64,000 nucleotides of DNA from Microbulbifer sp. YPW1 (lineage in GTDB: Bacteria > Pseudomonadota > Gammaproteobacteria > Pseudomonadales > Cellvibrionaceae). The DNA is taken from positions 4,290,001 to 4,354,000 of the forward strand of contig NZ_CP055157.1 of NCBI RefSeq assembly GCF_013367775.1, read 5' to 3'. A model generated the notes under the pieces. It was not told the DNA's origin. It did not search any database and saw nothing but the letters and a program-made list of their open reading frames with translations. Every line of letters begins with the position of its first letter. Positions within the stretch are counted from its first letter, which is position 1. Made by a program: the position numbers and the translations under genes. Of the stretch, positions 1 to 64,000 are shown piece by piece.

Positions 1-99
1 CAGTATCGACGTGCGCGCCGACCGATGCGCTGTTTCCGTGATTTCCTCGCCACAACAGGCGGTGAGCAGTAAGGTGAGTAACGCGGCCATCTTTCTCAT
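1..99 (-). CDS. Lipoprotein, N-terminal fragment (possible second efflux adaptor), cut by window edge
   Basis: An open frame begins with ATG at 99 and runs off the left edge after 33 codons. It starts MRKMAALLTLLLTACCGEE, a basic n-region, a leucine-rich core and an LTAC lipobox, so the product should be a lipid-anchored envelope protein. The ATG overlaps the stop of the upstream HlyD-like gene in an ATGA arrangement, so the two are probably translationally coupled. In such operons this position often holds another periplasmic adaptor or the outer component, but too little is visible to choose. Confidence 0.6.
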   Translation of the reverse strand, partial: MRKMAALLTLLLTACCGEEITETAHRSARTSIL

Positions 100-1052
100 T
101 GGGCTGCCCCCGCAAATTCAATGCGCGCACCCATGCCCGGCAGTAGTTCAACCTCTGGCATTTCGATGAATTTGAATACCAGGCGATAATAAAGTCCCGG
201 CCCCAACTGCTGTCGTTTTTGCGGCTGCGTAGAAACTTCGGCAAGCCGTGTGGGAATACGGCGTTCCAGATAAGCATCAAATACCAGCTCGGCTTCCTGC
301 CCGCTTTGTACCCGGCCTGCGTCCACCTCATGCAGCCAGGCTTCAACGTACAGGTCGCTCAGGGAAGGGATTTCCGCAATCAACCAACCCGGTTGGGCCG
401 TCATCCCCACAAATACCCGCTCACCGGTCCAGGGATGTTTGCCGTACAGAACCGGACCAGAGCGCTCGGCACGCAGGGACATGGACGCAAGCTGTGCGCG
501 CTTGTGCTCGAGCCGGGTCTGCGAAGTGGCAATTTTGGCCCGCTGCTTTGTCGCCGCCACTTCGCGGGTCAGCTCAGCCTGCGCCAACTCCTTGCGCGCC
601 TTGCGCACCGCGGACTCGGCTTCCTTCTTGGCCACCTGGTAGGACTCGAACTCGTAGGCACTCAGGTACTGCTCGGGTACCGCGGCATCGATAGCGGCCT
701 TTTTCAGCAATAACTCCGCGCGCTTGAGAGCAAACTTTTTTTCCAGCACATCCTGCTCGAACTTACTGTCGTCTTTCTTCAGCTTTTCCTCTGCGGTTTC
801 CAGGGCCACCATTTCCGAATCGATTTCCCCCTGAATGGTCGCGCCATCAAACACGGCGACAATCTCGCCGGGCTTTGCCACCTGCCCCTCTGGCATCAAC
901 CACTGCACCTCCACCCGCCAGTTATCGGTCATGGGCGACATAAACGACTGGCTTTCTTCCGCCCGCAACTCTCCGCTTAGCAGCAGCGGCGCTTGCAGGG
1001 CCACCACCGGGTTTGCCGCGAACAGCAGTACAAGCAGCGCTATACGGTACAT
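96..1052 (-). CDS. HlyD/MacA-like periplasmic efflux adaptor
   Basis: A 318-residue protein. I start it at the ATG at 1052 (MYRIALLVLLFAANP), which opens a good signal peptide; the upstream extension of the same frame is arginine-rich and lies within the ABC gene. After the signal come a lipoyl-like strand region (about residues 40-75, PEGQVAKPGEIVAVFDG), a long Lys/Glu/Ala-rich coiled coil (about 80-200) and a C-terminal beta region. This is the layout of membrane fusion proteins that link an inner-membrane transporter to an outer-membrane exit. The gene overlaps the end of the ATPase gene by 13 bases and the next lipoprotein gene by 4. The substrate cannot be read from the sequence. Confidence 0.82.
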   Translation of the reverse strand: MYRIALLVLLFAANPVVALQAPLLLSGELRAEESQSFMSPMTDNWRVEVQWLMPEGQVAKPGEIVAVFDGATIQGEIDSEMVALETAEEKLKKDDSKFEQDVLEKKFALKRAELLLKKAAIDAAVPEQYLSAYEFESYQVAKKEAESAVRKARKELAQAELTREVAATKQRAKIATSQTRLEHKRAQLASMSLRAERSGPVLYGKHPWTGERVFVGMTAQPGWLIAEIPSLSDLYVEAWLHEVDAGRVQSGQEAELVFDAYLERRIPTRLAEVSTQPQKRQQLGPGLYYRLVFKFIEMPEVELLPGMGARIEFAGAAQ

Positions 1053-1735
1053 TTTGAATCCTCCACCACTTCGCCGTCGCTCATCCGGATTATGCGCTGT
1101 GCGCGGCTGGCCACTTCCTGCTCGTGGGTCACCATCACAATGGTCTGGCCTTCGCTGTGCAGGGCGCAAAGCAGTTCGAGAATTTCTTCGGAGGTTTTGC
1201 TGTCGAGGTTGCCGGTGGGTTCGTCGGCAAAAATGACCTTGGGACGATTGATCAGCGCCCGTGCGATGGCCACACGCTGACGCTGGCCACCGGACATTTC
1301 AAAGGGACGATGGTCAATACGGTGGCCGAGCCCCACCCGGGTAAGCATTTCGGCGGCGCGTATACCGGCATCCTCAGAGCCACTGGCATCGGCAAATCGC
1401 AGCGGCAACATGACATTCTGCTGAGCGGTAAGACGCGGTAACAGGTGGAAAGTCTGGAAGATAAAGCCGATATGGCGATTGCGGATGGCGGAGAGGGATT
1501 CGTCGTCGAAACTGGAAACTTCGCGGCCGTCGAGCCAGTACTGGCCGGCTGTCTGCTGATCCAGACAGCCCAGGATATTCATCAGGGTCGACTTGCCGGA
1601 CCCGGACGAACCCATCACTGCGACAAATTCATTCTTTTCAATATGCAGGGAAACATCGCGCAGCGCCGTCACTTTGGCATCGCCGTCGCCATACTCCCTG
1701 CGCAACCCTTTTATTCTTATCACGCGCCAATCCAT
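1040..1735 (-). CDS. ABC transporter ATP-binding protein (MacB/LolD-like)
   Basis: A 231-residue nucleotide-binding subunit. Walker A (GSSGSGKST, residues 42-50), the signature (MSGGQRQRVAIARAL, near 147), Walker B (VIFADEPTGNLD, near 167) and the switch histidine (VTHE, near 203) are all intact. The sequence resembles the LolD/MacB/FtsE class, which powers lipoprotein, peptide or drug export. No permease gene is present in the window. The adaptor and lipoprotein genes follow with overlaps, so the permease, if part of this operon, should lie beyond the left edge. The gene follows uvrB in the same direction after 91 bases and could be co-transcribed or have its own promoter. Confidence 0.9.
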   Translation of the reverse strand: MDWRVIRIKGLRREYGDGDAKVTALRDVSLHIEKNEFVAVMGSSGSGKSTLMNILGCLDQQTAGQYWLDGREVSSFDDESLSAIRNRHIGFIFQTFHLLPRLTAQQNVMLPLRFADASGSEDAGIRAAEMLTRVGLGHRIDHRPFEMSGGQRQRVAIARALINRPKVIFADEPTGNLDSKTSEEILELLCALHSEGQTIVMVTHEQEVASRAQRIIRMSDGEVVEDSKCTV

Positions 1736-1826
1736 TGTCAGCCAGCTAGCCGGCTTATGTAATACGATATCTACATATACCGTTGCAGGTTACCGAATAC
1801 CCCCTGGCAGCGCAATCAGTCCCCGA

Positions 1827-3836
1827 CTACTGCTGCTCCTTGAGCTGGGTGATCTCATCGCGCAGTTTCGCCGCAGCTTCAAACTCGAGATTCTTGGCGT
1901 GCTGGTACATCTGCTCTTCCAGCTCTTCGATCCTGGCCCAGCGCTGCTGATCAGTGAGCGGCTTCTGGTCGGCTTTATAGGCTCCGCCTTTCTCCGCCAC
2001 TTTGCGACGGCCACGGCCCGGAACGCCCGGTGCGATGGCGCCCTCCATAATATCGGCAACGCTTTTAAAGATACCTTTCGGGGTAATGCCGTGCTCCTTG
2101 TTGTGCTCCAGCTGCTTTTCCCGACGACGCTGGGTTTCATCCAGCGCCCGCTGCATGGAATCCGTAATCTTGTCCGCGTAAAGGATTGCCCTGCCCTCGA
2201 GGTTACGGGCGGCGCGACCAATGGTCTGAATCAGGGAGCGGTCCGAGCGCAGGAAACCTTCCTTGTCGGCATCGAAAATGGCAACCAGGGAGACCTCGGG
2301 CATATCCAGGCCCTCCCGCAACAGGTTGATCCCCACCAGCACATCGAACTCACCAATACGCAGGTCGCGGATGATCTCCACCCGTTCCACAGTATCGATA
2401 TCCGAGTGCAGGTAGCGCACGCGTACGCCGTTGTCGCTCAGGTACTCGGTCAGATCCTCTGCCATGCGCTTGGTCAACACGGTAATCAGCACGCGCTGCC
2501 CCGCATCCACACACCGATGGATCTCGGACAGCGTATCGTCCACCTGTGTGGCCGCCGGGCGCACTTCCACTATCGGATCTACCAGGCCGGTGGGGCGCAC
2601 CACCTGCTCAACCACGGCACCGGCGTGCTCCGCCTCGTATTTGCCCGGCGTCGCGGATACAAAGATCGTCTGTGGCGACAGGTTCTCCCACTCCTCAAAC
2701 TTCAGCGGGCGATTATCCAGTGCCGACGGCAGACGGAACCCGTACTCCACCAGGGTCTCTTTGCGCGAGCGGTCGCCGCGGTACATACCGCCGATCTGCG
2801 GCACGGTCACGTGACTCTCATCGATGATCAGCAAGGCATCGTGCGGCAGGTAATCGAACAGCGTGGGCGGTGGCTGCCCCACGTCGCGTCCGGAGAGATA
2901 GCGCGAATAGTTTTCCACCCCGTTGCAGTAGCCCAGCTCCTGCATCATCTCCAGGTCGTAACGGGTGCGCTGCTCCAGGCGCTGCGCTTCCAGCAGTTTG
3001 TTGTTGTCGCGCAGCTGTTCGAGGCGCTCCTTGAGCTCGTCCTTGATCTGGTCGATGGCCTTGACGATGGTTTCCCGTGGCGTCACATAGTGGGACTTGG
3101 GGAAAATCGTGATCCGCGGCACCTTGTGTAGCACCTCCCCGGTGAGCGGGTCGAACAGGGTGATCTCTTCTATTTCCTCATCGAACAGGGACAGGCGCAC
3201 CGCCTCCATATCCGAATCGGCGGGGTAAATATCGATAATGTCCCCGCGTACCCGGTAGGTCGCACGGCGGAAATCGGCATCGTTGCGGGTGTACTGCAGC
3301 TCTGCCAGGCGGCGCAGGATCGTGCGCTGATCGACGATATCGCCGCGGTCCAGGTGCAGCACCATTTTCAGGTATTTGTCCGGATCGCCGAGACCATAGA
3401 TGGCGGACACCGTCGCCACCACGATCACATCCTTGCGCTCGATCAGCGCCTTGGTGGCGGACAGACGCATCTGCTCGATGTGCTCGTTGACCGAGGCATC
3501 CTTCTCGATGAAGGTATCCGACGACGGCACATAGGCTTCCGGCTGGTAGTAGTCGTAGTAGGAAACAAAGTACTCCACGGCGTTACGCGGGAAGAACTCC
3601 TTGAGCTCGCCGTAGAGCTGCGCCGCGAGGGTCTTGTTGTGGGCCATGACAATGGCGGGCCGCTGCACCTGGGCAATGACATTGGCCATGGTGAAGGTCT
3701 TGCCCGACCCGGTCACACCCAGCAGGGTCTGGTGAGCGAGACCGTCGCCGATGCCTTCTACCAGCGCCTCGATTGCGGCTGGCTGGTCACCGGCCGGCTC
3801 GTACTTGCTCACCACTTCAAATGGTCGCGATTCCAT
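1827..3836 (-). CDS. uvrB: Excinuclease ABC subunit B
   Basis: A 669-residue protein, the usual length for UvrB, the damage-verifying helicase-like subunit of nucleotide excision repair. Walker A is GVTGSGKT (residues 40-47). The beta-hairpin region [16 protein letters not shown] (near 93-108), which clamps one DNA strand, is conserved. Further helicase motifs ([18 protein letters not shown]) and a C-terminal UVR motif (about 625-662) for UvrA/UvrC contact are present. The start [18 protein letters not shown] matches the family N-terminus. I looked for a LexA-type operator in the 240 bases upstream and saw no convincing one. Confidence 0.98.
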
Positions 3837-3997
3837 ATACCCTACTCACTCATAAGCTCTGCACGCGCGGCGCGCGCATCCAAGAAGGAAATTGTAGGCG
3901 GATGACCACCACGGCGACAAATCTCACCACCTCAGTCACACGCATCGGCGAGAAAATAAACACTGCAAAATCAAAGAGTTATTTTTAAATAAAGGGG

Positions 3998-4026
3998 TTG
4001 ACCTACTCTGGGGTGCTCTATAAGAT
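3998..4026 (+). promoter_or_regulatory. Predicted sigma-70 promoter for tandem tRNA-Asn genes
   Basis: TTGACC (3998-4003) and TAAGAT (4021-4026) are separated by 17 bases. An A/T-rich stretch lies just upstream and a GC-rich stretch just after the -10, as is common at stable-RNA promoters under stringent control. The first tRNA begins 48 bases downstream. Predicted by eye only. Confidence 0.6.
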
Positions 4027-4074
4027 ACGCGCCATCTGACCGGGACGACATTTTCCGGACCGATCAGACACAGT

Positions 4075-4150
4075 TCCGCCTTAGCTCAGTTGGTAGAGCA
4101 AATGACTGTTAATCATTGGGTCGCTGGTTCGAGCCCAGCAGGCGGAGCCA
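4075..4150 (+). tRNA. tRNA-Asn(GTT), copy 1
   Basis: A 76-base cloverleaf. The acceptor arm TCCGCCT pairs with AGGCGGA and is followed by an encoded GCCA end. The D-loop motif AGCTCAGTTGGTAGAGC, the anticodon GTT in ACTGTTAAT and the T-loop GGTTCGAGCC are all present. It is identical to the second copy 94 bases downstream. Confidence 0.98.
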
Positions 4151-4156
4151 AATTCA

Positions 4157-4193
4157 AAAACCCCGCAGCCGGCAATGGCTACGGGGTTTTTAT
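4157..4193 (+). terminator. Rho-independent terminator after tRNA-Asn copy 1
   Basis: AACCCCGCAGCC and GGCTACGGGGTT form a hairpin around a short loop, followed by a T-rich tail. It lies between the two tRNA genes, so either read-through or a separate promoter is needed for the second copy. Confidence 0.75.
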
Positions 4194-4244
4194 TTAGAGC
4201 TATGCTCTATCGGGAGCCCCAACCAACAGGCCCCACCCCAAAAT

Positions 4245-4320
4245 TCCGCCTTAGCTCAGTTGGTAGAGCAAATGACTGTTAATCATTGGGTCGCTGGTTC
4301 GAGCCCAGCAGGCGGAGCCA
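4245..4320 (+). tRNA. tRNA-Asn(GTT), copy 2
   Basis: Identical over all 76 bases to copy 1, with an encoded CCA end and anticodon GTT. The immediate upstream bases differ from copy 1 (CCAAAAT against CACAGT), so the duplication as seen covers the tRNA itself and not a long flank. No clear separate promoter is visible in the 50 bases between the first terminator and this gene. Confidence 0.98.
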
Positions 4321-4326
4321 AATAAA

Positions 4327-4363
4327 GAAACCCCGCACCTGAAAAGGTCGCGGGGTTTTTTAT
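4327..4363 (+). terminator. Rho-independent terminator after tRNA-Asn copy 2
   Basis: A hairpin of AACCCCGCACCT and AGGTCGCGGGGTT with one mismatch, followed by six T. It resembles the terminator after the first copy in its outer stem (AACCCCG/CGGGGTT). Confidence 0.8.
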
Positions 4364-4401
4364 TGCCCGATTTTCTTGCACGGCGGGTTTGCCGCCAAAA
4401 A

Positions 4402-4432
4402 ATAAAAAACCCCGCGCAAAACGCAGGGTTTC
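4402..4432 (-). terminator. Terminator of the WbpM-type dehydratase gene
   Basis: Read on the minus strand, AACCCTGCG, a TTTT loop and CGCGGGGTT are followed by a T-run. It lies about 40 bases past the stop of the gene at 4471. Confidence 0.7.
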
Positions 4433-4470
4433 CATGAGCCTCCCAGGTCTATCACCCGGGCATCCAGGGC

Positions 4471-6474
4471 TTACACTTCAGGCATTTCCCCAGTCAAACG
4501 ACGCACTCGGCTGCGGCCACCGGTGGGCAACTGCTTCACTTCCGCACCGCGCTCTGTTGCAACCGTTGGCAGACCCTGCGCTGCAGCCGTGGCAATGGAC
4601 TGGTTCCAGACCACGTCGATCAGCTCCTGTTTCGGCGCATAGTCTTTCACCGCCTCAACCAGGATGCGATGGACACTTTCCGCGTCCTGACGGGCGCAGG
4701 CTTCACGCAACTCACCAATAAACAACTGCAACTGCTCACTGGACAAGCGCTCTTCTTCTGCTCGCATGATCATCGGATGATCGGTGCCCGCAACCTTGTC
4801 TCCCAGCAACAACTCTTCGTAGAGTTTTTCCCCGGGGCGCAATCCGGTGATCTGGATTTCGATGTCCCCATCCGGATTGGCCTCGTCGCGTACGGTGTGC
4901 CCCATAATCTGGATCAGGCGCCGGGCGATATCCAGGATGCGCACCGGCTCTCCCATATCGAGAACGAAAACCTCGCCCTTGCGCCCCATACTGCCCGCCT
5001 GCAGTACCAGCTGTGCGGCTTCCGGGATAGTCATAAAGAAACGGGTCACCTTGGGGTGGGTCACCGTTACCGGGCCACCGGCATTGATCTGGTCGGTAAA
5101 CAGGGGAATAACCGAGCCCGAAGAGCCGAGCACATTACCAAAGCGCACCATGCACACCCGGGTGCGACCAAAGCGCCGCCCGAAATCCTGACAGATCAGT
5201 TCTGCCAGGCGCTTGGTTGCACCCATCACATTGGTGGGACGCACCGCCTTGTCGGTAGAAACCAGCACAAACTGCTCAACGCCTGAGGCCTCGGCAGCCT
5301 CCAGCACCGAAAGTGTGCCAAGGACATTGTTCTCGGCGCCCACTGCGACGTTCTGCTCTACCAGCGGCACATGCTTGTAGGCCGCTGCGTGATAAATCGT
5401 GTGAACTTTGAACGACTGGATAATCTCCGCCATCCGGATGCGATTGCGCACATCGCCCAACAGCGCTGTCACTTCTACCTGAAGATTTTCATCCAGCTGC
5501 TGCTGGCGCAGTTCCCGCTCGATCTGATAAAGGGAGAACTCCGAGGCCTCCAGCATGATGAGCTGCGCAGGGCCCCACTGGATGATCTGCCGACAGAGCT
5601 CAGAACCAATGGACCCCCCCGCCCCGGTCACCAGTACGATCTTGCCCGCAATGGAGGAGGACACCAGCTCTTTCTGGGGCTCCACTGGCGCACGGCCGAG
5701 GATGTTTTCGTAGATCTGGGAGACATCGGAGACGCGCCCAGCGCTGTCCACCAGCTCCTCCATCCCCGGAATCACTTTCACCACCACGCCCCGCTCTCGC
5801 AGACTGCGGGTGATTTCCCGGCGCCGGCGCTTGGGCACTCCGGGCATGGCGAGCAGTACCTCGGAAATATCCCGATCAGCAATGACTTCCAGAATATTGG
5901 CGGGACTGTATACGAGCACCCCGTCGATCAGGGTGTTTTGCTTGGAGGCATTGTCATCGAAGAAGGCGACGGTTTTGTACATCTCACCGTGGATCAGCCC
6001 CTTGTAGAGTTGAAGACCCGCGGTGCCGGCGCCGTAGATAGCCACCCGGTTTTTGTGGATTTCCAACGCCATCTGGTAATAGATACGCACCAGCCAGCGG
6101 GAGCCGCCTACGGTAATCAGCGCAAAACACCAGTAAATAACAGGAACTGAACGCGGCACACCCGCGTAGGTGAGGTAGGAAGCGACGGCGAGCACCACAG
6201 CAGAAGCGGTAACCCCCTGGAGCACAGCAACGATCGCCTGCTGCCCCATGTAGCGAATTACCGTGCGGTACAACCCCAGCCGCAGGAAGATGAAACTACT
6301 GGAGACGAGGGTCATCCCGAGGCACAGCGCCATTGCCGGCTCGGTAACCAGGCCGGCCCCATTGAACCGGATGGTCATCGCCAGCAGGAATGCCGCCGTC
6401 AACATCAGCAGATCGTATGACAGCATTAAAACTGGCTTGTAGTTTTTTTGCGCAGCCTTGTAAAAGCGCTTCAC
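4471..6474 (-). CDS. Membrane UDP-sugar 4,6-dehydratase, WbpM/CapD/PglF type
   Basis: A 667-residue protein from the GTG at 6474, which has GGGGGA five to six bases upstream; an in-frame ATG at 6516 would add 14 residues but has poorly spaced ribosome binding. Four hydrophobic segments lie in the first 130 residues. A Rossmann-like central domain and a C-terminal extended SDR domain with GAGGSIGSE (about residue 280) follow. The catalytic region carries STDKAVRPTNVMGATK, the Met-containing variant typical of WbpM/PglF rather than the usual YxxxK. Such enzymes make 4-keto-6-deoxy UDP-HexNAc for O-antigen or other surface glycans. It follows the WbpL-like gene and ends the cluster. Confidence 0.93.
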   Translation of the reverse strand: MKRFYKAAQKNYKPVLMLSYDLLMLTAAFLLAMTIRFNGAGLVTEPAMALCLGMTLVSSSFIFLRLGLYRTVIRYMGQQAIVAVLQGVTASAVVLAVASYLTYAGVPRSVPVIYWCFALITVGGSRWLVRIYYQMALEIHKNRVAIYGAGTAGLQLYKGLIHGEMYKTVAFFDDNASKQNTLIDGVLVYSPANILEVIADRDISEVLLAMPGVPKRRRREITRSLRERGVVVKVIPGMEELVDSAGRVSDVSQIYENILGRAPVEPQKELVSSSIAGKIVLVTGAGGSIGSELCRQIIQWGPAQLIMLEASEFSLYQIERELRQQQLDENLQVEVTALLGDVRNRIRMAEIIQSFKVHTIYHAAAYKHVPLVEQNVAVGAENNVLGTLSVLEAAEASGVEQFVLVSTDKAVRPTNVMGATKRLAELICQDFGRRFGRTRVCMVRFGNVLGSSGSVIPLFTDQINAGGPVTVTHPKVTRFFMTIPEAAQLVLQAGSMGRKGEVFVLDMGEPVRILDIARRLIQIMGHTVRDEANPDGDIEIQITGLRPGEKLYEELLLGDKVAGTDHPMIMRAEEERLSSEQLQLFIGELREACARQDAESVHRILVEAVKDYAPKQELIDVVWNQSIATAAAQGLPTVATERGAEVKQLPTGGRSRVRRLTGEMPEV

Positions 6475-6554
6475 TATTCCCCCAATATGATCCGGTCCCG
6501 GATCAGAGCGATCCATTCCCTAAACAAGTACATCTCACCTTCCGATGGAATAAT

Positions 6555-7448
6555 TCAAGCCACTCCAGATACTACCAGCAGCAACGCCACCATGGACGTG
6601 CAGAGCATCACGGACAACTCGATAAAAAGTGAAGTTTTTACCCCAAACCTCAAAGCCATTCGCTGGTACAGGTGTTGCCGGTGCGCTTCCCACCAGCGCT
6701 CCCTCTTCAACACCCGGACAATCAAGGTCACTGTCGCATCCAGCCAGAAGGGCAAAAATACCAACAGCGGCACCAGCCAGTGGAATACCCCCTGCTGCCA
6801 ACCAGACACACCCACAGCGAATGCCGCCAGGCCAATTACCGTAGAGCCCGCATCCCCGAGGAAGATACGCGCCTTCGGCCAATTGTAGTACAGAAACGCG
6901 ACACTACAGATGGCAATCAGAAGACAAATACCCGCCAGGGTCGTCGCACCCTGCAAAGCGCAGACGATGCCCAACGTGGCAAAGCCGATACCGGTCATGC
7001 TGCCCGCAAAACCGTCCATGCCGTCCATAAAGTTGTACAGGTTGATGCACCACACACCGGCAAAAATCAGAACAGGCCACAAAAGCCAGGGCTCGACTTG
7101 AGGCGCGAGTGAATACAATAGCAACGATACGGACAAAGTTTGCACAGCAAAGCGCAAACCGGCGCCTAACTGACGTAAATCGTCTACCAGTGACACTAAA
7201 AACAACAGGAGAAAAGCAAAAACGGTGCCAATAGAGAGCGTAATACCACTGACCACAATGCCGCAGGTGACACCGGCAATCAGTGCCCAGCCACCGGTAC
7301 GCGGCACCGGCGTCTCATGCAGGGAGCGATGATTTGGCGTATCCAGCGCCAGGTTTCCCAGGCGGGCAAGCAGTACACGCAGAATACACGCGGTCACCAC
7401 ACAGGACACCAACAACGGGGCCAGCCAAACCTCCACTACCGCCCCCAT
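6555..7448 (-). CDS. Undecaprenyl-phosphate glycosylphosphotransferase, WecA/WbpL/MraY family
   Basis: A 297-residue polytopic membrane protein with about ten hydrophobic segments. Family motifs are visible: DTPNHRSLHETPVPRTGG near residue 35, DDLRQLGAGLR near 90, NLYNFMDGMDGFAG near 135 and ARIFLGDAGS near 190, plus a basic cytoplasmic loop with HRQHLYQRM near 255. These include the aspartates that bind Mg and the nucleotide sugar. The enzyme transfers a HexNAc-1-phosphate to undecaprenyl phosphate, starting lipid-linked glycan assembly. Its ATG overlaps the TAA of the upstream epimerase gene by one base, so the two are coupled. Confidence 0.92.
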   Translation of the reverse strand: MGAVVEVWLAPLLVSCVVTACILRVLLARLGNLALDTPNHRSLHETPVPRTGGWALIAGVTCGIVVSGITLSIGTVFAFLLLFLVSLVDDLRQLGAGLRFAVQTLSVSLLLYSLAPQVEPWLLWPVLIFAGVWCINLYNFMDGMDGFAGSMTGIGFATLGIVCALQGATTLAGICLLIAICSVAFLYYNWPKARIFLGDAGSTVIGLAAFAVGVSGWQQGVFHWLVPLLVFLPFWLDATVTLIVRVLKRERWWEAHRQHLYQRMALRFGVKTSLFIELSVMLCTSMVALLLVVSGVA

Positions 7449-8380
7449 TATTTACCCCTCAAGAATTGACTGTATCGCCCATCCGGCCGCCAGTTGAGCC
7501 GCGATTTTAGACGCTCAGCACTATAAAGCTCGCTCCTCGCCACTTCAAGGACGCCAACTTTAACTCCGAGAGTCGACAGAATCCGAAATGGCAGCAGCAG
7601 CAACCCGGCGAAAAGGCGATCACTTTTTACACTGCGCCCACTGGCTGCCGCACTGATGGCGGCGAGGTTGTAATACCGGGGCTCAGCGGCGATAAACACC
7701 TCACGATTACAACTGGAACCCGCCAGTATCACTATCGCGGACAGCAGATCTTCCAGCGCTACAAAGCTGCGGTATCCAGTCGCCGGCACCACGGGAACCA
7801 GCTTGCACCACCGCCTCAACCGGTTCCGCCACACGAACGCACGCTTGCGCGGGGTCGGCTGCCCTACCCCCGCATATCCGGAAAACTCGCCGTAAACAGC
7901 CGCCGGACGTAAAATATTCACTCGCATCTTGCAATGCCGGGCCAATAAGCCCTGCTCTGCGCGCCACTTACTCTGCCCATAGGGATCGGTGGCTGGCTGC
8001 CCGGCACTTTCTCCGGCAACCTCTCCTGCGGGCGCACACACCGCCTTGACACTGGAGAGGTATATAAACTGATCAGCCCCCGCCTTGTCAGCGAGGGACA
8101 GCAATGCGCATGGCAACTGACTGTTTAGCGTGTCCGCCAGTGCGGGGTTCTTACGGCAATCCCTTGCGGACGACATCCCGGCCGCATAGACCACGATATC
8201 CCCCGGCTGAAATACGCCGGCAAACGACTCCGCTGTAAACTCCCCGATCTGAAGGTGGCTACACCCCTGCGGACCGGCCGCACCACGAGATATGGAGAGC
8301 ACCGCCTTGCCGTCCTCAACCAAGTAGCGGCACAAGGCCGAACCGATATATCCCGAACTGCCTATTACCACCCAGCGCAT
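7448..8380 (-). CDS. NAD-dependent sugar-nucleotide epimerase/dehydratase (WbpV/WbpK-like)
   Basis: 310 residues from the ATG at 8380 (MRWVVIGSSGYIGSALCRYL), preceded by AAGGTAG. The N-terminal GSSGYIGS is the dinucleotide-binding loop of extended short-chain dehydrogenases. YLSSVKAV and DPYGQSKWRAEQ carry the Ser and YxxxK catalytic residues. In clusters of this type the enzyme reduces or epimerises a 4-keto sugar nucleotide before it is used by the adjacent WbpL-type transferase. It is the first gene of the three-gene cluster. The exact sugar cannot be assigned. Confidence 0.85.
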   Translation of the reverse strand: MRWVVIGSSGYIGSALCRYLVEDGKAVLSISRGAAGPQGCSHLQIGEFTAESFAGVFQPGDIVVYAAGMSSARDCRKNPALADTLNSQLPCALLSLADKAGADQFIYLSSVKAVCAPAGEVAGESAGQPATDPYGQSKWRAEQGLLARHCKMRVNILRPAAVYGEFSGYAGVGQPTPRKRAFVWRNRLRRWCKLVPVVPATGYRSFVALEDLLSAIVILAGSSCNREVFIAAEPRYYNLAAISAAASGRSVKSDRLFAGLLLLPFRILSTLGVKVGVLEVARSELYSAERLKSRLNWRPDGRYSQFLRGK

Positions 8381-8437
8381 TATTACGTTTTCTACCTTTC
8401 TATATATTCCGGTTGAGCCCGGCTCGATCCAGTCCCA

Positions 8438-8468
8438 CAAAAAAAGACAGCGCCTTATGGCGCTGTCT
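8438..8468 (-). terminator. Terminator of comEA-like gene
   Basis: Read leftward, GACAGCGCC, an ATAA loop and GGCGCTGTC form a perfect 9-base-pair stem followed by a run of T. It lies 12 bases past the comEA stop and just upstream of the epimerase gene. Confidence 0.88.
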
Positions 8469-8479
8469 CGGCGAGATCA

Positions 8480-8782
8480 TTACAGCTGGATCCGATCCTT
8501 GTTCTTCTCCAGCGTGGCAACCCCGATCCCCTTCACCTCCAGCAACTGCTCCATGCTGGCAAAGTTTCCGTTCGCCTCTCGGTACTCCACAATCAGCGCC
8601 GCTTTTGCCGGGCCGACGCCTTCAAGCACCTCGGACAGCTCCTCTGCGGAAGCCGTGTTCAGGTTGACCAGTGTCTGCACCTGCTCCTGTGATGCAACTT
8701 CTTCAGCGCTCACCATTGGCGCATTGGTGAGCAACAGGGCAACAGCAAAAATTGCAGCCAGCGGGATACGGAAAAATTTCAT
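8480..8782 (-). CDS. comEA: ComEA-like helix-hairpin-helix DNA-binding protein
   Basis: 100 residues. A signal peptide (MKFFRIPLAAIFAVALLL...SAEE) is followed by two helix-hairpin-helix motifs: NLNTASAEELSEVLEGVGPA and then FASMEQLLEVKGIG. This is the short secreted form found in Gram-negative bacteria, which binds double-stranded DNA in the periplasm during competence-linked uptake. It has its own terminator. It sits between the surface-glycan genes and pyrF. In pseudomonads a comEA-like gene lies beside wbpM too, as I recall. Confidence 0.92.
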   Translation of the reverse strand: MKFFRIPLAAIFAVALLLTNAPMVSAEEVASQEQVQTLVNLNTASAEELSEVLEGVGPAKAALIVEYREANGNFASMEQLLEVKGIGVATLEKNKDRIQL

Positions 8783-8971
8783 GGCAAAATCCTTTTTGGT
8801 TGTTTTGTGTTTACACTCCTTTTACTTCCGAGGGACGACAAACCTCCCCAAGGCACGCAAAACTCTACCATCTACAACCGGGATTTTTGAGCGAATCGCC
8901 ATTACACGCTATTACAGCGCGGCACACCCGATCTCAAATTTGAACAGCCGTTCCAACCCGAGCCCCGGGCC

Positions 8972-9688
8972 TTACCGCTCCGATTTCTGAATTTCTTCCA
9001 CGATCGCTGCCAGCGCTTCTGCCGGCTTGTCCGCCCCGGTAATCGGGCGGCCAATCACCAGATAATCAGAGCCATTTTTCAGCGCCTGTACCGGGGTCAC
9101 GATACGCCGCTGATCACCTGCGTCAGAGCCCGCCGGACGAATACCGGGTGTCACCAGGGCAAAATCCGCTCCGCATTCAGATTTCAGCTTTTCGGCTTCC
9201 TGCGCGGAACACACCACGCCGTCCAGCCCACTTCCCTGCGCGAGCTTGGCCAGCGCAACCACCTGATCGGCGAGAGGACGGGTGACTCCAACCGGCGCCA
9301 GCTCATCTTCCGCGGTACTTGTCAGCACGGTGACCCCAATCAGCAGCGGGCGCTTGTCCCCCAGCGGTGCCAGAACTTCGGCAGCCGCGCGCATCATCCG
9401 TTCGCCGCCGCTGGCATGCACATTGACCATCCATACGCCCAGGTTCGCCGCCGCGCGTACCGCCGCGGCTACGGTATTGGGAATGTCGTGGAATTTCAGG
9501 TCCAGGAACACCTGAAACCCGGACTCCACCAGCTTGCGCACCAGGTCTGGCCCGGCAATAGTGAACAGCTCTTTGCCGACCTTTACCCGACACACCGAGG
9601 GATCAAGTTGCGCGGCCATCGCCAGTGCGGCTTCCGCATTGTCGTAATCCAGCGCCACGATCACCGGAGAGGAAACTGAGTCAGTCAA
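8972..9688 (-). CDS. pyrF: Orotidine 5'-phosphate decarboxylase
   Basis: 238 residues, last enzyme of UMP synthesis. The catalytic region [11 protein letters not shown] carries the Lys and Asp residues of the active site, and VALDYDN at the N-terminus and TPGIRPAG near residue 180 bind substrate phosphate and base. I prefer a TTG start at 9688, which has GAGGTG six bases upstream; another in-frame TTG at 9700 lies within that ribosome-binding site. No ATG is available near the conserved N-terminus. It is the third gene after lapA and lapB in a leftward operon. Confidence 0.95.
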
Positions 9689-9742
9689 TGAACACCTCAA
9701 AAGTCAAAAACAGGTTGAAGAGTGTGCGCTGCGGGCAGAAGG

Positions 9743-10933
9743 TCACTCGCCCTCAATACCCTTTACGGAGCGCACGCTATCCCAGCGTTTGCAGCTGGGG
9801 CAAAGCCAGTGCAGCTGGTTACCGGAAAAACCACAGTTATTACAGCGGTAATGAGGCCGGCTGGCGATAAGCTGGTCAATCAGGTTTTTCAGCAGGAACA
9901 GGTTTTCCCGGGCGCGGCCCTGGGTGCTATCCACGTGCAGGTTAAGAAAATGTCCCAGCCCGCGCAGAGATGGACGCAGCGCCAACTGTTTACCGATAAA
10001 AGCGGCCGCATCCGCCTCACTCCTTTGCTGATGTATGCGCTCGGTCAAAGCAATCAGCACACTGTTGGAGGGATGCTCTTTGAGTAATCTCTCCAGGTAA
10101 TCCACGAGGCCAGACTCATCTCCCACCGCTTCATAGCTGGTAATCAGTAGCTCGAGGATTTCAGGAATATAGTCAGGATTCTGCTTCGGCACCCGCTCCA
10201 GCACCTTGATCGCGCTCTGTGGACGCCCCAGCAGGTATTCGAGACGCCCGAGCAACAGGTTCGCACGCACTGAATGGCGATCGTATCCCAGTGCCGCGTC
10301 GATATGCTTGCGCGCGCTCAGATAATCCTTTCCATTGATCGCTTCGTCCGCCAGCTCACAACAGAAATGTGCCTGTATCGGGGCCCACTCTTCAGGCAAT
10401 TTTTTAAAACGGCGACTGTGCAACAGGTTGACCGCGTGGATGGCTTTGGCCCACTCCCGCTCATCGCGATATACCTCGACCAGATATTCCAAACTGGTGC
10501 TGCGCAACTCGGAAGATGTTTCCACCAGCTCCTGTAGCAGGCGCTCGGCACGATCCAACCATCCCGCGGCGATATAGTCCCGGGCCAACTCCAACTGGGC
10601 CTTTTGCTGACTGATACGATTCAGGCTCGGGCGGGCAAGAAGGTTCTGGTGTACGCGGATGGCCTGGTCGTGCTCGCCGCGCTTGCGCAGCAGATTGCCA
10701 AGGGCCAGATGGGTTTCGAAGGTAGCACTGCTGACTTCCAACGCATCGATAAACTTTTCGATGGCGTCGTTGTGGCGCTCACTGAGAAGGTAATTAAGGC
10801 CCTGCGCATAGGACTGCGCCAGCGCCTGGTGCTGATTGTTTTTAGCACCTTTCTTTTTGCCACTCTTGCGACCGAGATACCAGCCGATACCGATGGCGGC
10901 AAAAATGAAAATGAAAAACGTCAGGTCGCTCAA
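9743..10933 (-). CDS. lapB: LapB (YciM) lipopolysaccharide assembly/regulatory TPR protein
   Basis: About 396 residues. One N-terminal membrane helix (LTFFIFIFAAIGIGWYLG) is followed by a series of tetratricopeptide repeats and a C-terminal rubredoxin-like zinc site (CNNCGF and LCPSCKRW). In E. coli this protein controls LpxC degradation by FtsH and coordinates LPS assembly. I favour a TTG start at 10933, which has GGAGA six bases upstream and lies just past the lapA stop. A TTG at 10948 would overlap lapA. It is co-directional with lapA and pyrF. Confidence 0.93.
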   Translation of the reverse strand: MSDLTFFIFIFAAIGIGWYLGRKSGKKKGAKNNQHQALAQSYAQGLNYLLSERHNDAIEKFIDALEVSSATFETHLALGNLLRKRGEHDQAIRVHQNLLARPSLNRISQQKAQLELARDYIAAGWLDRAERLLQELVETSSELRSTSLEYLVEVYRDEREWAKAIHAVNLLHSRRFKKLPEEWAPIQAHFCCELADEAINGKDYLSARKHIDAALGYDRHSVRANLLLGRLEYLLGRPQSAIKVLERVPKQNPDYIPEILELLITSYEAVGDESGLVDYLERLLKEHPSNSVLIALTERIHQQRSEADAAAFIGKQLALRPSLRGLGHFLNLHVDSTQGRARENLFLLKNLIDQLIASRPHYRCNNCGFSGNQLHWLCPSCKRWDSVRSVKGIEGE

Positions 10934-10934
10934 C

Positions 10935-11243
10935 TCATTCTCCGGCAACCTGGCGTCGAACAGTATGCAGCTCGCGCTCAGTACGCAGTAACTGACGCTC
11001 CAGCGCCTTCACCCGGCGCCGCTCGGTCCAGTACGGCAACAGGCTGGCCAGGAAGCCCAGCAAGGCACCGATCAGCAAGAAGCCAATCAGCCAGAACCCC
11101 ACGCTCCCCGGAAACAGGTCATATCCGGCGAATCTCGGGGTAATACTTTCCGGATTGTCCACGGCGAAATAAACGCCCAATGCTATACAGGCGAGAGCGA
11201 GTCCCCCAAACAGTAATCGAGATATCCAGCGCAGAAATGACAA
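10935..11243 (-). CDS. lapA: LapA-like inner membrane protein (DUF1049)
   Basis: 102 residues with two membrane helices (about 8-28 and 45-68) and a basic, probably coiled C-terminal tail (WTERRRVKALERQLLRTERE). This is the LapA/YciS layout; the protein partners LapB in LPS assembly. The start is TTG at 11243, with GGAGG five bases upstream; there is no ATG in frame before the first helix. It is followed directly by lapB. Confidence 0.88.
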   Translation of the reverse strand: MSFLRWISRLLFGGLALACIALGVYFAVDNPESITPRFAGYDLFPGSVGFWLIGFLLIGALLGFLASLLPYWTERRRVKALERQLLRTERELHTVRRQVAGE

Positions 11244-11319
11244 ATGAACCTCCGACTCCGGAAGGAGTGCAATATCTATAATCCGTTACAGTGTTAGCCC
11301 ACTGCGATCAGCACGGCAA

Positions 11320-11628
11320 TCAAGCGTTTTCATACTCGTCGCGCTGCATCTGCTGATTTACTCTGTCCCTGAGTTCTTTTCCCGGCTTGAAGTGAGGCAC
11401 ATACTTCCCGGCCAGTTCGACGGAATCCCCGGTTTTGGGGTTACGCCCGGTTCGCGGCGCGCGGTAATGCAGGGAAAAACTGCCAAATCCGCGTATTTCT
11501 ATCCGCTCACCTTCCGCCAGCACACCCGACATGGTGTCCAGCATGACTTTGACCGCCAGCTCCACATCCTTTACCGGCAGCTGATCCAACCTCAGAGCTA
11601 TCTTATCGATCAGTTCAGACTTGGTCAT
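11320..11628 (-). CDS. ihfB: Integration host factor subunit beta
   Basis: 102 residues from the ATG at 11628 ([18 protein letters not shown]). The DNA-bending arm [27 protein letters not shown], including the proline that intercalates in the minor groove (the NPKTG turn), is intact. IHF-beta pairs with IHF-alpha to bend DNA in recombination and regulation. It sits between rpsA and lapA, the usual gammaproteobacterial position. An AAGGA lies about eleven bases upstream of the start. Confidence 0.97.
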
Positions 11629-11686
11629 GCAGTCCGCAATCCTTTCTAAGTCATTGATTATTCTGGAATAGCGGCAATCATCTAAT

Positions 11687-11722
11687 AGAAAGCCGGACTG
11701 GGCAACCCCAGTCCGGCTTTCG
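11687..11722 (-). terminator. Terminator between rpsA and ihfB
   Basis: AGCCGGACTGGG and CCCAGTCCGGCT form a perfect inverted repeat (11691-11718) with a very short loop. Read leftward it is followed by TTTCTATT, a modest T-tract. It lies about 50 bases past the rpsA stop and 60 bases before the ihfB start, so ihfB probably also has a promoter here. Confidence 0.75.
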
Positions 11723-11768
11723 GATAGCTTCAACTCATTGAGCTGAGGCCATGAATAGCAAGGACCTA

Positions 11769-13448
11769 TTAGTCTTTGTTATTCATCTGAGCCTTGATCA
11801 GGTCACCGATAGTCGCCGGCTGAACCTGCTCAGCCTGCTTCTTGCTGTGATCCTTGATCGCCTGCTTCTCGTCGTCCTGATCCTTGGCTTTGATGGAGAG
11901 GCTGATCACGCGGTTCTTACGATCCACGCTGGTGATCTTGGTCTCTACTTCTTCGCCTTCTTTCAGAGCGTTGCGGGCGTCTTCAACCTTGTCGCGGCTG
12001 ATTTCGGAAGCGCGCAGAACGCCTTCAACTTCGTCCGCCAGGGTGATGATGGCTTGCTTGGCGTCCACTTCTTTGATGGTACCCATTACGATGCTGCCGC
12101 GATCGTTGTTGGTTACGTAATCAGAGAACGGATCGGATTCCAGCTGCTTGATACCCAGGGAGATACGCTCGCGGTCGGAGTCGATACCCAGGATAACGGT
12201 TTCCAGCTCGTCACCTTTCTTGAACTTGCGTACGGCTTCTTCGCCAGCTTCGTTCCAGGAGATGTCGGACAGGTGAACCAGACCGTCGATGCTGCCGTCC
12301 AGACCGATGAAGATACCGAAGTCGGTGATGGACTTGATCTTACCGGAGATCTTGTCGCCCTTAGCGAATTTACGCGCGAAGGCATCCCACGGGTTTTCTT
12401 GACACTGCTTGATACCCAGGGAAATACGACGACGCTCTTCGTCGATGTCCAGAATCATTACCTCGACCTCGTCGCCAACATTGACAACTTTGGACGGGTG
12501 AATGTTCTTGTTGGTCCAATCCATTTCGGAAACGTGTACCAGACCTTCCACACCTTCTTCCAGCTCTGCGAAGCAGCCGTAGTCGGTCAGGTTGGTTACA
12601 ACAGCCTTCACGCGGCTGTTTTCCGGGTAACGCTGCTTGATGGAGACCCAAGGATCTTCGCCCAGCTGCTTCAGACCCAGGGATACGCGGCTGCGCTCGC
12701 GGTCGAACTTCAGGACTTTTACTTCGATCTCGTCGCCAACGTTCACGATCTCGCTCGGGTGCTTGATGCGCTTCCAAGCCATATCGGTGATGTGCAGCAG
12801 GCCGTCGATACCGCCCAGATCTACGAACGCGCCGTAGTCGGTCAGGTTCTTCACGATACCCTTGATCGCCATACCTTCTTGCAGGCTGGCCAGCAGTGCT
12901 TCGCGCTCTTCGCTGTTCGCTGCTTCCATTACCGCACGGCGGGAAACAACAACGTTGTTGCGCTTGGCATCCAGCTTGATCACTTTGAAGTCGAGCTCTT
13001 TGCCTTCCAGGTGCGCGGTGTCGCGAACCGGACGTACGTCTACCAGAGAGCCGGGCAGGAATGCGCGGATGTTGGCAACGTCAACAGTGAAGCCACCTTT
13101 AACCTTGCCGCTGATAACACCTTTAACCACTTCGTCTGCAGCGTGTGCAGCGTCGAGGATTTTCCAGGCTTCAGCGCGCTTGGCTTTTTCGCGGGACAGA
13201 CGGGTTTCACCGAAGCCATCTTCAACGGCTTCCAGAGCTACCTGTACTTCGTCGCCGATCTGCAGATCGACTTCGCCTTTCTCGTTTTTGAACTGCTCTG
13301 CCGGAATAACACCTTCAGACTTCAGGCCCGCGTGTACGGTTACCCAGTCTTTATCGATGTCGATAACCATACCGGTCACGATAGCGCCAGGCGCCATCTC
13401 AACACTCTTCAAGCTCTCTTCAAATAACTCAGCAAAGTTCTCGGTCAT
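11769..13448 (-). CDS. rpsA: 30S ribosomal protein S1
   Basis: 559 residues, the full gammaproteobacterial length, with six S1 OB-fold repeats. Repeated signatures such as [22 protein letters not shown] and [20 protein letters not shown] mark repeats 3 and 5. S1 binds mRNA and helps non-Shine-Dalgarno initiation. The start at 13448 has only a weak AGG nine bases upstream, consistent with the known autoregulated rpsA leaders. The C-terminal region is Lys/Gln-rich and ends QMNNKD. Confidence 0.99.
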
Positions 13449-13550
13449 TACTCATACCTATATGGGGCAGGCCCGGCCGGGGATGACTGTAAAAGGTAGT
13501 CAATCTTCAGCTCAGACCCCACCGCGCTGCCAGCACGCGGGTCGGATTAC

Positions 13551-13590
13551 AACAGCGGCCGGGCGATTCTGGCTGATCCCGGCCGCTGTT
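13551..13590. repeat. Large inverted repeat in the rpsA leader region
   Basis: AACAGCGGCCGGG (13551-13563) and CCCGGCCGCTGTT (13578-13590) are exact reverse complements over 13 bases with a 14-base loop. It lies between the cmk stop (13630) and the rpsA start (13448). Read leftward the right-hand flank is GTAATCC, not a T-tract, so it is not a standard terminator. It could be a leader structure, an attenuator or a pause site. Confidence 0.7.
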
Positions 13591-13629
13591 GTTAAAAAAC
13601 TGATTTTAGGAACTGTTTGCCAGTCCGGC

Positions 13630-14316
13630 TCAGGCGATACGTTTTTGTACCAACTCAAGCACCTTTTGCAGAACACCGTTTATATCGATGTCCGTGCTAT
13701 CCAGCACTGTGGCGTCTTCCGCCGGTGCCAGTGGGGAGGCTGCGCGGTTCATATCCCGGTCGTCCCGGGCGCGGATGTCCTCCAGCAGGTCGCGGAGGCT
13801 AACAGAAACACCCCTGCCCTGCAACTGATCGAAGCGCCTGCGGGCGCGCTCTTCCGCGCTGGCGGTCAGGAATATCTTGACCGGCGCGTCAGGGAAGACT
13901 GTAGTGCCCATATCACGACCATCCGCCACCAGCCCCGGGGGGGCGCGGAAGTCCCGCTGGCGCTGCAACAATGCCGAGCGCACCGCCGGAATCGCCGCCA
14001 CCTGAGACGCCGCCATGCTCACCCGCTCCATACGGATATCCCGACTGACATCCTTGCCCTCTAGCATCGCACTGACTTCCCCTCCGGCAATGGCAAAGCG
14101 AATATCCAGATTGGCCGCGATCTCGGCCACACGCGCCTCGTCTGCCAGATCTACATCTGCATTGAGGGCGGCCAGCGCGGTCACGCGGTACAGCGCGCCG
14201 GAGTCCAGCAGCGCATAGCCCAGCTTGTCCGCCAGTAACTTGGCGATAGTGCCCTTGCCGGAGCCGCTGGGGCCGTCGATGGTGACCACTGGGGCCTTGG
14301 TGGTTGCTTCTGTCAT
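13630..14316 (-). CDS. cmk: Cytidylate kinase
   Basis: 228 residues. The P-loop [10 protein letters not shown] (residues 14-23) is followed by LDSGALYR and a CMP-binding insert. [22 protein letters not shown] and [12 protein letters not shown] match the CMP/dCMP kinase core. The enzyme phosphorylates CMP and dCMP in nucleotide salvage. It lies between aroA and rpsA, the usual order. No strong ribosome-binding site is visible before the ATG at 14316. Confidence 0.97.
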
Positions 14317-14386
14317 AACGATCGGTACTGCTCGCGTTAATCTTGCGGATCGGGTTCTAGGTTAGCGGTATAGGCTGGAGGCGCGC

Positions 14387-16672
14387 TCAGCGCACCTCCA
14401 GTTTCATACCCGCATTGGTGGCCAGCTCAGCGAAGTTCGGGAACGAGGTCGCGACATTGGCGCAGTGCTGGATACGAATATCCGCGCCGGCGCGCAGGGC
14501 GGCTACAGCGAACGACATGGCAATACGGTGATCGCCCAGACTGTCCACCTCACCACCGCCAAATACGGTGTCGCTACCACCCTTACCCTGAATCACAATG
14601 CCATCCGGGGTCGGCTCGGCGTCAATCCCAAGAATCTTGAGGCCGTCCGCCATCGCCTGGATACGGTCACTCTCCTTGACCCGCAGCTCTTCGGCGCCGG
14701 TCAGAACCGTCTCACCTTCGGCACAGGCAGCGGCGACAAAAATTGCCGGAAATTCGTCGATCGCCAGGGGAACCTGATCTTCCGGAATATTGATGCCTTT
14801 CAGGGGAGCGTAGCGCACGCGGATATCCGCAACCGGCTCGCCGCCCACTTCCCGGCGATTTTCAAGGGTAATGTCGGCACCCATCTCCCGCAGGATTGTG
14901 ATGGCACCGTCGCGCGTCGGGTTGATCCCCACGTGCTGCAGCAACACATCCGAGCCCGGCGCGATGCTGGCCGCCACCATGAAGAAAGTCGCGGAAGAAA
15001 TATCTGCAGGTACATCGATCTGGCATGCGGACAGCTTGCCGCCACCGGCGAGACTGGCGCGGGCGCCATCGCGCTGCACCTCGTAGCCAAAGCCCGCCAG
15101 CATCCGCTCGGTATGATCCCGCGTGGGAGCAGGCTCAGTGGTACTGGTTTCACCATCGGCGTACAGGCCGGCCAGCAACACACAGGATTTCACCTGCGCA
15201 CTCGCCATGGGCAAAGTGTAATCGATCGCCTTCAGCGCCTTGCCACCCTTGATCTTTAGCGGAGGACGGCCACCCTCGCCGGTTTCCACCTCGGCACCCA
15301 TTTCACGCAGCGGATTGGCCACGCGATTCATGGGGCGCTTGGAAAGGGACTCGTCACCGGTCAGGGTCACATCAAACTTCTGGCCAGCCAGCAGCCCTGC
15401 CAGCAGGCGCATGGAAGTACCGGAATTACCGACGTACAGTGGCCCGGGAGGTGCCTGCAAGCCGTGCATACCAACACCGTGGATGGTGACGCGACCATTG
15501 ACCGGCCCTTCGATCACCACACCCATATCACGGAAAGATTGCAGGGTGGCCAGTGCGTCCTCGCCCTCAAGAAATCCTTCTACTTCGGTGACGCCTTCCG
15601 CCAGGGAACCCAGCATGATTGAGCGGTGCGACATAGACTTGTCGCCCGGCACTCGCAGATCACCATTCACAGCACCGCCCGGCTGGGCGATAAAAGTTAC
15701 TTCCTTCGCTTCCATAGTTTCTGTATACGCTTTTTTGGCCAGCATTTTTGTAAAGTGATCCCGCGCCGCCTTGGCACGGGTAAAAACCCCCATCAGGTGT
15801 TCGCTGTCGCCGCTGGCAATGGCACTGCGCAGGGACGCCAGATTGGAGGTGTAGAGATCGATCGATTTTAAAATCGCGTCCCGGTTGGCGAGCATGATGT
15901 CCCGCCACATCACCGGATCGCTGGAGGCGATACGGGTAAAGTCGCGAAAGCCACCGGCGGCGTAACGGAAGATATTTTCATTCTCCGCGTCGTGCGCAAG
16001 GGTATCCACCAGGCCGAAGGCAATCACATGCGGCAGATGGCTGGTGGCGGCCAGCACTTCGTCGTGCTCCGACACCGGCATGTTCAGCACCTCGGCGCCC
16101 ACGGCTTGCCACATAGCCTGGACACGTTGCACATGCACTGCCCCAGTACTCTCCCCCGGGGTGAGGATGATGCGGTGGGCAATATAGAGATCGTCACGTG
16201 CGGCGGTAACACCACTCTGCTCGGAACCAGCAATCGGATGCCCGGGCACCAGAAACTCCGGCACTACACCCCATACATTTTCCGCTGCAGCAATCACACT
16301 GCCCTTTACACTGGCACCATCGGTTACGGTAACGCCGTCAGGAAGGCGGCCTTTCAGCTGGGCGAATACCGCCTCTACCGTCAGGGTGGGCACGGACACA
16401 AAAATCACATCCCCAGCCTGTAGTTCCGGCAGCACCTCGGCAATATCGGTAACCGCACGGTCCACAACACCGAGCGCCACCGCCTGCTCACAGGTCTGTG
16501 CGCGACGCGCCACGCCAATGACCTCACGGCAACCGCTGGCAGCTTTCAGACCCAGCGCAAGACTACCGCCAATCAGGCCAATACCGACCACGACCAGGCG
16601 CCCCACTACAGGATCATTCGCACCAGTGTCGCTCAAGGCTTCCTGCCTGCCCCGATCCCCCGCCTGCGACAT
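14387..16672 (-). CDS. Fused prephenate dehydrogenase / 3-phosphoshikimate 1-carboxyvinyltransferase (TyrA-AroA)
   Basis: 761 residues with two full enzymes. Residues about 20-310 form an NAD-dependent prephenate dehydrogenase: VVGIGLIGGSLALGLK is the Rossmann loop and LVPGHPIAGSEQSG holds the substrate-binding His. Residues about 328-761 are EPSP synthase: VPGDKSMSHRSIMLGSLAEG, YVGNSGTSMRLLAG and KESDRIQAMADGL are diagnostic. The fusion joins a shikimate pathway step to tyrosine synthesis. The same fusion is known in pseudomonads and relatives. Its ATG is immediately next to the pheA stop, so translation is likely coupled. Confidence 0.97.
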   Translation of the reverse strand: MSQAGDRGRQEALSDTGANDPVVGRLVVVGIGLIGGSLALGLKAASGCREVIGVARRAQTCEQAVALGVVDRAVTDIAEVLPELQAGDVIFVSVPTLTVEAVFAQLKGRLPDGVTVTDGASVKGSVIAAAENVWGVVPEFLVPGHPIAGSEQSGVTAARDDLYIAHRIILTPGESTGAVHVQRVQAMWQAVGAEVLNMPVSEHDEVLAATSHLPHVIAFGLVDTLAHDAENENIFRYAAGGFRDFTRIASSDPVMWRDIMLANRDAILKSIDLYTSNLASLRSAIASGDSEHLMGVFTRAKAARDHFTKMLAKKAYTETMEAKEVTFIAQPGGAVNGDLRVPGDKSMSHRSIMLGSLAEGVTEVEGFLEGEDALATLQSFRDMGVVIEGPVNGRVTIHGVGMHGLQAPPGPLYVGNSGTSMRLLAGLLAGQKFDVTLTGDESLSKRPMNRVANPLREMGAEVETGEGGRPPLKIKGGKALKAIDYTLPMASAQVKSCVLLAGLYADGETSTTEPAPTRDHTERMLAGFGYEVQRDGARASLAGGGKLSACQIDVPADISSATFFMVAASIAPGSDVLLQHVGINPTRDGAITILREMGADITLENRREVGGEPVADIRVRYAPLKGINIPEDQVPLAIDEFPAIFVAAACAEGETVLTGAEELRVKESDRIQAMADGLKILGIDAEPTPDGIVIQGKGGSDTVFGGGEVDSLGDHRIAMSFAVAALRAGADIRIQHCANVATSFPNFAELATNAGMKLEVR

Positions 16673-17776
16673 TTACAGCACTCCGCGCGGGTAGGAGCCC
16701 AGCACTTTCATATCCGATGCACAGGCACCGACATCCTTCAGCGCCGCCGCCACATTGTCGCCATCCTGGTGACCGACAAAATCGATAAAGAAGACGTAAG
16801 TCCAGTTGCCAGTCTGCGCCGGACGAGTTTCCACCCGGGTCAGATCAATACCGTGGGTCTGGAACGGCACCAGCAGATCGTGCAGTGCACCCGGCTCGTT
16901 GCGCATGGAAACCATCAGGGAGGTTTTGTCATCGCCACTGGCCGGCACGGCCTGGGAGCCGATAATCAGGAACCGGGTGGAGTTATCCGGGCGGTCCTCG
17001 ATTTTTTCATTCAGGATTTTCAGGCCATACAGTTCCGCCGCCATATCGCCGGCAATGGCCGCTGCATTCCACTCACCCTTTACCCGCTTGGCCGCTTCCG
17101 CGTTACTCGCCACTGCGACCCGCTCCACATTGGGGTAGTAGGAATCCAGCCACTTGCGACACTGCGCCAGGCTCTGGGCGTGGGAATAAATACGAGTGAT
17201 GGATTCCTTGCGGGTAATATCCGAAATCATCAGGTGCTGGTGAATCCGCAGCTCCACCTCACCACAGATCTTCAGGTTTGAGGTCATGAAGTTATCCAGG
17301 GTGTGGTTGACCACGCCCTCGGTGGAATTCTCAACCGGCACCACGCCGTAATTCACCGCGCCAGCTTCCACCTCGCGGAACACCTCATCGATTGCCGCCA
17401 GCGGTTTGGACACCGCAGAGTGGCCGAAATGCTTCAGTGCCGCCTGCTGGGTAAACGTGCCCTCGGGGCCGAGGTAGGCCACCTTAATGGGCTCTTCCAG
17501 GGCCAGGCACGCAGACATGATTTCGCGAAACAGGCGCGCCATTTCTTCACCGGTCAGCGGCCCGGGATTGCGTTCCATCGCGCGACGCAATACCTGCGCC
17601 TCGCGCTCGGGGCGGTAATACAACGCATCTTCGCCGTTACTCTTTTTCACTTCCGCGACTTCCAGCGCGCAATTGGCGCGCTCGGAAATCAGCCGTGCGA
17701 TATCGCTGTCGATATTGTCGATGCGATTGCGCAGTTCGAGCAGACGCTCGTCCTGCGGCGGCTTTTGTTCAGACAT
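16673..17776 (-). CDS. pheA: Bifunctional chorismate mutase / prephenate dehydratase
   Basis: 367 residues. The N-terminal chorismate mutase (about 1-90) starts LLELRNRIDNIDSDIARLI. The prephenate dehydratase domain (about 96-275) carries GPEGTFTQQAALKHFG and the NSTRFLIIG catalytic Thr-Arg-Phe motif. A C-terminal ACT domain (about 287-365) with GALHDLL and ETRP gives phenylalanine feedback control. The product is phenylpyruvate. It lies between serC (33 bases upstream) and tyrA-aroA (adjacent). The hisC-type aminotransferase found here in Pseudomonas is absent. Confidence 0.97.
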   Translation of the reverse strand: MSEQKPPQDERLLELRNRIDNIDSDIARLISERANCALEVAEVKKSNGEDALYYRPEREAQVLRRAMERNPGPLTGEEMARLFREIMSACLALEEPIKVAYLGPEGTFTQQAALKHFGHSAVSKPLAAIDEVFREVEAGAVNYGVVPVENSTEGVVNHTLDNFMTSNLKICGEVELRIHQHLMISDITRKESITRIYSHAQSLAQCRKWLDSYYPNVERVAVASNAEAAKRVKGEWNAAAIAGDMAAELYGLKILNEKIEDRPDNSTRFLIIGSQAVPASGDDKTSLMVSMRNEPGALHDLLVPFQTHGIDLTRVETRPAQTGNWTYVFFIDFVGHQDGDNVAAALKDVGACASDMKVLGSYPRGVL

Positions 17777-17809
17777 ATCTCTCGCCTAAATTCTGATTCA
17801 ATACTCGAA

Positions 17810-18889
17810 TTAACCGTTGCGCTGCTCGAAGTCCGCCATAAAGGCCACCAGTGCTTCCACCGCCTCCAGCGGAACCGCGTTGTACAGGGAGGCGCGCATA
17901 CCGCCCACGGAACGGTGCCCCTTGAGTGCCAGCAGGCCGGCTTCCTCGGACTCTGCCAGGAATTTCTTGTCGAGGCTGTCGTCCGCAAGAACAAACGGCA
18001 CATTCATCCGCGAGCGACTCTCCACCGAGACCGGACTGGAGAAGAAATCACTGCGATCGAGGAACCCGTAAAGCAATTGGGATTTTTTCAGGCTCAACTC
18101 CGCCATTGCCTCGACACCGCCCTGGGCCTTCAGCCACTTGAACACCAACCCGGAAAGGTACCAGGCAAAGGTGGGCGGGGTGTTGTCCATGGACTGACCA
18201 TCTGCGGCAACTTTCCAGCTGAGACTGCGCGGAATATCCGGCAGCGCGCGGTCCAACAGGTCATCGCGCACAATACCCACGGCGATACCCGACGGACCGA
18301 TATTTTTCTGCGCTCCGGCGTAAATAAAGCCGAACTTCTCTACCGCAAGCGGCTGCGACAGGATGGTGGAGGACATATCCGCAACCAGCGGACTTTTCAC
18401 CTCTGGAATGTACGGAAACTCGACACCACCAATGGTCTCGTTGGGCGTGTAGTGGAAGTAAGCGGCGTCGCTGCTTTCCTGCCAGGTATCCGCCGCCGGC
18501 GCATAGGAAAAGTTGCGATCTTCTGCCGAGGCCACGATATTCACCTCGCCGTAGCGCCGCGCCTCCTTGATGGCCTTTTCCGCCCACTGCCCCGTGTGGA
18601 TGTAGTCGGCAGTCTTGCTGCCGGCACCGAACAGGTTCCAGGGAATTGCACTGAACTGGCCGGTTGCGCCGCCCTGTAGGAACAGCACCTTGTAGTTGTC
18701 GGGAATGCCCAGCAGGTCCCGCAGATCCTGCTCAGCCTCTTCCGCCACTGCGGTAAACTCTGGCGAGCGGTGACTGATCTCCATTACCGAGCAGCCCACA
18801 CCCTGCCAGTCCAACAACTCTTCCTGCGCCTGCCGCAATACTGGCTCCGGCAGCGCCGCAGGACCCGCACAGAAATTAAACTTCCTCAT
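17810..18889 (-). CDS. serC: Phosphoserine aminotransferase
   Basis: 359 residues from the ATG at 18889 (MRKFNFCAGPAALP), with GGAAG seven bases upstream. The PLP lysine lies in FIYAGAQKNIGPSG, and the phosphate-binding HRSPEF and GGATGQF segments are conserved. The enzyme makes 3-phosphoserine for serine synthesis and also acts in pyridoxal phosphate synthesis. It is the first gene of the serC-pheA-tyrA/aroA-cmk-rpsA block. The 140 bases between it and the gyrA terminator should hold the operon promoter, which I could not assign with confidence. Confidence 0.97.
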   Translation of the reverse strand: MRKFNFCAGPAALPEPVLRQAQEELLDWQGVGCSVMEISHRSPEFTAVAEEAEQDLRDLLGIPDNYKVLFLQGGATGQFSAIPWNLFGAGSKTADYIHTGQWAEKAIKEARRYGEVNIVASAEDRNFSYAPAADTWQESSDAAYFHYTPNETIGGVEFPYIPEVKSPLVADMSSTILSQPLAVEKFGFIYAGAQKNIGPSGIAVGIVRDDLLDRALPDIPRSLSWKVAADGQSMDNTPPTFAWYLSGLVFKWLKAQGGVEAMAELSLKKSQLLYGFLDRSDFFSSPVSVESRSRMNVPFVLADDSLDKKFLAESEEAGLLALKGHRSVGGMRASLYNAVPLEAVEALVAFMADFEQRNG

Positions 18890-19056
18890 CGACGTACTTC
18901 CACAGAAGAAAACAAATGTATGTACACCCCGGAGCAAACCGGGGCGCCCTGAATTAAAAATTCACCAGATGGGCCAATGTCGAAACCCCCAAACCCAAAA
19001 CACATCACCGGGAGTTACAGGCCTTTCGCCAGGCAACAATGCTGACCGCACAAAGC

Positions 19057-19088
19057 CAAAAAAGGCCGCGAGATTTCGCAGCCTTTTG
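19057..19088 (-). terminator. Terminator of gyrA
   Basis: Read leftward, AAAAGGCTGCGA and TCGCGGCCTTTTTTT form a hairpin with a short AATC loop and a strong T-tract. It lies 22 bases past the gyrA stop. Confidence 0.9.
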
Positions 19089-19109
19089 GGGGTCAACCAG
19101 ATTCAGTCA

Positions 19110-21689
19110 TTACTCCTCGACGGCACCGTCAGCAGCCGCTTCACCCTCACCTTCGGGGTCATCTGCTTCCTGAATCCGCGCCAGACCCACAAGGTGCTCA
19201 CCGCTCTTCAGGCGGATAACCCGGACACCCTGCGTGTTACGACCGAGGATCGACACCTCGTCGACACGGGTCCGCACCAGGGTACCCTGGTCGGAAATCA
19301 ACATGATTTCCTCGCCCGGGTGAACCTGACAGGCGCCAACCAGGGCACCGTTACGCTCACTTTCAGCGATAGCAATAACACCCTGGTTACCGCGCCCCTT
19401 GGTGGGGAAGTCTGCTGTTGCAGTGCGCTTGCCGTAGCCATTCTCGGTAACCATCATCACCGAGCCGCCCTCTTCCGGGATCACCATGGCGATCACATAA
19501 ACCTCGTCGGCCATGCGGATACCGCGCACACCGCGGGACACACGCCCCATGGAACGCACGTTCTGCTCGGAGAAGCGCGCGGCCTTGCCGGCACTGGTCA
19601 GCAGCAGCACGTCGCGGCTGCCATCGGTAATCGCGGTGGCTACCAGGCGATCCCCCTCTTCCAACTCGATCGCGCGCAAACCAACACTGCGCGGACGGGA
19701 GAAAGCGGTGAGCGGGGTCTTCTTCACCGTACCGTTGGCGGTGGCGAAGAAAATAAAGTGGTCTTCGTCATACTCGGATACCGGCATCATGCTGCTGATG
19801 CGCTCGCCCTCTTCCAACGGCAACATATTCACCATCGGACGACCGCGAGATGCGCGCCCTGCAGTGGGTACCTCGTAGACCTTCAGCCAGTACACCTTGC
19901 CGTGGTTGGAGAAGCAAAGAATAGTGTCGTGGGAATTGGCGATCAGCAGGTGTTCGACAAAGTCTTCGTCTTTCACCTGGGTGGCAGATTTACCCATGCC
20001 GCCACGACGCTGCGCCTGATAGTCGGCCAGCGGCTGGCTCTTGGCGTAACCGCCATGGGAGATGGTCACCACCTTGTCTTCCGGGGTGATCAGATCCTCT
20101 ACAGAAAGGTCCTGGCGGGAAGCCACGATATCGGTGCGACGGGCATCGCCGTACTCTTGTTCCAGCGTTTCCAGCTCTTCGCGGATCACCTGCATCAGGC
20201 GTTCCGGGCTACCCAGAATTTCCAGGTACTCGGCAATCTGCTCGAGACGCTCGCTGTATTCCGCCAGCAGCTTGTCGTGCTCCATACCGGTCAGACGGTG
20301 CAGGCGCAACTCAAGGATGGCCTGGGCCTGAGCCGGAGACAGGTAGTAGCTGCCGTCGCGCAGGCCAAACTCCTGCGGCAGGTCGTCTGGGCGACATGCA
20401 TCGGCACCGGCACGTTCCAGGAACTGCTGCACCTCACCTACCGGCCAACCCTTGGCCAGCAATGCCTCACGGGCGTCTGCCGGGGTGGCGGAGGCCTTGA
20501 TCAGCTCAATCACCGGATCGATGTTGGAAATGGCAATCGCCAGACCTTCCAGGATATGCCCACGCTCGCGCGCCTTGCGCAACAGGTACACAGTGCGTCG
20601 GGTAACCACTTCCTGACGGTGGCGAATGAAGTATTCCAGCAGCTGCTTGAGGTTCAGCAGTTTTGGCTGGCCGTCTACCAGCGCCACCATGTTGATGCCG
20701 AAAACGCTCTCCAGCTGCGTCTGGGAATAGAGGTTGTTCAGGACAACATCACCCAATTCACCGCGCTTGAGTTCGATAACCACACGCAGGCCGTCTTTGT
20801 CAGACTCATCGCGCAGCTCGGAAATACCTTCGATTTTCTTGTCTTTTACCAGCTCGGCGATACGCTCGATCAGGCGCGCCTTGTTCAGCTGGTAGGGAAT
20901 CTCGTGAATGATGATGGTTTCGCGGCCGGACTTTTCGTCCCGCAGTACTTCCGCCTTGGCACGGATATAGATTCGTCCGCGGCCAGTGCGGTAGGCCATC
21001 AGAATACCGGCGCGCCCATTGATGATCGCACCCGTGGGAAAATCCGGGCCGGGGATATATTCCATCAGCTCATCGATAGACAGCTCACTGTTATCGATCA
21101 GCGCCAGACAGCCGCGCACCACTTCACTCATATTGTGAGGCGGAATGTTCGTGGCCATACCAACCGCAATACCGGAGGAACCGTTAACCAGCAGGTTGGG
21201 CACCCGCGATGGCAGGACTTCCGGCATCTGCTCGGAGCCATCGTAGTTATCGACAAAGTTGACGGTTTCTTTATCCAGATCCGACAGCAGCTCGTGGGCG
21301 AGCTTGTCCATACGGATCTCGGTATAACGCATTGCAGCCGCGCTATCGCCGTCGATGGAACCGAAGTTGCCCTGGCCGTCGACCAGCATATAGCGAAGGG
21401 AGAACGGCTGGGCCATACGCACGATGGTATCGTAGACCGCACTATCGCCATGCGGATGGTACTTACCGATCACGTCGCCCACTACACGAGCAGACTTTTT
21501 GTAGGGCTTGTTCCAGTCGTTTTTGAGTTCGTTCATGGCGAAGAGCACGCGCCGGTGTACCGGCTTGAGTCCGTCGCGCACATCAGGCAACGCACGGCCC
21601 ACAATCACGCTCATCGCGTAGTCGAGGTAGGATTGCTTAAGCTCTTCTTCGATATTGATCGGAGAAATTTCTTTGGCTATTTCGCCCAT
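19110..21689 (-). CDS. gyrA: DNA gyrase subunit A
   Basis: About 859 residues. The N-terminus [17 protein letters not shown] aligns with E. coli GyrA if translation starts at the ATG at 21689, which has AAGGA ten bases upstream. The ATG at 21701 directly abuts that AAGGA and would add four residues. The catalytic tyrosine region (about residues 110-130) and the GyrA box (QRRGGMG) are present. In the quinolone-resistance region, GDSAVYDT has Ser and Asp at the usual positions 83 and 87, the sensitive form. The tail is acidic ([12 protein letters not shown]). The gene has its own terminator. Confidence 0.98.
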
Positions 21690-21935
21690 ATTTTCAGGCA
21701 TTCCTTATCGTTAACGCCGCCAGCAAGGGCTGGCCCCCTCAATGCCCAGACGGCGTACCCGACATCGGGTAGCACAGCCAAAGGCTGAGAAACAGGCGGG
21801 GCTCACTGGTCACAGCCCCGATCAAGCGGGCGATTCTACCACAACTGGCGCCGCGTAGGACGACTTGTGCAGACTTGTTCACGCCGAGTTACGCCGCTAA
21901 AGTCTGCGACTTTCCTCTGGGACAAAAAACAGACA

Positions 21936-23303
21936 ATGGCTACCGCAAAAACCCCCGATCAACCTCGCAGCGCGAACAAAAAACAACCGATCGACACCCT
22001 GATACACGCTCGCTGGATTATTCCCGTGATCCCCCAACAGCGCGTGTATGAGAATTGCTCGCTAGCCATTGATGACGGCGTCATCGTCGCCATCCTGCCC
22101 AGGACGGAAGCGCAGCACCGGTTTGCCCCCTCGGAAGAGCACTTTCTGGACGAGCAGGTACTCATTCCGGGGCTGATCAACACCCATAACCACGCTGCCA
22201 TGAGCCTGCTGCGCGGCTTTGCCGACGACCACCCGCTGATGACCTGGCTGGAGAAGCATATCTGGCCAGCGGAGCAACAATGGGTTGCCCCGGAGTTTGT
22301 CGGTGACGGCACCCGCCTCGCCATTGCCGAAATGCTGAAAAGCGGCACCACCACCTTCTCCGACCAGTACTTCTTCCCGGAAGCCACCGCTGCGGCCGCC
22401 CGCGACGCCGGCATGCGTGCTCAGATCGCCTTTCCGGTGATCGACTTCCCCAATGCCTGGTCCAGAAACGGCTTTGACGCCATCGAGAAAGGGCTCGCCC
22501 TGCGCGACGACTACCGTTCCCACCCGCGTATCGGCCTCGCCTTCGCCCCACATGCACCCTACACCGTAGGCGATGAAACCCTGGCGAAAATCGCCGTGTA
22601 CGCCGGTGAGCTGGGCATGGCGGTACAGATGCACCTGCACGAAACCGCCGGCGAGGTGGAACGCGCCGTGAGCGATACCGGCGAGCGCCCCACCCAGCGC
22701 CTGCACCGCCTCGGCCTGCTGTCCCCGGAAATGCTGTGTGTGCACATGACCGCACTCAACGACGACGACATCACCCTGCTGCAGAAAACCGGCGCCCACA
22801 TCGCCCACTGCCCGCGCTCCAACCTCAAACTCGCTTCCGGGTTCAGCCCGGTGGGCAAGCTGCTGGAGGCCGGCATCAACGTCTCCATCGGCACCGATGG
22901 CGCAGCCAGTAACAACGGACTCGACATGCTGCTGGAAACGAACACCGCCGCCCTGCTGGCCAAGGCCGTCGCTGGCGACGCCGCCACCCTGCCCGCCCAT
23001 CAGGCCCTCGCCATGGCCACCATCAACGGCGCCCGCGCCCTGGGTATCGACGATGTGACCGGCAGCCTGGAAGCCGGCAAAGCCGCAGACCTGTGTGCGG
23101 TGGATTTGAGCGCGCTGGAGCAGCAACCGCTGCACGACCCGCTGTCCCAGCTGATCTACACCGCCAACGGGCACAATGTGCGCAACGTGTGGGTGGCAGG
23201 GAAGCAGCTCCTGAAAGAGCGCGAGCTGACCACCCTGAACGAGGAGGAACTCAGGCAACGAGCCGGGGTATGGCGTGATAGAATCGCGGGTCGCCTGAAC
23301 TAG
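21936..23303 (+). CDS. mtaD: TRZ/ATZ-family amidohydrolase, probable 5-methylthioadenosine/S-adenosylhomocysteine deaminase
   Basis: 455 residues from the ATG at 21936 (MATAKTPDQPRSANKK). LIPGLINTHNHAAMSLLRG carries the HxH metal motif. HLHETAGEV, HMTALNDDD and IGTDGAASNNGLDML supply the further metal-binding His and Asp of the mononuclear deaminase class. It is followed by ubiG, gph and a yciK-like gene, the same order as in Pseudomonas, where the first gene deaminates methylthioadenosine. It is divergent from gyrA across about 245 bases. Confidence 0.88.
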   Translation: MATAKTPDQPRSANKKQPIDTLIHARWIIPVIPQQRVYENCSLAIDDGVIVAILPRTEAQHRFAPSEEHFLDEQVLIPGLINTHNHAAMSLLRGFADDHPLMTWLEKHIWPAEQQWVAPEFVGDGTRLAIAEMLKSGTTTFSDQYFFPEATAAAARDAGMRAQIAFPVIDFPNAWSRNGFDAIEKGLALRDDYRSHPRIGLAFAPHAPYTVGDETLAKIAVYAGELGMAVQMHLHETAGEVERAVSDTGERPTQRLHRLGLLSPEMLCVHMTALNDDDITLLQKTGAHIAHCPRSNLKLASGFSPVGKLLEAGINVSIGTDGAASNNGLDMLLETNTAALLAKAVAGDAATLPAHQALAMATINGARALGIDDVTGSLEAGKAADLCAVDLSALEQQPLHDPLSQLIYTANGHNVRNVWVAGKQLLKERELTTLNEEELRQRAGVWRDRIAGRLN

Positions 23304-23423
23304 GCAGGTGCTGACGTAGTCAGACAATAAGAATCGAAGCTGGTGGTCCCGGGAACCGTTTCCGGGAACGGCAGCGCCAGCAAAGGTGGGAGAAATGGAT
23401 CCCACACAGACATTAAGGCCCAA

Positions 23424-24128
23424 ATGACCAACGTAGATCCGGCAGAAATCGCCAAATTCGAACAACTGGCCAGCCGCTGGTGGGACCAGCAGGGTGAATT
23501 CAAGCCCCTGCACGAGATCAACCCCCTGCGCGCCAACTATATAGACCAGCGCGCCCCCGTCGCCGGCAAGAAACTGCTCGACGTCGGCTGCGGCGGCGGC
23601 ATCCTCACCGAGTCCATGGCCCAGCGCGGCGCAGAAGTTACCGGTATCGACATGGGTGAAGCCCCACTCAATGTGGCCAGGCTACATGCGCTGGAGAGCG
23701 GCGTCAGCATTGACTACCGGCGGATCCCGGTAGAAGAACTCGCCGAAAAAGAACCCGGCAGCTATGACATCGTTACCTGCCTGGAAATGCTCGAACACGT
23801 GCCCGACCCGGCCTCTGTCATTCGCGCCTGCGCCAAACTGGTCAAGCCCGGTGGCCACCTGTTCTTCTCTACCATCAATCGCACTCCCAAAGGCTGGTTA
23901 TTTGCCGTGGTTGGCGCCGAGTATGTCCTGCGCCTGCTGCCCAAGGGCACCCACGAATACGGCAAGTTCATCCGCCCGTCAGAACTCGGCCGCTGGGTGC
24001 GCGAAGCCGGATTGCAAAGCCGCGACATCACCGGTATGACCTACAATCCCCTCACCAAGCAGTACAAACTCAACCCGAGGGACGTAGACGTCAATTACCT
24101 GATGCACACCACCCGACCCGCAGAATAA
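23424..24128 (+). CDS. ubiG: Ubiquinone biosynthesis O-methyltransferase
   Basis: 234 residues from the ATG at 23424 ([21 protein letters not shown]), with AAGG five bases upstream. The S-adenosylmethionine loop is [16 protein letters not shown], and the acidic second motif is [20 protein letters not shown] and [21 protein letters not shown] match UbiG closely. UbiG methylates two hydroxyl groups in ubiquinone synthesis. It is followed 18 bases on by gph, which is commonly co-transcribed with it. Confidence 0.96.
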
Positions 24129-24146
24129 ATCCAGAAGTACCTATTG

Positions 24147-24815
24147 ATGAAAGCTGTACTGTTCGACCTCGACGGCACCCTGTTCGACACCGCCCCGGAC
24201 TTCGTGGTGGTACTCAATGAGCTGCGCCAACAGGAGCAACTCCCGCCACTGGCGGACAACACCATTCGCGAGGTGGTTTCCAACGGTGCCCGCGCCATGG
24301 TGCGCCTGGGTTTCGGTGTCGACCAGGGCCAGACCGGGTTCGACCAGCTGCGCGAGCGGCTCCTCGACCTGTATCTCGCACACCTCGCCAAGCACACGGT
24401 ACCCTTTCCGGGCATCGAAAAGTTGCTGAACCAACTGGCGGAATATGGAATTGCCTGGGGCGTGGTCACCAACAAGCCTTCCGCCTACACCATTCCGCTG
24501 CTGCAAGCATTTGCACACCTGCCCACGCCCGGCGCGATTATCTGCCCGGACGATGTCACCAACCGGAAACCGGACCCAGAGCCCATTTTGCTTGCCTGTA
24601 AACGGATCGGCTGCGAGCCGTCTGAAGCAATCTATGTGGGCGATCACGTGCGCGACATCCAGGCCGGACGCGCCGCGGGCATGCCTACCGTTGCCTGCAG
24701 CTACGGCTATGTCGACAGCGGTGACGACCCGGAAAACTGGAACGCCGACCACCTGATTCATAATGCCAGCGAAATCTGGCCGCTGATCCAACAGCATTAT
24801 CTGAACAAGCCATGA
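24147..24815 (+). CDS. gph: Phosphoglycolate phosphatase (HAD superfamily)
   Basis: 222 residues from the ATG at 24147. The HAD nucleophile motif DLDGTLFDT is at residues 7-15. Motif II is VVTNKP, and the C-terminal motif is IYVGDHVRDIQAGRAAGM. The cap domain follows the first motif. Gph removes phosphate from 2-phosphoglycolate formed during DNA repair. A directly adjacent in-frame TTG at 24144 is the only upstream alternative. It lies between ubiG and the yciK-like gene. Confidence 0.9.
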   Translation: MKAVLFDLDGTLFDTAPDFVVVLNELRQQEQLPPLADNTIREVVSNGARAMVRLGFGVDQGQTGFDQLRERLLDLYLAHLAKHTVPFPGIEKLLNQLAEYGIAWGVVTNKPSAYTIPLLQAFAHLPTPGAIICPDDVTNRKPDPEPILLACKRIGCEPSEAIYVGDHVRDIQAGRAAGMPTVACSYGYVDSGDDPENWNADHLIHNASEIWPLIQQHYLNKP

Positions 24816-24881
24816 TCGATGCCGGCACATACGGCATACGAACATCGAAATCCGCAATAAAAGAAACGAGCTCGACCATTG

Positions 24882-25637
24882 ATGTCTGAAACCATCACCG
24901 ACTACACCGCACCCGCAGACCTGCTGAAAGACAAGGTCATCCTCGTTACCGGCGCCGGAGACGGCATTGGCCGTGTCGCCGCGAAAACCTATGCAGCCCA
25001 CGGCGCAACCGTGATTCTGCTGGGGCGCACCGTGCCGAAACTGGAAGCGGTGTACGATGAAATTGAAGCCGCGGGCGGCGCCAAGCCCGCCATCCTGCCA
25101 GTGGACCTGGCCGGCGTGAAATGGGAAGAACTGGAGTACCTGGCACAGGGTGTGGATCAGGAATTCGGCCGCCTGGACGGCCTGCTGCACAATGCTGGTG
25201 TACTTGGCCAACGCACACCAATTGCCAACTACCACTACGCCACCTGGCAGCAGGTAATGCAGATCAATGTGAACGCCGCCTTCGGCCTCACCAAAGCCAT
25301 GCTGCCGCTGCTGGAAGAGTCCAAGGCCGGATCGGTGATCTTTACCGGCTCCGGCGTCGGCCTGAAGGGCCGCGCCTACTGGGGCGCCTACTCCGTATCC
25401 AAGTTCGCCACTGAAGGCATGATGCAGGTGCTGGCAGATGAAGTGGAAGGCGTATCGAATATCCGCGTCAACAGCATCAACCCCGGCGCCACCCGCACCA
25501 ATATGCGCGCCGCCGCCTACCCGGCCGAAGACCCGCAAAGTGTCACCACCCCGGAAGACATTATGCCCACCTATCTCTACCTGATGGGTGACGACAGCAT
25601 CGGTGTCAACGGCAAGCAGTTCAACGCGCAGGGCTAA
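24882..25637 (+). CDS. yciK: YciK-family short-chain dehydrogenase/reductase
   Basis: 251 residues. The cofactor loop is VTGAGDGIGRVAAKTYA. LHNAGVLGQRTPI is the NAG motif, and YWGAYSVSKFATEGM holds the catalytic YxxxK. The C-terminal NPGATRTNMRAAAYPAEDP matches YciK, a conserved oxidoreductase of unclear substrate. An ATG at 24882 follows a TTG at 24879; the ATG is preferred. It ends the mtaD-ubiG-gph group. Confidence 0.9.
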   Translation: MSETITDYTAPADLLKDKVILVTGAGDGIGRVAAKTYAAHGATVILLGRTVPKLEAVYDEIEAAGGAKPAILPVDLAGVKWEELEYLAQGVDQEFGRLDGLLHNAGVLGQRTPIANYHYATWQQVMQINVNAAFGLTKAMLPLLEESKAGSVIFTGSGVGLKGRAYWGAYSVSKFATEGMMQVLADEVEGVSNIRVNSINPGATRTNMRAAAYPAEDPQSVTTPEDIMPTYLYLMGDDSIGVNGKQFNAQG

Positions 25638-25829
25638 CGGCTAAAACCGCGCATCAAACTGCGCCCTGGCAACACATCAACAAGCGACCCTGTTCGCACT
25701 TATCACAATCCCCCTGGGCCCCGGGTGGTGGCGCGGAAACCCCGTGATTACACTTTCCGAGGCCCGGCTGCATCCCTGCCTGACCGCAGCGCACCCATCT
25801 CATCATCGCGCCCAATCGGCGAGGGGGAT

Positions 25830-26777
25830 ATGAACACGTCACTTGCGAACGAACTCGGATCCCTGGCCAGCGAATCCCGCAATCCGGATACGCAGGATAT
25901 CGACCTGCTGCCGACCATGGGCATCCTCGAAAAAATCAATGACGCTGACAGCGGCGTGCCCGCTGTCGTCCGCCAATGCCTCCCCGATATCGCCCGTGCC
26001 GTGGATGCCGTGGTCACCGCCTTCAAAAACGGCGGCCGCCTGATCTATATGGGCGCGGGCACCAGCGGTCGTATCGGGCTACTGGACGCCGTGGAGTGCC
26101 CGCCGACCTACGGCGTGCCGGAAGGAATGGTCATTCCGCTGATTGCCGGTGGTGAGGCCGCTGTGCACCGGGCCCAGGAAGGGGCAGAGGACAGTCAAGA
26201 GCTTGGCGAAGAAGACCTGAAAGCCATCGAGCTGCAAAGCAAAGATGTAGTGGTCGGCATCGCCGCAAGTGGGCGCACCCCATACGTTACCGGCGGTTTA
26301 CGCTATGCCCGCAGTCTCGGCTGCACTGCCATCGCCCTCGCCTGCAATAAATCGGCGGTGATAGCCAAAGACGCGGATATCGCGATTTTGCCTGAGGTCG
26401 GGCCCGAGGTACTCACCGGCTCCACCCGCATGAAAGCAGGTACGGCACAGAAGCTGGTGCTGAATATGATCACCACCGCCAGCATGATCCGTATCGGCAA
26501 AAGTTTTTACAATCTGATGGTGGATGTGAAAGCGACCAACCAGAAGCTGGTGGATCGCACTCGCCGCATCGTCGCCGATGCCACCGGCGTATCCTATGAG
26601 GAAGCGGACCGGATACTGGAACAGTGCGATCACAACGCCAAAGTGGCGATCATGATGATCCTGAGCGGACTGGAACGCGCGCCGGCAGAGACCGCGCTGG
26701 AAAATGCAGATGGATTCCTTCGCCTGGCGCTACAGAACCTGGGAGCAAACGGGGGCCGCCCTAGCGGCACTCTCTAA
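25830..26777 (+). CDS. murQ: N-acetylmuramic acid 6-phosphate etherase
   Basis: 315 residues from the ATG at 25830, with GAGGGGG seven bases upstream. The SIS domain starts [27 protein letters not shown], which includes the catalytic Glu. [13 protein letters not shown] and the ESR-type phosphosugar motif [16 protein letters not shown] are conserved. MurQ cleaves the lactyl ether of MurNAc-6-phosphate during cell-wall recycling. No murP, anmK or murR neighbour is visible. A strong terminator follows. Confidence 0.96.
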
Positions 26778-26815
26778 AAGTTTGCTCAAGCAAAACCTTA
26801 AAAACGCTCGAAATA

Positions 26816-26847
26816 AAAATACCCGGGGAAACCCGGGTATTTTTATT
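26816..26847. terminator. Bidirectional terminator between murQ and a convergent small gene
   Basis: AAAAATACCCGGG, a GAAA loop and CCCGGGTATTTTT form a perfect hairpin with A- and T-rich flanks on both sides. It serves murQ on the plus strand and the gene at 26888 on the minus strand. Confidence 0.92.
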
Positions 26848-26887
26848 GCCTGCAAAGCAGAAGTGAGCCTAATAAGAGCGACGCCGA

Positions 26888-27226
26888 TTACTCCGCGGCG
26901 GATTCAATATCATCGGCGACTTCGGCAACTTTATCTGCAACATCATCCGCAGCCTCTTCAACAGCTTCAGATGTTTCGTCGAGCGCGTGCCCCATGGCTT
27001 CCGGCACATCGGCAAACACATCCCCCTCGACGGATGCCATCATCTCTTCGGAAGACTTAGCAGTCTCGGCAGCGGCGGTTTCCGCCTCTGCGACCGCTGC
27101 TTCCATTTCTTCGACAATGGTCTCTTCCGCTGTGACCGCTTCTGGCGCAGTGCTATCCAGATTCGCGTAATAAAAGTAACCACCGATGGCGGCAATGGCT
27201 ATGGCGGGAACGACAAGTTTTTTCAT
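26888..27226 (-). CDS. Small Ala/Glu-rich envelope protein of unknown function
   Basis: 112 residues from the ATG at 27226, with AGGGG seven bases upstream. The N-terminus MKKLVVPAIAIAAIGGYFYY is a signal anchor or signal peptide. The rest is strongly acidic, rich in Ala, Glu, Asp and Val, with no cysteine and a heptad-like spacing (EEMEAAVAEAETAAAETAK), so it may form a coiled coil in the periplasm. I do not recognise a family. It has its own ribosome-binding site and shares the strong terminator with murQ, which supports it as a real gene. Confidence 0.68.
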   Translation of the reverse strand: MKKLVVPAIAIAAIGGYFYYANLDSTAPEAVTAEETIVEEMEAAVAEAETAAAETAKSSEEMMASVEGDVFADVPEAMGHALDETSEAVEEAADDVADKVAEVADDIESAAE

Positions 27227-27388
27227 TTCCAACCCCTGAAAGTGTTGATTTATGATTATTTTCAAACTGCAGCACAACCATTTTTCCATGCCACGCGAGG
27301 TGTGAATGTGACCAGCAGCTCAAATTGGATTGTGCGACGCCCGCCGCTGGGGCAGAATCATTAGAACTCAACGATCACAACTGACATT

Positions 27389-27850
27389 ATGCGAAAGATT
27401 ACACAGGCCCAGACTCTCTCCACTTCCCTGTTACTAAGCGCGGCAGCTATCGCCACGCTCGCGTGCGCCCCCCTGGCCAGCGCCGATTCCCTGCAGGCAC
27501 AGCTTCAACAGTGCAGCCAGTTTAGCGACGACAACAAGCGTCTCGCCTGTTACGACAAGCTCACCGGCAGTCTGCAAAAACACGCGGAACAACAGTTTGG
27601 CCAGGAGCAGAAGCAGGCGGTTGAGGAAGCACCTGAATCCATCACCGCCACCATTACCAAAGCCGAAGAAGGTGCCTACGGCAAATTCATCTTCACCCTC
27701 GATAACGGCCAGGTGTGGCGCCAGACGGATACCAAACGTTCCATATTGAGGGATGGCGATCAGGTGACCGTCGAACGCGGTGCCTTAGGCTCTTTCCGGA
27801 TGCGCAAGACTACCGGCGGCCGCACCATGAGGGTAAAGCGGGTCAACTGA
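27389..27850 (+). CDS. Secreted protein of unknown function with paired-cysteine motif
   Basis: 153 residues. A signal peptide (ending near PLASADS) is followed by QCSQFSDDNKRLACYDKL, two cysteines spaced like a disulfide in a small helical hairpin, then a Gln/Glu-rich linker and a C-terminal beta-rich part (GKFIFTLDNGQVWRQTD...RMRKTTGGRTMRVKRV). The CxxF...RLxCYD pattern occurs in several uncharacterised proteobacterial envelope proteins. It stands alone between divergent neighbours. Function unknown. Confidence 0.8.
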   Translation: MRKITQAQTLSTSLLLSAAAIATLACAPLASADSLQAQLQQCSQFSDDNKRLACYDKLTGSLQKHAEQQFGQEQKQAVEEAPESITATITKAEEGAYGKFIFTLDNGQVWRQTDTKRSILRDGDQVTVERGALGSFRMRKTTGGRTMRVKRVN

Positions 27851-28165
27851 CGAGCCTTCGCAAAATGACCAAACTGACAGTTATGACCACGTCAGAGCGG
27901 CGTGGTTATAACTAAAACAACTGCCCTTCTCTTTTTTCACTTCCATTTTCTCTGTCAGCGCTGTCTTAGTCCGGTTATTTCACTCCGGAAACCTGCTGGT
28001 CGGTCTTTTTCCGGCGCAACATTCAACCGTCATCTATATTCAACTTGTCTACATGGCAATTTGAACGCCATGTCTCGATCCTGCGAAAGGACGACGCCGG
28101 TGGTTTACGGCAGGCAGGCGGTCACAAAGGCTACACCGCTCTGCCACAAGCATAAGGTTCAGACT
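27851..28165 (+). other. Intergenic leader of the sigma factor gene
   Basis: This 315-base stretch holds a hairpin (27880-27912) and an in-frame ATG at 28070 that has no ribosome-binding site; the frame after it has rare arginine codons (AGG). I see no separate gene. It probably contains the promoter and a long 5' leader, which is common for stress sigma factors. Confidence 0.45.
27880..27912. repeat. Inverted repeat upstream of sigma factor gene
   Basis: GTTATGACCACG and CGTGGTTATAAC pair over 12 positions with one G-U, around a 9-base loop. It lies 30 bases past the stop of the secreted-protein gene. No T-tract follows, so it is either a weak terminator or an operator. Confidence 0.5.
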
Positions 28166-29317
28166 TTGTCCCGAGTAAACATCGACTCAAGGGATGACCA
28201 ATGGCTGAAGGAAAATAGCAACAATCTCGCCGGAGATGACTTCTCTCAAGAAGATCCGGTGCAACCCATACAGACTCGTGCGGAGCCTCGCGAAGAGGAG
28301 TCCACATCCAGCGAATCAACGGCGGAAAGCGTCAGCACGCCGATGCAGAATTACCTCAAACACCTGTATCGGCTTGATCTGCTGACTCCGGAAGAGGAAA
28401 ACGCAACGACCTGTCTGCTCCGCGAACTGGAGGACAAAATTATCGCCCTGCTGCAAAAACGCGGGGTCACCCTGGTAGACCTGCGCAGCGAGGGCGTGGA
28501 ACAGCGCGGCAGTACCGGTGCCTACGATCACGGCCTGATTATTGCCAAAACGGCGGAGCTGCTGGAAACCGGGAAAATTTCCCAGCGGGACCGCAGCTCA
28601 TTGCAAAACCTGATGAAACGCTTCAAGGCCCAGCGCAAAAAGCTGATCCAGTGCAATCTGCGGCTGGTGATTGCTATCGCCAAGCGCTTCCGCAATCCGT
28701 CGGTTCCGTTTATCGATCTTATTCAGGAGGGTAATGTCGGACTGATGAAGGCCATTGAGCGCTTCAAACCTCAGATGGGGTATCGTTTTTCTACATACGC
28801 CTACTGGTGGATCCAGCAGGAAATTCAGCTCACCTTGCGGCGTAACGACGACCTGGTTCGCCAGCCCGCCAATGTGCAAGATGACCTGCGCAATATTTAT
28901 CGGGCCATCAACCAAGTGCGCGCCGAGGGGTTACCGGCATCGGATGAGAACGTCGCTAAACAGACCGGGCTGGACCTGGAGCGGGTACAGAGCCTGCTAA
29001 AACTGCCGGGGCCGACTGGCTCGCTGGACGACCCGATCTCGGATGACCAGAGCAGCACCAGGCTGGACTACGCGCCGGCCAATGAACTGTTCAATACCGA
29101 TGAACTGGTCTCCAACCAGGAACTGGCGCAGCGACTGCGCGAAGCCGTGGCTAAATTACCGCCCAGGCAACGCACGGTGCTGAGCCTGCGCTATGGCCTG
29201 ATTTCCGACCGCGACTGCTCCTTCCGCGTGATCGGCGAGCAGCTCGGCCTGAGTCAGGAGCGTGCGCGGCAGCTGCATTCGGACGCACTCAGGCAGCTGA
29301 AACGACAGTGGCGCTGA
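28166..29317 (+). CDS. Sigma-70 family RNA polymerase sigma factor (group 2, RpoS/RpoD-like)
   Basis: About 383 residues from a TTG at 28166, chosen because AAGG lies eight bases upstream. An ATG at 28070 in the same frame has no ribosome-binding site. An acidic, Ser/Glu-rich N-terminal tail (about 1-60) is followed by region 1.2 (MQNYLKHLYRLDLLTPEEE), region 2 (NLRLVIAIAKRF, DLIQEGNVGLMKAIERF, FSTYAYWWIQQEI), region 3 and region 4.2 (RVIGEQLGLSQERARQLHSDALRQLK). It keeps the core-binding and -10 recognition motifs but lacks the large RpoD region 1.1. nlpD is not adjacent, so I do not call it rpoS firmly. Confidence 0.85.
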   Translation: MSRVNIDSRDDQWLKENSNNLAGDDFSQEDPVQPIQTRAEPREEESTSSESTAESVSTPMQNYLKHLYRLDLLTPEEENATTCLLRELEDKIIALLQKRGVTLVDLRSEGVEQRGSTGAYDHGLIIAKTAELLETGKISQRDRSSLQNLMKRFKAQRKKLIQCNLRLVIAIAKRFRNPSVPFIDLIQEGNVGLMKAIERFKPQMGYRFSTYAYWWIQQEIQLTLRRNDDLVRQPANVQDDLRNIYRAINQVRAEGLPASDENVAKQTGLDLERVQSLLKLPGPTGSLDDPISDDQSSTRLDYAPANELFNTDELVSNQELAQRLREAVAKLPPRQRTVLSLRYGLISDRDCSFRVIGEQLGLSQERARQLHSDALRQLKRQWR

Positions 29318-29359
29318 CCCGCGTAAAATCCAACACCGGTAAAAACCGGTAAAACTGAG

Positions 29360-29398
29360 AAAGCCCGGGACCTCCTCACACCGACGTCCCGGGCTTGC
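29360..29398 (+). terminator. Terminator of the sigma factor gene
   Basis: AAGCCCGGGAC (29361-29371) and GTCCCGGGCTT (29386-29396) are exact reverse complements with a 14-base loop. The T-tract is short, so termination strength is uncertain. Just upstream ACCGGT is repeated directly. Confidence 0.65.
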
Positions 29399-29465
29399 CA
29401 ATGTTGGAATTCCGGCTAATCTTGCAATGACCAGCCTCTAACAGCGATAACTGGCGATTTGGATT

Positions 29466-30071
29466 ATGCCCCTCTCTCGACCTGTGGCCATTCCGGCATC
29501 CCGTATTTTTCCTTGTATTTTTTTTGCCGGTATTGCCAGCGCAGTCACCTGCCCCCCTGCACATGCCGAGGGCTGGCTGAAGGAAGGGTCCCAGGAGCTG
29601 ATCCTGAGCGGAGGTAAAGGCATCGGCAGTGCACTGATCCAGCAGGATTCTACCGCCGGCGCAGATCTGGTGGGCGCAAACTGGTCTTATCTGTTTTACG
29701 ACTACCCCAGCCAGCACCACTTTCAGTGGTGGGCCCAGGTCAGCTACAGCTATATGTGGCGGGACTATCGCGGACGGGATCAAAAGCAGCATATCTGGGA
29801 ACTGAAACCGGTACTCCGCTGGTATCCACGCAGAGAAGCGCGGGGACTTTTTGGTGAAGTCGGTGTGGGCGCGGCTTATCTGGACGAGCGCAGCTTTGGC
29901 GCTGTGGAGCTGTCTACCAACCTCAATTTCTCCCTGCATTTTGCCGCGGGCTACACCTTGCAGAGTGGTAACACGTTATCTCTCCGCTACAGCCATTTTT
30001 CCAACGGCTATACCAACACCCCCAACCCCGGATTCGACTTTGCATCACTGAACTGGCACACCAGGTTCTAA
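29466..30071 (+). CDS. PagL-type lipid A 3-O-deacylase (acyloxyacyl hydrolase family)
   Basis: 201 residues. A signal peptide (ending near PAHAEG) precedes an antiparallel beta-barrel pattern that ends in aromatic WHTRF, as in outer-membrane barrels. The active-site region YSHFSNGYTNTPNPGFD lines up with PagL: the His and Ser are conserved two residues apart, but the residue fourteen after the His is Asp where P. aeruginosa PagL has Glu. The family removes a 3-hydroxyacyl chain from lipid A. The next gene is a glycosyltransferase. The Asp may still complete a triad. Confidence 0.85.
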   Translation: MPLSRPVAIPASRIFPCIFFAGIASAVTCPPAHAEGWLKEGSQELILSGGKGIGSALIQQDSTAGADLVGANWSYLFYDYPSQHHFQWWAQVSYSYMWRDYRGRDQKQHIWELKPVLRWYPRREARGLFGEVGVGAAYLDERSFGAVELSTNLNFSLHFAAGYTLQSGNTLSLRYSHFSNGYTNTPNPGFDFASLNWHTRF

Positions 30072-30274
30072 GACAACCGGCTACAGGCGACGCAATAAAA
30101 CAGTCACATATCGATAAAATCCCTGTCATACCAGCGGTAGAGAATGGTGCCTTACTGAATGCCCGGTGCGGGCAATTCGCCAGGCGCCGTACCGATATCA
30201 GGACTTCGTAAATATCCTGCCTGAATGTTTTGAATTCCCGGACGGCGCACCAGAGACAGCGGACGTGTAGCCCC

Positions 30275-31288
30275 ATGATTCAGACTATCTGCCACCTGAT
30301 TGCCAGCCGGGAACACGGAGGCCTGGAAAAGCATGTTGCCGATTTATCACGCTGGCAGGCACACAATACGGATGCTCAGGTAGCGGTAATCGCTCACCCG
30401 AGGTACTTCACCACCCTCGATGACAGAATCCATTTTATTCCGCTGAATACGGATCGCAGTCGACATCATCCAAACCTGGTGTGGAGACTCGCCAACCTGA
30501 TTCGCAAGGGCGAATACCAGATCGTACACGGCCACGGCTCCAAATCCGCGCAATTGCTGGCCGCAGTGCAACCCTACACAGAAACCCGACAGGTCATTAC
30601 CCGACACAACGTGCGGCACCCTCGAGACAAGCTGGCCAGTGCATTTGATGCACGTATCGCTATTAGCCGCGCTACCGTTGCCAACTCCAAACTGGACTGG
30701 AACATCATCCCCAATGGTATCGAGCTGGCCACGCCGGCCGCGAACGCGCCGCTCCTGCAATCACTGCCGGATGACAAGCCCAGGCTGCTGGTGGCGAGCC
30801 GGCTGATCAAGGCACGCCAGGTGGATTTATTGATTGCCGCCATGCCCTTGCTGCCGGATTACCGCTTGATGGTTCTGGGTGACGGCCCAGAGAAAGACAA
30901 CCTGCGCAAACAGGTTTCACAGCTTGGGATTGAAGAGCGCGTAACATTTTTTACTGGCGATAACCTGGTAGCCAATTTTATGCAGGCCGCAGATCTCGTC
31001 ATCATTCCAGCTGCGGCAGAAGGAACACCTTACACACTGGTAGAAGCGCTGCTACACCGAAAGCCGGTGATCGCCAGTTACAGCGGCAGCGCAGAAGAAT
31101 ACCTGCCGGAGGCCTGCCTGCTTAAAAATCTGGAGCCGGAACATATTGCCGAGACAATTGACCGAGCCCTGTCACATCCAGGATTCGAGAATGCATTCTC
31201 CGGGCTGTTCGCTCAGGCTGCGGATGAATTCACCCTCGACGCCATGGCCAAAGCCACCTGGCAGGTTTACTCGCAGCTAACCGTCTGA
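30275..31288 (+). CDS. Glycosyltransferase family 4-type protein
   Basis: 337 residues from the ATG at 30275 (MIQTICHLIASREHGGLEKHV). The GT-B fold shows in the N-terminal REHGGLEKHVADLSRW, which binds the acceptor, and in the C-terminal VASRLIKARQVDLLIAA and AAAEGTPYTLVEALLHRKPVIAS, with the donor-binding Glu-x7-Glu. Close to a lipid A deacylase and facing another glycosyltransferase, it probably modifies the LPS core or a capsule. Its last 22 bases overlap the end of the convergent gene. Confidence 0.87.
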   Translation: MIQTICHLIASREHGGLEKHVADLSRWQAHNTDAQVAVIAHPRYFTTLDDRIHFIPLNTDRSRHHPNLVWRLANLIRKGEYQIVHGHGSKSAQLLAAVQPYTETRQVITRHNVRHPRDKLASAFDARIAISRATVANSKLDWNIIPNGIELATPAANAPLLQSLPDDKPRLLVASRLIKARQVDLLIAAMPLLPDYRLMVLGDGPEKDNLRKQVSQLGIEERVTFFTGDNLVANFMQAADLVIIPAAAEGTPYTLVEALLHRKPVIASYSGSAEEYLPEACLLKNLEPEHIAETIDRALSHPGFENAFSGLFAQAADEFTLDAMAKATWQVYSQLTV

Positions 31289-32415
31289 AGGTCATTAAAC
31301 CAATCCACGGCTTGCGAGGCAGTCTCGGTAAGACTGAAACCGGAAAAATCCAGCGGACCTGACTGCTGCAGAATATCCCCGGCAACCGATGCCAGCGCTT
31401 CGAGACGACTTACTGAGCTGCCGGTACCCGCATCCGTCACTACGCCTTGCGGGAAACACCGCTTCAGCAACTCGATACCAGTACCGCCAGTTGCCACCGC
31501 GGGGCAACCCATGGCCAGGGATTCCGCCACTACCCGCCCACTGGAGCGCTGTCCGGCACCAGGGTCGCCAGTGAGATCAAACGTGATACGCGCGCTGGCA
31601 TAGAGCTCCCGCATATCCCGACGCGGTCCAAGAAACAGTACGTATTCCGACAGCCCCATGGTCTCCGCGCGCCGCTCCAGGGTGCGGGCAAACTTCTCGT
31701 GCCCCGGCATAATCTCGCCTACGATCAACCCGAAAATATCCTGTCGCTGTTGCTTGAGTACCGCGAGTAATTCCAGAAACTGCTCCTGCCCTCTTCCCGG
31801 ACCTATGGGCCCCGGCAACAACAGCCAGTTACGCTCTTCCAGCTGGGGAAAATCATTCAGGAGCCGGTGGTGCCAGTGACCGGAAACCTTTGCATTCTTA
31901 TCCAGCTCGCGGGTGTTCACGCCGCGATACAAAGTGCGCAGCTTGGCTGTATCCGAATGACGCTGTGAAAACTGCTGCGCCAGTTCATCGGAGGCCGAAA
32001 GGACCAGCTCCCCCTGCGCCAGTGCAGCGTTGGCACGGCGCTTGCGGAACAGTCCGGTGGTCGGCCACTGGTGCACACTGGTAACCAGTCGCGGACGGCT
32101 CCCTGCAGGGAGACGCTTCCATACCTGAGCGCCATGCCAGGCACACTGAGCACCGCGGCACAGCAGGATATCTGCATCCAGCGCCTGCACCTGCTGGCGC
32201 AACTTACGATGCAAGCGTCCGTTAAGCCACCGCCGCTGATTCAGGGGCAACTCGAAATGCTGGCAGTTATGCAGCGTGAGGCGGGAAACCAGCGCCCCAC
32301 CAGCGGATATCACCGCAGAATCATGCCCCAGACGGGCGAGCTCAACAGCAAACTCCAGTGCTTCCTGTGCGAGCTCTCCTTCATCGAGAGATGGCACCAG
32401 TTGAACAATCCGCAT
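31267..32415 (-). CDS. Glycosyltransferase family 4-type protein
   Basis: 382 residues. The N-terminus is MRIVQLVPSLDEGELAQEALEFAVELARLGHDSAVIS. The C-terminal half has LLLPGPIGPGRGQEQFLELLAVL and GRVVAESLAMGCPAVATGGTGIELL, the donor-site motif with the conserved Glu. This layout fits a GT-B enzyme acting on a surface glycan. It converges on the preceding glycosyltransferase with a 22-base overlap of the 3' ends, so the two may have been brought together recently or may interfere in transcription. Confidence 0.85.
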   Translation of the reverse strand: MRIVQLVPSLDEGELAQEALEFAVELARLGHDSAVISAGGALVSRLTLHNCQHFELPLNQRRWLNGRLHRKLRQQVQALDADILLCRGAQCAWHGAQVWKRLPAGSRPRLVTSVHQWPTTGLFRKRRANAALAQGELVLSASDELAQQFSQRHSDTAKLRTLYRGVNTRELDKNAKVSGHWHHRLLNDFPQLEERNWLLLPGPIGPGRGQEQFLELLAVLKQQRQDIFGLIVGEIMPGHEKFARTLERRAETMGLSEYVLFLGPRRDMRELYASARITFDLTGDPGAGQRSSGRVVAESLAMGCPAVATGGTGIELLKRCFPQGVVTDAGTGSSVSRLEALASVAGDILQQSGPLDFSGFSLTETASQAVDWFNDLQTVSCE

Positions 32416-32662
32416 AACTGCTAACGCCTCAAATCCCTGTAAACTATTCGAATTATTTCCTCACTGACTGGACTTTGTTCAGCCATTGAGGGAACCTCGA
32501 TTGTACAGCTGATTTCTGCGCCACGGCGCTCAATTTCCACATTGGCGATGTAAATCACAAGTCGCGCGGAATCCTGTAGAATTTTGTGCCGCCTGACTCG
32601 TTTTCGACGTTTGCCATGAACAAGAAGCGAGCAGTTCATAACTACAATACGACGGAACTCAT

Positions 32663-33601
32663 ATGCACGCCCGGATCTCTATGGCAGCAAGCCACTCTCC
32701 ACGTAATATCCAGACCTATTTGGGCAGGCTACTTGCCGTAATCACGGTAGCAATTGCCCTCTGTACCTCCCCTGCCTGGGCAGAGAGCGACCGCGGACTG
32801 TTACTGCAGGCAAAAAAAGGCGCCAACACCGTCTACCTTCTCGGCTCGATTCATCTCGCCGACGACAGCTTTTATCCGCTGCGCGAGACTATTGAACAGG
32901 CTTACCGGGATAGCGACGCACTGGTGGTAGAGGCAGATGTCATTGCGATGGAGTCAGACCCGGAACTCCAGAGCAAAGTCATGCTGGAATCCCTGTACCC
33001 ACCAGGGCAACAGCTGAAAGACAACATTTCCCCGGAAGTGTATGCACAACTCCAGGCGTGGTTACGTAAACGCCAGATACCCGAGGCCAACTTCAATCGC
33101 ATGCGCCCTGCCATAGCGATGATCACCCTCAGCCTGATTGAAATGCAGATGCGCGGCCTCGACCCCAAGGCCGGTATTGACCGGCACTTCCTGAATCAGG
33201 CACACAGGGAAGAAAAAGAGATCCTGGAACTGGAGAGCGTGCTGCAACAACTGCGCATGCTGAATAGCCTGAAAAAGCCAGAACTCTTCCTGCAACAGAC
33301 CCTGGAGCAGGTATCGGAAATGGACACTTTTGTTCCGCGCATGACCAAGGCCTGGAAATCGGGTGACCAACAGGCCCTGTACCAGCTGGTAATCAAGGAA
33401 GGATTGGACGAACACCCGGAATTTGCACAGCTCTATGAGTTGCTGTTCTACCAGCGCAACCGGGAAATGGCCGAGAACATCGACAAGCTCAGCCAGCGCT
33501 ACAAAACCCTGTTTGTTGTGGTGGGTGCCGGCCACCTTGTGGGAAGCAAGTCCGTTACGGAGCTGCTGGAAAAGTCCGGATTCAGCATCGAACAAATCTG
33601 A
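32663..33601 (+). CDS. TraB/GumN family protein
   Basis: 312 residues. The signal peptide ends near SPAWAES. The family motif GSIHLADDSFYPL near residue 60 and the C-terminal VVVGAGHLVGSKSVTELL are both conserved; their His and Glu/Asp residues are thought to form a metallopeptidase-like site. Homologues are periplasmic or lipoprotein proteins of unclear role. GGAA lies six bases before the ATG. A second ATG lies six codons in. Confidence 0.9.
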   Translation: MHARISMAASHSPRNIQTYLGRLLAVITVAIALCTSPAWAESDRGLLLQAKKGANTVYLLGSIHLADDSFYPLRETIEQAYRDSDALVVEADVIAMESDPELQSKVMLESLYPPGQQLKDNISPEVYAQLQAWLRKRQIPEANFNRMRPAIAMITLSLIEMQMRGLDPKAGIDRHFLNQAHREEKEILELESVLQQLRMLNSLKKPELFLQQTLEQVSEMDTFVPRMTKAWKSGDQQALYQLVIKEGLDEHPEFAQLYELLFYQRNREMAENIDKLSQRYKTLFVVVGAGHLVGSKSVTELLEKSGFSIEQI

Positions 33602-33795
33602 ACAATCTCCCGGGGTTGCCTTCGCGAGCAATCTCGGACACCCTTTCACACCCCACCTCTCCCCGGCAGCTCACACTTGATGTGCGAACTGCCTATACTC
33701 CCTCGCGTAATGACTGCGAGCTGTCGTAGCTGTCTTCAGTGCCCAACTGCGCCCCGGGCTCACCTGTGTCGAACCGGCAACCCCATACCCTGCGT

Positions 33796-33817
33796 TTGTT
33801 ACAACATTATTACAGTT
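33796..33817 (+). promoter_or_regulatory. Possible Pho box upstream of the porin gene
   Basis: TTGTTACAACA and TTATTACAGTT are two 11-base units in tandem, the period of a PhoB box, with a partial match to CTGTCAT. An A/T-rich stretch with TTATGG follows at -10-like distance. The match is weak; the phosphate-porin type downstream raises the prior. The whole 330-base gap (33602-33931) otherwise shows only the palindrome below. Confidence 0.3.
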
Positions 33818-33847
33818 GGACATAAATCATTTTATGGATTCGCGAGA

Positions 33848-33874
33848 TGTCAGAAATGTTTCTAATTTCTGACA
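33848..33874. promoter_or_regulatory. 27-base palindrome before the porin gene (operator or leader hairpin)
   Basis: TGTCAGAAAT (33848-33857) and ATTTCTGACA (33865-33874) are perfect 10-base arms with a 7-base spacer. It lies 57 bases before the porin ATG. It is too far from any stop and lacks a T-tract, so a regulator binding site or a 5'-leader hairpin is more likely than a terminator. Confidence 0.55.
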
Positions 33875-33931
33875 GTTTGATGATGCTGATACACTCCGCG
33901 GCCATAAATTCGCAGAAAAATAGGACTGTAC

Positions 33932-35173
33932 ATGCAACCCTTCCACAAGAGCCTGATGGCCTTGACCATGACCAGCCTGCTCTCTGGAGCTGCCGCGGCA
34001 GATGAAGCGGAATCCAAGGGCGGCCTGAAAATTACCTCCGACGACGGAAACTTTTCCGCCTCGTTGGGTGGGCGCATTCACTTTGACACCTACCTGTTCG
34101 ATACCGATATCGAAGATCCCGTGAGCACCACGGATTTTCGCCGGGCGCGCATCACCCTCAAGGGCAGTATCTACGACTGGAAATACGTGCTGGAGCAGGA
34201 CTTTACCGGCGGCAGTACCCCCGGCGGCTTCCGCGATGTGTTTATCGCCCATAAATTCCTGAACGGCGAGGTGCGCATCGGCCAGTTCAAGCCCTTCCGC
34301 TCCATGGCCGAGATGACCAGCTCCAACGAAATCACCATGTTGGAACGCCCCTTCTCCAGTGCCACAGGCCTGTATGAGGACTACCAGTTCCAGCAGGGCA
34401 TCGGCTGGACCGGGGTAATGGACTGCTTCACCATGGGCTTGATGGCATTTAACCTGCGCGACGCCAGCACCCCGCGCAATGCCGGTATCGGCACTGCAGG
34501 CCGCCTCTCGTGGGCCCCGATCAATACCGATATGGCCACGTTCCACCTGGGCACGTCCATCAACTACGAGAACGCCAACCAGAACTCCAGCGACCTCACC
34601 GCCGAGGCTGACTACGCTGGCCGCCGCGGCCCCTCCCAGCTGATGGCGCTCACCCCCGGCGACCTTGGCGGAGATGTAACCACTGCTGCACTGGAGCTGG
34701 CAGGCAGCTACGGCCCCCTGTATGTACAGTCGGAATATGTCATCGGTGATTTTGAGGCCGACTACTTTCTGAGTGAGGCCGATTTCGAAGACGAGTTTGG
34801 CGCACCGGCACCCTTCTACTGCGATCCGCAATTCGGCTGCTATATCCAGGATCAGTCGGTACACACCTGGTATGTTCAGGGCAGCTGGATGCTGACCGGA
34901 GAGCACAAGACGTACAATCAAAAGCGCGGCGCCTTCAACTCCGCCAGACCCTCAGGTGATGGCCTCTGGGGCGGCGCCTGGGAGCTCACAGCCCGTTACG
35001 ACACCATGGAAAACCGGGATATTCGCGACCTGAAAGCCAACAGTGCGCAGGTTGGTGTGAACTACTATGCCAATCGCAACGTGCGCGTGATGCTGAACCT
35101 GATCTTTGGCGACAACGAGTTTACCGGTGACAAAACCAACCAGCTGGGATTGCGAGTGCAAATGGGCTGGTAA
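33932..35173 (+). CDS. OprO/OprP-type porin
   Basis: 413 residues. The signal peptide ends near GAAAADE. The mature start GGLKITSDDGNFSASLGGRIHFDTYLFD and the RRARITLKGSIYDWKYVLEQDF segment match the phosphate/pyrophosphate-selective porin family. FRDVFIAHKFLNGEVRIGQFKPF and the C-terminal LGLRVQMGW are typical beta strands ending in aromatic Trp. A trimeric outer-membrane channel for anions is expected. A shared terminator follows. Family members vary in selectivity, so phosphate is not certain. Confidence 0.88.
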   Translation: MQPFHKSLMALTMTSLLSGAAAADEAESKGGLKITSDDGNFSASLGGRIHFDTYLFDTDIEDPVSTTDFRRARITLKGSIYDWKYVLEQDFTGGSTPGGFRDVFIAHKFLNGEVRIGQFKPFRSMAEMTSSNEITMLERPFSSATGLYEDYQFQQGIGWTGVMDCFTMGLMAFNLRDASTPRNAGIGTAGRLSWAPINTDMATFHLGTSINYENANQNSSDLTAEADYAGRRGPSQLMALTPGDLGGDVTTAALELAGSYGPLYVQSEYVIGDFEADYFLSEADFEDEFGAPAPFYCDPQFGCYIQDQSVHTWYVQGSWMLTGEHKTYNQKRGAFNSARPSGDGLWGGAWELTARYDTMENRDIRDLKANSAQVGVNYYANRNVRVMLNLIFGDNEFTGDKTNQLGLRVQMGW

Positions 35174-35242
35174 AACGGTTGATAGGGGGCTGGCACTAGC
35201 CAACCCTGAAAACCGACAGGTTCACCAAGAAATGTGATCCAC

Positions 35243-35278
35243 AAAAAAAAGCGAGCCAATTGGCTCGCTTTTTTTGTA
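35243..35278. terminator. Bidirectional terminator between porin and indolepyruvate oxidoreductase
   Basis: AAAAAAAAGCGAGCCAATT pairs with TTGGCTCGCTTTTTTT around a very short loop, with A and T runs on both sides. It can end the rightward porin transcript and the leftward oxidoreductase transcript. Confidence 0.93.
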
Positions 35279-35316
35279 CCACTCAATTTCGCGACAATCG
35301 CCGCGAAACCGGGGCA

Positions 35317-38300
35317 TCAACCCACTTGCTGGGCTTTGGCAGGGTCAAACACTTCCACTTGGGCGGGCGTGTCTTGCACGGTCTCCTTCGGGTTGTAGAA
35401 CCGCTGCAGAGACAGATCGCGTGCTTCCCGCGCCAGCTCCACATTGCGATCCTTGACCAGGCCATAACCGCGTATTTGATCCGCATATCCCAGCAGCTCG
35501 ATGGCTGCAGCGTGGTTCTCCGCATTCAAACGGCCAACGACTTCATCTACCAGCTTTTCGTATTCACGAATCAGTGAGCGCTCCATCTTGCGCTCGGCGG
35601 TATAACCGAAAACATCCAGAGCGGTTCCACGCAGGAATTTGAATTTGGCCAGTACACCGAACGCCTTGTGCATCCAGCCACCGAACTTGATTTTGCGCGG
35701 GCGCCCGAGATTTTTATCGAAGCGGCTGATCAGCGGCGGTGCCAAATTGAACTCCAGCTCAAAGTCACCGGCAAAGTTTTCCCGCAGGGATTCCACAAAG
35801 CGCCCATCGCTGTAGAGGCGCGCCACCTCGTATTCGTCCTTGTAGGCAAGCAATTTCGCATAGTTGCGTGCAACCACCTCGGCCAGTGCTTCACTACCCG
35901 GCACTTTGAGGATTTCCGCCCCCTTGACCTTGTCTACCAGCGCCCGATAGCGCTGCGCCAGCGCCGCATTCTGATAGCCCGTGAGATGGGCAGTGCGGTG
36001 GGCAACAATTTCTTCCAGCCCTTGAGGCAAGGTTTTTTCTTCGTCGCGGGAAAGCAGACGATCCAACGCCGCGCGGTCCTGTGCCGCCAATCGTCCAGCG
36101 GCAAGCCCCTGCAGATTACCCTCAACGGCGACACCATTCAGGCGAATAGCTTCGCGAATCGCATCCAGCCCCAGCGGAATCAGTCCTTTTTGCCAGGCGT
36201 AACCGAGCATGAAGATGTTCGCCGCCAAGGTGTCCCCCAGTGCCGCCTTGGTCAGTGCGTGCCCCTCCACCACATCCAACTCCGCAACCGCGTCCTTGAT
36301 GGTATCGAGTACCGCCTGTGGAGAGTGAATGTCCTCACGCCCCAGCACGGATGCCGCGGTTGGGCTCAGATGGGTATTCACCACTGCGCGGCTGTGGGTT
36401 TCATCCAGCTTGGCGAGACTCGCAGACAGGTTACCGGCAGCGATCAGGTCACAGGCCATCAGGCCGTCGGCACGGCCGTCAGAGATACGCACGGCCTTGA
36501 GCGCTTCAGGACTATTGGCAAAACGCACATGGGAGTACACCGCCCCGCCCTTCTGCGCGAGACCGGTCTGATCCAGGGTGCTACAGGCCTTGTCTTCAAT
36601 ATGCGCCGCCATCGCCAGCAACGCGCCAATGGTCACCACACCGGTACCACCGACGCCGGTCACCAGCAGGTTGAATGGCTCACTCAGGTCCGGCAGTTCC
36701 GGTGCCGGCAGCTTGTCCGCTTCCTGACACAGGGTATCGCCGACACCGGCGCGCTTGTTCAACTTGCCGCCCTTCACCGTGACAAACGACGGACAGAAAC
36801 CGTTTACGCAGGACATATCCTGGTTGCAGGTGGTCTGGTTAATACGGCGCTTGTCACCCAGGGCGGTATCAACTTTTTCCACGGCGATACAACTCGACTG
36901 GGTGACACAATCCCCACAGCCCTCACACACCAGCTCGTTGATAAACGGGCGCCCTTCCGCTTTCGGCAACAGACCGCGCTTGCGCTTGCGGCGCAGCTCC
37001 GTGGCACAGGTCTGGTCGTAAACAATAACGGTACAGCCGGGCGCCTCGCGCAATTCCTTCATCACGGCGGGCATGTGATCCCGGTGGCGGATTTCCACCT
37101 CACCGGGGAAGCTCAGTTTTCCTTTGTACTTGTCGGTGTTGTCCATCACCAACACCACCTTGTTTACGCCCTCGGCAAGAACCTGACGACAGATCATGTC
37201 CGGCAGCAGTTCGCCATCGTGGGGCTGGCCGCCGGTCATGGCGACGGCGTCGTTAAACAGGATTTTGTAGGTGATATTCACCTTTGCCGCCACTGCGGCG
37301 CGAATCGCGAGAATCCCGGAGTGGAAATAGGTCCCGTCACCGAGATTGACGAATACATGAGGCTCGCTGGTAAAGGCCGCCTGGCCAATCCAGTTGACCC
37401 CCTCTGCACCCATCTGGGTAAAGGTGTAGGTTTCCCGGTCCAGCCACTGCGCCATGTAGTGACAGCCAATCCCCGCCAGCGCTCGGCTGCCCTCGGGCAC
37501 GCGAGTGGAGCGGTTGTGGGGGCAACCGGCACAGAACATCGGCAGGCGCGCAACGCTGGAACCGGCCTGGGCCGAGATACGCTCGGCCAGCGCATCGAGC
37601 CGCATCAAGCGATGCTTGGCGCGCTCGTTCAGGTTGTCCTCACCCAGCAGGTAACCAAGTACCTGGGCCACCACCGCCGGGGAAAGCTCGCCATACATGG
37701 GAAGCAGCGGATTATCGTGCTCGTCGACCTTGCCGAGGATGCGCGGGAAATGCGGGTCACGCAGATGGACGTTGTACAGCTCTTCTTTCAGCTGCACTTC
37801 CATCAGGCTGCGTTTTTCTTCGAGCACCAGTAGTGAATCGAGGCCGCGGGCAAACTCCTGGATACCTGGTACGTCCAGCGGATAGGTCATGCCCACCTTG
37901 AGAATCCGGATTCCCAGCGCGCGGGCACCGTCCTCGTCGATCCCCATATCCTCAAAGGCCTGCATCAGGTCCAGATGGGCCTTACCCGCAGTGACGATAC
38001 CCAGTGTTGCCTCCGGGTTATCCAGTACCAGCTTGTTCAGCTGGTTGGCACGGGCAAATGCCAGCGCAGCGGGACGCTTGTAGCGCCACAGGCGCTCTTC
38101 CTGCTCGAGGGGATTGTCCTGCTTGCGGATATTGAGGCCGCCCTCGGGGCGCTCGATTTCCGGGTACTGGAATGAGACCGCAGACGGATCCACTTCAACG
38201 GTGGAAGCGCTGTCCATATTTTCTGCGAGGGTAATCATCGCCACCCAGCAGCCGCTGAAACGAGATAGCTCCAGGCCATACAGGCCGTAATCCAGCACTT

Positions 38301-38868
38301 CCTGGACCGTGGCCGGGTTCAGCACCGGGATATGCATATCGACGAAAGCGAATTCGGATTGCCCGGGATAGGAGGAGGATTTACAGCCGTGGTCATCCCC
38401 GGAAATGATCAGTGCACCGCCCTTGGGGGAAGAACCCGCGGCGTTGGCGTGGCGAAATGCATCGCAGGAGCGGTCTACGCCGGGGGTTTTGCCGTACCAG
38501 ATACCGCAGACCCCATCCACTTCGGCGCCCTCAAACAGGCCCACCTGCTGGGAACCCCATACGGAAGTCGCCGCCAGCTCTTCATTCACACCGGGCACAA
38601 AGCGGATGTTGTATTCGTCGAGTAGTCCGCTGGCACGGGACAACTGCTGGTCGTAGCCACCGAGGGGAGATCCGCGGTAACCGGAAATAAAAGTGGCGGT
38701 ATTGAGGCCGCGCGCCTGGTCGATACGCATCTGATCAATTGGCAAGCGCACCAGCGCCTGGATGCCGGAAAGCAGTACCTTGCCCTTGAGAATGGTGTAC
38801 CTGTCGTCCAGGGAGACTTTTTTGGTAGTGACTGCCTGAGAATCGGTGTTCACTTTCTGCTCACTCAT
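35317..38868 (-). CDS. Fused indolepyruvate ferredoxin oxidoreductase (IorA-IorB plus C-terminal domain)
   Basis: 1183 residues from the ATG at 38868. The N-terminal part (about 1-600) resembles the alpha subunit of 2-oxoacid oxidoreductases, with a thiamine diphosphate site (GDGTYFHSGILAIRAAVA, near 520). Cysteine motifs CEGCGDC and CNQDMSCVNGFCPS near 640-690 are for iron-sulfur clusters. The gamma-type domain starts VTGVGGTGVVTIGALL near 725. A long C-terminal DUF6537-like region follows. It oxidatively decarboxylates arylpyruvates to acyl-CoA, as in the degradation of aromatic amino acids. The divergent Lrp gene is the likely regulator. Confidence 0.93.
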   Translation of the reverse strand: MSEQKVNTDSQAVTTKKVSLDDRYTILKGKVLLSGIQALVRLPIDQMRIDQARGLNTATFISGYRGSPLGGYDQQLSRASGLLDEYNIRFVPGVNEELAATSVWGSQQVGLFEGAEVDGVCGIWYGKTPGVDRSCDAFRHANAAGSSPKGGALIISGDDHGCKSSSYPGQSEFAFVDMHIPVLNPATVQEVLDYGLYGLELSRFSGCWVAMITLAENMDSASTVEVDPSAVSFQYPEIERPEGGLNIRKQDNPLEQEERLWRYKRPAALAFARANQLNKLVLDNPEATLGIVTAGKAHLDLMQAFEDMGIDEDGARALGIRILKVGMTYPLDVPGIQEFARGLDSLLVLEEKRSLMEVQLKEELYNVHLRDPHFPRILGKVDEHDNPLLPMYGELSPAVVAQVLGYLLGEDNLNERAKHRLMRLDALAERISAQAGSSVARLPMFCAGCPHNRSTRVPEGSRALAGIGCHYMAQWLDRETYTFTQMGAEGVNWIGQAAFTSEPHVFVNLGDGTYFHSGILAIRAAVAAKVNITYKILFNDAVAMTGGQPHDGELLPDMICRQVLAEGVNKVVLVMDNTDKYKGKLSFPGEVEIRHRDHMPAVMKELREAPGCTVIVYDQTCATELRRKRKRGLLPKAEGRPFINELVCEGCGDCVTQSSCIAVEKVDTALGDKRRINQTTCNQDMSCVNGFCPSFVTVKGGKLNKRAGVGDTLCQEADKLPAPELPDLSEPFNLLVTGVGGTGVVTIGALLAMAAHIEDKACSTLDQTGLAQKGGAVYSHVRFANSPEALKAVRISDGRADGLMACDLIAAGNLSASLAKLDETHSRAVVNTHLSPTAASVLGREDIHSPQAVLDTIKDAVAELDVVEGHALTKAALGDTLAANIFMLGYAWQKGLIPLGLDAIREAIRLNGVAVEGNLQGLAAGRLAAQDRAALDRLLSRDEEKTLPQGLEEIVAHRTAHLTGYQNAALAQRYRALVDKVKGAEILKVPGSEALAEVVARNYAKLLAYKDEYEVARLYSDGRFVESLRENFAGDFELEFNLAPPLISRFDKNLGRPRKIKFGGWMHKAFGVLAKFKFLRGTALDVFGYTAERKMERSLIREYEKLVDEVVGRLNAENHAAAIELLGYADQIRGYGLVKDRNVELAREARDLSLQRFYNPKETVQDTPAQVEVFDPAKAQQVG

Positions 38869-39125
38869 ACGCCTACTTCTACTCGCTGGTATGTGGTGGT
38901 CCACTACTGAAAGGGACGTCCGCTAATTATTGTGATTCGAGGCGCGCGTCGCAGTCTCAGGCGCTGATTTAAACGACTTATTCTGTGGCAACCCAAAATA
39001 GCGACGGCGTGGTCAAGTCATACTAGAGCCTAAAGCTCAATGAAACATTGCTTTATTTACAAGTTTGCACGTAAAATTATGACAGCCATCTCGGCCAAAC
39101 AAGAATTTGTAGGACAGGAGTTTAT

Positions 39126-39596
39126 ATGAAGCGCTCAACCGACCTGGATGATTTCGACCGCAAGATTCTGCGGGCGCTGCAGGAGAACGCCGATTATTCC
39201 ATGGCTGAGCTCGGAGACAAAGTGGGCCTGTCTCACACGCCGTGCTGGCGTCGCATCAAGCGCCTGGAGGCAGAAGGCATCATCCGTGGCCGCGTCACCC
39301 TCCTGGATCCGCGAAAACTTGACCTCGGAGTCACAGTATACTGCTATGTGACCATCCACAACCACGACGAAGAATCCCTGAACAGTTTTGAGTCCGCGGT
39401 ACAGGATGTGCAGGAAGTGGTGGAATGCTACTCCACTAGCGGAGACAAAGATTACGTGCTGCGCGTGGTAGTAGACAGCGTAGAGCACTATGAGCAGCTG
39501 CTGAAGCGCTCGCTGGTGCACCTGCCCAATGTCGCGTCGGTGAATTCCACCTTCGCCCTGAAACAGGTCAAGTACACCACCCAGCTGCCACTTTAA
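39126..39596 (+). CDS. Lrp/AsnC family transcriptional regulator
   Basis: 156 residues. The helix-turn-helix (DFDRKILRALQENADYSMAELGDKVGLSHTPCWRRIKRLEAEG) is followed by a beta-sandwich RAM domain with GDKDYVLRVVVDSVEHYEQLL. AGGAG lies six bases upstream of the ATG. It is divergent from the indolepyruvate oxidoreductase across 257 bases, so it probably controls that gene in response to an aromatic amino acid. No clear palindromic site was picked out in the shared region. Confidence 0.93.
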   Translation: MKRSTDLDDFDRKILRALQENADYSMAELGDKVGLSHTPCWRRIKRLEAEGIIRGRVTLLDPRKLDLGVTVYCYVTIHNHDEESLNSFESAVQDVQEVVECYSTSGDKDYVLRVVVDSVEHYEQLLKRSLVHLPNVASVNSTFALKQVKYTTQLPL

Positions 39597-39614
39597 CTGG
39601 CGAACGACCTAAAG

Positions 39615-39650
39615 CTGTACCGGGTGCCTCGTTGCACCCGGTACAGTCGT
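39615..39650 (+). terminator. Terminator of the Lrp-family gene
   Basis: CTGTACCGGGTGC (39615-39627) and GCACCCGGTACAG (39634-39646) are exact reverse complements around a 6-base loop. The following TCGTCTTGTC is only moderately T-rich. The structure can also stop leftward transcription from the next gene. Confidence 0.75.
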
Positions 39651-39667
39651 CTTGTCTGAAGAGTCGA

Positions 39668-40177
39668 TTAGCGAGACTGCAGCTTGCTGACCACCTGAGC
39701 CAGAACCTGCTCAAGGGATTGCTCGTCACAGTCGACCACGATATCCGCGTATCGCCGATACAGCGCCTGCCGCTCTTCGAACAACTCCTCAAAGCTTTGC
39801 CCCGGCGCCTTGGCGATACCGCGGCTTTCGTAATTGTGGATTCTGCGACGCAATTCATCTGCTGAGCAATTCAGGAAAACCGCGGGGCCGAACTTTAGCA
39901 GGTTGTGCATACCTTCTTCGCTATACACTGCGCTGCCGCCGGTGGCGATAACATGATTGGGCAGGTGTGCCTCGGCAATCACCTCTCCCTCGATACGGCG
40001 AAGATTCAGGTAATCGCTCTCATTCATGATTTCCTGCAGGGTTTTGTCTTCCCGCAGCTGGATCAACACATCCGTATCCACAAAATCTTTTGCCAGCTCC
40101 TTCGCCAACAAAACCCCCAGCGTACTTTTGCCGGCACCCGGCATTCCGATCAGTACAACACTGCCCTGCTTATGCAT
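39668..40177 (-). CDS. Shikimate kinase-like protein
   Basis: 169 residues. The P-loop is LIGMPGAGKSTLGVLLA, followed by FVDTDVLIQ (the Asp pair that binds Mg and shikimate), NLRRIEGEVI (an Arg of the shikimate site), VIATGGSAVY (the GG motif) and a lid with ELRRRIHNYESRG. This is the usual shikimate kinase layout and length. It is not next to aroB, so it may be a second paralogue. It stands between the Lrp terminator and an acyltransferase. Confidence 0.8.
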   Translation of the reverse strand: MHKQGSVVLIGMPGAGKSTLGVLLAKELAKDFVDTDVLIQLREDKTLQEIMNESDYLNLRRIEGEVIAEAHLPNHVIATGGSAVYSEEGMHNLLKFGPAVFLNCSADELRRRIHNYESRGIAKAPGQSFEELFEERQALYRRYADIVVDCDEQSLEQVLAQVVSKLQSR

Positions 40178-40231
40178 TGTTATTAGACTTCCTATTAGAC
40201 GCTTTGTGAGACCCGATACGGGGCTTGCCCC

Positions 40232-40954
40232 TCAGTCTCCTCGCCGCGGCAGCACCAGCGACCGCAGCCAACCCAGCAGGCCATTGCCCGCGAGCAGCAT
40301 TTTATCCAATTCATCCAGATTGTGCGCCTGCCGGAAACTGTCGGCAAACAGAGCCTCGCGCGTGATCATGCGTCGCCGAGGATTGATCTGCTTGATCTCG
40401 CGCGCCGGATTGCCCGCAACCACAGCATTGGCCGGTACATCCCGGGTCACCACACTGCCCGCCCCCACCACGGCGTTGTCGCCGATTGAAACGCCCTTGC
40501 AGATGATGGCGCTGTCGCCGATCCAGACATTGTTACCGAGTGAGACCGGCTCGGTGCAGCGAAATGGCCGGGTGCGGTTGTACAGGCCATGCCAGTCCGA
40601 GTCGGAAATGTACACGTTGGCGGCGAGCATACAGGCGTCGCCAAGGGTAATAGACTGGCCGGCAGAAATACGCACGCCGGGGGAAATGAGCACGTAATCA
40701 CCAATCGTAATGTACGCTTCACCACCACGGTGCCCCATGGCGGTAAGCCGGATACAGTTATCCGGTGTCGAGATCAGATGCGGGAAGTCCCCCAGCCGAA
40801 TATTGCTGCCAAACACCTTGACCGACGCCGGGTGCATGATTTCCGGTTCGCACCCAACCGCATCAAATTGCGGCAAAAGAAAGTGGCGGCTGCGCCAGTT
40901 GCGAAACCGGAGCAACAAGCGCTTCAGCCAATATGGTCTATGATCCTTGCGCAT
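40232..40954 (-). CDS. Hexapeptide-repeat acyltransferase
   Basis: 240 residues. The central part has left-handed beta-helix repeats: [36 protein letters not shown] and [47 protein letters not shown]. The ending VVAGNPARE is typical of maltose O-acetyltransferase/NodL-like enzymes. A basic N-terminus ([16 protein letters not shown]) may associate with the membrane. Near glycosyltransferase and methyltransferase genes, it probably acetylates a sugar of a surface glycan. Confidence 0.86.
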
Positions 40955-41118
40955 GGTCTTTCGAGGCCACTCATGTTGTTGGTTGAAATCTTGTTATTGA
41001 ATTGGGGCCCAGCCACGCAATCATTTTGTCACGGGATCTGCGCTACCAGCACATTGCAAAGCGTTGTGCGCGCCGGTACTGTCAGGCGCACTTCAATCAG
41101 TTATCACAGAATAGAAAA

Positions 41119-41751
41119 ATGGAAACCTCAATCCCGTTCGATTTACCCCTGGACATCGAAACCGTCAAAGGCTTTCTCGACCCACAAGAAGGCGAAGCTC
41201 TGTACCGGCTGGCCGCAGAAGCCAGCGATCGGGGGCCGGTCCTAGAAGTAGGCAGCTATTGCGGCAAATCCACCGTCTATCTTGGCAGTGCATGCAAACT
41301 GATGAACAACTCCCTGTTTGCAGTAGACCATCACCGCGGATCGGAAGAGCACCAGCCCGGTGAGGAATATCACGATAGCGAACTGTTCGACGATCGCAGC
41401 CAGTTGATGGACAGCTTCCACAACTTCCGCAGCAACATGCGCGCGGCGGCGCTCGAAGATCACGTCGTGCCGGTTGTGGCCCCGTCGGCAGTGGCTGCGC
41501 GACACTGGAACACCCCGCTCGGGCTGGTGTTTATCGATGGCGGCCACTCCCTGGAAGCCGCACTCACCGATTACCGCAGCTGGAGCCGGCATATCGTGCC
41601 CGGCGGATTCCTGGCGATCCACGACATTTTTCCCGACCCGAAGGATGGCGGTCAGGCGCCCTATGAAATCTATAAGTTAGCGCTGGCTTCCGGTCAATTC
41701 GAAGTGGTGGAGATGGTCAAGACCCTCGGTATCCTGCGCCGAATCCAGTAA
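41119..41751 (+). CDS. Class I S-adenosylmethionine-dependent methyltransferase (Methyltransf_24-like)
   Basis: 210 residues from the ATG at 41119 (METSIPFDLPLDIETVKGFLD). The SAM loop is PVLEVGSYCGKSTVYLG. FAVDHHRGSEEHQPG and LVFIDGGHSLEAALTDYRSW are the second motif and the metal-coordinating DGGH of O-methyltransferase- or hydroxylase-like enzymes. It is the only rightward gene in an otherwise leftward glycan group. Its last 75 bases overlap the end of the convergent toroid gene. The ribosome-binding site is weak. Confidence 0.82.
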   Translation: METSIPFDLPLDIETVKGFLDPQEGEALYRLAAEASDRGPVLEVGSYCGKSTVYLGSACKLMNNSLFAVDHHRGSEEHQPGEEYHDSELFDDRSQLMDSFHNFRSNMRAAALEDHVVPVVAPSAVAARHWNTPLGLVFIDGGHSLEAALTDYRSWSRHIVPGGFLAIHDIFPDPKDGGQAPYEIYKLALASGQFEVVEMVKTLGILRRIQ

Positions 41752-42795
41752 GTTCACCTGCGTAAACAGACCGCTGGCGGGAGTAAGCCCCGCCAGCGCA
41801 TCCGCCGCCAACAGCATGGCACCCACCGTCCAGGTCGTTTTTTCTTCCGGCCAGACGGCACTGTCCCGGTAAACGTATCCAGTCCAGTAACCACCGTCCG
41901 TGTCCTGCCAGCGATGCAGCCCGCGGTAGATAGTTTCCGCCCTGGCGGTATCACCCGCGGCCAATAAAGCCATGGTAAGCTCGCAGGATTCCGCCACGGT
42001 TACCCAGGGCTCATCGTTCACACAGCGGCAGCCGAGCCCGGCCACAACAAACTCATCCCACTTCTGCTGCAGGCGCAGGCGTGCGCCGGCTCCATCGAAC
42101 ACCCCGGTCAGCACCGGGTAAAACCAATCCATAGAGAAGCGCGCCTTGCTCTCCCAGGTACGGTCGAAACGATGGGGCTTTTCCCGCAGCGCCTTACCTA
42201 ACATGGTGCGCGCTCGCCGCCAATCGGGCTGGGGAAATGCCAGCACCACAGCGATATTGATCGCACACTCGAGGCTTTTGTATATCGAGGAACAGCCGGT
42301 AATCAGAGCATCCTGCAAAGGCTCGCCCTGACTATTTACCGCCCACTGTATTTCACCGTGCTCAGATTGCAGCGTCAGGACAAAATCGATTGCTTTTTTA
42401 ACCATCGGCCAGAAGCGCAACAGAAAATCCCGGTCGCCGGTAATCAGAAAGTGATGCCAGATACCCGTGGCGATATAGGCAACAAAATTGCTTTCACGCC
42501 GCTCGCGATTGTCCACCTGCCCATTCTTGTAGGCAGCCCACCAGCTGCCATCTTGCAGCTGGATACCGGCCAGCCAGGCATAGGCACTTTCCGCCGCCCG
42601 GTACTCGCCGGCAATACTGAGCCCCATGGCCGCTTCCACATGATCCCAGGGATCCGCGTAGTGGCCACTGAACCAGGGGATACAGCCGTCTTCCAGCTGC
42701 TGGGAGAGAATGTAGTCCGCACTACGCCGGATAAAGTCCAATGGAAATAGCGCAGGCGGCTCCTCTGTAATCTGTAGTTCCGGGGCGTTATTCAT
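41677..42795 (-). CDS. Alpha/alpha-toroid protein (prenyltransferase- or glycosidase-like), function unknown
   Basis: 372 residues. Repeated helical hairpins with a conserved Gln-Leu-x-Asp-Gly-x-Trp type pattern (SQQLEDGCIPWF, IQLQDGSWWAAY, WQDTDGGYWTGY) and DPWDHVEAAMGLSIAG fit an alpha/alpha toroid, as seen in terpene cyclases, prenyltransferases and six-hairpin glycosidases. WVTVAESCELTMALLAAG lies in the C-terminal half. It overlaps the upstream methyltransferase by 4 bases (ATGA) and the convergent methyltransferase by 75 bases. The substrate cannot be assigned. Confidence 0.8.
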   Translation of the reverse strand: MNNAPELQITEEPPALFPLDFIRRSADYILSQQLEDGCIPWFSGHYADPWDHVEAAMGLSIAGEYRAAESAYAWLAGIQLQDGSWWAAYKNGQVDNRERRESNFVAYIATGIWHHFLITGDRDFLLRFWPMVKKAIDFVLTLQSEHGEIQWAVNSQGEPLQDALITGCSSIYKSLECAINIAVVLAFPQPDWRRARTMLGKALREKPHRFDRTWESKARFSMDWFYPVLTGVFDGAGARLRLQQKWDEFVVAGLGCRCVNDEPWVTVAESCELTMALLAAGDTARAETIYRGLHRWQDTDGGYWTGYVYRDSAVWPEEKTTWTVGAMLLAADALAGLTPASGLFTQVNLLDSAQDTEGLDHLHHFELTGSQR

Positions 42796-43568
42796 GCAGC
42801 AATCCCCTGCTCTGCAGATTCTTTGTTCGAGGTCTGCACCGGGGCCACCTGGGTCTCAGGCTGCCCAGGCTTCACAAAATACAGGGCAATACTTTTACCC
42901 AGAATCGGGTTACACAGTTTTTCCAGCCAGCGGGTCAAGCGCGGCTTCTGCATCAGATCCCAGACCAGGAACCTGTGATAGGCGGCAATCGCCGGATGCT
43001 CATCGCGCCCCCACAACAGGCACTTGAGCCACCAGAAAGGCGCGTGCAGTGCATGGGCCTTGTGACGGGCAAAAAACTGATGCCCCAATGCCTCGATATT
43101 TCTGCGCAGGTGCTTTTCGCGGAATATCCGGATATGTCCACCCTCCACCTGGTGGTAGGCGTCGGACAACTTCCAGCACACCCACTCTGGGAAAAATGCC
43201 GGAACCGTGGCCGCGAAAATCCCGGAGGGTTTCAGCACACGATTGATTTCAGCGAGCACACCCTGGTAATCCTCGATATGTTCCAGTACCTCGGAACAGA
43301 TCACCACATCAAAAAAATCATCGACAAACGGTAGTTGCAGGGCATTTCCCACACCGAACTGCACCCGTCCAGTCTGTTGCCCGGCAGTGATAAAAGGTTG
43401 AGCGCGCTCACTTGCAGTCGTGATATCCCGCAAACTCAGGTCAATACCAAAAATATCCACCGCGTCGGTCAGCATCAGATGGATGGCATGACGACCTTCG
43501 CCACACCCCAGATCCAGTACCCGCTGTCCGGGCTTCAGATTCAATAACGCGGGATCTACGGTAATCAT
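42792..43568 (-). CDS. Class I SAM-dependent methyltransferase (UbiE/Methyltransf_11-like)
   Basis: 258 residues from the ATG at 43568 (MITVDPALLNLKPGQRVLDLGCGEGRHAIHL), which shares its first base with the stop of the glycosyltransferase. The SAM loop is VLDLGCGEGRHA; FGIDLSLRDI binds the ribose. EVLEHIEDYQGVLAEINRVLKPSGIFAATVPAF is the motif II/III region. It then overlaps the toroid gene by 4 bases. Such tight spacing suggests products made in fixed ratio and acting in one pathway. Confidence 0.87.
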   Translation of the reverse strand: MITVDPALLNLKPGQRVLDLGCGEGRHAIHLMLTDAVDIFGIDLSLRDITTASERAQPFITAGQQTGRVQFGVGNALQLPFVDDFFDVVICSEVLEHIEDYQGVLAEINRVLKPSGIFAATVPAFFPEWVCWKLSDAYHQVEGGHIRIFREKHLRRNIEALGHQFFARHKAHALHAPFWWLKCLLWGRDEHPAIAAYHRFLVWDLMQKPRLTRWLEKLCNPILGKSIALYFVKPGQPETQVAPVQTSNKESAEQGIAA

Positions 43569-44980
43569 CAGGCAGCCTCCCCGCGGTTCTTCCCCTCGGC
43601 GCACGCGCTGTCGGCCACACTCCCCGCCTCGCCGGCGGCTGCGCTGTTGGCAGATTCTTGCGCTGCTAGATGGTGTTCGCCAGAGACAGGGGCTTGCGCC
43701 CTGCCCTCGTCGCCGATAATGGTCCGGTAGTAAGACACCAGATGAGAGGCAGCTACCTGCCAGGAGAAGTGCTCTTCTATACGTCGTCGTCCGGCAGCTG
43801 CCAGTGATTTGCGCAGCGCTTCGTCGCCTAGCAGCTGGTCAATAGCCCGGGCCAGCGCACCGCTGTCACCTGCTGGTACCACAATACCCGCATCGCCCAC
43901 CACTTCTGGCAAAGCACCACCATCGCTGGAAACAACCGGCACGCCGCAGGCCATTGCCTCTCCGGCCGGAAGCCCAAAGCCTTCGTAGAGCGAAGGACAG
44001 ACAACCATGCCGGAAGCGGCGTAATGCTCGACCATCTCGCGATTGGAGATACCGGATACAAATCGCACCGCCGATGCCAGACCCAGCTCCTCGAGCAACT
44101 TCTCGGTCGCCCCACCACTCTTCAGCCGACCAACCACCAACAACTTGAGCTGCGGGTAACGCACACGCAGCAACGCCAGAGCCTGCAAAAGAAAGCGCAG
44201 TCCTTTCAACGGCTGATCGGCCGAGGCGGTGGTCATAATCTGAAACGTGTCTGGAATGATTTGTGGCTGAGGAGCAAACACTTCCGTATCGATGCCGTTA
44301 TAAATCAACTTCAGCTGGGACGGTGCCACGCCAAATTGCTCGACGATATCGCGCAATGATTGCGCCGATACCGTGACAATATTTTGAAGGCGGCGGGATA
44401 CCTTGATCTGCATTCCAAGAAAGCTGTGCCAACGCCGCACCAGTAGTCGATAGAACCAGTCCGGTGCAGCATCGATCGCCAGTTGGCGGTCGCGGGTGAT
44501 CGGGTGGTGAATCGTCGCCACCACCGGCAAGCCCTGTTTTTCAATGTCCAGCAGGCCATAGCAGAGTGACTGGTTGTCGTGCACTACGTCGTAGTCTTTG
44601 CCCTTCTTGCGCAGGTAGTGCGCAACCCTACGGCCAAAGGTATAGGGTTCGACAAAGCCACCGGTGAGCTTACCCCACCATTCGTAAAAGTCTGCCCAGC
44701 TCAGTAGATGCTTCGGTTTCAGAGCGCGTGTCGGGTGCGGATGTTCATAGAGGTTGAGCCCGGGCATCTTGATCAGGCGCACGCGCGGGTCCAGCTCTGG
44801 ATAGGGTTGACCGGAAATCACGTCAACGCGATGTCCCGCCTCTACCAGCGCTTTGCTCAGATAATGAAGGTAAATCCCCTGCCCGCCGCAGTGGGGATGG
44901 CTGCGATAGCCCAGCAAGCAGATATTTAATGGCCGCGAACCGGCCGGTGGACCGTCTGTACGATTTCCCAAGGCGGTCAT
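43568..44980 (-). CDS. Glycosyltransferase family 4
   Basis: 470 residues. The N-terminal domain starts ICLLGYRSHPHCGGQGIYLHYLSKAL, the glycine-rich acceptor loop. ATIHHPITRDRQLAIDA and YNGIDTEVFAP are typical. The C-terminal domain holds TASADQPLKGLRFLLQALALLR and SLYEGFGLPAGEAMACGVPVVSSDGGALPEV, with the Glu-x7-Glu donor motif. The last 50 residues are a low-complexity Ala/Glu/Ser tail unlike the family core. It is the first gene of the three-gene overlapping cassette. Confidence 0.9.
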   Translation of the reverse strand: MTALGNRTDGPPAGSRPLNICLLGYRSHPHCGGQGIYLHYLSKALVEAGHRVDVISGQPYPELDPRVRLIKMPGLNLYEHPHPTRALKPKHLLSWADFYEWWGKLTGGFVEPYTFGRRVAHYLRKKGKDYDVVHDNQSLCYGLLDIEKQGLPVVATIHHPITRDRQLAIDAAPDWFYRLLVRRWHSFLGMQIKVSRRLQNIVTVSAQSLRDIVEQFGVAPSQLKLIYNGIDTEVFAPQPQIIPDTFQIMTTASADQPLKGLRFLLQALALLRVRYPQLKLLVVGRLKSGGATEKLLEELGLASAVRFVSGISNREMVEHYAASGMVVCPSLYEGFGLPAGEAMACGVPVVSSDGGALPEVVGDAGIVVPAGDSGALARAIDQLLGDEALRKSLAAAGRRRIEEHFSWQVAASHLVSYYRTIIGDEGRAQAPVSGEHHLAAQESANSAAAGEAGSVADSACAEGKNRGEAA

Positions 44981-45159
44981 AGTTTCCCCGTAGTTATTGT
45001 TTTGGCGAACACAAAATCGGGCGCCGCAAAGGGCGAAGAATACACCGGCAAAGAAATGACTGCCAGACAGAATCCGTCCACCATCAAGGCTAGACCACTC
45101 AGTCCGTCTTACGGGGGTCAGGCTCTAGCTCAATTGAACCGCCAGGATGGGACCCGCAA

Positions 45160-45198
45160 CACAAAACCCCGACCTCGCAACAGAAGCAAGCGCCGGGG
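45160..45198 (-). terminator. Terminator of the OmpW-like gene
   Basis: Read leftward, CCCCGGCGCTTGC pairs with GCGAGGTCGGGG in two helical parts around a 7-base loop, followed by TTTTGTGTTG. It lies about 28 bases past the stop at 45226. Confidence 0.6.
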
Positions 45199-45225
45199 CA
45201 ATAGTGTCTGGAGCATTTGATCAGG

Positions 45226-46038
45226 TCAGAAGCTGAACTTGTAGCCCACGCCAAGATTGAAGATCCAGGAGTCGTACTCCAGCTTGTCTTTGTAGCGAAT
45301 GGAGTCAACTACGATGCCGTTACTCAGCACCACATTATCGACGCCGACTTCAATTTCGGGGTCCGCATCGACATACATGGCGGATGCATTGAACAGCCAG
45401 TTGGCATCGCGGCCGAATTCAATATCAATCCCCACCTGCGCAGTCCAGCCCCAGGAACTACCAAAATTGATCAGACCGCGATCCACGCGGTCAACAACTG
45501 CGCCATTTGCATTGACCACGTCCTGAACAAATACCGGACGCAAAAAATCCTGCTTGATGTCGGTATAGTTCACACCGATCCCCACATAGGGCTGCACCCA
45601 GGATTCAACACAAACCGGGTACCAGTCGACAAAAAAGCTGGTTACGTTGGTTTCGAAATTACCCAGGCTATCGGAACTGAAGAAATCAAATTCATCGGAA
45701 ACCGCGTAGGTGCTGTAGTCCGCATCCAGCTTGGCGCTGTTCATGTGATACAGCTCGACGGCCCAGTGGTCGGCCACAAAGTAAGTACCGTTAATAAACC
45801 AAGTGGTATCGTTATCCAGATTCAGGGAATCACCGATTCGCACCGGAATAAATACGTCGGGATCATCGGGATCCCGGACATCTACGACGGTAGACTCGGA
45901 AAAAACGGAGTCATCGGTTTCCATATAGGCGGCACCGACACGCAAGATAAGATCACCGCCATTAAAGTCGGCAAAGGCCGGCGAAGTTGCACCCGCGGCA
46001 ACAATGGCCAACGGCAGAAGAAGGGACTTGGTTCGCAT
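45226..46038 (-). CDS. OmpW-family outer membrane protein
   Basis: 270 residues. A signal peptide ending near SPAFADF precedes an eight-stranded barrel pattern. DLILRVGAAYMETDDS at the mature N-terminus, YFVADHWAVELYHM, WVQPYVGIGVNYTDI and the C-terminal NLGVGYKFSF match OmpW, a small hydrophobic channel. It is longer than E. coli OmpW because of inserted acidic loops near residues 45-60 and 160-185. AAGGAG lies six bases upstream of the ATG. The 172 bases upstream carry a probable promoter. Confidence 0.9.
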   Translation of the reverse strand: MRTKSLLLPLAIVAAGATSPAFADFNGGDLILRVGAAYMETDDSVFSESTVVDVRDPDDPDVFIPVRIGDSLNLDNDTTWFINGTYFVADHWAVELYHMNSAKLDADYSTYAVSDEFDFFSSDSLGNFETNVTSFFVDWYPVCVESWVQPYVGIGVNYTDIKQDFLRPVFVQDVVNANGAVVDRVDRGLINFGSSWGWTAQVGIDIEFGRDANWLFNASAMYVDADPEIEVGVDNVVLSNGIVVDSIRYKDKLEYDSWIFNLGVGYKFSF

Positions 46039-46122
46039 GGGTAACTCCTTGTAACTCTGAAATGCTCCATAGCCGCAGGAGGGTCGTCCATTAAAAAGTG
46101 ACCCGTGCGTGCGGTTAGTTTC

Positions 46123-46153
46123 AGTATAGGCGGAGTTTTCTGGAAAACAGCAA
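46123..46153 (-). promoter_or_regulatory. Possible promoter of the OmpW-like gene
   Basis: Read leftward, TATACT (46128-46123) is a good -10. TTGCTG (46153-46148) is a partial -35 at a long 19-base spacing. The gap 46039-46406 otherwise holds only the puuA terminator. Confidence 0.35.
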
Positions 46154-46209
46154 GTACTGCCTATGCATTGACCTGCATATAGGAAGAAATTTCTGCAAAA
46201 ATATTTTGC

Positions 46210-46240
46210 TCAAAAAAAATGCCCGCCATAAGGCGGGCCA
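46210..46240 (-). terminator. Terminator of the puuA-like gene
   Basis: Read leftward, GCCCGCC, a TTAT loop and GGCGGGC are followed by ATTTTTTTTGAG. It lies about 168 bases past the puuA stop. Confidence 0.9.
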
Positions 46241-46406
46241 GTTTTCTCGAACACACTTTCAGGAGGAGAGTTTGCGACGCACTGTGTACGCAAGTTCACA
46301 GCTGTCTGACTTAGGTATAGCAGACCTTTTCCATCCGCCACACACCCTGTCATCAAAGCCGTTGCTTACTGGTCGCAATCCACGCCGGAAAAAAACCGGC
46401 ATCCAT

Positions 46407-47792
46407 TTATACCCTTTGCAGGTAACTCTGGTATTCCACGTCGGTTACCCGGGCGGCAATTTCTGCCTGCTCCTGCCGTTTGAGCAACACGAACAAGTCG
46501 ACGAACTCGGGATCAAAGTACTCCTGCCACAGGGCACTTTCCGCGAAGCGGTCAAGCGCACTATTCCAGGTGTTGATCAACTGCTCGCTTTCGACCTGAT
46601 AGGCATCCCCTTCTACAGGTTTGGGCGGCTGTAATTTATTCTCCAGGCCATGGCAAACCCCGGCCAGAATTGCTGCCAGCACCAGATGGGCGTTGACGTC
46701 TGCACCGGCAATGCGATGCTCGATCCTCCGCGCCTTGGCCTCACTGGCCGGAATACGGAATGTCACCGTGCGATTGTCATATCCCCAACACAGGTTCAGT
46801 GGCGCGTGGCTGCTTTCCTGAAAACGGCGATAGGAGTTTGAGTGAGGTGCAAAGATTGCCATGGCATCGTTGGCCGTGGCCATCATGCCCGCTACCGCGT
46901 GGCGCAATAACTCCGAGCCCACGTCAGTGCCGTCGTCAAAGACATTGTTGCCATCTTTGTCCACCAGACTCATATGCACGTGCATGCCGTTGCCCGCGAG
47001 CTCGCCAAACGGCTTGGCCATAGCGCTCACGCGCAGGCCGTGGCTGCGGGCCACCCCTTTCAGCAAGCGTTTGAACAACAGGGTCTGGTCGGCGACCTTT
47101 ACCGGATCATCACAGTGCAGCAGATTGATCTCGAACTGTCCCGGCGCGCACTCGGACAAAATGGAGTCGGCGGGAATGCCCTGCGCTTCACAAGCCGCAC
47201 GTACGTCGGCAAAAAAGTGCCGCTGGGCATCAAGTTCCGATAGATCGTAAACATCGGTGGAAGGCACCAGATCGGAGTCATTGTCACTGACCGGGCGCGG
47301 GCGCCCCAGTTCATCGGCATCTTCCCGCAGCAGGTAGAACTCCAGCTCAGTGGCACATACCGCCTTGTAACCGAGACCAGCCAGGCGCTCGACCACCTTC
47401 TGCAGCTGTGCGCGGGGGTCCGCGTAGAGCGTTGTTCCATCGGCTTCGAACAGCTGCATATGCAGCTGCGCGGTCGGTTCGCGGTGCCAGGGCGCGAGCG
47501 AGATGGCAGAAACCGGCTGACAGACACCGTCACTATCACCACTGGCAAACACCAGCGGGCTGTTCTCAATATCGCGCCCCCAGATATCCAGGCTCACCGC
47601 ACTGCGCGGCATCTGCAGGCCACCAGCCAGCAGTTTTTTTGCTGAATCAGCCGGCAACCATTTGCCGCGGGGGATGCCGTTGATATCAAACACGAAGCCC
47701 TCGATCCATTTGAGATCGGGGTGCCCGGCGAGAAATGCATCCGAATCCGCGAGCAACTCAGAAGACGGCTGATATTGTTTTTGTGCTGCCAT
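46407..47792 (-). CDS. puuA: Glutamine synthetase-like gamma-glutamylputrescine synthetase
   Basis: 461 residues from the ATG at 47792; a GTG four codons earlier is the alternative. Glutamine synthetase catalytic motifs are visible: CATELEFYLL near residue 130, KPFGELAGNGMHVHMSL near 260, and NSYRRFQESSHAPLNLCWGYDNRTVTFRIP near 325. The sequence fits the PuuA branch, which ligates glutamate to putrescine as the first step in its use as a nitrogen source. It follows the spuC-like gene by 68 bases, so both may act on polyamines. The exact amine is not proven. Confidence 0.85.
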   Translation of the reverse strand: MAAQKQYQPSSELLADSDAFLAGHPDLKWIEGFVFDINGIPRGKWLPADSAKKLLAGGLQMPRSAVSLDIWGRDIENSPLVFASGDSDGVCQPVSAISLAPWHREPTAQLHMQLFEADGTTLYADPRAQLQKVVERLAGLGYKAVCATELEFYLLREDADELGRPRPVSDNDSDLVPSTDVYDLSELDAQRHFFADVRAACEAQGIPADSILSECAPGQFEINLLHCDDPVKVADQTLLFKRLLKGVARSHGLRVSAMAKPFGELAGNGMHVHMSLVDKDGNNVFDDGTDVGSELLRHAVAGMMATANDAMAIFAPHSNSYRRFQESSHAPLNLCWGYDNRTVTFRIPASEAKARRIEHRIAGADVNAHLVLAAILAGVCHGLENKLQPPKPVEGDAYQVESEQLINTWNSALDRFAESALWQEYFDPEFVDLFVLLKRQEQAEIAARVTDVEYQSYLQRV

Positions 47793-47820
47793 AAAAAGAT
47801 TCACATTGGTGGGAGGTTCG

Positions 47821-47847
47821 GCCCCGAGAGTTGGATACGCTCGGGGC
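47821..47847. repeat. Inverted repeat between spuC-like and puuA-like genes
   Basis: GCCCCGAG (47821-47828) and CTCGGGGC (47840-47847) are perfect arms with an 11-base loop. There is no T-tract, so it may be a processing or attenuation element, not a terminator. Confidence 0.55.
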
Positions 47848-47860
47848 CTATGCGACGAGT

Positions 47861-49210
47861 TTACGCCATGGCGCGAGCAGTATCATCCAGCGCACGGTGC
47901 GCCTTTTCTACCAGCTCGTCAATCTGCTCGATCGTGAGAATCAGCGGCGGAGCAATAATCATGGTGTCGCCAGTGGCACGCATCACCAGGCCGTTCTTGA
48001 TGCTCATGTCCCGGCAGACGCCACCCGCGGTGCAATCGTCGTCGAAACGTGCGCGGCTGTTTTTGTCTTTCACCAGCTCCAGCGCACCAACCAGGCCAAG
48101 CGTGCGGGCCTCGCCAACAATCGGGTGATCCGCCAGTTCCGCCCAGCGCTTGGCCAGGTACGGGCCAGTGGTGTCGCGGACAGTCTCGATGATTTTTTCT
48201 TCGCGCAGGATATTCAGGGTGGCTATACCTGCCATACAGGCCGCCGGGTGCGCGGAGTATGTGTAACCGTGGGTGAACTCGCCACCCTTGGACTTGATCA
48301 CTTCCGCCACACGGTCACTGACCATGGTGCCGCCCAGCGGGAAGTAACCATTGGTCACAGCCTTGGCAAAGGTCATCAGGTCCGGCTTCATACCGTAGTA
48401 ATCGGCACCGAACCACTCACCGGTCCGACCGAAGCCGAAAATCACTTCGTCCATCACCAGCAGAATGTCGTACTGATCCAGTATTTTCTTGATTTCCGGC
48501 CAGTAGGTTTCCGGCGGGATGATTACGCCACCGGCACCCTGGATCGGCTCGGCAATAAACGCCGCTACCTTTTCCGGCCCCAGCTCCTGGATCTTTTCAT
48601 CCAGACAGCGCGCTGCATGTACACCGAACTCTTCCGGGGACATGTCACCGCCTTCGCCAAACCAGTAGGGCTGCTGGATATGCTCGATATAGTCCAGGCT
48701 CTGGAACTGCTTGTGCATGCCACTCATGCCGCCGAGGCTGGCACCGCCAATGGTGGAACCGTGGTAGGCATTCTTGCGGGAGATAACGATACGCTTCTCG
48801 GGCTGCTCTTTGAGGTCCCAGTAGCGGCGGATAATACGCAGGTTGGTATCGTTGGCCTCACTGCCGGAACCGGTGAAGAACACATTGTTCATGCCAGCCG
48901 GGGTCACTTCCGCCAGCATGTCAGCCAGCTCGATGGACGGCACAGTAGTGCACTGGAAGAAGCTGTTGTAGAACGGCAGCTTGTTCAGCTGCTCGTAAAT
49001 GGCTTCGCTGATTTCACGACGGCTGTAGCCGAGGTTGCAGCACCACAGGCCCGACATGCCGTCGAGCATTTTGTGGCCATCAATGTCGGTGATATAGGCG
49101 CCCTCGGCGCTGGTGATCACTCGTGTGCCCTGGTTACCCAGATCGTGGAAATCGGTAAACGGGTGCAGCAGGTGCTCGCGGTCATGCTGTTGTAGCTGGC
49201 TTTTGTTCAT
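47861..49210 (-). CDS. spuC: Class III aminotransferase, probable putrescine--pyruvate transaminase (SpuC-like)
   Basis: 449 residues from the ATG at 49210, with AGGAG seven bases upstream. VFFTGSGSEANDTNLRIIRRYW binds PLP phosphate, MDEVIFGFGRTGEWFG holds the ring-binding Asp, and LMTFAKAVTNGYFPLGG holds the Schiff-base Lys. The N-terminus LHPFTDFHDLGNQGTRVI and MLDGMSGLWCCNLGY match the omega-amine:pyruvate branch. It lies upstream of the puuA-like gene on the same strand, fitting a putrescine pathway. Confidence 0.87.
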   Translation of the reverse strand: MNKSQLQQHDREHLLHPFTDFHDLGNQGTRVITSAEGAYITDIDGHKMLDGMSGLWCCNLGYSRREISEAIYEQLNKLPFYNSFFQCTTVPSIELADMLAEVTPAGMNNVFFTGSGSEANDTNLRIIRRYWDLKEQPEKRIVISRKNAYHGSTIGGASLGGMSGMHKQFQSLDYIEHIQQPYWFGEGGDMSPEEFGVHAARCLDEKIQELGPEKVAAFIAEPIQGAGGVIIPPETYWPEIKKILDQYDILLVMDEVIFGFGRTGEWFGADYYGMKPDLMTFAKAVTNGYFPLGGTMVSDRVAEVIKSKGGEFTHGYTYSAHPAACMAGIATLNILREEKIIETVRDTTGPYLAKRWAELADHPIVGEARTLGLVGALELVKDKNSRARFDDDCTAGGVCRDMSIKNGLVMRATGDTMIIAPPLILTIEQIDELVEKAHRALDDTARAMA

Positions 49211-49565
49211 GAACTCACTCCTGAATCGAATTGCGTCAGAGACGCCCCTGCGCAGCGGGGCCAAAAATGTGATCACATTTTAGGGGTAAGAACGGAGATG
49301 GTGCAACTGGTATTCGCAGCAGGTGCATCGACACATGGATAGATCAAGCGTAGTGCCGATTGAGAGCCAGTGGTCGCGCGGGTTTAGCTGAAGGGGCCAG
49401 CGGAGATAAAGGAAAGGAGAAGGGCCGGAAACCGGCCCGAAATGGTGAAAAGCATGGTGGAAAGGCGCCATGGACAGTGAGAACCAGCGGGTCACCATGG
49501 TGTGGGCCCCGCCCCGATTGAACCTGCCCGCGAGGAACTGCGTTACGAGGGCTTCAGTAGCCGCT
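49211..49565. other. Intergenic region between spuC-like gene and cyanophycinase gene
   Basis: This 355-base gap must hold the promoter of the spuC-puuA pair, read leftward. Apart from the hairpin at 49420-49440 I see no gene or clear repeat. A tRNA or riboswitch was not recognised. Confidence 0.5.
49420..49440 (-). terminator. Possible terminator of the cyanophycinase operon
   Basis: Read leftward, GGGCCGG, TTT and CCGGCCC make a tight hairpin (49438-49422), followed by the pyrimidine-rich TTCTCCTTTCCTTT. The T-tract is interrupted, so it may be weak. Confidence 0.5.
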
Positions 49566-50906
49566 CTATTCCGCCGCTTGGATCGATACCGACACCGGCT
49601 CAATATCGAGCAGCACCCCAACCACGGAATACTGGTCCTTGGTGCCGGAGCCGTAGTGCCAGTACCCCCTGGAATCATCGGTCTGGCGAAAGCGAAACAG
49701 GACACCACGGCCGGTCTGGTCGTCAAATGTATAACGTCTCAACAACTGCATTTCACTATTGTCCAGTAGTGAAAAACCGAGCAGCTGATCCAGGCGCTGG
49801 TTACCCAGGGCCATACCAGCACCCTGGGTGGCACGGTATCCAAATGCCTCTTTGCCCGCCGTTTCGCTGCCTTTCGCTGACACTTCCAGGCTCTCCCAGT
49901 CAAGGCTGTCGCCATCACTCAGCACGCTAAGCTGCACCCCGTTCACGGAAAATGCGTTTTCCCCGGACGCAAACTGCGCACCGCGGCCGTCGGTAATCAC
50001 CAGGTTGCCGGCGCCCACAACGGTCAGGGTTTTCGCGTCCAGGTTCACCAACACACCGGTGTCCTCATCCACACCAAACCCCAGTCGCTCAGCCGCTGCC
50101 GCGCTGTGCCCCAGGGCCCGCACGAGCCGTCCCAGGCGTGCCTTGCGATCAAAGTGCTGGTCGACGATCCCTACCGGCATGAATCCCAGTCCGCGGGCGA
50201 GCAGCAACTGGCCGGCCTCCTGGCTTTCCATCCCCGCATACTCACTCACGCTGGGCAGGGTCAGTGCGCTGAGTGAATCTCCGGCGGCAATCATGGTATG
50301 ACTCATGATGGCCGCACCGGCACTGGTACCTCCGACCACTGCGCCCTGCGACAACTGGGTACGAATCGCCTTCAATACGGGGGTATCCTCGCCTTCCGCA
50401 TCCAGCAACGTACCGGTAATACGCATCTGGTCACCGCCCACAAACCAGATGCCACCAACATCTTCCAGGCTTTCAGCCAATGCCCGGTCATTGCCACCCT
50501 GCAGCCACTGACTTTCATCCACGGACTCCGTGGCAGGGTCGTCTTTCACCGCGATGGGCAGCACACGGATATCACCGGCAAAACCATAGCGGCGCAGATC
50601 CTCGGAAAACTGCTGCGCATAATGAGCCGGCCGACCGGATGCCGCCGGCACGATTGCCACGTTCGGAAACCCGGCGGGAATAGCATCAATAAATGCCCGG
50701 TAAACCCGGCTGTTATCACTGCGCAAGGCACCACCGACAATCAGCAGGCTACCTGACTGTCGCGACGCATCACGCTCTTCGAGCCCCGCTTCCTGTGCAC
50801 GGACAGCGATCCCCTCGACTAAAGCCCCGTCATCTTCGCCCGCACACCCCAGTGTGGCGAGCAGCAAGATACCCAGGAATGACGCTGTCATCGTTGAAAA
50901 TTTCAT
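49566..50906 (-). CDS. Cyanophycinase-family lipoprotein (peptidase S51)
   Basis: 446 residues from the ATG at 50906; the lipobox is LATLGC near residue 20. The peptidase S51 core has SLLIVGGALRSDN, GGIWFVGGDQMRITGTL and VVGGTSAGAAIMSHTMI with the nucleophile Ser. IVDQHFDRKARLGRL carries the catalytic His, and FGVDEDTGVLV the Glu. The family cleaves cyanophycin, a polyaspartate with arginine side chains, to beta-Asp-Arg dipeptides. About 130 residues follow the core with no clear match. The ATG overlaps the AraC gene's stop by 4 bases. Confidence 0.88.
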   Translation of the reverse strand: MKFSTMTASFLGILLLATLGCAGEDDGALVEGIAVRAQEAGLEERDASRQSGSLLIVGGALRSDNSRVYRAFIDAIPAGFPNVAIVPAASGRPAHYAQQFSEDLRRYGFAGDIRVLPIAVKDDPATESVDESQWLQGGNDRALAESLEDVGGIWFVGGDQMRITGTLLDAEGEDTPVLKAIRTQLSQGAVVGGTSAGAAIMSHTMIAAGDSLSALTLPSVSEYAGMESQEAGQLLLARGLGFMPVGIVDQHFDRKARLGRLVRALGHSAAAAERLGFGVDEDTGVLVNLDAKTLTVVGAGNLVITDGRGAQFASGENAFSVNGVQLSVLSDGDSLDWESLEVSAKGSETAGKEAFGYRATQGAGMALGNQRLDQLLGFSLLDNSEMQLLRRYTFDDQTGRGVLFRFRQTDDSRGYWHYGSGTKDQYSVVGVLLDIEPVSVSIQAAE

Positions 50907-51313
50907 AAACTGCTTTCCACTCGAAAAAATTCTGACGCAGATGCCTTCAGGCGAAACCGGTCTGCTGTGACCGTTTCTCTTTCGCCCAGCGTCCGCTCCT
51001 CGCGCGGGCTTCTTCCGCAATACTCTTTGAAACAGCGACTGAAATGGGAAGCGGAGCGAAACCCGCATTGCTGTCCAATAGCATCAATACTCAAACTGCT
51101 CTCAAACAACAGCTTGCGCGCCTGTTGCAAACGCAGCTCACGATAAAAACGTGCTGGCAATACACCTCTCCGTCGACAGAATATCCGCTCGAGTTTTTTG
51201 ACGGAGATATCGAGATAAGCCGCCAGCTCGCCGGTTTGCAAGGGCTCGGAAAGGTTACTGCGCATCAGCGCCAGGGCCTCGTCGAACAGGTGTCGGTCTT
51301 GCATTGCTGCCAC
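50903..51313 (-). CDS. Short AraC-family transcriptional regulator
   Basis: 136 residues from a GTG at 51313, which has GGGGA six bases upstream; an ATG at 51304 and a longer ATG at 51367 (overlapping iadA) are alternatives. The protein is essentially the double helix-turn-helix domain: LAAYLDISVKKLERIFCRRRGVLPARFYRELRLQQARKLL and SIDAIGQQCGFRSASHFSRCFKEYCGRSPREER. There is no ligand-binding N-terminal domain. It probably controls the surrounding catabolic genes and may sense signals through a partner. It is inside the operon, between iadA and the cyanophycinase gene. Confidence 0.84.
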   Translation of the reverse strand: MAAMQDRHLFDEALALMRSNLSEPLQTGELAAYLDISVKKLERIFCRRRGVLPARFYRELRLQQARKLLFESSLSIDAIGQQCGFRSASHFSRCFKEYCGRSPREERTLGERETVTADRFRLKASASEFFRVESSL

Positions 51314-51329
51314 AGGATTTCCCCAGACG

Positions 51330-52502
51330 TTAGTCGGAACGCTCCGCTGTCTGCGGTTGGCGATCAAACAACTGCCAGCGCCCCTTCGCCATCACGTGCG
51401 TAATCTGAAAGCGCTGTGGATCCACCAGGATCAGGTCGGCATCGCGTCCCGCAGCTACCTGCCCTTTGCGCTTGAGACCCAGCGCACGCGCCGGGTTACT
51501 GGTCACCACCTGCAGTGCCCGGGAGATCTCTACCTTTTCGCGCTGTACCGCACTGCGAAACTCGTCAAACAGGCTGGCGATCGCACCCACTTCCATATCG
51601 CGCAGCTCGCCGAGATCACAAAAGTTTGTGAGGGACCCCTGGGCATCAGAGGAAAACGTCAACTGATCCACTGGAGCGCCCTGCTCCAGCGCCATTGCCA
51701 GCGCCTGGCTCGCGCGCATTTCGCCACTGGCCAGAATCTCCTCGGTCGTAGACGTTGTGAAGTCGATGAAACCACCGGCGCGGGCAAACTCCACACCATG
51801 CTCCAGTAGCGAAGTATTGCGATTCATGTGTGTGGGATAAAACTGGGAAATGGGAATCTCAGAATGTTCCACCACATCGAACAGCGGTTGCAGACGCCCC
51901 GAACCATCGCCCACATGCACGCTGATCACACCGCCCTTCCCACTCAGCAGGCCGGCAACCCGAGCGTCTGCCGCAATGCGGATCAGCTCATCCCGCGAGG
52001 GGTGCGAAGATCGATGATCGGATATGGCGAGCTCGCCGACGCCGATTATGTTGTCCACCAGCATGATGTCGCTGCGTACGCTGCCGGTCAGCGTATTCAC
52101 CGGCACCTGGTAGGAACCGGTTTGCATAAAGCAGGTAATACCCTGCGCCTCAAGGGCCTTGGCCTTGCCGAACAGTTCATTCAGGGTACGGGTAGTCGCA
52201 TCGGTACCCAGAGCGCCCACAACGGTGGTTACCCCCGCGGCAATCGCATCCCGCACATCCAGTTCCGGTGTACGTGAGCCGAATCCGCCCTCGCCACCAC
52301 CGCCGCTGATATGTACCAGAGTGTCAACAAGGCCCGGCATCAACCAGGCGCCGTCAGCATCCACTACCTGACCGACAGATTCCGGCAGGGTCAAATGCTG
52401 GTCGATCTTTGCCACGCGATCTCCGGCCACCAAGACATCACATCGGCCGAGGCTGCGCGGGGCGAAAACTTCCGCATTTTTAATCAGAGTGATTTGAGAC
52501 AT
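51330..52502 (-). CDS. iadA: Isoaspartyl dipeptidase homologue (beta-aspartyl-peptidase), metal site altered
   Basis: 390 residues of the amidohydrolase superfamily. GGGGEGGFGSRTPE, MQTGSYQVPV, ISDHRSSHPS, VISVHVGDGSG, YPTHMNRNTS and LTFSSDAQGS match IadA, which splits beta-aspartyl dipeptides. In this copy the N-terminal HxH is LVH (GLVDTLVHISG), so the first His is Leu. The residue lined up with the carboxylated Lys of E. coli IadA is Glu (GVGELAISDHR). The other His residues and the catalytic Asp remain. The gene follows the YfcC-type transporter by 16 bases. Confidence 0.87.
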   Translation of the reverse strand: MSQITLIKNAEVFAPRSLGRCDVLVAGDRVAKIDQHLTLPESVGQVVDADGAWLMPGLVDTLVHISGGGGEGGFGSRTPELDVRDAIAAGVTTVVGALGTDATTRTLNELFGKAKALEAQGITCFMQTGSYQVPVNTLTGSVRSDIMLVDNIIGVGELAISDHRSSHPSRDELIRIAADARVAGLLSGKGGVISVHVGDGSGRLQPLFDVVEHSEIPISQFYPTHMNRNTSLLEHGVEFARAGGFIDFTTSTTEEILASGEMRASQALAMALEQGAPVDQLTFSSDAQGSLTNFCDLGELRDMEVGAIASLFDEFRSAVQREKVEISRALQVVTSNPARALGLKRKGQVAAGRDADLILVDPQRFQITHVMAKGRWQLFDRQPQTAERSD

Positions 52503-52518
52503 AAAAACTGCTTAAAAT

Positions 52519-54045
52519 TTAAAAACCGGATACCGCGGCGATCAGCACCGCGAGCGACGCAAACAGGAACAGCATTCCCTGCAAGGGCAGCACAAAGCGC
52601 ACCCATATGCCCCAGTCCAAACGCGCCGCACCCAGGCAACCCATCAGCGCCGCAGAGGTGGGCACCACAATATTGGTAAGTCCATCGCCGAGCTGAAATG
52701 CGAGCACCGCCGTCTGTCGCGTGACTCCCACCACATCGGCGAGCGGCGCCATGATCGGCATGGTCAACGCCGCCTGGCCGGATCCGGAAGTAATAAAGAA
52801 ATTGAACACCGTCTGAAAAGCCAACATAAACCAGGCTGAGACAGCACCAGACACGTCCGCAAGGCTGCTGCCCGCAGTGTGTAGAATCGTATTCAGGATA
52901 CTTGCCCCCTGGGGATCATCGCCCCCCAGCAACAGCACAATACCCTTGGCAAATGCCACAACCATGGCGGCGGGCAGCAATTGCTGAGCCCCCTCTTTGA
53001 ACGCTGCGGCCGCTTTGTTCGCGGTCAGGCCATTAAGCCCAAACCCGATGGCCACCACAGCAATAACAATACCCAGGGTAAAAAACTGGCTGGCAATTTC
53101 AGGCAGGAAATAACTGCGCTCCACCACGCCCCAGATCATCCAGGCAATACCGGCACAGAACAGCAACAACACCCAGCCATCACCACGCACCATGGTCTGC
53201 AGGGCGTTTGCGGAAACCGCTTTATCCCGAAATACACGGTCAGACTCATAGGCCAGAGACCGCGAGGGCTGCCGCTGCACCCGGCGCGCGTAAAAGATCG
53301 TGTACCCCGCGAGCCCGCAGGTCGCCAGTAGCCACAGGGCCATACGCAAGCCGCTACCGGACATCAGGGGCACACCGGCAATTCCCTGGGCAATACTCAC
53401 ACCAAACGGGTTCATCCACGAGGTGGCAAAACCCACCTGTGTGGCAACATAGGTCACCAGCAGCGCGGTGATACTGTCATACCCCATGGAGACCAAAAGT
53501 GGCACCACTATCAGGGTAAAAGGAATCACCTCTTCCCCCATTCCGAAGACAGCGCCACCCAGGGAAAACAGAAAGCACAGAATCGCGAGATACCAGTGCC
53601 CGGCATCACGATTACGCGCAATTACCTGGAACAGGCCGCGCTCTACAGAGCCACTGGCAAATATCAGACCGAATGCGCCACCGGTAAGGAGAATAAACGC
53701 AAATACGCCGATAGATGCCCCCCACTTGCTACCAGACACCATGCCCTCGAAGGCAAAGTTGAGGAACCCGATACCACCGCCCTCGGCAAACAGCGACATA
53801 CCCGCCGGTTCATCCGATGCTCTCTGATAGCTTTGTGGATCAATTACACTGCGCTCGACACCGTTGACCACCTGCGTGACGGTTTCGAAGGTACCTGCGG
53901 GAATCAGGAAGTTCAGAGCGAAAGCCAACAGTGCTACCGCCAGCAAAATCAGATAAGTATCTGGCATTGCCCAGGCTTTGTTCACCGTTTGTCCCTCTGC
54001 ATCCGCAACATCGGCGCAGGAGGAATGGGTATCGCTTGTCTGCAT
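52519..54045 (-). CDS. YfcC-family inner-membrane transporter
   Basis: 508 residues from the ATG at 54045; the ribosome-binding site is poor, and a later ATG before MPDTYLILLAVAL is possible. About twelve hydrophobic segments are visible. MGEEVIPFTLIVVPLLVSMGYDSITALLVTYV and VGFATSWMNPFGVSIAQGIAGVPLMSG match YfcC/arginine-ornithine-type carriers. FFITSGSGQAALTMPIMAPLADVVGVTRQTAV holds the second conserved loop. In this context it should bring dipeptide or amino acid products into the cytoplasm for the isoaspartyl dipeptidase encoded 16 bases downstream. Confidence 0.88.
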   Translation of the reverse strand: MQTSDTHSSCADVADAEGQTVNKAWAMPDTYLILLAVALLAFALNFLIPAGTFETVTQVVNGVERSVIDPQSYQRASDEPAGMSLFAEGGGIGFLNFAFEGMVSGSKWGASIGVFAFILLTGGAFGLIFASGSVERGLFQVIARNRDAGHWYLAILCFLFSLGGAVFGMGEEVIPFTLIVVPLLVSMGYDSITALLVTYVATQVGFATSWMNPFGVSIAQGIAGVPLMSGSGLRMALWLLATCGLAGYTIFYARRVQRQPSRSLAYESDRVFRDKAVSANALQTMVRGDGWVLLLFCAGIAWMIWGVVERSYFLPEIASQFFTLGIVIAVVAIGFGLNGLTANKAAAAFKEGAQQLLPAAMVVAFAKGIVLLLGGDDPQGASILNTILHTAGSSLADVSGAVSAWFMLAFQTVFNFFITSGSGQAALTMPIMAPLADVVGVTRQTAVLAFQLGDGLTNIVVPTSAALMGCLGAARLDWGIWVRFVLPLQGMLFLFASLAVLIAAVSGF

Positions 54046-54126
54046 AGGAGTACACCGCAGTAAAAGAAAAAGGGGTGGCGGGCGCAAACTGCGCGCCCGC
54101 CGGGATCAGGTCCTGTGAGACGCCGA

Positions 54127-56994
54127 TCAGAACGCGTGGCCGTAGCTCAGGGTATAGAACCGTCCCATCGCGTTATGGTTAAAGTTATCCACGTTAGCAC
54201 TGGTACCCAGCACCAGAGGCGGCTCTTCGTCCAGCAGGTTTTTGACCTGCAGGCTCAGCCAGCTACCGGTGTCGAAGTCTCGGCTAACGCTGAGATCGAA
54301 GGTCAGCCAGCTGTCGACTTCCACTCCGCCGTTTTCATCCATGTTTACTTTTGACAGGAAGTACTCAGCACCCGGCTCCATCAACGCATCCAGGGTGCGT
54401 TGAGACGGATCATCGGCATAGCTGTGGGTGTATCTGGCACTGAGGGTGGAAGACCAGTTCTCGTAGCGCCAGCGCAGGGAGCTGTTTGCCAGCCAGCGGG
54501 GGTAGGTGTACTCACCAGCCTCGCTGATCACGCCGGAGACTTCTGATGGCAACTTGTCAAATTGCGCCATATAGGTTCCATCCAGCGTAAAACGGAAGCT
54601 GCCCCAGTTTTCGGTATCCAAGTGTTGCGTAAAAGCAAGGTCAACACCACTGGTCTTCTGCCAGCCAAGATTGGTCAACTGGAAGTGGGCATCCACAACA
54701 ATATTTCCAACCACTTCCAGGCCTGGCTGACCGGGCAACAGCTCACCGGCCTCCACTATCGGATACTCTCCCGCCAGTGCGCGTAAAATAAAGTCGTCTT
54801 GCTCAATGCCGATCAGGTTTTCGTGCTCGATATTCCAGTAGTCAATACTGATCTCGGTATCTTCCGTCGGCTTCAGCAGGAAGCCAGCGCCCCAGGTAGT
54901 GGCGGTTTCGGGCTTCAGATCGTCATTGCTCACATCTTCAGACAGCAAAGACTGACCATCGGCAGTGGGGTCACCATCACAGGCACCCGGTGTCGCCTCA
55001 CAATCCACGGTATAGCTGGAAAGCAAGGTGCCAGCACCCACCTGCGCCAGCGAAGGCGCTCGGTAGGAGGTAGACCAGTTACTGCGGAAAATAACTGCAT
55101 CATTAAATGCGTGGCGCAGCGCAACCTTCGGGTTGGCGTCTCCACCGAAACTGTCGTAATAGTCATATCGCAGTGCTAACTGGAGCTCGGTAGTTGCCGC
55201 CAGCGGAATCATCTGCTCGGTATACACTGCCCACTGGTTCCGCGAGGCATTGGCGGAAGTGGAGCTGAATCCGAGAATTGGCTCAGGATTATAGGTCGTT
55301 GATACTGCATCGGCAGCCGGCATATCGTTAACGGTCTCGCGGCGGAATTCACCCCCAATTGCCACCTGAATCGCGCCGGCAGGAAGCTCTATCCAACTTC
55401 CGGAAATATTTCCGTCAATCGCGTAAAGACTGGATTTACCACTGCGCTTGGCATCGGTGCGGACAAACTCGTCAATCGCATCCACCTGATCAGATTGACC
55501 ATTGAACGGGTTGTACCATGCGGTGGTTTTACCAACATCTTCACAGGTTTCGCCAGCCCCATAGCTCGCGCTCGGACGCACCAGATCCAGGTCCCAACGA
55601 TTCACGACCGTACCGTCAGTACACAAGTTGCCCAAGCTGGCGTTGTAAAAAGCTTCGGAGTTGTAAAGACCAGAAATGCCACGCTGTTCTGATTCACTGC
55701 GTCCCAGGTTGGCCGCCACTTCCCAGTTCCAATTGGATACTTCGCCACGCAAGCCAGTTACCAGACGAGTCGACTGCGACTCGACTTCAACTGCCCTTGC
55801 GTCCGGGAACTTCCCGTAAGCAAAAATCGGATAGCCATAGAAATCTGAAAAATCACTGGTAGGCGCGTCAGGACTGAAAGAACCCTCTTCCACGATATCC
55901 GCTTTCAATTGCTCTGGCCAAAGTGGGCTCTCCGGATCAAAGGGCGCTCGTGAAAAGTTGGCAGGAGAAGACGTACCGCGAGATGCCGTTGTCTGCAGCA
56001 TCAAGGTGTTGAACCACTCGAGGTTGTCAGAAATATCGTAATTGAAGGTACCAACTACGCTCGCACTTTCGTACTCATCCTGAGTCGCAGCAATCGCGTT
56101 GGTATTGAACGCACAGTATTCACCGAAATCCCCAAAACCAAACTGATCCGCAGGACAGCCGTCCTCGTCGGGAGACTGGGTTTGATCGTAGTACATCGAA
56201 TAGAAATCATTGAAGCTGGGGTAAATACCCTGCTGGCTCGGGCGCACGGAGTTCGCCGTCAATTTACGGTCGCGATCGTACATCGCATTGCGTGAAAACA
56301 GGTCCACTACCACCATGGTATGGCTGCGTTCGCCCTCGCGGCCCCATACCCAGTTCAGGTTGTACTTGCCTTCATCACTGCCAGCAGTGGAGTTACCGTG
56401 GGTCAGCGTGACTTCATTACCGGTAAAATCTTCACGCAGTACAAAGTTCACCACGCCCGCTACTGCGTCGGCGCCGTAGGTGGCAGCGGCGCCACTGGGC
56501 AACACTTCCACACGCTCGATAGCAGACAGGGGAATGGAGTTCACATCGACGAAGGACTCCTGCCCTTTGGCAAATGAACTGACGGATACACGGCGGCCGT
56601 TGACCAGTACCAGAGTGGAACTGGCACCCAGGCCACGCAGGGAAACACCGGCAGCGCCGACCGGAGTATTGCTGGATAGCGGCCCACCGGTTGCTGTAGA
56701 AAAGGTGCCGCTGCCGCCACCAGTCTGGCTCAGCTGCTGCAAAATTTCGATCGGTGACGTAGCGCCGGAGGCTTCGATATCGTCACGGTTGATCTGCACT
56801 ACCTGTACCGCGCCCTCGGTATCCAGGCCCTTGATGTGAGTACCGGTAACCACCACCTCTTCTACGGTGGACTCCGCCGGTTGCGTCACTCCCTGCGCCA
56901 TAACAAGCGCGCTGCCGCCCATCAGGGAGCAACCGACAGCCAATTTTACGGCCTTGCTTAAGGGAGATTTTTTCAACTGGGTTCTGTTATCCAT
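54127..56994 (-). CDS. TonB-dependent outer-membrane receptor
   Basis: 955 residues from the ATG at 56994, with GGAGG seven bases upstream. A signal peptide ending near ALVMAQG is followed by a possible TonB box (EEVVVTGTHI) and the plug domain (GVSLRGLGASSTLVLVNGRRV, AAATYGADAVAGVVNFVLR). The rest is a large beta-barrel ending GRFYTLSYGHAF. Such receptors import oligomers such as peptides, glycans and siderophores. Its place between the secreted cyanophycinase and the transporter suggests that it imports cyanophycin dipeptides or oligomers. Specificity is inferred from neighbours only. Confidence 0.93.
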   Translation of the reverse strand: MDNRTQLKKSPLSKAVKLAVGCSLMGGSALVMAQGVTQPAESTVEEVVVTGTHIKGLDTEGAVQVVQINRDDIEASGATSPIEILQQLSQTGGGSGTFSTATGGPLSSNTPVGAAGVSLRGLGASSTLVLVNGRRVSVSSFAKGQESFVDVNSIPLSAIERVEVLPSGAAATYGADAVAGVVNFVLREDFTGNEVTLTHGNSTAGSDEGKYNLNWVWGREGERSHTMVVVDLFSRNAMYDRDRKLTANSVRPSQQGIYPSFNDFYSMYYDQTQSPDEDGCPADQFGFGDFGEYCAFNTNAIAATQDEYESASVVGTFNYDISDNLEWFNTLMLQTTASRGTSSPANFSRAPFDPESPLWPEQLKADIVEEGSFSPDAPTSDFSDFYGYPIFAYGKFPDARAVEVESQSTRLVTGLRGEVSNWNWEVAANLGRSESEQRGISGLYNSEAFYNASLGNLCTDGTVVNRWDLDLVRPSASYGAGETCEDVGKTTAWYNPFNGQSDQVDAIDEFVRTDAKRSGKSSLYAIDGNISGSWIELPAGAIQVAIGGEFRRETVNDMPAADAVSTTYNPEPILGFSSTSANASRNQWAVYTEQMIPLAATTELQLALRYDYYDSFGGDANPKVALRHAFNDAVIFRSNWSTSYRAPSLAQVGAGTLLSSYTVDCEATPGACDGDPTADGQSLLSEDVSNDDLKPETATTWGAGFLLKPTEDTEISIDYWNIEHENLIGIEQDDFILRALAGEYPIVEAGELLPGQPGLEVVGNIVVDAHFQLTNLGWQKTSGVDLAFTQHLDTENWGSFRFTLDGTYMAQFDKLPSEVSGVISEAGEYTYPRWLANSSLRWRYENWSSTLSARYTHSYADDPSQRTLDALMEPGAEYFLSKVNMDENGGVEVDSWLTFDLSVSRDFDTGSWLSLQVKNLLDEEPPLVLGTSANVDNFNHNAMGRFYTLSYGHAF

Positions 56995-57341
56995 TTTATG
57001 CCCTCCAGGAACCTGGTTCCTGTCTCTATTGGTTCTCTGTGATCTTCGTTTTGACCAGCGCCGTCCATCGACATCTGGCGATTTCGTTGAGGAAGAAAAC
57101 CGGCGGCATTGCAGTGCAACCCAGTCACCGTACAGCGCGAACGACGCACGCAAATACGCCACGGACTGACACAGTAATTTGGGTAGGAGATTTAAGAACG
57201 GATAAATCCGACTTATAGCTTCCTTGCGCCCGCATACATTTTTTAATGGCTATGGCTATCTTGGATTTGCTGTTGAATACGAAAACATTCGCAACGAACA
57301 TTCGCAACAATAGGCAGGAGAAACCAGACAGGAAAGCTCAA

Positions 57342-57375
57342 AAAATGCGGAGCCCCCGGTTAAACCGAGGCGGGG
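57342..57375 (-). terminator. Terminator of the small-peptide transcript
   Basis: Read leftward, GCCTCGG, a TTTAA loop and CCGGGGGC pair with one G-U and one bulge, then TCCGCATTTTTT follows. It begins about ten bases past the stop of the 22-codon frame at 57379. Confidence 0.55.
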
Positions 57376-57378
57376 AAG

Positions 57379-57447
57379 CTACTCGTCAAACCACTCGCTG
57401 AGGTAGTAGTTGGAGGAGCAGCGCTCAATGGCAGCAATATTATTCAT
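57379..57447 (-). CDS. Putative 22-residue peptide, unknown function
   Basis: An ATG at 57447 opens a 22-codon frame. The peptide begins MNNIAAIE, has a Cys at residue 10, and ends with an aromatic, acidic stretch, NYYLSEWFDE. A promoter lies about 85 bases upstream and a hairpin with a T-tract just downstream, so it would form a discrete transcript of about 180 bases inside the cyanophycinase/receptor gap. The ribosome-binding site is weak (AAGG fourteen bases away). It could be a leader, a small regulator or a modified peptide precursor; alternatively the transcript is a non-coding RNA. Confidence 0.4.
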   Translation of the reverse strand: MNNIAAIERCSSNYYLSEWFDE

Positions 57448-57531
57448 TTTGCTCTATATGCCTTGCACTTTGCGCTTGATGGTTGAAGCCCGATCAGCCG
57501 CTGTTACACCTACCAGCCAATCTTGATCTAA

Positions 57532-57560
57532 TTTTTATCACGCTGAAAAAATACTGTAAA
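57532..57560 (-). promoter_or_regulatory. Predicted promoter of the small-peptide transcript
   Basis: Read leftward, TTTACA (57560-57555) and TAAAAA (57537-57532) are 17 bases apart in an A/T-rich stretch. The rest of the 56995-57753 gap holds the small peptide, its terminator, the terminator of the secreted cyanophycinase and, presumably, the receptor promoter. Confidence 0.5.
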
Positions 57561-57679
57561 GCATTTCCGTTGAGTAATTTTATCTGCACATAGATCCCGG
57601 AGACAGCCGAATTAACTGCAACACGCCCGCGCCAAAGGAGCACTTTCTTTCGCGGAGACAAAAGGAATTTCAGGCCACA

Positions 57680-57717
57680 AAAGAAGACCGGGAAGGAATT
57701 GCCTTCCCGGTCTTCAG
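57680..57717 (-). terminator. Terminator of the secreted cyanophycinase gene
   Basis: Read leftward, GAAGACCGGGAAGG and CCTTCCCGGTCTTC make a perfect 14-base-pair stem with a 5-base loop, followed by TTTTG. It lies about 38 bases past the stop. Confidence 0.92.
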
Positions 57718-57753
57718 GTTTACCCACACTTTAATGCTCGAGAAAGTCGCGGC

Positions 57754-59169
57754 TTACTGGTAGGGCTGATTCAGATAAAAATTGGACGAACGACCGTCTA
57801 TCCCGACCCGCTTCGGCGTAACATTGCTCGCTCCAGTGGATATATTGAATTGGTCGAACTCACTGAGCTTATAGCGCAACACATCCTCATAAACGACTGG
57901 CAATCCACATTGCGCCTGGGTCCGGGAAGTCTGCGCATCCTCCTGCAAAACGTAGACGTTACCAGCCCCGTCCACTACCCCGCTGCCATCCGGGGTGAAG
58001 AAAATAGAGGTCGCCTCATCTACACCGACCCCCTGGATACCTGCGGGAAGGCCCGCCATAAATGCCATCAGCCGGCCCATGCGATCGCGCTCGGCAAAAT
58101 GGGTATCGACAATCACGCCCTGCATGATGGCAGTACTCAGAAAGCCTGAAGAAATATTGATGTATTCGTGGCACAAGTCGGTGACAGCCTCCGACGAATA
58201 AGCGCCGAGCACGCCATCGGGATCGTAGATGGATTCCGACTGCACCGCGGCACCGGCCGATGTGCCCCCAAGAACGCCGCCACGGGCCATTACCTGATCC
58301 AACGCCTGCTGCAACGCAGTGCCCTGCCACTGATTGAGATAGTCTGACTGGTCTCCACCGGCGATCCAGACAAATTCTGCAGAATTCACCGCCCAGGTAA
58401 CATAGTCATCATTGGCGTGCTGAGGGCGATCGACAATGAGGGTTTCCACGGAATCCGCATTCAGCAAACCCATGAGGTAATCGTTGTAGCCATCGCTGCC
58501 ACTGGTGCGCAGCACCACAACGTCGCCACCGCCAATCAACGGCTCAACCCTGCGCGTAAAGGCCGCATCCACATCGCTGCCACCGCCCATTACCAGAAGC
58601 CCGCCAGCGCCCTGCTCCACACAGACATCCGCTTCGCTGCCAGTCATATAACGGGTAAGGCCGCCGGGTTTATCGGGGCGCGCACCCAGCTCGCAGGTAC
58701 CACCACCGCTACTGCCGCCACTACTGCCACCGCTGCTACTTCCTCCCCCACTACTTCCACCGGTATCGGGGATACCGTCGACGGTGAGGGTGTAATCACC
58801 GCGGCCGCTGTATCGGGTTACCTTGAGCGTATACAGCCCGCTGCCATCGACATAGACGCTGGCAGCTTCCGGTCGATCACCGGTTTCCGCGCTGTAGAGT
58901 CGCTGGGAGGCATCGTACAGGTGCCAATCGAAGTCATCGCCACTGGAATGATCCAGGGAAATGTCCAGATTCGCCGGGGAATCGACATTGAAGTAGTACC
59001 AGTCCTGATCACGTCGATTGGCAATATTCCCCGCAACCGCCTGGGCGGAACACAGCGGGCCATCGGCATCGGACTCGGCGTCATTTGATTCACTTTCCGC
59101 AGACACACAGGCAAATGCGCCGTTACTTAACACGGAAAACAACAATACAGGTATCAGTTTACTTCCCAT
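57754..59169 (-). CDS. Secreted cyanophycinase with N-terminal PPC domain
   Basis: 471 residues. A signal peptide (ending near AFACVSA) is followed by a PPC domain (about 25-132; DQDWYYFNVDSPANLDISL, SGLYTLKVTRYSGRGDYTLTVDG), a Ser/Gly linker (about 135-155) and a peptidase S51 domain. The core has GGLLVMGGGSDVD, FVWIAGGDQSDYLN and VLGGTSAGAAVQSE with the nucleophile Ser; IVDTHFAERDRMGRL gives the His and GVDEATSIFF the Glu. PPC domains occur on secreted hydrolases and are often cleaved off. This fits an extracellular CphE-type enzyme. It has its own strong terminator. Confidence 0.9.
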   Translation of the reverse strand: MGSKLIPVLLFSVLSNGAFACVSAESESNDAESDADGPLCSAQAVAGNIANRRDQDWYYFNVDSPANLDISLDHSSGDDFDWHLYDASQRLYSAETGDRPEAASVYVDGSGLYTLKVTRYSGRGDYTLTVDGIPDTGGSSGGGSSSGGSSGGSSGGGTCELGARPDKPGGLTRYMTGSEADVCVEQGAGGLLVMGGGSDVDAAFTRRVEPLIGGGDVVVLRTSGSDGYNDYLMGLLNADSVETLIVDRPQHANDDYVTWAVNSAEFVWIAGGDQSDYLNQWQGTALQQALDQVMARGGVLGGTSAGAAVQSESIYDPDGVLGAYSSEAVTDLCHEYINISSGFLSTAIMQGVIVDTHFAERDRMGRLMAFMAGLPAGIQGVGVDEATSIFFTPDGSGVVDGAGNVYVLQEDAQTSRTQAQCGLPVVYEDVLRYKLSEFDQFNISTGASNVTPKRVGIDGRSSNFYLNQPYQ

Positions 59170-59305
59170 GGTTGGCTCCTTGAGGCTTGTTTATTTTTAT
59201 TGCCGAACAAGGGTACCCAAGGGATCGACCCCGAACATCGAATTCGGGGCCGATGGGAAAAAACAGTCAAGTTTGGGAAAAAACAGAACAGTTTGCCGCG
59301 CGGAA

Positions 59306-59614
59306 TCAAATACCGCAGTCGAGCGCATCCAGCAGCATATGCGTGACCAGACCGATACCCAGCCAGCGTATAGGCTTCCAGGGCAAAAACATCATGGCCC
59401 CGTAGAAAGAGATGGGAAACATTTTATGCAGGGGGTGGAAATTGATGCTGCAGCGGCCTGGATCGTAAATCGGGGAAGCCAGTAAATGGTCGAGATCCAC
59501 CAGGTTGGCAGCCAGCATCACCAGTGCCGCCTTTTTCCAGTCGTCGCGAAAGAAAAACCACGCGATTGCCAGTGGAATCAGGACATGTAAAACAATATGG
59601 ATATAGCTGAACAT
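59306..59614 (-). CDS. DUF6122-like small membrane protein
   Basis: 102 residues from the ATG at 59614, which shares a base with the stop of the GntR gene (TGATG). Three hydrophobic segments and conserved histidine-rich positions are present: YIHIVLHVLIPLAIAWFF, NLVDLDHLLASPIYDPGRCSINFHPLH and LGIGLVTHMLLDALD. The DLDHLL and HPLH motifs recall the metal-dependent membrane hydrolases of the YdjM type. Function unknown. Confidence 0.8.
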   Translation of the reverse strand: MFSYIHIVLHVLIPLAIAWFFFRDDWKKAALVMLAANLVDLDHLLASPIYDPGRCSINFHPLHKMFPISFYGAMMFLPWKPIRWLGIGLVTHMLLDALDCGI

Positions 59615-60288
59615 CAAGACGGCATCAATTCTTCGGCGGAAATAGAACCCAGGCCCTCTTCGATGTCCTGGCGTATGGCGGTGCGGACCTTCTGCTCATC
59701 GCCACTGGCGATGGCGGCAATCAGGTCCTGATGTCGGTCCGGCAGCTCCTGAACACCAAAACGCTGAAATACCAGATGCTGTAGCGGCGCGGTCTGCAGC
59801 CACAGGCTTTCGATCAGCGACAGAATGATGTGCGGGCGGCCGAGGCGATAGAGAGTAAAGTGAAACTCCAGGTTGGCGGTGACATATTCCTGGATATCTT
59901 TTTTATCGAGAGAGGCTGTCACCCGGTCATCCAGGGCCTTCAACACTGCCAGTTCTTCTTCACCGACGAACGGCAACGCCTGGGCCGCAGCCTGACACTC
60001 CAGTGCCACCCGCGCCGCACAGATTTCATCCAGCTTTTCGCGGGTCATGGTCGGCACAGTGACACGTCGGGTATCCGACAGCTCCAGCGCGCGCTCAGAG
60101 GTCAGCCGGCGCAGCGCCTCTCGCACCGGCATCGGGCTGCAATCCAGATCTGCAGCGAGACCGCGAATGGTAATCGCCCTGCCTGGCAGGAACTGGCCGC
60201 GCAGTATGGCGTCGCGCACCTGATAGTAGACTCGCTCCTGGGTGGTGCGGAACTCTTCCTGTGGCTCGGTAAACTCGGCGTTTCTCAA
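59614..60288 (-). CDS. GntR-family (FadR/FCD) transcriptional regulator
   Basis: 224 residues from a TTG at 60288, which has GGGG six bases upstream. A longer frame from 60399 would overlap the patatin gene and adds an unconserved tail. The winged helix region has VYYQVRDAILRGQFLPGRAITIRGLAADLDCSPMPVREALRRLTSERAL. The C-terminal FCD domain has the metal-binding pattern ARVALECQAA, NLEFHFTLYRLG and DRHQDLIAAIASGD. It may control the patatin and aminotransferase genes nearby. The effector is unknown, probably a carboxylate. Confidence 0.88.
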   Translation of the reverse strand: MRNAEFTEPQEEFRTTQERVYYQVRDAILRGQFLPGRAITIRGLAADLDCSPMPVREALRRLTSERALELSDTRRVTVPTMTREKLDEICAARVALECQAAAQALPFVGEEELAVLKALDDRVTASLDKKDIQEYVTANLEFHFTLYRLGRPHIILSLIESLWLQTAPLQHLVFQRFGVQELPDRHQDLIAAIASGDEQKVRTAIRQDIEEGLGSISAEELMPS

Positions 60289-60343
60289 TGGCGGCCCCGT
60301 AGTACTGGTGTCGAAAAGTGCCCGGAAGTGCTCGCCGCACCCC

Positions 60344-61462
60344 TCAGGCAGACATCGCCAGGGCCAATTTGTGTGGCGCCTGATCGCTGCCGACCGCAAT
60401 CAGTGCATCGGCAATGGCACCAGTTTGCCACATTTCAAAGAAATCCTCCGCTACCTGCTTGCCGGCCTCGGTCACCGCATTCCAGTATTTGAGGCGCTCC
60501 TCGGTCGAAAGCTTCACAAAATCGTCCCGATCGGGGATCTTGCCGAAGGGCAATTTGGCCACCCACGCGGGAGAGGGTGCCACCAGGATCACATTGTCCA
60601 TGGCCCCACCGCGCACCCAGCGCCAGCGGAAACTCTTGTCGAACCAGCCCGGCACCATATACGGGAAGAAGTGCGGATACAGCACCAGCCCCTGCGGATG
60701 CTGGAAGCCGAGGTCGAAATGGTAGTCGGTGATGCCGCCGTCCCGATAATTGCCCGCCGGTGCCCCCGTCGGGGTGGGCACGCCGGCCATCACCAGCGGG
60801 ATGGAGCCTGATGCCAGCACGGCAGGGCACACATTTTCCGCAACGAGTGGCGTGTTGACCGTAGAGAGATTGCGGAAGGCGACAGATGGCGCCTCGCCGG
60901 AGTGGAACACAACCCGGTCCCAGAAGGCTCGCAGGGTGCGGCGGCTCACGGCATTGGCCAGCGCCGATGCCAGCAGCGCGGGTGCCAGCACAGCCTTGTT
61001 ATCGCTGCCAAGGGGGCCGCGTCCCCGCACGGTAACAAAATGGCTGCGCCATACGGGATTGGCCGCCACCTGGGCTGCGCCCTCCTCCCCCAGCACATCG
61101 AGCAGGATCTTCTCGCCGGCAGCGGTAATCTCACCCGGCGTGGGTCGCTCACTGGCATAGGTCTGGTTTACGTAGCCGTATTCCAGCTTTTCCAGGGACG
61201 CCATGGGGTCAGAGGTGGCGTAACACATATTGCGGAAACTGCCGATGGAAGACCCCAGTGTCGCGATGGGATCCTTGCGGCCGCGAAAAAATTCGCCGAT
61301 CAACACGCGATCGAGCTGGCTAATGGACAGCCACTTGGGGCCGCCGGAGGCGCCCACCAGGGTGGACACCATCTGCTGCTGCAGACCTTCCTCGCGCACC
61401 CTGCGCGCGGCACTGGCCCCGGCCAGCACAACACAATTCTCGAATTTTTTCGCTTTCGCCAT
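60344..61462 (-). CDS. Patatin-like phospholipase/hydrolase
   Basis: 372 residues from the ATG at 61462 (MAKAKKFENCVVLAGASA). The serine-aspartate dyad of patatins is visible: GSSIGSFRNM, a GxSxG near residue 75, and DGGITDYHF near 240. An oxyanion-type GASGGPKW lies near 40. The family hydrolyses acyl lipids. It lies between gloA and the GntR regulator on one strand. The bond cleaved and the lipid cannot be assigned. Confidence 0.82.
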   Translation of the reverse strand: MAKAKKFENCVVLAGASAARRVREEGLQQQMVSTLVGASGGPKWLSISQLDRVLIGEFFRGRKDPIATLGSSIGSFRNMCYATSDPMASLEKLEYGYVNQTYASERPTPGEITAAGEKILLDVLGEEGAAQVAANPVWRSHFVTVRGRGPLGSDNKAVLAPALLASALANAVSRRTLRAFWDRVVFHSGEAPSVAFRNLSTVNTPLVAENVCPAVLASGSIPLVMAGVPTPTGAPAGNYRDGGITDYHFDLGFQHPQGLVLYPHFFPYMVPGWFDKSFRWRWVRGGAMDNVILVAPSPAWVAKLPFGKIPDRDDFVKLSTEERLKYWNAVTEAGKQVAEDFFEMWQTGAIADALIAVGSDQAPHKLALAMSA

Positions 61463-61510
61463 CTTTGCGCCCACAAACTACTGTCTTTCGTGATTACCGC
61501 TCGCCAGTGA

Positions 61511-61951
61511 TTACCACTCGCCGGTGTTTTCCATTGAAGCCCACGGCTCCTGGGGCTCGAGCGCATCGCCCTTCTGCAGCAGCTCAATGGAGATATTGTC
61601 CGGCGAGCGCACGAAAGCCATATGACCGTCGCGGGGTGGTCGATTAATGGTCACCCCCATATCCATCAGGCGCTGGCAGGTTTCGTAGATATTGTCCACG
61701 CGGTACGCCAGATGACCGAAGTTGCGGCCGCCGGTATAGGTTTCCGGGTCCCAGTTGTAGGTGAGCTCGAGACACGGGCGCTTGTCGCCATTGGCAGTAT
61801 CTGCATCGCCCGGGGCGGCAAGAAATACCAGGGTAAAGCGTCCCTTTTCGTAATCATTGCGGGTTACCTCGTAAAGGCCCAGCTTGTCGCAATAAAATTC
61901 CAGAGATTTCTCAAGGTCGGTGACTCGCACCATAGTGTGCAAATATTCCAC
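61511..61951 (-). CDS. gloA: Lactoylglutathione lyase (glyoxalase I)
   Basis: 146 residues. [23 protein letters not shown] begins the first vicinal oxygen chelate fold; the metal ligands are His5, the Glu in CLELTYNW, the His in FGHLAYRV and the Glu in ISIELLQ. The enzyme isomerises the hemithioacetal of methylglyoxal and glutathione. It is about ten residues longer than E. coli GloA at the C-terminus. It is divergent from the PLP enzyme at 62039. Confidence 0.94.
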
Positions 61952-62038
61952 TGCATCGCCTCCTTTGGGGGATTACAATCCCAGTACATCAATCAGGATG
62001 ACTACTTTAGCCACCCGCCACAAAGTTACCAGAGCGAA

Positions 62039-63220
62039 ATGTACCAAAAATACTATCGACAGTTTTTACAGGCTGCCCAAAAGGCGGTCTCTCCGGATTG
62101 CGACTTACCGGTTTTGCACATGGCGTGCCACTCCCACCACTACTGGCCCGATGTGACCCTCGACGCCGTCAATGCCTACTGGCAGGACGCCGCCGAGATG
62201 GCGGACAGCAAATGGGACAAGATATTCGGCGAGAAGATACCGGCCTTCCAGCGCGGTATAGCAAGTACCCTGAACCTCCCGGATCCGGCACAGATTGCCC
62301 TGGCGCCCAACACCCACGAGCTGATCTACCGGCTACTCAGCGCTTTCGACCTGAGCAAGCCACTGCGCATCCTGACCACGGATGGCGAATTCTACAGCTT
62401 TGCCCGTCAGTTGATGCGCCTGGAGGAACTGTCCAATGTGGAGGTGGAACGCATTCCCACGGAGCCCTTCGACACCCTGCCCCAGCGCTTTGAGCAGGCA
62501 CTGCACAGCGGAGACTACCAGCTGGCCTACGCCAGCCAGGTCTTTTTCGATTCCGGCGTGGCCTTCCCCGGCCTGCTGGAGCTGGCCGCGCGCAAGCCGG
62601 AAGGTACCGAGATGGTAATTGATGGCTACCACGCTTTCTTCGCCCGCCCTACCGACCTCAGCGCCATCGCCGACAAGGTGTTCTATACCGCGGGATCTTA
62701 TAAATATCTGGGCGCGGGCGAGGGTATGTGCTTTATGAGTATTCCGCGCAACTGCCAACTGCGCCCCCTCAACACCGGCTGGTTCGCGGAAATGGCAGAG
62801 CTGGAAAACCGCACCGGGGGGGTGGGCTTTGGCAACGACTGGCTGCGTTTTGCCGGCGCGACCATGGATTACTCCCCGCTGTACAAGGCGCTTGCGGTAC
62901 TGGATCTGTATCAGCAGGAAGGTATTACGGTGGATTCCATCCACGCTTATGTGCTGCAAAACCAGCGCCGTTTCCTCGCCGCCATGGATGCAGCAGAGCA
63001 CCCGTTACTGAACCGCGACAACCTGATTGCTTACGATCTGGACAACGGGCACGGGCATTTCTTCACCTTCCGCTGTGGCAGTGCGGAAAACGCTGAATTA
63101 CTGCAATCGCAACTGCGCGGTAAAAATGTACTGTGCGACCGTCGACAGCAGCTGTTGCGACTCGGATTCGCCCTCTATCATCCGGAAGAGGAAACTTTTG
63201 CGCGATTATTCTGTGAATGA
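62039..63220 (+). CDS. Class V aminotransferase/kynureninase-fold PLP enzyme, function unknown
   Basis: 393 residues from the ATG at 62039; the ribosome-binding site is weak, and the frame is open upstream with a plausible extension. LHMACHSHHYWPDVTLDAVNAYWQDAA resembles the kynureninase N-terminus. EMVIDGYHAFFARPTDLS holds the cofactor Asp/His, and FYTAGSYKYLGAGEGMCFM the Schiff-base Lys. It is not adjacent to other tryptophan degradation genes, so kynureninase itself is doubtful. A lyase or transaminase on a small amino acid is possible. Confidence 0.83.
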   Translation: MYQKYYRQFLQAAQKAVSPDCDLPVLHMACHSHHYWPDVTLDAVNAYWQDAAEMADSKWDKIFGEKIPAFQRGIASTLNLPDPAQIALAPNTHELIYRLLSAFDLSKPLRILTTDGEFYSFARQLMRLEELSNVEVERIPTEPFDTLPQRFEQALHSGDYQLAYASQVFFDSGVAFPGLLELAARKPEGTEMVIDGYHAFFARPTDLSAIADKVFYTAGSYKYLGAGEGMCFMSIPRNCQLRPLNTGWFAEMAELENRTGGVGFGNDWLRFAGATMDYSPLYKALAVLDLYQQEGITVDSIHAYVLQNQRRFLAAMDAAEHPLLNRDNLIAYDLDNGHGHFFTFRCGSAENAELLQSQLRGKNVLCDRRQQLLRLGFALYHPEEETFARLFCE

Positions 63221-63320
63221 GTTGTCACCGTTCACCTGATATTCATCTTCGTAACGTAACAATGGATTCCATAGCTAAGAAGCAGCTATGAAGTATCTCT
63301 GGCAATATTAAGGATTCGCC

Positions 63321-64000
63321 ATGCAAAGAACCCTGAAACTATTTACCGCTGGCCTGCTGGCCGGGCTTGTCGCCTTCACCACTGGCTGTGGCAGCGACGA
63401 TAAAAACCGCACTTCCGGCACCCTGATTTCCATTTCCGCGCAGGGAGAAGCGAGCCAGGCTCCGGATATCGCCAACCTGTCCGCAGGCGTCGTGACCGAG
63501 GCCGATGACAGCAATGCCGCAATGCAAGCCAACGCGAAACAGATGGAAGCATTGATGCAGGCGATCAAAAAGGCCGGCATCGAGGACAAAGATGTACAGA
63601 CCAGCGGCATCAGCCTGAACCCGCGCTACGATTACCAACCCAACAGTGAGCGCAAGATCATCGCGTATCAGGCGCGCAACACCGTCAGTATTACCGTGCA
63701 CAAGCTGGATGAGCTGAGCGCGGTGATCGATGCAATGGCAGCCGCCGGCGCCAACCAGATACACGGCCCCAGCTTTTCCATTGGCGAACCAGAACCCCTG
63801 CTGGCAAAGGCGCGCGACAAAGCGCTGAAGCAGGCGCAGGCCCGAGCGGAGTCCTATGCTGAGTCCCTGGGCACCAAGGTGCGCAGAATCGTCAGTATTT
63901 CCGAAGGCAGCCACGGCGGCATGCCGCGACCGATGGCCCGCATGGAAATGGCCGCAGCCAAGGATAGTGCCAGCACCCCCATCGCACCGGGTGAGAGCAG
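63321..64000 (+). CDS. SIMPL-domain (DUF541) lipoprotein, cut by window edge
   Basis: An ATG at 63321 with AAGGA six bases upstream opens a frame that continues to the window end (226 codons seen). The N-terminus is a lipoprotein signal with lipobox FTTGC near residue 24. ISISAQGEASQAPDIANLSAGVVTEADDSNAAMQANAKQM and GIEDKDVQTSGISLNPRYDY match the SIMPL/YggE family of periplasmic oxidative-stress-linked proteins. The last visible part, with repeated Met and Ala, is less conserved. Confidence 0.9.
   Translation, partial: MQRTLKLFTAGLLAGLVAFTTGCGSDDKNRTSGTLISISAQGEASQAPDIANLSAGVVTEADDSNAAMQANAKQMEALMQAIKKAGIEDKDVQTSGISLNPRYDYQPNSERKIIAYQARNTVSITVHKLDELSAVIDAMAAAGANQIHGPSFSIGEPEPLLAKARDKALKQAQARAESYAESLGTKVRRIVSISEGSHGGMPRPMARMEMAAAKDSASTPIAPGES

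Follow-up and report, generated by a model that had tools for sequence, protein, structure and literature searches.

The sequence evidence gives good grounds to read a six-gene locus of the marine bacterium Microbulbifer sp. YPW1 as a cassette that would scavenge cyanophycin, the nitrogen store of cyanobacteria, from other cells. Re-annotation of the window, the whole stretch of 64,000 nucleotides analysed, placed all six genes on the minus strand in the order claimed by the first-pass annotation: a secreted S51 peptidase with a PPC domain, a TonB-dependent receptor, a YfcC carrier, a homologue of the isoaspartyl dipeptidase IadA, a short AraC-type regulator, and an S51 lipoprotein. The close spacing claimed from the receptor onward was borne out, with 39 or 81 bases between the receptor and YfcC genes, 16 bases between the YfcC and IadA genes, and overlaps thereafter at the likely starts. 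As in a cyanophycin utilization locus, cyanophycinase genes were clustered with an isoaspartyl dipeptidase gene and with transporters (the TonB receptor and YfcC), in a genome with no cyanophycin synthetase over the cut-off (TIGR02068; best match 178 of 850 bits). Likewise, CphA1 gave no match in any of the seven receptor-locus genomes of the order, and was over the cut-off in nine other genomes. The proposed use of cyanophycin or beta-Asp-Arg was supported by the absence of a synthetase over the cut-off, the gene linkage of the receptor clade, the exchange of IadA for IaaA, and the arginine-linked lineage of the IadA homologue.

In the proposed pathway, the secreted PPC-S51 enzyme would cleave cyanophycin outside the cell, and the TonB-dependent receptor would import the soluble products, namely dipeptides (beta-Asp-Arg and -Lys) together with short oligomers of cyanophycin. 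The S51 lipoprotein would complete the breakdown of oligomers at the outer membrane, on whichever face it may lie. YfcC would then move the dipeptide into the cytoplasm, where the IadA homologue would cleave it to aspartate and arginine, and the short AraC protein would regulate the operon.

The PPC-S51 protein (57754..59169, minus strand), the candidate extracellular depolymerase, scored 45 bits with Pfam S51 (cut-off 23.9), its PPC domain fell slightly below the Pfam cut-off (25.0 vs 25.9), and its match to TIGR02069 "cyanophycinase" was 95.3 bits, under the cut-off of 126.6. Its GGTSAG, GGDQ, and DTHFAERDRMGR motifs were all intact, and a hydropathy scan found a hydrophobic stretch at its N-terminus. 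Of the two S51 proteins, the probable lipoprotein (49566..50909, minus strand) alone passed TIGR02069, with 188 bits, and it kept GGTSAG and DQHFDRKARLGR intact. From its likely start, ATG 50909, a signal sequence is followed by a Cys residue, which was read by eye in this protein and in L043 and flagged by script in the congeners L042 and L062. When aligned to 7uqv, 3en0, and 7uqw, both proteins showed the catalytic Ser motif G-T-S-A-G plus the GGDQ and H-F motifs. The serine motif was present in 40/40 S51 domains whose alignment spans it, and 37 of 40 rows reached at least 1.9 in the crude hydropathy scan, taking the best of all possible starts, by which export was judged.

The IadA homologue (51330..52502, minus strand) scored 478 bits with TIGR01975, over the cut-off of 331, and kept four of the five zinc ligands H64, H66, E159, H198, and H227 of LmIadA. 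The missing ligand is the first His of the HxH motif (LmIadA H64, EcIadA H68), whose position is occupied by Leu62 (codon at 52317-52319). With four of the five ligands, we classed the protein as a homologue of a distinct lineage instead of a standard IadA; the earlier assignment as a homologue held, with the correction that one zinc ligand is missing. Leucine was found at this position in 102 of 175 IadAs examined, a set made up of the best 120 matches to the window protein and the locus copies, including some duplicates, and chosen by a pattern demanding the second His and GGGGE. The check also covered five further positions with metal, substrate, or catalytic roles that had played no part in selection, and these were invariant in all 102 Leu-type proteins. 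The Leu-type zinc site was unlike the five solved IadA sequences aligned, and it also departs from the site that PMC10206079 gives for E. coli IadA.

Gene neighbourhoods (windows of 3.8 to ~20 kb) were compared between the two types within the order. Leu-type IadA had arginine catabolism, arginine-type transport, or the receptor locus as its context in 19/20 genomes, and His-type IadA had an arginine or receptor-locus context in 0/11. Clusters of CphA, S51, and IadA contained a His-type IadA in seven of eight cases. The His-to-Leu change as a mark of cyanophycin loci alone was ruled out, because Leu-type IadA was also found beside arginine genes in genomes without an S51 match. In three alphaproteobacterial loci, IaaA lay directly after S51 in place of IadA (identified by motif in all three and by Pfam for two). 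The peptidase was thus retained but exchanged between unrelated types, which points to a beta-aspartyl product.

A beta-aspartyl product would also be expected if the locus served general isoaspartyl peptides of aged protein, with the S51 enzymes acting as exo-peptidases on such peptides. The score of the PPC-S51 protein below the cyanophycinase cut-off fits that reading. We consider it unlikely, however, since the lipoprotein passes the same cut-off, the IadA lineage is linked to arginine genes, and a second S51 gene was found at or near the locus in four receptor genomes of the order (G000, G229, G269, and G075).

The linkage of the receptor to these genes argues further for cyanophycin. The receptor gene (54127..56994, minus strand) encodes both a plug and a beta-barrel, and its likely start is the ATG at 56994, behind GGAGG, not the GTG at 57162. 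The first-pass annotation had proposed searching other genomes for the same receptor clade next to S51 genes. In a genome-wide scan, the best 80 of 547 matches were kept and divided, at a score gap and after their neighbours had been seen, into 33 clade loci (E of at most 3e-102, at least 31% identity) and 47 others (E of at least 6e-82, at most 28% identity). The clade includes L101, a fragment at a contig end with 66% identity that was added to it; L067 and G009/L044 represent a single contig. Among these best 80 matches, and within the contig DNA examined, an S51 cyanophycinase-type gene, scanned for with a profile built on five sequences, was found at 28/33 clade loci vs 0/47 others, several of the latter being short contigs; the corresponding counts were 27/33 vs 0/47 for the YfcC carrier and 28/33 vs 0/47 for an isoaspartyl peptidase (IadA or IaaA). 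The condition set by the first-pass annotation as refuting its reading, receptor homologues unlinked to S51 genes in every other genome, was therefore not borne out. The partner genes recurred beside clade receptors in both Gamma- and Alphaproteobacteria. Three receptors (L086, L091, and L092; 31-37% identity) lacked every partner gene in that contig DNA, and the draft genome L068 had the receptor and IadA with no S51 match anywhere.

Within the order, the receptor was found in 8 of 293 sampled genomes (E up to 1e-60, two first-look candidates scored per genome). The nearest S51 gene lay at most 3 kb away in six of them, the locus was in contig pieces in the seventh, and no S51 match was found in the eighth, whose receptor had 31% identity. 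The order receptor-YfcC-IadA-S51 was found in six genomes of four families, and a fifth family showed its first three genes together on a single small contig. The recurrence of the same order in four families indicated that the arrangement is not due to chance.

It is therefore very improbable that the receptor takes another ligand, such as a siderophore or general peptides, and was placed here by chance; the solved structures retrieved by its sequence (siderophore, colicin I, B12, and ferric-citrate receptors) and the three homologues without partner genes fit that idea, but the clade-wide linkage to S51 and its recurrence across two classes do not. A dipeptide of ~289 Da should pass porins, so that the need for a TonB receptor would be accounted for only if oligomers are its cargo. 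We give equally little credit to a periplasmic or vestigial pathway, in which the dipeptide enters via porins, Leu-type IadA is inactive, and another peptidase finishes the work: dipeptide size and the lost zinc ligand would suit it, but the invariance of the five other key positions and the presence of IaaA in the IadA slot of three loci without IadA speak against it.

For the preferred reading, the scavenging of cyanophycin, the YfcC/DcuC-family protein (52519..54087, minus strand; alternative ATG start possible at 54045) is the candidate inner-membrane importer of beta-Asp-Arg. It scored 650 bits with NF008611 (cut-off 500), whose NCBIfam name is merely that of a putative basic amino acid antiporter. 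YfcC was found in 11 of 293 sampled genomes of the order, at receptor loci in seven and beside IaaA in one, and its gene adjoined an isoaspartyl peptidase gene in 8/11. The locus thus offers a candidate function for YfcC.

The putative regulator (50903..51367, minus strand) is a 154-aa AraC-type protein with the HTH only (Pfam HTH_18). Its best NCBIfam model was GbdR, matched at positions 228-332 of 365 and below the cut-off. AraC-type proteins encoded next to nine Leu-type IadA genes matched it at 40-43% identity over ~100 residues. The locus had been read as a single operon, and this held for the tightly packed genes from receptor to lipoprotein. The PPC cyanophycinase gene is probably a separate transcription unit, because 759 bases and a terminator-like hairpin (57683..57715, minus strand; 14 pairs, 9 GC, T-rich tail) lie between it and the receptor gene. 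Other terminator-like hairpins on the minus strand were found between receptor and YfcC (54077..54101; 10 pairs, 9 GC, weak tail), a possible attenuator, and at the operon end (49422..49438; 7 GC pairs). Terminator-like sites numbered 14 vs 11.7 in shuffles, so the case for these three hairpins is their placement and strength rather than any excess of such sites. Promoter-like sites showed no excess (4 vs 5.4 in shuffles), a Pseudomonas ArgR box pattern matched three times in the window vs 2.3 expected, with none at the locus, and an Rfam search of 44000-61500 gave no match.

The cassette measures ~10 kb and lies between a class III aminotransferase gene (47861..49276, minus strand) and a GntR/FCD regulator gene (59614..60399, minus strand). 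These two flank genes were 0.2-2.3 kb apart in 9/9 locus-negative congeners tested. The aminotransferase was ruled out as a downstream arginine route within the locus, since it lay at this distance from the GntR gene in all nine. A glutamine-synthetase-like gene beyond it (46407-47804) would also be outside the locus. Arginine succinyltransferase had no match in the YPW1 genome, and a link to that route there was dropped; in G075 and G174, however, the arginine succinyltransferase operon lies next to the locus.

Polysaccharide utilization loci (PULs), and TonB-containing carbohydrate utilization loci in Gammaproteobacteria, combine an outside depolymerase, a TonB receptor, an inner-membrane carrier, a cytoplasmic hydrolase, and a regulator. 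The present locus follows the same order of tasks, but its proposed substrate is an amino-acid polymer. The description as PUL-like was accurate for the layout only: a receptor is present, but no SusD-family protein that would complete a Bacteroidetes-type SusC/SusD pair was found among the ten proteins scanned. A nitrogen-polymer locus of this kind had been thought notable; the concept is already published, and what is particular here is that the locus has a receptor lineage of its own and that its last enzyme takes an unusual form. Compared by description with the "cyanophycin utilization locus" of Bacteroidetes strain L21-Spi-D4 (Ben Hania 2017, as described in PMC10206079), the present locus has a proteobacterial TonB receptor, YfcC, and Leu-type IadA or IaaA. 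In Citromicrobium sp. JLT1363, as here, a TonB receptor lies near a cyanophycinase gene, with cyanophycin as the proposed substrate (Tang 2012, PMC3400609). The passages on JLT1363 concern one such neighbourhood, to which we add the linkage across the clade, the YfcC carrier, the exchange of dipeptidases, and the limits of the cassette. The receptor clade described here is also present in a Citromicrobium assembly (L065), a tie to JLT1363 at genus level. Clusters of the Leucothrix mucor type, with cphA1, cyanophycinase, and iadA together (PMC10206079), share the S51 and IadA families, whereas the present locus has no synthetase, S51 proteins with export signals, and an IadA of the Leu lineage.

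The CphZ/AotO gene lies in the arginine transport operon of Pseudomonas. Leu-type IadA is similarly placed beside arginine genes, but it belongs to an unrelated enzyme family. CphZ is a cyanophycin-dipeptide hydrolase (cited in PMC10206079). The Leu-type lineage presents an altered zinc site open to direct test, and the receptor clade, YfcC, and peptidase together provide a sequence handle for spotting bacteria able to feed on cyanobacterial nitrogen stores. We suggest, tentatively, that Leu-type IadA may be a hitherto unrecognised dipeptidase dedicated to beta-Asp-Arg, whose zinc site is altered and perhaps holds one metal, serving gammaproteobacterial arginine catabolism as CphZ does in Pseudomonas. 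With the receptor clade and this YfcC group carrying cyanophycin fragments and dipeptides, marine bacteria could then routinely draw arginine from environmental cyanophycin.

In the window (G000 C1:4290001-4354000, from a single-contig genome of 4.58 Mb), six genes on the minus strand (49566-59169) followed one another in the order of transcription, encoding a cyanophycinase-type (S51) peptidase with a PPC domain, a TonB-dependent receptor, a YfcC-family carrier, an IadA-family protein, an AraC protein consisting of the HTH part only, and a second S51 protein with a cysteine after its signal sequence. The receptor most likely starts at the ATG at 56994, which lies behind GGAGG. The first-pass annotation had given this gene set and order correctly, but had treated the locus as one unit. 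The PPC gene was separated from the receptor gene by a gap of 759 bases with a 14-pair terminator-like hairpin, and a second such hairpin lay 3' of the last S51 gene, suggesting that the PPC gene is transcribed separately and the other five genes as an operon. A gene for a small membrane protein (59306-59617) separated the GntR and PPC-S51 genes, and was also found in genome G269 and at locus L062.

Linkage of the receptor to these genes was analyzed in a scan of genome contigs, for which six aligned receptors (A1) served as query. Of 547 confirmed relatives, the best 80 were divided post hoc at a score gap into a clade of 33 and 47 others, and partner genes were sought within 10 kb on either side, or less where the contig ended. 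Among these 80, an S51 gene was found near 28 of the 33 clade receptors, YfcC near 27 and IadA near 25, whereas S51, YfcC, IadA and the motif of IaaA, an unrelated isoaspartyl peptidase, were found near none of the 47 others. Receptor homologues in other genomes do lie near S51 genes, and the first-pass reading was not refuted on this point. Three of the eight clade loci lacking IadA carried the IaaA motif, confirmed at two of them by Pfam Asparaginase_2. Five clade loci lacked S51: L068 and L101 were truncated by contig ends and still had IadA, and L086, L091 and L092 (31-37% identity) had no partner genes in the flanks examined. The genomes of the latter three had S51-family matches elsewhere, the family being wider than cyanophycinase; the draft genome of L068 had no S51-family match. 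In this set of 80, the clade, going by record labels, covered Microbulbifer, Parahaliea, Halioglobus, Wenzhouxiangella, Silanimonas, Thalassotalea, Alkalimonas, Rheinheimera, Pseudoalteromonas, a Woeseiaceae assembly, and the alphaproteobacterial Citromicrobium, Aurantiacibacter and Sandarakinorhabdus. At many clade loci (L069-L085, L087, L088) the S51 gene was upstream of the receptor on the opposite strand. A further short S51-like protein with a GGTSAGMA motif and a changed H-F motif was seen near the receptor locus at L046 (5750-6766) and L089 (from 17299).

In a sample of 293 genomes of the order, the cyanophycinase model TIGR02069 matched in 38 (22 over the cut-off), the cyanophycin synthetase CphA1 exceeded its cut-off in 9, YfcC was present in 11, and the receptor in 8, with two candidates scored per genome. 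Receptor, YfcC, IadA and S51 occurred together in G000 (the window's own genome), G229, G269, G009, G174 and G075; in G088, receptor, YfcC and IadA shared one small contig and the S51 gene was on another. None of these seven genomes had a CphA1 match. Seven of the 11 YfcC genes were locus copies, and an eighth, in G124, had IaaA immediately after it on a contig of 3.8 kb. In G007, YfcC was followed by an AstE/AspA-family gene (L217, 3064-4047) that may represent another type of dipeptidase partner besides IadA and IaaA; no match of it to CphZ itself was seen, and its solved relatives include diaminobutyrate deacetylases. Inspection by eye of the DNA around YfcC, 1.5 kb on either side in G206 and 12 kb in G139, revealed nothing relevant. 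At L059 (10075-11454) and L057 (8571-10025), PPC-type S51 genes with 51% and 46% identity to that of the window were accompanied by no match to the receptor, YfcC or IadA in the 20 kb examined. A long S51 protein (748-residue frame, two S51 matches) adjoined two CphA matches in G221 (L055, 8509-10746), and others, with open frames 798 and 823 aa long, occurred in G184 and G265.

Within Microbulbifer, 20 of 48 genomes had the receptor; in one congener (G306, C67:114527-117383) its gene was in two frames. The aminotransferase and GntR genes were 10.3 kb apart in two locus-bearing congeners, as in the window, and 0.2-2.3 kb apart in all nine locus-free congeners tested. This spacing indicates that the locus is a cassette to which neither flanking gene belongs; the glutamine-synthetase-like gene, which lies past the aminotransferase, is presumed not to belong to it either.

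The nearest IadA in a protein search was 98% identical and labelled Microbulbifer mangrovi. The zinc ligands of LmIadA are H64, H66, H198, H227 and E159 (PMC10206079). The window protein has Leu62 at the H64 position and keeps the other four; it is a homologue that differs from the standard IadA in a single metal-binding residue, with putative activity. The same leucine was found in all 32 IadA genes detected in the receptor or S51 loci examined (one pair being the same contig). Among 175 IadAs chosen by the pattern around the second histidine, the first-histidine position was Leu in 102, His in 73 and no other residue. Outside the pattern, the Glu ligand, two later His ligands, substrate Arg and catalytic Asp were invariant in all 102 Leu-type proteins; Lys replaced the Glu ligand in 4 of the 73 His-type. 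On IadA trees the Leu/His state changed twice, with motif columns in or out, and about 20 times when labels were shuffled on a 69-sequence tree.

Contexts were surveyed in the 31 genomes of the order whose IadA reached an E of 1e-60 or better. Seven of the 20 Leu-type genes were at receptor loci, nine adjoined a GbdR-like AraC protein, an arginine succinyltransferase operon or both, three adjoined a basic-amino-acid-type ABC transporter, and one was in a CphA-S51 cluster; these counts are not independent, since the lineage shares descent. Of 11 His-type genes, seven were in CphA-S51 clusters and four had none of the context genes searched for, one of these (G065) adjoining another amino-acid-type ABC transporter unmatched by our queries. 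Family names were checked on representatives only: the proteins of the succinyltransferase operon passed a curated model, the two ABC binding proteins had lysine/arginine/ornithine as best model, though at a score below the cut-off, and the match of the AraC proteins to the GbdR model likewise stayed below the cut-off. The arginine-gene contexts tie the window IadA, as judged from gene neighbourhoods, to arginine-bearing dipeptides. At L045 (G174), IadA and the aminotransferase were split over frames, probably by assembly errors.

The window AraC protein (154 residues) matched the GbdR model in its C-terminal portion and shared 40-43% identity, over about 100 residues, with AraC-type proteins that are encoded next to nine Leu-type IadA genes and that would correspond to Pseudomonas ArgR; one full-length representative had a DJ-1-type domain in front. 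Two congeners retained the short form (147 and 135 aa), and an AraC match was present at L062. The regulator type near the receptor differed by genome: the short AraC in Microbulbifer, RpiR/SIS-type at L063 (6503-7378) and L090 (9051-9938), and Lrp/AsnC-type at L045 (6372-6875) and L046 (6782-7282, G075).

The S51 serine motif was intact in all 40 domains aligned across it, and a crude scan found an N-terminal hydrophobic stretch in 37 of 40 S51 entries, so that cleavage probably begins outside the cytoplasm. No export signal was seen by eye in IadA. YfcC, the only carrier recognised among the recurrent genes, stays with the dipeptidase gene even where the dipeptidase type changes, and is therefore the leading candidate for importing the dipeptide. 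Because a dipeptide should fit porins, we favour a receptor that would take up short oligomers as well.

Linkage of the receptor clade to S51, YfcC and isoaspartyl peptidase genes leaves the earlier reading as a cyanophycin-scavenging locus well supported. Its novelty is tempered, since the concept is already published: PMC10206079 cites Ben Hania 2017 for a 'cyanophycin utilization locus' that combines cyanophycinase and iadA with a transporter, and in Citromicrobium JLT1363 a TonB receptor was reported close to a cyanophycinase gene, the predicted substrates including cyanophycin (PMC3400609). A Thalassotalea genome paper also proposes, on the basis of a cyanophycinase gene, that cyanophycin outside the cell is used (PMC7564069). 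Among the openly available papers listed in the literature searches, none was recognised as a description of the receptor clade with YfcC or Leu-type IadA. The present analysis adds linkage across the whole clade, the limits of the cassette, the exchange of one dipeptidase type for another and the altered lineage of IadA.
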